DNA of 17,823 bases from the NCBI RefSeq assembly GCF_934307085.1, contig NZ_CAKRCF010000053.1, forward strand, positions 1 to 17,823, read 5' to 3'. This DNA comes from an uncultured Anaerobutyricum sp. (GTDB taxonomy: Bacteria > Bacillota > Clostridia > Lachnospirales > Lachnospiraceae). Both the position numbers and the translations under genes were made by a program. This document shows, piece after piece, positions 1-17,823 of this stretch (position 1 is the stretch's first letter; the number at the start of each line of letters is the position of its first letter). Under the pieces are notes generated by a model. It was not told the DNA's origin and did not search any database. It was given only the letters and a program-made list of their open reading frames with translations.

Positions 1-146
1 CTTTACTGGGCAAAATGGAACGTTTAGCACAACAGCTCAAAATGGGATATTGTTTCGTCTCTCTTTTCAATAGTACTTCTGGCACTCTGGCTACATATTC
101 TTTCCTGGCGGCGTCTATTCATCTGTTTAGCACCACAAATCAAAAT
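1..146. other. Left-edge non-coding segment with a near-identical direct repeat
   Basis: This segment follows the stop of the last Fe-S hydro-lyase gene. Two 13-nt near-identical direct repeats are visible at 22-34 and 125-137 (gtttagcacaaca and gtttagcaccaca). On the minus strand a frame stays open from 118 to the window edge, reading IDAARKEYVARVPEVLLK and onward. It has no ATG and no ribosome site, and it begins right after a stop, so I do not call it a gene. The segment may be one end of a dispersed repeat or a decayed gene. It is cut off by the window edge, so neither idea can be settled here. Confidence 0.3.
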
Positions 147-1385
147 TTACTCCGGTAATGTGATTTTCCCATAAATTGCAGAAGTTGCTGCTGTTGCCGG
201 AGATCCTAAATAGATTCCTACTTTTGAAGTTCCCATACGTCCTAAAAAGTTACGGTTATTTGTAGCAAGTACCTTTTCTCCATCGCAGAGAATTCCGCCA
301 GCTCGCCCACAGCATAATCCACACCCTGGCTGAGTAATGATTGCTCCGGCTTTTGCTAATGTCTCCATATAGCCTGCTTTTACTGCCTCAATATAAATTT
401 TGCGGCTGGCAGGTGTTACGATTGTACGACAGGCCACTGTTTTTCCTTCAAGAATTTTTGCTGCTCTTGCTAAATCTTCTAAACGACCATTCGTACAGGA
501 ACCGATAAATACCTGATCAATCTCTGTTCCGACAAGTTCACTTACTGGATGAATATTATCTACCTGTGAAGGGCAGGCACAAACTGGTACAAGTTCTTCT
601 GCCTGATAAGTCATTACACGGCAATAAGACGCATCTTCGTCTCCGTAAAGCCAATCTACATCTTCAAGTTTTACTTCGGAATATTCACAGGTCTTCTCAT
701 CTGGTTGGAAAAGACAGCACTTTGCTCCGGCTTCAATTGCCATATTGGAAATTGTCATTCTGGAGGCAACACTCATAGCATCTACCGCGGAACCTGTAAT
801 TTCAAGTGCTTTGTAAGTAGCACCATCAGCACGAAGATCACCAATAAGACGAAGAATCACGTCTTTAGCTGTTACATTCGCTGGCAGTGTTCCGTTAATA
901 ACTACTTTAATTGTTTCCGGAACACGAATCCACATCTCCCCTGTTCCAAGAATAGATGCCATCTCTGTATAACCAATACCTGATGAAAAACAACCAACAC
1001 ATCCATAAGTTGTCGTGTGAGAGTCTGTTCCAAAAACAATATTACCTGGCTTTGCATATCCAGCTTCTGTCATAAGCTGATGACAGATACCATCACGTCT
1101 ATGTACATGTGTTAAACCATATTTATCTGCAAAAGCATCTCCAATCTTAAAGTGACGAACATCTTCTACTGCACTTGTAGGTACGAGATGATCGTAGATT
1201 AAGACAACCTTATCTGAATCCCAGAGCTTTGTAAAGCCCATTTCTTCAAACTTTTCTGCAACAAAAGGAATGAAAATATCATGAATCATTACTCTGTCAA
1301 CATTTACAGTAACAATCTGACCTGGGCTTACTTTAGAAAGGCCAGTATTTTTTTCGATAATTTTTTCAATTAATGTACTTCCCAT
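147..1385 (-). CDS. Aconitase/LeuC-family hydro-lyase large subunit (second pair)
   Basis: This 412-aa protein is the large, Fe-S-binding subunit of a two-subunit dehydratase/isomerase of the LeuC/DmdA/homoaconitase family. Such enzymes move or remove water on 2-hydroxy di- or tricarboxylates in the cytoplasm. Visible family motifs are YDHLVP (64-69), GICHQLM (99-105), FGTDSHTTTYG (118-128) and GSCTNGR (295-301). The three expected [4Fe-4S] ligands are Cys297, Cys355 and Cys358, the last two in PGCGLCCG. Length is normal for the short LeuC form. The start follows an AGGAGG site, and the gene begins 9 bp after its small-subunit partner, so the two are co-transcribed. Candidate substrates are isopropylmalate, citramalate/citraconate or dimethylmalate; the sequence alone does not choose. 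It is clearly diverged from the other large subunit at 1953-3206, so this is not a recent duplication. It is the last gene of the cluster inside the window. Confidence 0.9.
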   Translation of the reverse strand: MGSTLIEKIIEKNTGLSKVSPGQIVTVNVDRVMIHDIFIPFVAEKFEEMGFTKLWDSDKVVLIYDHLVPTSAVEDVRHFKIGDAFADKYGLTHVHRRDGICHQLMTEAGYAKPGNIVFGTDSHTTTYGCVGCFSSGIGYTEMASILGTGEMWIRVPETIKVVINGTLPANVTAKDVILRLIGDLRADGATYKALEITGSAVDAMSVASRMTISNMAIEAGAKCCLFQPDEKTCEYSEVKLEDVDWLYGDEDASYCRVMTYQAEELVPVCACPSQVDNIHPVSELVGTEIDQVFIGSCTNGRLEDLARAAKILEGKTVACRTIVTPASRKIYIEAVKAGYMETLAKAGAIITQPGCGLCCGRAGGILCDGEKVLATNNRNFLGRMGTSKVGIYLGSPATAATSAIYGKITLPE

Positions 1386-1394
1386 GACTGCCTC

Positions 1395-1886
1395 CTAAAT
1401 AATCCCGTTACGTTTCTGCATTGCTTTTACAAGACCACCTGCATTGATAATATCCATCAGGTTATCTGGAAGTGGATGAATTGGATAAGTTTTTCCTTCA
1501 AATTCTAAAGACTCTCCCATATTCACGGTAAGACTATCTCCCTCTTTGATAACGTTCTGAATATCACTGTTCTCAATAAGTAAAAGTCCGTTATTAATGG
1601 AGTTTCTGAAAAAAATACGGGCATAGGACTTTGCGATAACGCACTTTACCTTCAATGCCTTAATAATTTCCGGAGCCTGTTCTCTTGATGAACCACATCC
1701 AAAGTTCTTTCCAGCAACAATAATGTCACCTTCCTGAATCTGACTTGCCAGTTCCGGTCTTAATGGTGAAAAACCATACTGTTTCATATCTTCAACGGTA
1801 GGAAGTGCCAAATATTCTGTTGGGATAATGATATCGGTATCAATATCATCCCCTAACACCCATACCTTTCCGGTAAATTGTTCCAT
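1395..1886 (-). CDS. LeuD/DmdB-family hydro-lyase small subunit (second pair)
   Basis: This 163-aa protein is the swivelling small subunit that completes the active site of the large subunit encoded just downstream. Visible features are DDIDTDIIIP (13-22), [10 protein letters not shown] (63-72) and ARIFFRNSINNG (89-100), all hallmarks of the aconitase C-terminal domain family. The specificity loop after the DTD motif reads YLAL (25-28). From what is known of archaeal homoaconitase and isopropylmalate isomerase, an Arg in this loop goes with a substrate carrying an extra carboxylate. The hydrophobic loop here therefore suggests an alkyl-substituted malate-type substrate; this is inference. The start has an AGAGG site 7 nt upstream. 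It sits 66 bp after the large subunit of the first pair, an AT-rich gap with no convincing promoter, so read-through is likely. The gene could be leuD, but with two pairs present I do not assign the symbol. Confidence 0.9.
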   Translation of the reverse strand: MEQFTGKVWVLGDDIDTDIIIPTEYLALPTVEDMKQYGFSPLRPELASQIQEGDIIVAGKNFGCGSSREQAPEIIKALKVKCVIAKSYARIFFRNSINNGLLLIENSDIQNVIKEGDSLTVNMGESLEFEGKTYPIHPLPDNLMDIINAGGLVKAMQKRNGII

Positions 1887-1952
1887 AGTAATACCTCTTT
1901 CTGTTGCTTTTATAATATAGAATTATTATATATTCATGATAATTTTTAATCT

Positions 1953-3206
1953 CTAATCTTCTGACCCTGTAATATAGCCTGCAAGAGCGGATGCCGCCAC
2001 TGTTGCAGCACTTGCCAGATAAACCTTTGAACTTGGTGCCCCTGCACGTCCCTTAAAGTTTCTTGTACCGGTAGAAATGAGTACCTCATTCTCTCCGATA
2101 ACACCTTGGCAACTTCCCCAGCATACGGAACAGTTGCAGTTCATAACCATAGCTCCCGCTTCCATTAATGTTGTAATGATTCCCTCTTCTAACGCCTGAA
2201 TATAAACTGCCTTCGATGCAGGTGCAACAATAAAACGAACCTTCGGATCAACCTGTTTGCCTTTTACGATTTCAGCGGCTACACGCAAATCATCAATACG
2301 TCCGTTATTACAGGAACCTAAGAAAGCCTCATCAATCGCAATCTTTTCTTCTTTGACATCTTTAAGAAGTGCAAAGTTATCTACAAAGTCTGGACGAACA
2401 ACGACTGGCTCAATCTTACTTAAATCGTAATCATATACCTCACAAAAATGTGCATCATCATCGCTCTTAAACATATGTACTGCTTCACGTCCATGCTCTT
2501 TACAGTATTCTACAACCTTCTCATCTGGCTCAACGATACCAGCCTTTGCACCAGCCTCTACTGTAAGATTACAAAGAACCATACGGTCATCAACAGAAAG
2601 ATTATGTGCTCCATCTCCGGCAAACTCCATAATTTTATAATTTGCTCCATTCGCTCCGATATCTCCAATAATCGTAAGGATTAAATCTCTTGGATAAACT
2701 CCTTCTTTTAACTTGCCATGCAGATTAAAACGAATTGTTTCTGGAACCATAACCCAGGAAGTTCCTGTTGTCATCGCATATAAAAAGTCTGTACAGCCAA
2801 CACCTGTACCAAAAGCACCAAGTGCACCATAAGATGTTGTATGGGAGTCTGCGCCAAAAATAAGTTCACCCGGACATACATAATCTTCCATCATAATCTG
2901 ATGACATACGCCCTGCCCCTCATAAAGCTTAATATCGTTTTCAATCGCAAAATCACGCATCTTCTTATGTGCTTCTGCAGTCTTTGGATTCTCTGCTGGA
3001 ACATTATGATCCATAATGAAAACAACCTTATCTTTATCAGCAATCTTTGGATGTTTTAATTTATTATGGTACATATCAACAGTCAGATGTGTTGTACCAT
3101 CGTTACTCATCATACGGTCAAGAGTAACCGTATGAATATCATTCGGTTTTACAAAATCAACACCGGCAGCGCGGGCAATAATCTTTTCTCCTAAAGTCAT
3201 TCCCAT
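1953..3206 (-). CDS. Aconitase/LeuC-family hydro-lyase large subunit (first pair, variant motifs)
   Basis: This 417-aa protein is a large subunit of the LeuC/DmdA/homoaconitase family. Motifs are MDHNVP (65-70), GVCHQIM (99-105), FGADSHTTSYG (117-127) and GSCNNGR (297-303). The cluster ligands are by position Cys299, Cys359 and Cys362. Two motifs depart from the usual pattern: SCNNGR replaces the common SCTNGR, and the usual Pro-Gly before the CxxC is replaced by Cys-Asn, giving NCNCSVCWG with an extra cysteine (Cys357). All ligands are kept, so the enzyme should be active, perhaps on another substrate than the second pair. The start follows AAGGAGG by 10 nt and lies 2 bp after the stop of its small subunit, showing tight coupling. 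It could be a 2,3-dimethylmalate-, citramalate- or isopropylmalate-type dehydratase; I cannot tell which. Confidence 0.9.
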   Translation of the reverse strand: MGMTLGEKIIARAAGVDFVKPNDIHTVTLDRMMSNDGTTHLTVDMYHNKLKHPKIADKDKVVFIMDHNVPAENPKTAEAHKKMRDFAIENDIKLYEGQGVCHQIMMEDYVCPGELIFGADSHTTSYGALGAFGTGVGCTDFLYAMTTGTSWVMVPETIRFNLHGKLKEGVYPRDLILTIIGDIGANGANYKIMEFAGDGAHNLSVDDRMVLCNLTVEAGAKAGIVEPDEKVVEYCKEHGREAVHMFKSDDDAHFCEVYDYDLSKIEPVVVRPDFVDNFALLKDVKEEKIAIDEAFLGSCNNGRIDDLRVAAEIVKGKQVDPKVRFIVAPASKAVYIQALEEGIITTLMEAGAMVMNCNCSVCWGSCQGVIGENEVLISTGTRNFKGRAGAPSSKVYLASAATVAASALAGYITGSED

Positions 3207-3208
3207 GA

Positions 3209-3685
3209 TTACTCTTCCTCCTTATTTAAAGATGCAATTAATCCTCCAGCATTCAGAATATTCTGCATATATTCTGGAAGCTTTGTACAGGAAAATACCT
3301 GTCCATCAACAGTTACTGTACCAGCAGATAAGTCAAGGTCTGCCTGTCCGCCATCTTCAACATGTTCATATAAATCCTTACATACAATAACAGGGAGTCC
3401 AATATTGATAGAATTACGATAAAAAATTCTGGCAAAGGACTTAGCGATTACCGCTTTAATTCCAAGAGCTTTTAAAACACTTGGAGCCTGTTCTCTTGAA
3501 GAACCACATCCAAAGTTTTCACCAGCAACAATTAAATCTCCTGGCTGTGCTTTCTTAGCAAACTCAGGATCTAAAGACTCAAAAGTGTACTGTTTCATTG
3601 CTTCAATATCTGGTAAAAGCAAATACTGAGAAGCAATAATCTGGTCAGTATCCACATCATTATGGAACTTCCATACTTTATTCAT
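3209..3685 (-). CDS. LeuD/DmdB-family hydro-lyase small subunit (first pair)
   Basis: This 158-aa protein is the small subunit paired with the large subunit 2 bp downstream. It shows [17 protein letters not shown] (9-25), [10 protein letters not shown] (59-68) and [12 protein letters not shown] (85-96). The specificity loop is YLLL (21-24), hydrophobic like the YLAL of the other pair. IIAS stands where the second pair has IIIP. I chose the ATG at 3685 because GGAGG lies 8 nt upstream of it; a longer reading from a TTG at 3700 would put the ribosome site inside the gene. It is the first gene of a four-gene unit with a likely promoter just upstream (3719-3747). The convergent small gene at 4104-4283 separates it from the decarboxylase genes, so the two blocks need not share a transcript. 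Confidence 0.9.
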
Positions 3686-3718
3686 AAATATTACCTCCAA
3701 TAAAATGTTCTACCTATT

Positions 3719-3747
3719 AGAATACTACAAATTAAAAATGAAGTCCA
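3719..3747 (-). promoter_or_regulatory. Likely sigma-A promoter of the hydro-lyase operon
   Basis: On the minus strand TGGACT is followed after 17 nt by TATTCT. Each hexamer matches the consensus at four of six positions. Initiation near 3712 would give a short leader of about 27 nt before the ATG at 3685. The DNA upstream (3748-3914) is AT-rich and holds no gene I can support. Confidence 0.4.
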
Positions 3748-3914
3748 GAAAATTAGTATTTCTGTACAATTTATAATAATTTCCCATAAAGATATAAGAT
3801 TCGCCGTTTTAATTTTGCATATTTATTAAAAGTTCTCCTCACCGAATCGCTTCCAGAATTTACAAAAAGAAAATGAATGTACTAAAAATAGTGCATTTTT
3901 CTTTTCTTTTTCTC

Positions 3915-3943
3915 TTGCTTTTTTTCAATATTTCATATACAAT
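3915..3943 (+). promoter_or_regulatory. Likely sigma-A promoter for the structured leader and DUF4250-type gene
   Basis: TTGCTT, a 17-nt spacer and TACAAT lie on the plus strand. Initiation near 3950 would give a leader of about 154 nt before the small gene at 4104, unusually long for a 59-codon gene. Confidence 0.5.
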
Positions 3944-3951
3944 CTAAACAT

Positions 3952-4069
3952 AAGTTAGATAATGTAATTCTAATTTTAAAGAGATGCCCTCCTCTGCTGG
4001 TTCTTTGGTATTTATTTTTTATAGCATATGAGGCATCTCTTTTTTGTATGTTAAAACACACGCTAACTT
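3952..4069 (+). promoter_or_regulatory. Structured leader with intrinsic-terminator-like hairpin
   Basis: Inside the leader of the DUF4250-type gene, AAAGAGATGCC (3978-3988) pairs perfectly over 11 bp with GGCATCTCTTT (4032-4042) and runs into a T tract ending at 4045. The loop of about 43 nt is long for a plain terminator. A second pairing can form outside it: AAGTTAG (3952-3958) with CTAACTT (4063-4069), which would enclose the whole hairpin. RNA from the promoter at 3915-3943 could therefore stop near 4045 as a transcript of about 95 nt, or read on into the gene. It may be an attenuator, an unrecognised riboswitch, or a small RNA with its own terminator. I matched it to no known RNA family. 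Confidence 0.45.
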
Positions 4070-4103
4070 TATCTCCGAACAGTTACTTAGAAAGGACAAA
4101 AAT

Positions 4104-4283
4104 ATGAATCAATTACCACAAGATCCAATAATGCTCTATAGTATTATCAATACAAAATTACGTGATTTTTATTCGTCATTAGAAGTATTATGTGAAGATA
4201 TGAATGTTGACAAAGAAGAGTTAAAAGAAAAATTAGCAACTGTTGGTTTTGAATATAATGAAGATCAGAATCAATTCGTATAA
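4104..4283 (+). CDS. DUF4250-type small protein
   Basis: This 59-aa protein of unknown function starts MNQLPQDPIMLYSIINTKLR and ends EYNEDQNQFV. The opening pattern (LPxDPxMLxSxxNTKLRDFY), the Leu-rich acidic helix and the C-terminal NQFV match my memory of the DUF4250 family of small Clostridia proteins; this recall was not checked by search. It has no signal peptide or membrane segment, so it is probably cytoplasmic, with predicted helices at about 11-30 and 34-46. I chose the ATG at 4104 because AAAGGA lies 7 nt upstream; an in-frame ATG at 4044 lacks a ribosome site and falls in the terminator's T tract. It is the only plus-strand gene among minus-strand enzymes and ends 5 bp from the convergent lpdD-like stop. 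No function should be inferred from the neighbours. Confidence 0.75.
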   Translation: MNQLPQDPIMLYSIINTKLRDFYSSLEVLCEDMNVDKEELKEKLATVGFEYNEDQNQFV

Positions 4284-4288
4284 AACTT

Positions 4289-4669
4289 TTATTTTTTCAA
4301 ACTTTCCAGAATCTCTCCTCCTATTTCATTCACCACTTGAAGCACTTCTTTTATCTGCTCTTTTGTCATATTATCTATATGAAATCCACCGGTACACACA
4401 ACAACCGTGCCTAAATTACTACTTATCTTCTCTGCTAACTGGCGGCAAAGATATTCATCTTTATGTCCGGTAAGATTTAAAACGGATGCCGTTGCACTCC
4501 TGCTACCATCTCCCGTTAGAGATAACCGTGGCACTGCTTGAACAACGCATCCTACATGCGGCTTTGTCCCCCCTTCTAAGCAAAGCAAAATATCATTCCC
4601 AATCCTGCTAACACCAACTTCAATAAACTGTTCTGCAACCTGTCTTTTCTCTTTTAATATCCACTCCAT
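4289..4669 (-). CDS. LpdD-like subunit of a UbiD-type decarboxylase
   Basis: This 126-aa protein resembles the small third component found with UbiD/UbiX-type hydroxyarylic-acid decarboxylases, such as LpdD of the Lactobacillus gallate decarboxylase; the family has been described as prenylated-flavin chaperone-like. Features that fit are GGTKPHVG (33-40), SATASV (58-63), GHKDE (68-72) and GGFHIDNMT (94-102), followed by an amphipathic C-terminal helix. No signal peptide or membrane segment is present, so it should act in the cytoplasm, presumably helping load or keep prenyl-FMN in the UbiD subunit; that role is inference. A GGAG site lies 7 nt before the ATG. It follows ubiX by 138 bp and ends 5 bp from the convergent small gene. 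Having all three components together strongly supports a dedicated decarboxylase rather than a ubiquinone-pathway enzyme. Confidence 0.75.
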   Translation of the reverse strand: MEWILKEKRQVAEQFIEVGVSRIGNDILLCLEGGTKPHVGCVVQAVPRLSLTGDGSRSATASVLNLTGHKDEYLCRQLAEKISSNLGTVVVCTGGFHIDNMTKEQIKEVLQVVNEIGGEILESLKK

Positions 4670-4695
4670 CTTGTTTCTCCACCCATTAATACTTT

Positions 4696-4711
4696 GCCAA
4701 TAACAATTGGC
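4696..4711 (-). other. Short perfect hairpin in the ubiX-lpdD gap
   Basis: GCCAAT and ATTGGC form a perfect 6-bp stem with a 4-nt loop, 27 nt before the lpdD-like start. No T tract follows, so it is not a standard terminator. It could be an mRNA processing or stability structure. Confidence 0.3.
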
Positions 4712-4807
4712 TGCTTCTATTCTTCGTGCATTTCTGTAAACTTCCCACTATCTAATGCCACTGGAATTACGATAACTTTATTTCTAATCTTCTGTTCTTT
4801 CCTATTC

Positions 4808-5377
4808 TTATAAGCCTTCCCATCTTCTATATTCTTTTGCTTCTATTCCAAACGGTTCGAGCAACTTTGCTGCAATATGGTATGTCATTTCTTCAATACT
4901 TTTCGGCATATGATAAAATGTCAGCATCGGCGGTATAATTCGTACTCCCGGTATCATTGCTAACTCCTGAAGATTACGTAAATGAATGGCACTAAGCGGA
5001 GTTTCTCTTGCTGCTAATACAAGCGGTCTTTGTTCTTTGATTGTTACATCTGCTGCTCTTAACACCAAATTCTCTGCATATCCGCTATGAATTCCAGCAA
5101 TCGTTTTCATACTACATGGTACAATTACCATCCCTTCTGTTTTAAAGGAACCACTTGCCGGACCCGCACCAATCTCACTCTGATCAAGAACATAATCTGC
5201 TAAAGATTCTACTTCTTCTACTTTTAACTCCGTTTCATGTTCTAATGTCAGCTTGGCACTTTCTGTCATGATTAAATAAGATTCAAATTCTTCCTGCTCT
5301 TTTATTAACTTAAGACATTGAATCAATATTGGTAATCCGCTTGCACCTGTCACGCCTACAATAATCCTTTTTTTCAC
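4808..5377 (-). CDS. ubiX: UbiX-like flavin prenyltransferase
   Basis: This 189-aa protein should attach a dimethylallyl group to reduced FMN to make prenyl-FMN, the cofactor of UbiD-type decarboxylases. Family motifs are GVTGASG (8-14, flavin phosphate binding), PASGSFKT (73-80), VPCSMKT (86-92), NLVLRAADV (103-111) and ARETPLS (123-129). Length is typical. It starts with GTG at 5377, preceded by AAGGAGG at 8 nt; the next Met is residue 37, which would remove the flavin-binding motif. Its position between the UbiD-type and LpdD-type genes matches the lpdB/bsdB role, supplying cofactor to the neighbouring decarboxylase. The 377-bp gap from ubiD is occupied mainly by a palindromic repeat, so ubiX may have its own promoter, but I see no convincing one. 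Confidence 0.9.
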   Translation of the reverse strand: MKKRIIVGVTGASGLPILIQCLKLIKEQEEFESYLIMTESAKLTLEHETELKVEEVESLADYVLDQSEIGAGPASGSFKTEGMVIVPCSMKTIAGIHSGYAENLVLRAADVTIKEQRPLVLAARETPLSAIHLRNLQELAMIPGVRIIPPMLTFYHMPKSIEEMTYHIAAKLLEPFGIEAKEYRRWEGL

Positions 5378-5455
5378 TTCACTTCCCTCCTTTTTATCTT
5401 TCTATTTGTAAAATATCTTATAACCATATTAGTTCTCTTAGATATTAAGTCTCTT

Positions 5456-5611
5456 AAAGCGTGTTTGAAAAATTCTTTCTGCAAGATATGCTTTACAATT
5501 TGTGGCGATTTTATCTGAAGGGGCTTAACGAGTTAGGTCAACTAAATGAAGGCAAAATCTCCTGCAAATTGGGACGTGCATCTTGTAGAAATGATTTTTC
5601 AAACACGCTCT
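5456..5611. repeat. MITE-like palindromic repeat, copy A
   Basis: This 156-bp element has near-perfect ends (AAAGCGTGTTTGAAAAAT and its complement ATTTTTCAAACACGCTCT) bounded by TA. Most of the interior is also inverted, so single strands could fold into one long hairpin. Copy B at 7355-7516 is roughly three-quarters identical by eye and lies in the same orientation. It encodes no transposase, which fits a non-autonomous element moved in trans. It fills the gap between ubiD and ubiX. The remaining 142 bp (5612-5753) are AT-rich, with only a 4-bp hairpin right after the ubiD stop. Confidence 0.8.
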
Positions 5612-5753
5612 AAACATAAATTTCTCTAACCTATCACCATTTTGTATAGATCAAAGTTTCTTATCTTAACATAAAAAATAATTAAATCTAAGGGACTCTT
5701 TTTCTTATCTTCTATTATCTTTTAAATCATTTTATTAAAAGTGATGCTGCATC

Positions 5754-7214
5754 TTAAAGCCAGTGGTTTGGATCCACTTCCATAAATCTCGCTCTTACAA
5801 AGCGATGCTTCTGGTCATAAGGAACCGTACAGTCAAAAATAGTCTTACATGCAATTCCATGATCACGAATACTATTAGAACAAGTCGGATCATTAGAAGG
5901 ATCCAATGGATGACATCTGACACCCGGAATAGTGATGATATCGGCATCACCCTGAAAACGGGTATTCATCGCCCACAAAACATCATTCATATCAAAACAG
6001 TCCACATCTTCATCCACTAAAAAAACATGTTTTAACTCACTAAATGCAGAAAATGCAAGAAGGGCTGCCTGTCTTTGTCTTCCTTCATCACTTGCGGTCA
6101 GTTTCTTAAATTGAAGAACTGCCATATACTTTCCACCACCTGCAGAGCTACAGTACACATTCTGCAGTCTCCCTGGCATTGCTTTCTCTACCATTCCATA
6201 AATACTTGCTTCGGTAGGAATTCCTGCCATAGATACATGTTCTTCACTAGGTCCAATACAAGTCTGCATAATTGGATTCTCTCTATGGGTTACAGCTGTT
6301 ACCTTAATCATCCAACACTGGCTACTTGCTGGTCCTGTATATCCTGGAAACTCCGGCATCGCATAACCTGTATTGCTATTCTTATCTTCTTGCACACGTA
6401 CGCCCGGAATTACTTCTCCCTCAATAACATACTCTGCATTTGCAATCGCCATCTCGTCCACTGTCAGGCATTTACAAAGCTCAACTGGTTCCTTTCTCAA
6501 TGCTCCTGCTACTGATAACTCGTCATAACCAAGTGGTGTTGTCGGCGGCTCAAAACAAGAACCTATCTCAATCGCCGGATCCACACCAATACTAATAGAA
6601 ATCGGCAGCTTCTGTCCAAGTTCTTCTGCACGTTCTGCCATTGCCCCAATATGTCTTGCACCTGGTGTAAAGAAAATAGATAACTCATCCTTTCCCTGAA
6701 TACAAAGTCGATGAATCGTTACATCATGTACCCCTGTATCCGGATGTGTAGCATAGCACATTCCAAGTGTAATATACGGACCAGCATCATCTGGTGTATT
6801 AGTTGAAGCTGGAACTAAATCATATAAATTAAAATCAGAATCCTCTGCCTTATGTACTACCTGCTGACATGGTGCTGCTCCTTTATATTCCACTGGTGGA
6901 ATTGGATTAGCAACACTACTGTAAAGTGTCTTTCCTAAATCTTCCGGTTTACAATCTAATAATGCAGCCACTCTCTTTCTGCTTGCCAACACCCCGATTG
7001 CTACCTTTGCATCTGGATGTCCTTTCACATTATTAAATATCATAGCAGGTCCTTCCTTAGTCGGGCGTTTAACTGTTCCACCTGCTCCCACATAGCGGTA
7101 AACTCCTGCTAATTCTGCCATTGGGTCTACTTCTACATCTGTTTCTACATACTGACCTGGCATATTCTTCAATCGTTCTAATGCACTTCTTAAATCTCTT
7201 ACCTTATCTGCCAT
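5754..7214 (-). CDS. UbiD-family non-oxidative hydroxyarylic-acid decarboxylase, catalytic subunit (LpdC/BsdC-like)
   Basis: This 486-aa protein is a prenyl-FMN-dependent decarboxylase. Its length and motifs match the subunit C group (gallate, 4-hydroxybenzoate or vanillate decarboxylases) better than ubiquinone-pathway UbiD. Visible are HDVTIHRLCI (163-172), FFTPGARHIG (181-190), EYVIEGEVIPGVR (261-273) with its conserved glutamates, and the C-terminal VDEDVDCFDMNDVLWAMNTR (400-419). It should be cytoplasmic and oligomeric, using cofactor from the adjacent UbiX. The start follows AAGGAG by 6 nt. The substrate cannot be predicted: a phenolic acid from diet or host is plausible in a gut anaerobe, but UbiD relatives also act on non-aromatic alkenoic acids, which would fit the hydro-lyase pairs downstream. 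The promoter region holds an 18-bp palindrome, suggesting substrate-responsive control. The gene is flanked on both sides by the same palindromic repeat family. Confidence 0.9.
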   Translation of the reverse strand: MADKVRDLRSALERLKNMPGQYVETDVEVDPMAELAGVYRYVGAGGTVKRPTKEGPAMIFNNVKGHPDAKVAIGVLASRKRVAALLDCKPEDLGKTLYSSVANPIPPVEYKGAAPCQQVVHKAEDSDFNLYDLVPASTNTPDDAGPYITLGMCYATHPDTGVHDVTIHRLCIQGKDELSIFFTPGARHIGAMAERAEELGQKLPISISIGVDPAIEIGSCFEPPTTPLGYDELSVAGALRKEPVELCKCLTVDEMAIANAEYVIEGEVIPGVRVQEDKNSNTGYAMPEFPGYTGPASSQCWMIKVTAVTHRENPIMQTCIGPSEEHVSMAGIPTEASIYGMVEKAMPGRLQNVYCSSAGGGKYMAVLQFKKLTASDEGRQRQAALLAFSAFSELKHVFLVDEDVDCFDMNDVLWAMNTRFQGDADIITIPGVRCHPLDPSNDPTCSNSIRDHGIACKTIFDCTVPYDQKHRFVRARFMEVDPNHWL

Positions 7215-7230
7215 TATTTTCTCCTTTTTA

Positions 7231-7269
7231 GCTTATTTATGTAGTATAGCTTTAAATAAGCTTATTTAA
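7231..7269 (-). promoter_or_regulatory. ubiD promoter region with perfect palindromic operator candidate
   Basis: A perfect 18-bp palindrome, TTAAATAAGCTTATTTAA, lies at 7252-7269. It ends 3 nt upstream of a likely -10 (TATACT on the minus strand, 7243-7248), so it covers the spacer and -35 position. The half-site AAATAAGC recurs at 7231-7238, near the expected transcript start. No good -35 is visible, as expected for a regulated promoter. This layout suits a dimeric repressor or activator, but none is encoded in the window. Confidence 0.5.
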
Positions 7270-7354
7270 CTTATATCACTTTATAACGCAGCTCCTACCT
7301 CCGAAGTGGAAGTCTTCCTACTGGAAGAGGATAAAATAATATAGTTATTCTCCT

Positions 7355-7516
7355 AGAGCGTGTTTGAAAAATGCTTTCTGCAAGATGTGCGTTACAATTT
7401 GCGGGAGATTTCGCCTGAATGAGGGCGGCGTAGCGGGCTACGTCAACTGAATGAAGGCAAAATATACCGCAAATTGGGGCGTGCAGGTTGCAGGAATGAT
7501 TTTTCAAACACGCTCT
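7355..7516. repeat. MITE-like palindromic repeat, copy B
   Basis: This 162-bp element begins AGAGCGTGTTTGAAAAAT and ends with the inverted complement, flanked by TA on both sides. Its arms are inverted repeats almost throughout, closing with a GC-rich apical stem (CGTAGC and GCTACG) near the centre. It starts 5 bp after the stop of the DUF6472-type gene and lies upstream of ubiD, so it may also act as a terminator or RNA-stability hairpin. The DNA between it and the ubiD promoter (7270-7354) contains short GGAAG/CTTCC inverted motifs but no gene. Confidence 0.85.
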
Positions 7517-7521
7517 AGTAT

Positions 7522-7698
7522 CTACATCTGCTTCCTTACTATCTTATACTCATCATCCATCTGGAAATATGGGCAACTATCTGAAGATCCAGACAACATT
7601 CTTGCCAAATCATCTTCATCTAAATTCACCTGGCACTCTCCTGTACCATCTTCCTCATCAATCCAGTAATATGTGCACAAATCACACTGACTTGCCAT
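7522..7698 (-). CDS. DUF6472-type Cys-rich small protein
   Basis: This 58-aa protein of unknown function starts MASQCDLCTYYWIDEEDGTG and ends in DDEYKIVRKQM. Cys5, Cys8, Cys22 and Cys42 form a CxxC plus two single cysteines, consistent with binding zinc or another metal. Sequence and size match my memory of the DUF6472 family of Clostridia, not verified by search. I chose the ATG at 7698 because AAGGAG lies just upstream; an upstream in-frame ATG at 7764 would place the promoter and ribosome site inside the gene. The gene is transcribed away from the Ppx/GppA gene, has its own likely promoter, and runs into palindromic repeat copy B 5 bp after its stop. The acidic middle and lack of signal peptide suggest a cytoplasmic protein. 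Confidence 0.75.
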   Translation of the reverse strand: MASQCDLCTYYWIDEEDGTGECQVNLDEDDLARMLSGSSDSCPYFQMDDEYKIVRKQM

Positions 7699-7735
7699 AA
7701 CTCTCCTTCTCTCTTTCTGTAAAATTCTTACATTT

Positions 7736-7764
7736 ATCTTATCATATCCTCTTTTATATTTCAA
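7736..7764 (-). promoter_or_regulatory. Likely sigma-A promoter of the DUF6472-type gene
   Basis: TTGAAA, a 17-nt spacer and TAAGAT lie on the minus strand, about 37 nt before the ATG at 7698. Confidence 0.55.
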
Positions 7765-7872
7765 TATCTTTTACAGAAAATTGACTTATATTTCTTTCTT
7801 TTTTTACCAATACTTGTTATTATAATAATATTATTAGTATTTTTGAAATAAATTTTTCAGGAGGTTTTACTT

Positions 7873-8796
7873 ATGAAATGTGCTATTGTCGATTTAGGTT
7901 CTAATACCATTCGTCTATCCCTCTATAATACATTGGAGAATGGTGGATTTGAAACTTTATTCTCTAAAAAATATATGGCTGGACTTGCCGGATATGTTTC
8001 TCACGGAATCATGTCTAATGACGGAATTAATCAGGCCTGTGCGGTACTTCTTGATTTTAAAATTCTTTTGCAACAGCTTGGAATCAACGAAATGCACGTA
8101 TTTGCTACCGCTTCCCTCCGTAATATTAAAAATACTGAAAAAGCCCTGGAAGCAATCAAGCGAAGAACCGGTCTTTCTGTTGACATAATCTCCGGCAGTG
8201 ATGAAGGTATCCTCGGCTATTATGGTGCTTTATACACAACAGATTTAAAAAATGGAATCATGTTTGATATCGGCGGCGGAAGTACAGAATTTGTTCGTGT
8301 TAAAAATGGAAAAGTCAAAAAATCACAGAGTATTTCTATTGGTTCCCTGAATCTCTTCCACAACAATGTTTTCGGTCTGTGGCCAGATAAAAAAGAACAG
8401 AAAACCATTACAAAACGAATTAAAAAACGTCTTAATGAAGTAGAATTTCCTAAAAAAACCCCTGAAAAGGTCTGCTGTATTGGTGGTACATGCCGTGCGA
8501 TTTTAAATATCGTAAATTATCATTTTAACAAACAGGAAAATAATCGAATTATCACCAAAGAAGAGTTCGATAAGATTTTAAAAATATTGACAAAGCGTGA
8601 TAAAACTTCTCGCAACTACATTTTAAAGTTATGCCCAGACCGTGTACACACAATTATTCCTGGTATGCTTGTTGTAAAAGAAATTATGGAACAGCTGGGC
8701 TGTGAACAATTATGGGTATCCCGTTACGGTGTACGTGAAGGATATCTTTGTAAGAACTTTCTTATGACAGGTTCTACACAGGAAATTGCAGAATAA
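7873..8796 (+). CDS. Ppx/GppA-family phosphatase, short form
   Basis: This 307-aa protein belongs to the actin-fold (ASKHA) exopolyphosphatase/guanosine-pentaphosphatase family. The first phosphate-binding loop is DLGSNTIRLSLY (7-18), followed by ATASLRN (78-84), SGSDEG (107-112) with the predicted catalytic Glu111, and the second loop DIGGGSTEF (132-140). Only the two N-terminal domains are present; the C-terminal helical domain of long Ppx enzymes (about 500 aa) is absent, as in many Firmicute homologues. It probably hydrolyses polyphosphate ends or pppGpp in the cytoplasm; the sequence does not separate these. The start is clear: AGGAGG 8 nt before the ATG. It diverges from the DUF6472-type gene across 174 bp that includes a 14-bp AT-rich palindrome at 7823-7836. 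A separate promoter drives the next gene. Confidence 0.9.
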   Translation: MKCAIVDLGSNTIRLSLYNTLENGGFETLFSKKYMAGLAGYVSHGIMSNDGINQACAVLLDFKILLQQLGINEMHVFATASLRNIKNTEKALEAIKRRTGLSVDIISGSDEGILGYYGALYTTDLKNGIMFDIGGGSTEFVRVKNGKVKKSQSISIGSLNLFHNNVFGLWPDKKEQKTITKRIKKRLNEVEFPKKTPEKVCCIGGTCRAILNIVNYHFNKQENNRIITKEEFDKILKILTKRDKTSRNYILKLCPDRVHTIIPGMLVVKEIMEQLGCEQLWVSRYGVREGYLCKNFLMTGSTQEIAE

Positions 8797-8852
8797 TTTT
8801 TTGTTTTTATGTATTTAAACAGTATCTCGTATCCGAAATCAAGTGGGTAACC

Positions 8853-8880
8853 TTGAAGATTTTTCAATAAATGCTATAAT
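8853..8880 (+). promoter_or_regulatory. Promoter of the 89-aa hypothetical gene
   Basis: TTGAAG, a 16-nt spacer and a consensus TATAAT preceded by TGC (extended -10) lie 35 bp before the start codon at 8916. This is one of the best-formed promoters in the window and suggests strong constitutive expression. Confidence 0.65.
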
Positions 8881-8915
8881 ATTTATTGTGAAGATTTTAA
8901 GGAGGAGAATAAATC

Positions 8916-9185
8916 ATGACAATACTTGAAAAAAGAAAATTAGCTCCAGAACGTGATGAGCATTTAAAAAAGGGAGATTTCACTGTTTTAAATGGAGAAT
9001 ATTCAAAAAACTTTAATGTATATGTTGTAGGTGAAAAACATAAAGAAGCTGTTGACTTTATCAAAGTTGCTTTAGATCGTTCCACTGACAATGTTCTTGG
9101 CTTCGGAATTAAGATGGGATGCCAGAAAAACTTTAACGTTATCGTATGGGATGAAGAAGATATTCCCGAAGAATATAGAGTATAA
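8916..9185 (+). CDS. Conserved-looking small hypothetical protein
   Basis: This 89-aa protein begins MTILEKRKLAPERDEHLKKG. I do not recognise it with confidence; it may belong to an uncharacterised Lachnospiraceae family. Its gene signals are strong: a near-consensus promoter, AAGGAGGAG 9 nt before the ATG, and a strong terminator right after the stop. There is no signal peptide or membrane segment. A short motif occurs twice, KNFNVYVVGE (31-40) and KNFNVIVWDE (71-80), spaced by a predicted helix, which suggests a small alpha/beta fold from an ancient internal duplication. The N-terminal 20 residues are highly charged. It stands alone as a monocistronic gene, so the neighbours give no hint of function. 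Confidence 0.75.
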   Translation: MTILEKRKLAPERDEHLKKGDFTVLNGEYSKNFNVYVVGEKHKEAVDFIKVALDRSTDNVLGFGIKMGCQKNFNVIVWDEEDIPEEYRV

Positions 9186-9192
9186 ATTCTGA

Positions 9193-9251
9193 TTGAACAA
9201 AATCGCTGCACGATGGCTTACGAAAGCTACGTGCAGCGATTTTTTGTTCAA
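9193..9251. terminator. Strong bidirectional terminator
   Basis: TTGAACAAAATCGCTGCACG pairs with a matching arm ending in TTGTTCAA, apart from two extra T residues in the right arm. The stem is about 20 bp, with T runs on the plus strand and A runs that become T on the minus strand. It lies between the stop of the 89-aa gene (9185) and the stop of glmM (9265), so it serves both convergent genes. Confidence 0.9.
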
Positions 9252-9264
9252 TTAGAGAGAATTT

Positions 9265-10611
9265 TTATGCGCAGTGTCCTTTTTTCTCAATGACTTCAAT
9301 TACGGAATCAACATACTTCTCGCATTCTTCCTTTGTTTCTGCCTCAACCATAACACGAATTACTGGCTCTGTACCACTCTCACGAACAAGGATTCTTCCT
9401 GTTGCTCCAAGTGATTCTGCAACCTGATTTACTGCTGCCTGGACATCAGCATCGTTTTGTGCTTCTGGCTTACTCTTTACGCGTACATTCTTAAGTACCT
9501 GTGGATAAATATGTACTGGAGATGTCAGAGTTGCTAAAGAAGACTTTTTCTCTAACATAACTTCCATCATCTTAATTGCAGTAAGGATTCCATCTCCTGT
9601 TGTTGCATATTTACTAAAGATGATATGTCCGGACTGTTCTCCACCAATGCGGTGTCCATTCTTTACCATATTTTCGTAAACGTATTTATCGCCAACCTTT
9701 GTTTTTTCATAATCAATGCCAAGTTCATCAAATGCCTTGTAAAGTCCGAAGTTTGACATGATTGTTGTTACTACCGTGTTATTACGAAGTTCCCCTTTTT
9801 CTTTGAGATAACGTCCGTAAACATATAAAATTAAATCTCCATCGACAATATTACCATTCTCATCAACTGCAATACAGCGATCGGCATCTCCGTCAAAAGC
9901 GAATCCTACATCAAGCTGATTCTCTTTTACAAACTTCTGAAGTACTTCAATATGTGTAGAACCTGCATTCATATTGATATTTAATCCATCTGGCTCTGCA
10001 TTAATAACATATGTCTTTGCCCCTAATGCATCAAAAACGCTCTTTGCAATCATCCATGAGCTTCCATTAGCACAGTCAAGTCCAACCTTTATGTTCTTAT
10101 ATGAACGTGTTGCAAGAGAAATCAAATAGCCTATGTAACGATTTCTTCCAGCAGAGTAATCTACTGTACATCCAATCTGATCTCTTACTGCTATTGGAAC
10201 TTCAATCTTTCCATCAATATAATCCTCAACTTTAAGAATGGTTTCTTCATCCATCTTCTCGCCTTTGGAATTAATGAGCTTGATTCCATTATCATAGTAT
10301 GGGTTATGACTTGCAGAAATCATAATTCCACAGTCAAAGTCTTCTGATCTTACAACATAAGATACACTTGGTGTTGTTGTTACATGTAACAGATACACAT
10401 CAGCACCAGAAGCAGTTAAACCTGCTACTAAAGAGTACTCAAACATATAGCTTGAACGGCGTGTATCCTTTCCGATTACTACCTTACATTTTCCTTCTTT
10501 ATCTTTGCTATAATACCATCCAAGAAAACGTCCAACCTGATATGCATGTTCTACGGTTAAATCTACATTAGCTTCTCCACGGAAACCATCTGTTCCAAAA
10601 TATTTACCCAT
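9265..10611 (-). CDS. glmM: Phosphoglucosamine mutase
   Basis: This 448-aa enzyme converts glucosamine-6-phosphate to glucosamine-1-phosphate on the route to UDP-GlcNAc, and so feeds peptidoglycan synthesis in the cytoplasm. All four signature elements of the phosphohexomutase family are present: the phosphoserine loop ISASHNPYYDNGIK with active Ser101 and GlmM-type residues around it, the Mg-binding DGDADR (240-245), the sugar-binding GGEQSGH (323-329), and the phosphate-binding RESGTEPVIR (410-419). Length is typical. The start MGKYFGTDGFRGEAN follows AGGAG by 7 nt. It lies 175 bp downstream of the exporter operon on the same strand. The gap contains a 25-bp repeat remnant and an inverted repeat (TGGAATG and CATTCCA, 10688-10720). 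I saw no clear promoter and no glmS-type ribozyme. Confidence 0.97.
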   Translation of the reverse strand: MGKYFGTDGFRGEANVDLTVEHAYQVGRFLGWYYSKDKEGKCKVVIGKDTRRSSYMFEYSLVAGLTASGADVYLLHVTTTPSVSYVVRSEDFDCGIMISASHNPYYDNGIKLINSKGEKMDEETILKVEDYIDGKIEVPIAVRDQIGCTVDYSAGRNRYIGYLISLATRSYKNIKVGLDCANGSSWMIAKSVFDALGAKTYVINAEPDGLNINMNAGSTHIEVLQKFVKENQLDVGFAFDGDADRCIAVDENGNIVDGDLILYVYGRYLKEKGELRNNTVVTTIMSNFGLYKAFDELGIDYEKTKVGDKYVYENMVKNGHRIGGEQSGHIIFSKYATTGDGILTAIKMMEVMLEKKSSLATLTSPVHIYPQVLKNVRVKSKPEAQNDADVQAAVNQVAESLGATGRILVRESGTEPVIRVMVEAETKEECEKYVDSVIEVIEKKGHCA

Positions 10612-10736
10612 TATTTTTCTCCTGTTATCTTATCATTTCTATTGATCTTATCTACATCTTATTCCCGCAATGTCTGTAATATCTCTATGGAATGCAAGTG
10701 TTAATTCCGCCTACATTCCATCTTTTATCATAAATT

Positions 10737-10761
10737 TAGAGCATGTTTGAAAAATGCTCTA
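10737..10761. repeat. Remnant of the MITE-like palindromic repeat / short hairpin
   Basis: TAGAGCAT and ATGCTCTA form a perfect 8-bp stem around a 9-nt loop. The first 20 nt match the end of the repeat copies at 5456 and 7355 with one change, and TA bounds both sides. It looks like an internally deleted copy joining the two ends. Lying just after the permease stop, it could end exporter transcripts, but no T run follows on the minus strand. Confidence 0.6.
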
Positions 10762-10786
10762 GCATTTTAGCTTTAGTATCATAGCA

Positions 10787-12043
10787 CTATTCATGGCGTA
10801 ATGCAACGATTGGATCTAAGTTCGCAGCTTTTACTGCCGGTAACAATCCAAACACAACACCAATAACTGTAGAAAACGCAATAGCAAGAATTACTGCTGG
10901 TATACTGATTGCAATTGGAACATTCGATATCTTTCCAATAATTTCTGCTAATGCAATTCCGGTAATCGTTCCAATAATACCACCTAAACTGGTAAGTACC
11001 GCTGCCTCTGTTAAGAACTGTGCAAGTATTCGATTCTTTCTCGCACCAATCGCTTTTTTCAGACCAATTTCTCTTGTACGTTCTGTCACAGATACAAGCA
11101 TAATATTCATAACACCAATGCCCCCAACCAGCAGTGAAATACTTGCGATCCAGATTAACTGTTTATTCGTTGTCGCACTTACCTGCTGACTTTCTTCTGC
11201 AGTCTCATTCATATTGGCTGCACGATATTTAATACTTTTGCTTGTTACCGTTTCATTTAAAAGCGTCTGTGCATCCTTTCCTACTGATGTCATATTATCT
11301 GTAGAATCTGCCAAAAGCTTAGCATTCTGAGGCTCATCATACTGCTGTACAATATTCCAGTCTACATCAGGAATTACCACAATACCACTGGCACTTCCAT
11401 CATTGTATACATAGGTGTAATAGTCCTCCACAGAATTAATCACAGGACTAAATGCTGTGGACTCTTCAATGACGCCAATTACAATAAATGGTTCTCCTTT
11501 GATATCTATTGTCTTTCCTATCGGATTCGCATCTCCAAAAAGTGCATCTGCAGCCACACTGTCTATTACTGCAACTTTACGATACTTCTCATAATCACTA
11601 TCCGTAAAAGCTCTTCCTCTTTTCATAACATATCCACAGGTTCCAAGATAATGGGAATCTGCTCCGATAAGCTGCCCTCCTGAAAGCGCAGTAGCATTAT
11701 AGTAAATATAATCTACCTGTGAACGGGATACATATAAAGATGCATCTTTTACATGATCAATTTCTGCTAACTGCTGGCGCATATCATCATCAAGAACAGG
11801 AATACCTTTGGGAATTCCATATTCCATTTCTGCTGGATAGTTTCCATCTTCTGTAAGCTGTACCGTCGTTGTATTTGTTCCTGAACCAATCAGGTTCTTC
11901 TTAATCTGTTCATTTGTTCCTTTAATCGTTGATACGATAGCAATAATAGCTGCAATACCGATAATGATACCAAGCATTGTCAAGAAGGAACGCAGCCGGT
12001 GACTCCACACACCCTGAAAAGATAATCTTATATTTTCAAGCAT
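10787..12043 (-). CDS. MacB/YknZ-type ABC transporter permease
   Basis: This 418-aa membrane protein is the permease of a type VII (MacB/LolCE/FtsX) ABC exporter. TM1 lies at about 20-40, an extracytoplasmic MacB-like domain at 41-294, and TM2-TM4 at about 295-318, 344-368 and 379-402. The cytoplasmic coupling segment TERTREIGLKKAIGARK (320-336) and the C-terminal GLLPAVKAANLDPIVALRHE match the family closely. MacB-type proteins do not carry substrate through a membrane channel; they couple ATP hydrolysis in the cytoplasm to movement of the outer domain. It is the last gene of the four-gene operon. The stop of the upstream adaptor overlaps its AGGAGG ribosome site, 7 nt before the ATG, so translation is probably coupled. 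Length is close to that of Bacillus YknZ-type permeases. Confidence 0.95.
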   Translation of the reverse strand: MLENIRLSFQGVWSHRLRSFLTMLGIIIGIAAIIAIVSTIKGTNEQIKKNLIGSGTNTTTVQLTEDGNYPAEMEYGIPKGIPVLDDDMRQQLAEIDHVKDASLYVSRSQVDYIYYNATALSGGQLIGADSHYLGTCGYVMKRGRAFTDSDYEKYRKVAVIDSVAADALFGDANPIGKTIDIKGEPFIVIGVIEESTAFSPVINSVEDYYTYVYNDGSASGIVVIPDVDWNIVQQYDEPQNAKLLADSTDNMTSVGKDAQTLLNETVTSKSIKYRAANMNETAEESQQVSATTNKQLIWIASISLLVGGIGVMNIMLVSVTERTREIGLKKAIGARKNRILAQFLTEAAVLTSLGGIIGTITGIALAEIIGKISNVPIAISIPAVILAIAFSTVIGVVFGLLPAVKAANLDPIVALRHE

Positions 12044-12054
12044 TCTTCTTCCTC

Positions 12055-14874
12055 CTAATAAATCATTTCACTATCGTCTTCGGAAATCTTCGTTTTTACC
12101 CCTTCTCTTAAATTTTTACCATAAGGGAAGGCGATATTATCATCTTCTGTAAGTCCTGAAACAACTTCCATATACTGTCCGCTCATTGTCTTTCCAACAG
12201 TAATATACTGTTTCTTTAATCGCTTTGTCTTTTTATCTCTGATATATACGTAGCTCTTCTTATCTTCGGTACGAATATAAGCTTTTTGGAGATAAATAGC
12301 ATTTTCATTTGCAGTTCCCATAGATTTTGAAGTATAAGAAACTTCTACACTTCCTCCAGGACTCAAACCATCTGCCTTTTTGATAAAAGCTACAACTGGA
12401 TAATAGGAACTATTTGGATTCGATGTTCCTCCATCATCACTGGCATCCGCAGTTGGGAAGTCTGAAATTTCTTTTATTTCTGCAGTATACTCATCTCCTG
12501 TATCACTGGATACGCACTTAATTGTTCCTCCAACCTTTACATTATCAAGCTCCATCTCACTGATAGATGTCTTAACGTACATTCCGTCCGCTGCCTTTAC
12601 AACAATAGCTGCTGAACCATCTGTCGGAATCGTTCCTTTATTACAGGATGTTGTTACTGTTCCTGCAAGTTTTGCTTTTACTGTAGCTTTATCTACTTCA
12701 GATTTTGCTTCATTATAGCTAATCTGTGCCTCATGAAGATCTTCCTTCGCCTGGGCAATCTCATCTTCTTTATCAGAAATCGCCTCTTTTAACTCAGCTG
12801 CTGTATAACTGTTATCATCGCCTCCGTTACCGTCACTATCTGTGCCGCTACCGCCGCTTCCTGAACCTCCTCCGGAACCGCCTCCGCTTCCATTGTCTCC
12901 ATTATCTCCGTTATCACCGGTATCTGCGCCTTTGACAATTAATGTTCTTGAAATCTTATCTTTTGAAATTCCTTTTACACTTGTTACCTGTGCTGTAATT
13001 GTTACAGACGATGATGGTTCACTCTCATCAACATATAACCAAATACCAGACTCTGTTTCTGTAATTGTCGTATCTTTAGAAATATTATCAAGAAGTTTCC
13101 ATGTTACTTTACTTTGATCAATACTCTTTCCATCTTCTGTCACAACAGTAAGCAGACATCCATCTCCTGCCTTTACCTTCTTACGATTCTGTTTAAATTT
13201 AATCTTTTTCTCTGTAGTTGTTGGCTTTGTAGGATCCTTATGCTCTGTAGTTGGCTTAGTTGGGTCATCTTTTTGCACCTTACTCTTTAAGTAAGAAATT
13301 GTATATCCTGTTCCATCCGCCAGTTCTATCGTAAACTTACTTGATGAAGTGATTTCAAGGGTATTTGCATTATTGGTGTTTTCGTTATTGTAATCCTCTT
13401 CTGATGCATACTCAATAAACTCCGCACTGATTCCCTTTTTAATGAGTTCGTTTAATAATGCTCCACTGATTTTTCCACCTTTTTGTAAGTAGAAAATATA
13501 CTTTCCATTTGCATCCTTCTGACCATCTTCTAAACTATCCGCTTTTAAATCCTTGTATGCAGGTCTTACCGCTAAATTACTGATGTCAGATATTTTATAA
13601 GTTCCATCTTTCTCGAGATCAGTAAATACTGTTGATGGATTATATTCATATCTATCTTTTTCTTTTCCATTTTCATCAAATTCAATAAAAGTTGCATACT
13701 TTTTCGAATCGTGTAAAGACTGAATAACAGAACCTTTTACTACTCCATTTACATTTAAATAATAAATATATGCATTTCCTGCTGACTCTCCATTCCCACT
13801 CGAGTCATCTCTATCACTTACTGATTCAATAGAATTATGAATAGTTCTTGTATCTCCACCATCATTCAACTGATTCACTGTATAATAGTCATCTGCGTAA
13901 ACATTCACCTTTGTATCTGGATCAAGTTCAAATGTTGAAAGCGGGCTCTTAGAAGTTTCTGATTTGTATGAACGAAATTCTGCATACTGTCCATCGGAAA
14001 GTAATTGTTTAACAAAAGATCCTTTTACTGTTCCATCTTTAGTCAAATTAAAAATGTAAGGTTCTTCCTTTGTTCCACTTCCTGAGGCTTTATCTCCAAT
14101 ATCATTGATAATTGTCTTTAAAGAAAGCGTAGTCTCTCCCTTATCTTCCGTAGTTGTGCCCGTATTATCTTTATCCTCTGTTGTTGTTCCAGTCTCGTCT
14201 TTTTTCTCGGTTGTTGCACCAGTTTCATCTTTTTTTTCTGTGGTCGAATCTGTCTCGTCTTTTTTTGGTGTTGTCGTTGCTTGTGCCTTGTCCAATGCTG
14301 TCGTTGCTTCGAAACCTTCTTCTGCATTCTGAGTTTTCGCATCAGAATCTGCCACCGTTGTTGCCTCATTACTATCTGCTTCTGCTACAAGATAACTTAA
14401 ACTTGTCCCCTTAATAGCCGAAAGATTCGCAGAAGCATCCATAACACTACTGTTTCCCGTATCTATGGAACCAACCGTCTTAGTATTCTTAAGCTTCTTT
14501 AACTCCTTTTCCATTTCACTGATTTCCAGCTTAGAGGACTGAATCTGAAGTCTCTGGAGCTTTAAATCCAACTCTTTTTCAGAAACATCATACTTTAAAA
14601 GGATGTCACCTTTCTTTACTTTCTCACCCTTTTTTACGTAAACTTTCTTTACTTTCTGTCCACTGTCCACATGAACTTCCTGTATATAATCCGAGGTAAG
14701 AGTTCCCGTAAGAGAAGTATCTGTGTCAAACCAGTCAGAACTGTTCAGCATACTTACCGGGAATACTTTTACTACTGTCTTATTTCTTTTTCTTATGACA
14801 ACAATAGACGTAATGCCAATTGTCATAACAAGAACCAGTACTACAGCAAGCAGTATCTTTTTCTTTCCCTTCAA
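12055..14874 (-). CDS. Membrane-fusion (HlyD/MacA-type) adaptor with a giant insertion at the hairpin tip
   Basis: This 939-aa protein is the extracytoplasmic adaptor of the exporter. TM helix 8-27; first half of the biotinyl-lipoyl domain around 60-96 (GEKVKKGDILLKYD); coiled-coil helix 1 at 97-132; helix 2 at 691-733; second lipoyl half at 734-760; beta-barrel about 765-850; membrane-proximal domain to the end. Ordinary relatives are about 350-550 aa. The excess lies between the two helices (136-690): a Thr/Lys/Glu 10-residue tandem repeat (204-248), three copies of an unrecognised module (272-338, 368-434, 458-531), a Thr/Pro-rich linker, an Ig-like beta segment (557-648) and a Gly/Ser/Asp linker (653-687). 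The start is TTG, with its AAGGAG inside the end of the ATPase gene; the first internal Met is residue 17 and would destroy the TM segment. The tip is where Gram-negative adaptors meet TolC, so the insertion probably faces the cell wall. Confidence 0.9.
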   Translation of the reverse strand: MKGKKKILLAVVLVLVMTIGITSIVVIRKRNKTVVKVFPVSMLNSSDWFDTDTSLTGTLTSDYIQEVHVDSGQKVKKVYVKKGEKVKKGDILLKYDVSEKELDLKLQRLQIQSSKLEISEMEKELKKLKNTKTVGSIDTGNSSVMDASANLSAIKGTSLSYLVAEADSNEATTVADSDAKTQNAEEGFEATTALDKAQATTTPKKDETDSTTEKKDETGATTEKKDETGTTTEDKDNTGTTTEDKGETTLSLKTIINDIGDKASGSGTKEEPYIFNLTKDGTVKGSFVKQLLSDGQYAEFRSYKSETSKSPLSTFELDPDTKVNVYADDYYTVNQLNDGGDTRTIHNSIESVSDRDDSSGNGESAGNAYIYYLNVNGVVKGSVIQSLHDSKKYATFIEFDENGKEKDRYEYNPSTVFTDLEKDGTYKISDISNLAVRPAYKDLKADSLEDGQKDANGKYIFYLQKGGKISGALLNELIKKGISAEFIEYASEEDYNNENTNNANTLEITSSSKFTIELADGTGYTISYLKSKVQKDDPTKPTTEHKDPTKPTTTEKKIKFKQNRKKVKAGDGCLLTVVTEDGKSIDQSKVTWKLLDNISKDTTITETESGIWLYVDESEPSSSVTITAQVTSVKGISKDKISRTLIVKGADTGDNGDNGDNGSGGGSGGGSGSGGSGTDSDGNGGDDNSYTAAELKEAISDKEDEIAQAKEDLHEAQISYNEAKSEVDKATVKAKLAGTVTTSCNKGTIPTDGSAAIVVKAADGMYVKTSISEMELDNVKVGGTIKCVSSDTGDEYTAEIKEISDFPTADASDDGGTSNPNSSYYPVVAFIKKADGLSPGGSVEVSYTSKSMGTANENAIYLQKAYIRTEDKKSYVYIRDKKTKRLKKQYITVGKTMSGQYMEVVSGLTEDDNIAFPYGKNLREGVKTKISEDDSEMIY
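13282..14061 (-). repeat. Three copies of an unrecognised protein module in adaptor 2
   Basis: Modules at residues 272-338, 368-434 and 458-531 each open with YIFxLxxxGxxxGxxxxxL, then (A/T)xF, followed about 20 residues later by a short strand and a Tyr-Thr/Lys-(Val/Ile)-x-x-Leu ending. Examples are PYIFNLTKDGTVKGS, AYIYYLNVNGVVKGS and KYIFYLQKGGKISGA. Spacing is about 90-96 residues. The copies are well diverged from each other, so the triplication is old. I know no named domain that fits. Confidence 0.65.
14131..14265 (-). repeat. 30-bp coding tandem repeat (Thr/Lys/Glu decapeptide)
   Basis: Residues 204-248 of adaptor 2 repeat a ten-residue unit four and a half times: KKDETDSTTE, KKDETGATTE, KKDETGTTTE, DKDNTGTTTE, then DKGETT. 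The unit is a multiple of three, so gain or loss of copies keeps the frame. Such Thr-rich stretches often act as extended spacers in cell-surface proteins. Confidence 0.8.
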
Positions 14875-14875
14875 C

Positions 14876-15661
14876 TCAGATCTCTCCTTCCCATTCTTTT
14901 ACTCCAAAATCCTGCTTTATCTCCGAATATATCGTGTCAGATTCTACCGGAGCCTTCGCTTTGGACTCTTGCTTTTCTTTCTCTTTTCTTTCTTTATCTT
15001 CTACAATCTCTCCATCAAAAATATGAAGTACTTTCTTTGCATGATTCGCAATATTGGCATCATGAGTAATCATAATGATAGTTACACCCTCATCATTTAA
15101 CTGTTTAAACAGATTCATTACCTGAATACCTGACCGGCTATCTAACGCTCCTGTCGGTTCATCCGCAAGAATAATCTTCGGATTATTTACCAACGCTCTT
15201 GCAATCGCTACTCTTTGCTGCTGTCCACCAGAAAGCTGACTTGGACGGAAATGTACTCGTTCAGCCAATCCTACTCTTTTTAATGCCTGAAAAGCAATTT
15301 CCTTTCTTTTTTTTACTGGCACACCCGCATAACTTAACGGAAGTGCTACATTGTCAAGTGCTGTCTGTTTGGGCAGAAGATTAAAACTCTGAAATACAAA
15401 TCCCAAAGTATTTAATCTCAAATCCGACAGGCGGTTCTCATTATAATTCACTATGGATTCTCCTTCTAAAAGGAACTCTCCTTTTGTCGGGCGATCAAGA
15501 CAACCGATAATATTCATCAAGGTTGTCTTTCCAGAACCGGAAGGTCCCATAATCGCTACATACTCTCCCTCATCAATGGAGATATTTACATCTTTAAGAA
15601 CCGGTATAACAATCTTGTCCTGTAAATAATTCTTATAAATATGTTTTAGTTCCAAAAGCAT
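14876..15661 (-). CDS. MacB/LolD-type ABC transporter ATPase
   Basis: This 261-aa cytoplasmic ATPase powers the exporter. All catalytic motifs are intact: Walker [10 protein letters not shown] (39-47), Q-loop Gln91 in [13 protein letters not shown] signature LSGGQQQR (143-150), Walker [13 protein letters not shown] (163-174) and the H-loop His200 in ITHD. The core ends near residue 222 and is followed by a charged tail of about 40 residues, longer than the usual LolD/YknY form of about 225-235 aa. It starts 30 bp after adaptor 1, with AAAGGA 10 nt upstream. Its TGA stop is one base from the TTG start of adaptor 2, and its last codons carry that gene's ribosome site. It should form a homodimer bound to two copies of the permease encoded at 10787-12043. 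Confidence 0.96.
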
Positions 15662-15691
15662 AAGCTGTATGTCCTTTCCTGATAGGAATTC

Positions 15692-17467
15692 TTATTCCCC
15701 AAAGTCCGCAATGTCGCTATCACTTGTCCCGTTGTCATCAGAATCTGAATTATCACTTCCAGAATCTACACTTCCATCAGATGCATCTGCACCATCTGAA
15801 GAATCCATACCATCAGAACCCATCGTCTCTGCACCATCGCTCGTCTGCTCATCTCCATAACCAGATGTACTGTCTTCCGGACTAACCTTTGTAACTTTCA
15901 TACCTTCTTTTAATGTACTGTCATCACAAGCAATATAGTCACTTGTCTTAAGACCATCCTTTACTTCGTATTCATCAAGGTTTTCGTCATATTCACCTAC
16001 TGTAATTTCATGAAGTTTTAACTTGTTATGAGAATCAAGCCACACATAATATTTATTATTATCCTTTTTGATATAAGCGGATGGAAGCCACATACCATCT
16101 TTGTGCTCATCCTGGCCATTATCCTGTTCTATCAGAACATGCTGTCCCATCATCAGACCATTATCATCATCTAACTTCACATAGAAATTATATTTAGATG
16201 CAGTTTCACCTGAAGTACTTCCATCATCTGTATAGCTATCTGAATCTGAACTTCCATCACTGCTGTCGTCTGCTGTTGTATCCGTCTTAATACTGCTGAT
16301 TGTTCCCTTCCATGTCTGGGAGTCATCAACTCTTGAACGAACAATGACAGGATCTCCTTCATTAAGGCTCCATACATTCGTCTCACTGACTGTTCCTTTG
16401 ATTCGGTAATTACCTACTGCAAGGATTGTCATGTAAGAAGAATCATCGGAACTTCCATCTCCAGAATCAACAGAGCCATCATCGGAACTGTCATCGGAAG
16501 AAGAATTCTCTAATGAAGCATTTACCTTCTTTACAAGACCATTCATCTTACTCTTTACAGTGGCATCTTTAATGTTTTTGTCCAGTGTCTTAATCGTCTC
16601 TTTATTGGACTTGATTGTATACTGATCTTTCTTAATCGTTGTCTGCGCCGTTAAAATCTGGGTTTGAAGCTGAATCTTCTCACTGGCACTTGCTGACTTC
16701 AGATCAGACTGATAAGACTTAATATCTTTTGTCAGCTGATTAATCTCGTTCTGCAGTGTCTCCTGCTCTAACTGCTTCTTTTCTTTAGAAAGCTTTAACT
16801 CCTGTGTATTATACTTAAAAAGCTTATCGCCTTTCTTTACCTGATCTCCTACATTAACATAACGCTTCTCTACAGACATGTCTGACTGTAATGTAATCTT
16901 CCATGACTTCTCCGCATCAACTGTTCCTGTATAACGATTGTTCGCACCGGCTGCTGTTCCAAGTCCTGTAATTTCACGAACAGACTCAACGTAAGCCTTT
17001 CCTTCACTTGTTCCACCCATATTTCGAATCACAAAAAAAACAACAGCTATCACTATGACTGCTGCCGTACCACAGATGAGCGCCAGCTTCTTTTTGGAGA
17101 ACTTCTTCTTTTCCGGCTCCTGTAAAATAATTGCATCATCATCACTTAACAGGCTGTCCTGCTCGTTTGTGCTGCCTTCAAGAATCTCTGTCTTACCTGA
17201 TTCTTCTTCCGCATCTTTCTTCTTACGATGGAAAAATCCTCTCTTTTTCTTTGGCTTCTCTTCTTCCTGTAACTCTTCTAATTCTTTATCGTATTCATCA
17301 TCTAAGAAATCACTGTCATCATCGATATATCCCATATCGTCTTCATACAGATTAATCTCCTGCTTCTTTTTCCTGTGAAAAAATCCTTTTTTCTCTTCAT
17401 TTTCATTCGTGGATGAATCTATATTTGTTTCATCCATAAATTCCTGCCCATTCTTCTTACGAAACAT
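15692..17467 (-). CDS. Membrane-fusion (HlyD/MacA-type) adaptor with charged cytoplasmic N-terminus
   Basis: This 591-aa protein is the first gene of the exporter operon. It has a cytoplasmic region of about 125 residues, one TM helix (about 128-148), a lipoyl half (about 188-220, GDQVKKGDKLFKYN), a coiled-coil hairpin (221-302), the second lipoyl half (303-350), a beta-barrel and a C-terminal domain. Three features are unusual. The cytoplasmic part repeats GFFHRKKK (28-35 and 77-84) between strongly acidic stretches. Ser/Asp-rich loops interrupt the outer part (322-344, 398-421). The last 60 residues are an acidic Ser/Asp/Gly tail. The start follows AAGGAGG by 5 nt. A second adaptor in the same operon is uncommon; the two may pair with one permease as a mixed ring or serve different steps. 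The hairpin here is uninterrupted, unlike that of adaptor 2. Confidence 0.9.
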   Translation of the reverse strand: MFRKKNGQEFMDETNIDSSTNENEEKKGFFHRKKKQEINLYEDDMGYIDDDSDFLDDEYDKELEELQEEEKPKKKRGFFHRKKKDAEEESGKTEILEGSTNEQDSLLSDDDAIILQEPEKKKFSKKKLALICGTAAVIVIAVVFFVIRNMGGTSEGKAYVESVREITGLGTAAGANNRYTGTVDAEKSWKITLQSDMSVEKRYVNVGDQVKKGDKLFKYNTQELKLSKEKKQLEQETLQNEINQLTKDIKSYQSDLKSASASEKIQLQTQILTAQTTIKKDQYTIKSNKETIKTLDKNIKDATVKSKMNGLVKKVNASLENSSSDDSSDDGSVDSGDGSSDDSSYMTILAVGNYRIKGTVSETNVWSLNEGDPVIVRSRVDDSQTWKGTISSIKTDTTADDSSDGSSDSDSYTDDGSTSGETASKYNFYVKLDDDNGLMMGQHVLIEQDNGQDEHKDGMWLPSAYIKKDNNKYYVWLDSHNKLKLHEITVGEYDENLDEYEVKDGLKTSDYIACDDSTLKEGMKVTKVSPEDSTSGYGDEQTSDGAETMGSDGMDSSDGADASDGSVDSGSDNSDSDDNGTSDSDIADFGE

Positions 17468-17539
17468 GACACCCTCCTTAATAATGTTTATGAAAAGCCT
17501 GGCAAAGCTTTAAGATAGTCATTTAGAACCTATTTTGTA

Positions 17540-17548
17540 ATGATAGCA
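17540..17548 (-). promoter_or_regulatory. Extended -10 promoter of the exporter operon
   Basis: TGCTATCAT on the minus strand is an extended -10 (TGnTATnnT) without a good -35. It would start transcripts about 60 nt before the ATG of adaptor 1. Confidence 0.4.
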
Positions 17549-17693
17549 CACTTATTCTGAAAAATCATCAAACATCACAATAAATTAAAAGAATGTTCAC
17601 AATTTCGGAATATTTTTGTGTTTTGCCTATTTAACTTTAAAAATTCTCATTTCATATTCCTTTTTTATTCAGAAAATCCTGTACCACAATTTC

Positions 17694-17741
17694 ATTATAC
17701 ACGATAGTGGGGGAAACTGACTTCTTAATAATTATTAAGAA
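17694..17741 (-). promoter_or_regulatory. Consensus -10 preceded by a perfect 20-bp palindrome
   Basis: On the minus strand a TATAAT (17694-17699) is preceded by the perfect palindrome TTCTTAATAATTATTAAGAA (17722-17741). The palindrome is centred about 35 bp upstream of the -10, the place for an activator or overlapping repressor. The -35 itself is poor. A transcript from here would run through about 220 nt without a gene before adaptor 1. I see no gene in 17468-17823; an upstream gene may begin beyond the window. Confidence 0.4.
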
Positions 17742-17823
17742 TAAAATTCTGATTTGTCGGTTTGAACAGACACCGTTATTTAAGACACTGTAGCCGAATT
17801 TTCAGAAGTCTTTAGATAAGAAA

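Follow-up and report, generated by a model that had tools for sequence, protein, structure and literature searches.

In MacB-type export systems with an outer membrane, the tips of the adaptor MacA mesh with TolC; what the adaptor does in cells that lack an outer membrane is raised as an open question in the parts of the MacB-family review considered here (PMC5985334). The same parts report that the purified Bacillus adaptor YknX binds peptidoglycan, and YknX is also reported to be a hexamer (PMC8277102, PMC5985334). In the published account of Spr0693 from Streptococcus pneumoniae, as far as excerpted, the adaptor forms a hexameric nanotube whose hairpin turn is a flexible, untraceable loop (Pro142-Gly163) (PMC5768738). 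TriABC-OpmH of Pseudomonas aeruginosa provides an earlier case of a pump operon with two adaptor genes (PMC8277102). Among open-access papers, we found none that describes a tip domain, or a MacB operon with two adaptors, in Lachnospiraceae.

We analyzed a stretch of 17,823 nucleotides (the window) from an uncultured Anaerobutyricum sp. (contig NZ_CAKRCF010000053.1), which contains an operon of two adaptors, an ATPase, and a permease. The second adaptor, adaptor2, carries a large insert. The features are as follows.

15692..17467, reverse strand: adaptor1, a MacA/YknX-type adaptor of 591 aa without a tip insert, hairpin segment 81 aa
14876..15661, reverse strand: ABC ATPase of the MacB/LolD type, 261 aa
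12055..14874, reverse strand: adaptor2, a MacA/YknX-type adaptor with a tip insert, 939 aa (TIGR01730, phmmer, and family-profile matches)
14794..14856, reverse strand: N-terminal transmembrane anchor of adaptor2, about residues 7-27 (hydrophobic stretch in the sequence)
14587..14706, reverse strand: first lipoyl half, about residues 57-96 (Biotin_lipoyl_2 at 72-96, under its cut-off; MacA alignment)
14476..14583, reverse strand: hairpin helix 1, residues 98-133 (alignment of relatives, covariation)
12802..14475, reverse strand: tip insert, residues 134-691, 558 aa (comparison with relatives)
14125..14376, reverse strand: variable spacer rich in Thr and Ser, residues 167-250, containing a 30-bp tandem repeat
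13837..14088, reverse strand: first copy of the tip module, around residues 263-346 (matched by the profile at 263-329 with E 2e-17)
13555..13785, reverse strand: second copy of the tip module, around residues 364-440 (matched by the profile at 364-408 with E 4e-4)
13267..13512, reverse strand: third copy of the tip module, around residues 455-536 (matched by the profile at 459-487 with E 3e-3)
12925..13215, reverse strand: Ig-like segment, residues 554-650 (a weak Big_1 match under the cut-off)
12805..12924, reverse strand: Gly/Ser/Asp linker, residues 651-690 (read from the sequence; length varies among relatives)
12688..12804, reverse strand: hairpin helix 2, residues 691-729 (covariation)
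12058..12687, reverse strand: second lipoyl half with the beta-barrel and the membrane-proximal part, covering residues 730-939 (TIGR01730 stretch 697-928; 4dk0 alignment)
10787..12043, reverse strand: permease of the MacB/FtsX type, 418 aa (MacB_PCD and FtsX)

The adaptor2 gene starts with a TTG codon one base past the ATPase stop, and an AAGGAG-like site precedes the TTG. Adaptor1 additionally has an N-terminal cytoplasmic extension and an acidic C-terminal tail. The phmmer match of MacA (4dk0) to adaptor2 is split around the insert into residues 55-108 and 696-915, and the adaptor family profile A3 aligns with Spr0693 (5xu0) in two stretches flanking the tip (E 3.3e-19). TIGR01730 also matches in two stretches (E 4.6e-20), with a score of 71.8 bits that lies below the cut-off of 94.9. 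An earlier note, made from the window alone, had described a MacA/HlyD-type adaptor with both lipoyl halves intact, and all three matches agree with it. By its sequence, adaptor2 still has the anchor, the lipoyl halves, the hairpin, and the barrel of a MacA/YknX adaptor; with its N-terminal anchor, two lipoyl halves, and a MacB-type ATPase and permease encoded alongside, it is an adaptor of this type. The insert had been given as about 555 residues at 136-690 (exactly 12805-14469), nearly the same as the 134-691 obtained from relatives. We rejected a chimera of two genes or an assembly artefact because close relatives on other contigs and the operon of Anaerobutyricum hallii DSM 3353 (L001) share the layout. 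Adaptor2 is matched by 603 proteins, and the 120 matches listed are 894-951 aa long; the A. hallii operon includes the same gene.

Covariation among 161 non-redundant relatives supports one antiparallel hairpin formed by the helices flanking the insert, with the insert at its tip, in line with the earlier reading. The strongest coupling of the core is between helix 1 and helix 2 (z 11), and 17 of the top 20 helix-helix couplings fall within one antiparallel band of width 10 (P=2e-4, the smallest value reachable with 5000 permutations). For the top 8 couplings, 7 are inside the band (P=0.0018), and parallel bands are not enriched (P 0.43-0.996). These P values should be read in view of the band test having been devised after the coupling list, and the failure of a line-average statistic (not significant, reached in 152 of 1000 permutations), had been seen. 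The heptad moment stands out for helix 2 (P 0.015) and for helix 2 of adaptor1 (P 0.046), and does not for helix 1 (P 0.69) or helix 1 of adaptor1 (P 0.22).

Within the insert, the multi-part layout of the earlier note stands, and its three separate unknown modules turned out to be three diverged copies of one module of about 75 aa. The copies score 68, 79, and 75 pairwise, whereas shuffled sequences give means of about 28 and maxima of 53-58, and none of 1000 shuffles reaches any of the three scores. In the window, copies 2 and 3 fit the module profile only in part and weakly. The profile was built from 76 adaptor2 proteins, two of them incomplete, and 58 of these 76 contain the module. With the profile left unchanged, the module occurs in 21 of 24 held-out proteins, giving 79/100. 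By length, it is found in 0/8 inserts under 110 aa and in 79/90 longer ones (98 copies). The module is not indispensable, because 21 of 100 adaptor2 proteins show no match; L060 carries Big_2 instead, and some of the others, such as L047, look like missed diverged copies.

The module seems to be private to the adaptor2 tip among the genomes searched. In 150 family genomes, 36 of 37 module places fall in adaptor2 (34 labelled frames, one weakly scoring adaptor2, and one split adaptor2), and the remaining one is a serpin gene; in 295 genomes of the order, all 12 places are adaptor2. A relaxed search of 12 genomes gave four matches outside adaptor2 (E 0.4-2.3), and by eye two of these loci are a beta-helix-type protein beginning with a similar GNGTKEMP motif and FtsH. 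A Pfam scan of 22 module copies returned single weak matches only (best EstA_Ig_like, E 0.0015, in one copy), and the best E value of the profile against PDB sequences was 0.47.

The adaptor's profile matched in 105 of 397 Lachnospiraceae genomes. The carriers, Anaerobutyricum and other Lachnospiraceae, are gut commensals. The length between the two aligned core halves ranges from -22 to 750 aa (98 copies); the survey for inserts at the same position, proposed earlier, revealed a class spread across the family. The insert-poor members (L101, -22; L070, 43; L102 and L106, 58) are plain adaptors in an unchanged operon order. By these comparisons, the insert is a member of a family-wide, length-variable class built around one shared module, and adaptor2 is usually paired with a second, insert-free adaptor; neither was foreseen in the earlier note. 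The order adaptor1-ATPase-adaptor2-permease is found at 92 of 107 loci (70/80 sequences and 22/27 further loci). The adaptor1 hairpin is 81-82 aa long (5-95% range over 73 loci; full range 71-91), and adaptor1 of these operons takes no tip inserts. Inter-protein covariation between the two adaptors (93 pairs) gave 62 couplings over z 4, against 3-11 in permuted pairings, but these are concentrated on a few hub columns and hence uninformative. Protein distances across 69 operons correlate (r 0.66-0.75), which is not proof of co-inheritance since common descent alone would yield the same r. No conserved neighbour genes betraying a substrate were found: the largest cluster covers only 13 of 80 loci, and the 18 largest all exclude the window.

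Selection differs along the insert. In comparison with A. hallii, dN/dS is 0.17 for module 1, 0.07 for module 2, and 0.12 for the Ig-like segment, versus 0.03-0.05 in the adaptor2 core and 0.23-0.52 in the spacers; for module 3, dS is saturated and dN is 0.063. The modules and the Ig-like segment are thus under purifying selection stronger than that on the spacers. The Thr-rich stretch, whose 30-bp repeat has 3.3 copies (14167-14265), diverges most from A. hallii. As to the Ig-like label of the earlier note, only the segment in isolation matches Big_1, and weakly (14.8 bits versus a cut-off of 34.9, E 0.031), and no Pfam Big cut-off is reached. No Pfam family was listed for the insert of the window at a limit of E 10, where the HMMER filters drop most matches above 0.1. 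No LysM, SH3, SLH, CW, or other recognised wall-binding domain was found in the 59 of 76 adaptor2 proteins scanned.

The earlier note had also stated that such a cell has no TolC. This agrees with the lack of a TolC-family (OEP) match in A. hallii (G001) and in five of six other carriers searched, but in the sixth (G180) a 1375-aa frame gives one partial match that barely exceeds the cut-off (23.5 vs 22 bits). The same search found OEP in 7 of 14 control genomes.

As for the role of the insert, the candidates in the earlier note, binding to peptidoglycan or another surface partner or formation of its own conduit, stay at the level of inference. We give about an even chance to the reading that adaptor2 belongs to a four-gene Lachnospiraceae export pump of the MacB (mechanotransmission) type, whose tip modules are predicted to project into the wall and dock there. 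On the permease dimer, the adaptors would build a hexameric tube. Judging by YknXYZ and Spr0693-0695, the substrate may be antimicrobial peptides or different amphiphiles; the adaptors would collect it at the membrane's outer face and push it up the tube. The tip modules, on spacers of species-dependent length, would dock the open end of the tube to a wall component or surface partner, and in a one-membrane cell the docking would supply the positioning job done elsewhere by TolC docking. A broader form is tentative: these pumps may be a new exporter class, MacB-type and with two adaptors, in bacteria that have a single membrane. One adaptor would provide a tube wall of fixed length and the other a lineage-tuned docking crown of the private module, and the crown would stand in for TolC docking by holding the mouth of the tube in the wall. 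The hexamer might be mixed, with three crowned and three plain arms.

Several points weigh against the docking reading: acidic, Pro/Thr-rich spacers are widespread in Gram-positive surface proteins, no recognised wall-binding domain turned up in the 59 adaptor2 proteins scanned, 21 of 100 adaptor2 proteins show no module match, copies 2 and 3 of the module fit its profile weakly, and one carrier has an OEP match over the cut-off. A doubtful alternative is that acidic modules capture a cationic peptide or amphiphile, either for export or as the released product, and feed or gate the tube mouth. The net charge is negative in 73 of 73 inserts measured (median -14 per 100 residues), but such acidity is frequent in secreted Gram-positive proteins anyway, and the MacAB tube mouth is an exit rather than an entrance. 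In favor of capture, Gram-positive MacB-type pumps are reported to protect against peptides (PMC5985334, PMC8277102). It is unlikely that the tips, six (or three) of them, join in a ring or tube and so extend the channel across the wall as a functional TolC substitute. The insert lies at the docking site with up to three tandem modules, and the near-fixed adaptor1 hairpin length is what a shared barrel of set height would require; however, a rigid continuous tube is poorly served because the modules attach to the hairpin via long low-complexity spacers (fraction 0.37 in inserts vs 0.16 in cores, measured in the same way). That the tip, freed from TolC docking, simply accepts whatever is inserted, with no function for the insert, is quite improbable: the wide length range, the eight copies under 110 aa, and the fast-diverging spacers would fit, but purifying selection acts on the folded segments, the same module is present in 79 of 100 copies, and the sister adaptor takes no inserts. 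A pump adaptor doubling as a surface adhesin, with a stalk and binding domains at its tip, is the least probable, since despite spacers built of repeats like wall-spanning stalks and single inserts with three Big_2 (L060), Cna_B (L072), or Flg_new (one member), adhesin-type domains occur in at most 3 of 59 adaptors scanned and the common module turned up in no other surface protein of the family and order samples.

In this adaptor family, a natural tip series from nil to 750 residues at one position offers a handle on the adaptor's role without an outer membrane. The recurrent module could be expressed by itself and tested for ligands in the wall or on the surface, and the sister adaptor without an insert is an internal control in most operons.

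Among known systems, TriABC-OpmH differs as a Gram-negative RND pump, and the consulted portion of its description mentions no tip domain. MacAB-TolC shares the adaptor, ATPase, and permease families, and its MacA aligns with adaptor2, but there a single adaptor without an insert docks its tip to TolC, and the ATPase and permease are fused in MacB. YknWXYZ of Bacillus (adaptor YknX, ATPase YknY, permease YknZ, and membrane protein YknW) is likewise a Gram-positive MacB-type transporter with an adaptor, and adaptor2 relatives carry PF25990/PF25984 in precomputed Pfam annotation, which we take to be YknX domains. In place of two adaptors, it has a single one together with YknW, and the sections on YknWXYZ that we consulted describe no tip module. 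The closest solved adaptor by family profile is Spr0693 of the Spr0693-0694-0695 system (PDB 5xu0), with which both halves align; that system has one adaptor, lacking a large insert, but its ATPase and permease are of the same type as those found here.

In the window, adaptor1, the ATPase, adaptor2 and the permease form one minus-strand unit:

15692-17467, minus strand: adaptor1, the adaptor without a tip insert, 591 aa
14876-15661, minus strand: MacB/LolD-type ATPase, 261 aa
12055-14874, minus strand: adaptor2, the adaptor with the hairpin-tip insert, 939 aa
10787-12043, minus strand: MacB_PCD/FtsX permease, 418 aa

The adaptor2 gene starts with TTG, one base beyond the ATPase stop, and the insert coordinates of an earlier note are exact (residues 136-690, 12805-14469). 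Anaerobutyricum hallii DSM 3353 (locus L001) has the gene and its operon neighbours in identical order, and the source of the window DNA is an Anaerobutyricum-like Lachnospiraceae. At its N-terminus adaptor1 is extended by ~120 cytoplasmic residues in which a GFFHRKKK motif is repeated, and it ends in a tail that is acidic and rich in Ser/Asp. Most members of its family are alignable only from about residue 115-155 onward. Just downstream of the operon, on the same strand, lies glmM (9265-10611; phosphoglucosamine mutase, a cell-wall precursor enzyme), which has the same position in A. hallii and is absent from the 18 largest neighbour clusters of other loci. In the minus-strand region 147-7214, a UbiX prenyltransferase, a 126-aa protein that matches no NCBIfam family at E 1e-20, and a UbiD-family decarboxylase (VdcB/VdcC-like, scoring under the VdcB/VdcC cut-offs) precede two large-small subunit pairs of the homoaconitase/isopropylmalate-dehydratase type. 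This cluster reads as an acid pathway; the A. hallii locus includes three of its four dehydratase genes and then ends.

The order adaptor1-ATPase-adaptor2-permease recurs in 70 of 80 sequences, the exceptions including contig ends (L044, L090, L096, L103). Of 27 loci read in addition, 22 have it; the other five are a fused locus (L216), two without a labelled gene (L219, L229), the second locus of genome G205 (L233) and that of genome G492, with one adaptor, an ATPase and a permease. Because no neighbour gene is common to more than 13 of the 80 loci, the four operon genes stand alone. All loci were sampled through adaptor2 profiles, and they are uninformative on loci from which adaptor2 has disappeared. 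At 1e-5 the window-based profile found matches in at least 79 of 299 family genomes and a broader profile at 1e-20 in at least 105 of 397, these being lower bounds since two to four candidates were scored per genome. A match need not be adaptor2: the 79 include two loci without a labelable adaptor2 (L107, L108) and one cut by a contig end (L103). Among the candidates scored across the phylum (299 genomes), only those from A. hallii (G001), G181 and G492 matched at 1e-20.

Matches to two adaptors of solved structure fall on either side of the insert. MacA (4dk0) matches residues 55-108 and 696-915, and the alignment of family profile A3 with S. pneumoniae Spr0693 (5xu0; E 3.3e-19) is likewise broken into two stretches that flank the tip; TIGR01730 also aligns in two stretches, one of them 697-928, scoring under its cut-off. 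The covariation set started from 373 sequences; both halves could be aligned in 365, and 161 remained after 90%-identity removal (effective number 101). The top core coupling joins helix 1 and helix 2 (z 11), and five of the top 20 core couplings are such pairs (0.5 expected). One 10-wide antiparallel band takes 17 of the top 20 helix-helix couplings (permutation P 2e-4, in a test picked after the coupling list had been seen), and the result is consistent for the top 8, 12, 20 and 30 pairs (P 0.0018, then 2e-4). Parallel bands were not significant (P 0.43-0.996), nor was a line-average statistic run earlier (152/1000). Orthologues nearly without insert (-22 residues in L101, 43 in L070, 58 in L102 and L106) are plain adaptors in an unchanged operon order. 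The covariation and these orthologues favour the earlier proposal that the flanking segments form one antiparallel hairpin, as far as sequence can say.

Insert length between the aligned core halves varies from -22 to 750 residues in 98 copies (median 245.5). By contrast, the adaptor1 hairpin segment, 81 residues long in the window, spans 71-91 residues over 73 loci, with a 5-95% range of just 81-82. The "three unknown modules" of the earlier note are diverged copies of each other, a ~75-aa tip module (none of the three pairwise scores was equalled in 1000 shuffles). By reading, the same motif recurs in inserts of relatives, among the inserts listed. Thirteen seeds gave a profile which, after iteration over 76 adaptor2 proteins (L044 and L068 being incomplete), matches 58 of them, 48 once, seven twice and three (the window, L001, L083) three times; the two matches each in L049 and L097 are halves of one interrupted copy. 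The 78-position consensus is KSKPYKGSGTKEDPYRFLCTEDAVITGSFLNKLAGKDKEGKYAVLEVREGDKVKGKLLKAWELDGTKELEEVDPDSKW, and Pfam and PDB sequences gave no name for it. The module occurs in 79 of 90 inserts of at least 110 residues and in none of eight shorter ones.

When the fixed profile was applied to 25 further genomes, 24 of them supplied adaptor2 proteins, 21 of which have the module; in the remaining genome (L216), adaptor and ATPase are read as a single frame, also with a match. That 888-aa frame (5566-8232) reflects either a genuine gene fusion or a mistake in the sequencing. Matches in other ORFs of the same loci (2/1411 in the first set, 1/493 in the further set) are a weakly scoring adaptor2 (L109), a split adaptor2 (L068) and the fused L216. 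Across 150 whole family genomes, 34 of 37 module places lie in labelled adaptor2 frames, two are the L109 and L068 frames, and one is a 24-residue match in a serpin gene; in 295 genomes of the order, 12 of 12 places are adaptor2. The module is nearly exclusive to adaptor2 in these samples. The gene at L170 (G049) reads as a serpin, and its 24-residue likeness looks like chance. In L068, from one genome, adaptor2 is split into two open frames (4906-6689; 283 and 324 aa), with the module in the first.

Outside the modules the inserts are largely low-complexity spacer (by one measure, 0.37 of insert residues vs 0.16 of core residues). The Ig-like segment described earlier in the window insert retains a weak Big_1 match alone (E 0.031). 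Stalk-type domains occur in single inserts, three Big_2 in L060 (E 3.7e-16) and a Cna_B in L072 (1.5e-10). The largest adaptor2 (L034 6261-9863, 1200 aa) has a tip with long ETEAPAETPE and SSEEE repeats and a segment that is pilin-like by eye, with no Pfam match.

Between the window and A. hallii, selection is visible along the insert, the dN/dS figures being rough because they come from a single species pair with high dS. The core gave 0.047 (N) and 0.034 (C), module 1 0.173, module 2 0.074 and the Ig-like segment 0.124; in module 3, dN is 0.063 and dS saturated. The stretch ahead of the Thr spacer gave 0.31, two other linkers 0.23, and the Thr spacer itself 0.52 at 22% identity. In 13 close relatives, length is constant in the folded parts and changes in the spacers. 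The insert's folded parts are more than filler.

According to passages of PMC5985334, MacB-type pumps load their substrate on the outer side of the membrane and push it with a bellows motion through a hexameric adaptor, Gram-negative adaptor tips mesh with TolC, and purified YknX is reported to bind peptidoglycan. The S. pneumoniae adaptor is described in part of PMC5768738 as a hexameric nanotube across the inner wall zone, its tip untraced. No TolC-family (OEP) match was found in A. hallii or in five of six other carriers searched; the sixth (G180) has a partial match just above cut-off, within a 1375-aa frame. The tip insert is located at the docking site and confined to one of the two adaptors, and its spacers, module and Ig-like segment give it the build of a projecting surface element. 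In the simplest reading, the insert would serve to anchor or position the tube mouth within the wall. The sequences show the architecture and position of the insert, its recurrence, the near-exclusivity of the module in the samples, and selection. The hexamer, transport direction, substrate and docking are what we infer for this pump. The inserts may alternatively capture peptides, in keeping with the negative net charge of 73 of 73 inserts measured.

Our literature searches, which covered open-access full text, brought up no description of the tip module or of the two-adaptor operon. By the features testable, adaptor2 belongs to the MacA/YknX adaptors; the tip module and the presence of a second adaptor in the operon set it apart. 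TriABC of P. aeruginosa, as presented in part of PMC8277102, likewise has two adaptor genes in one pump.
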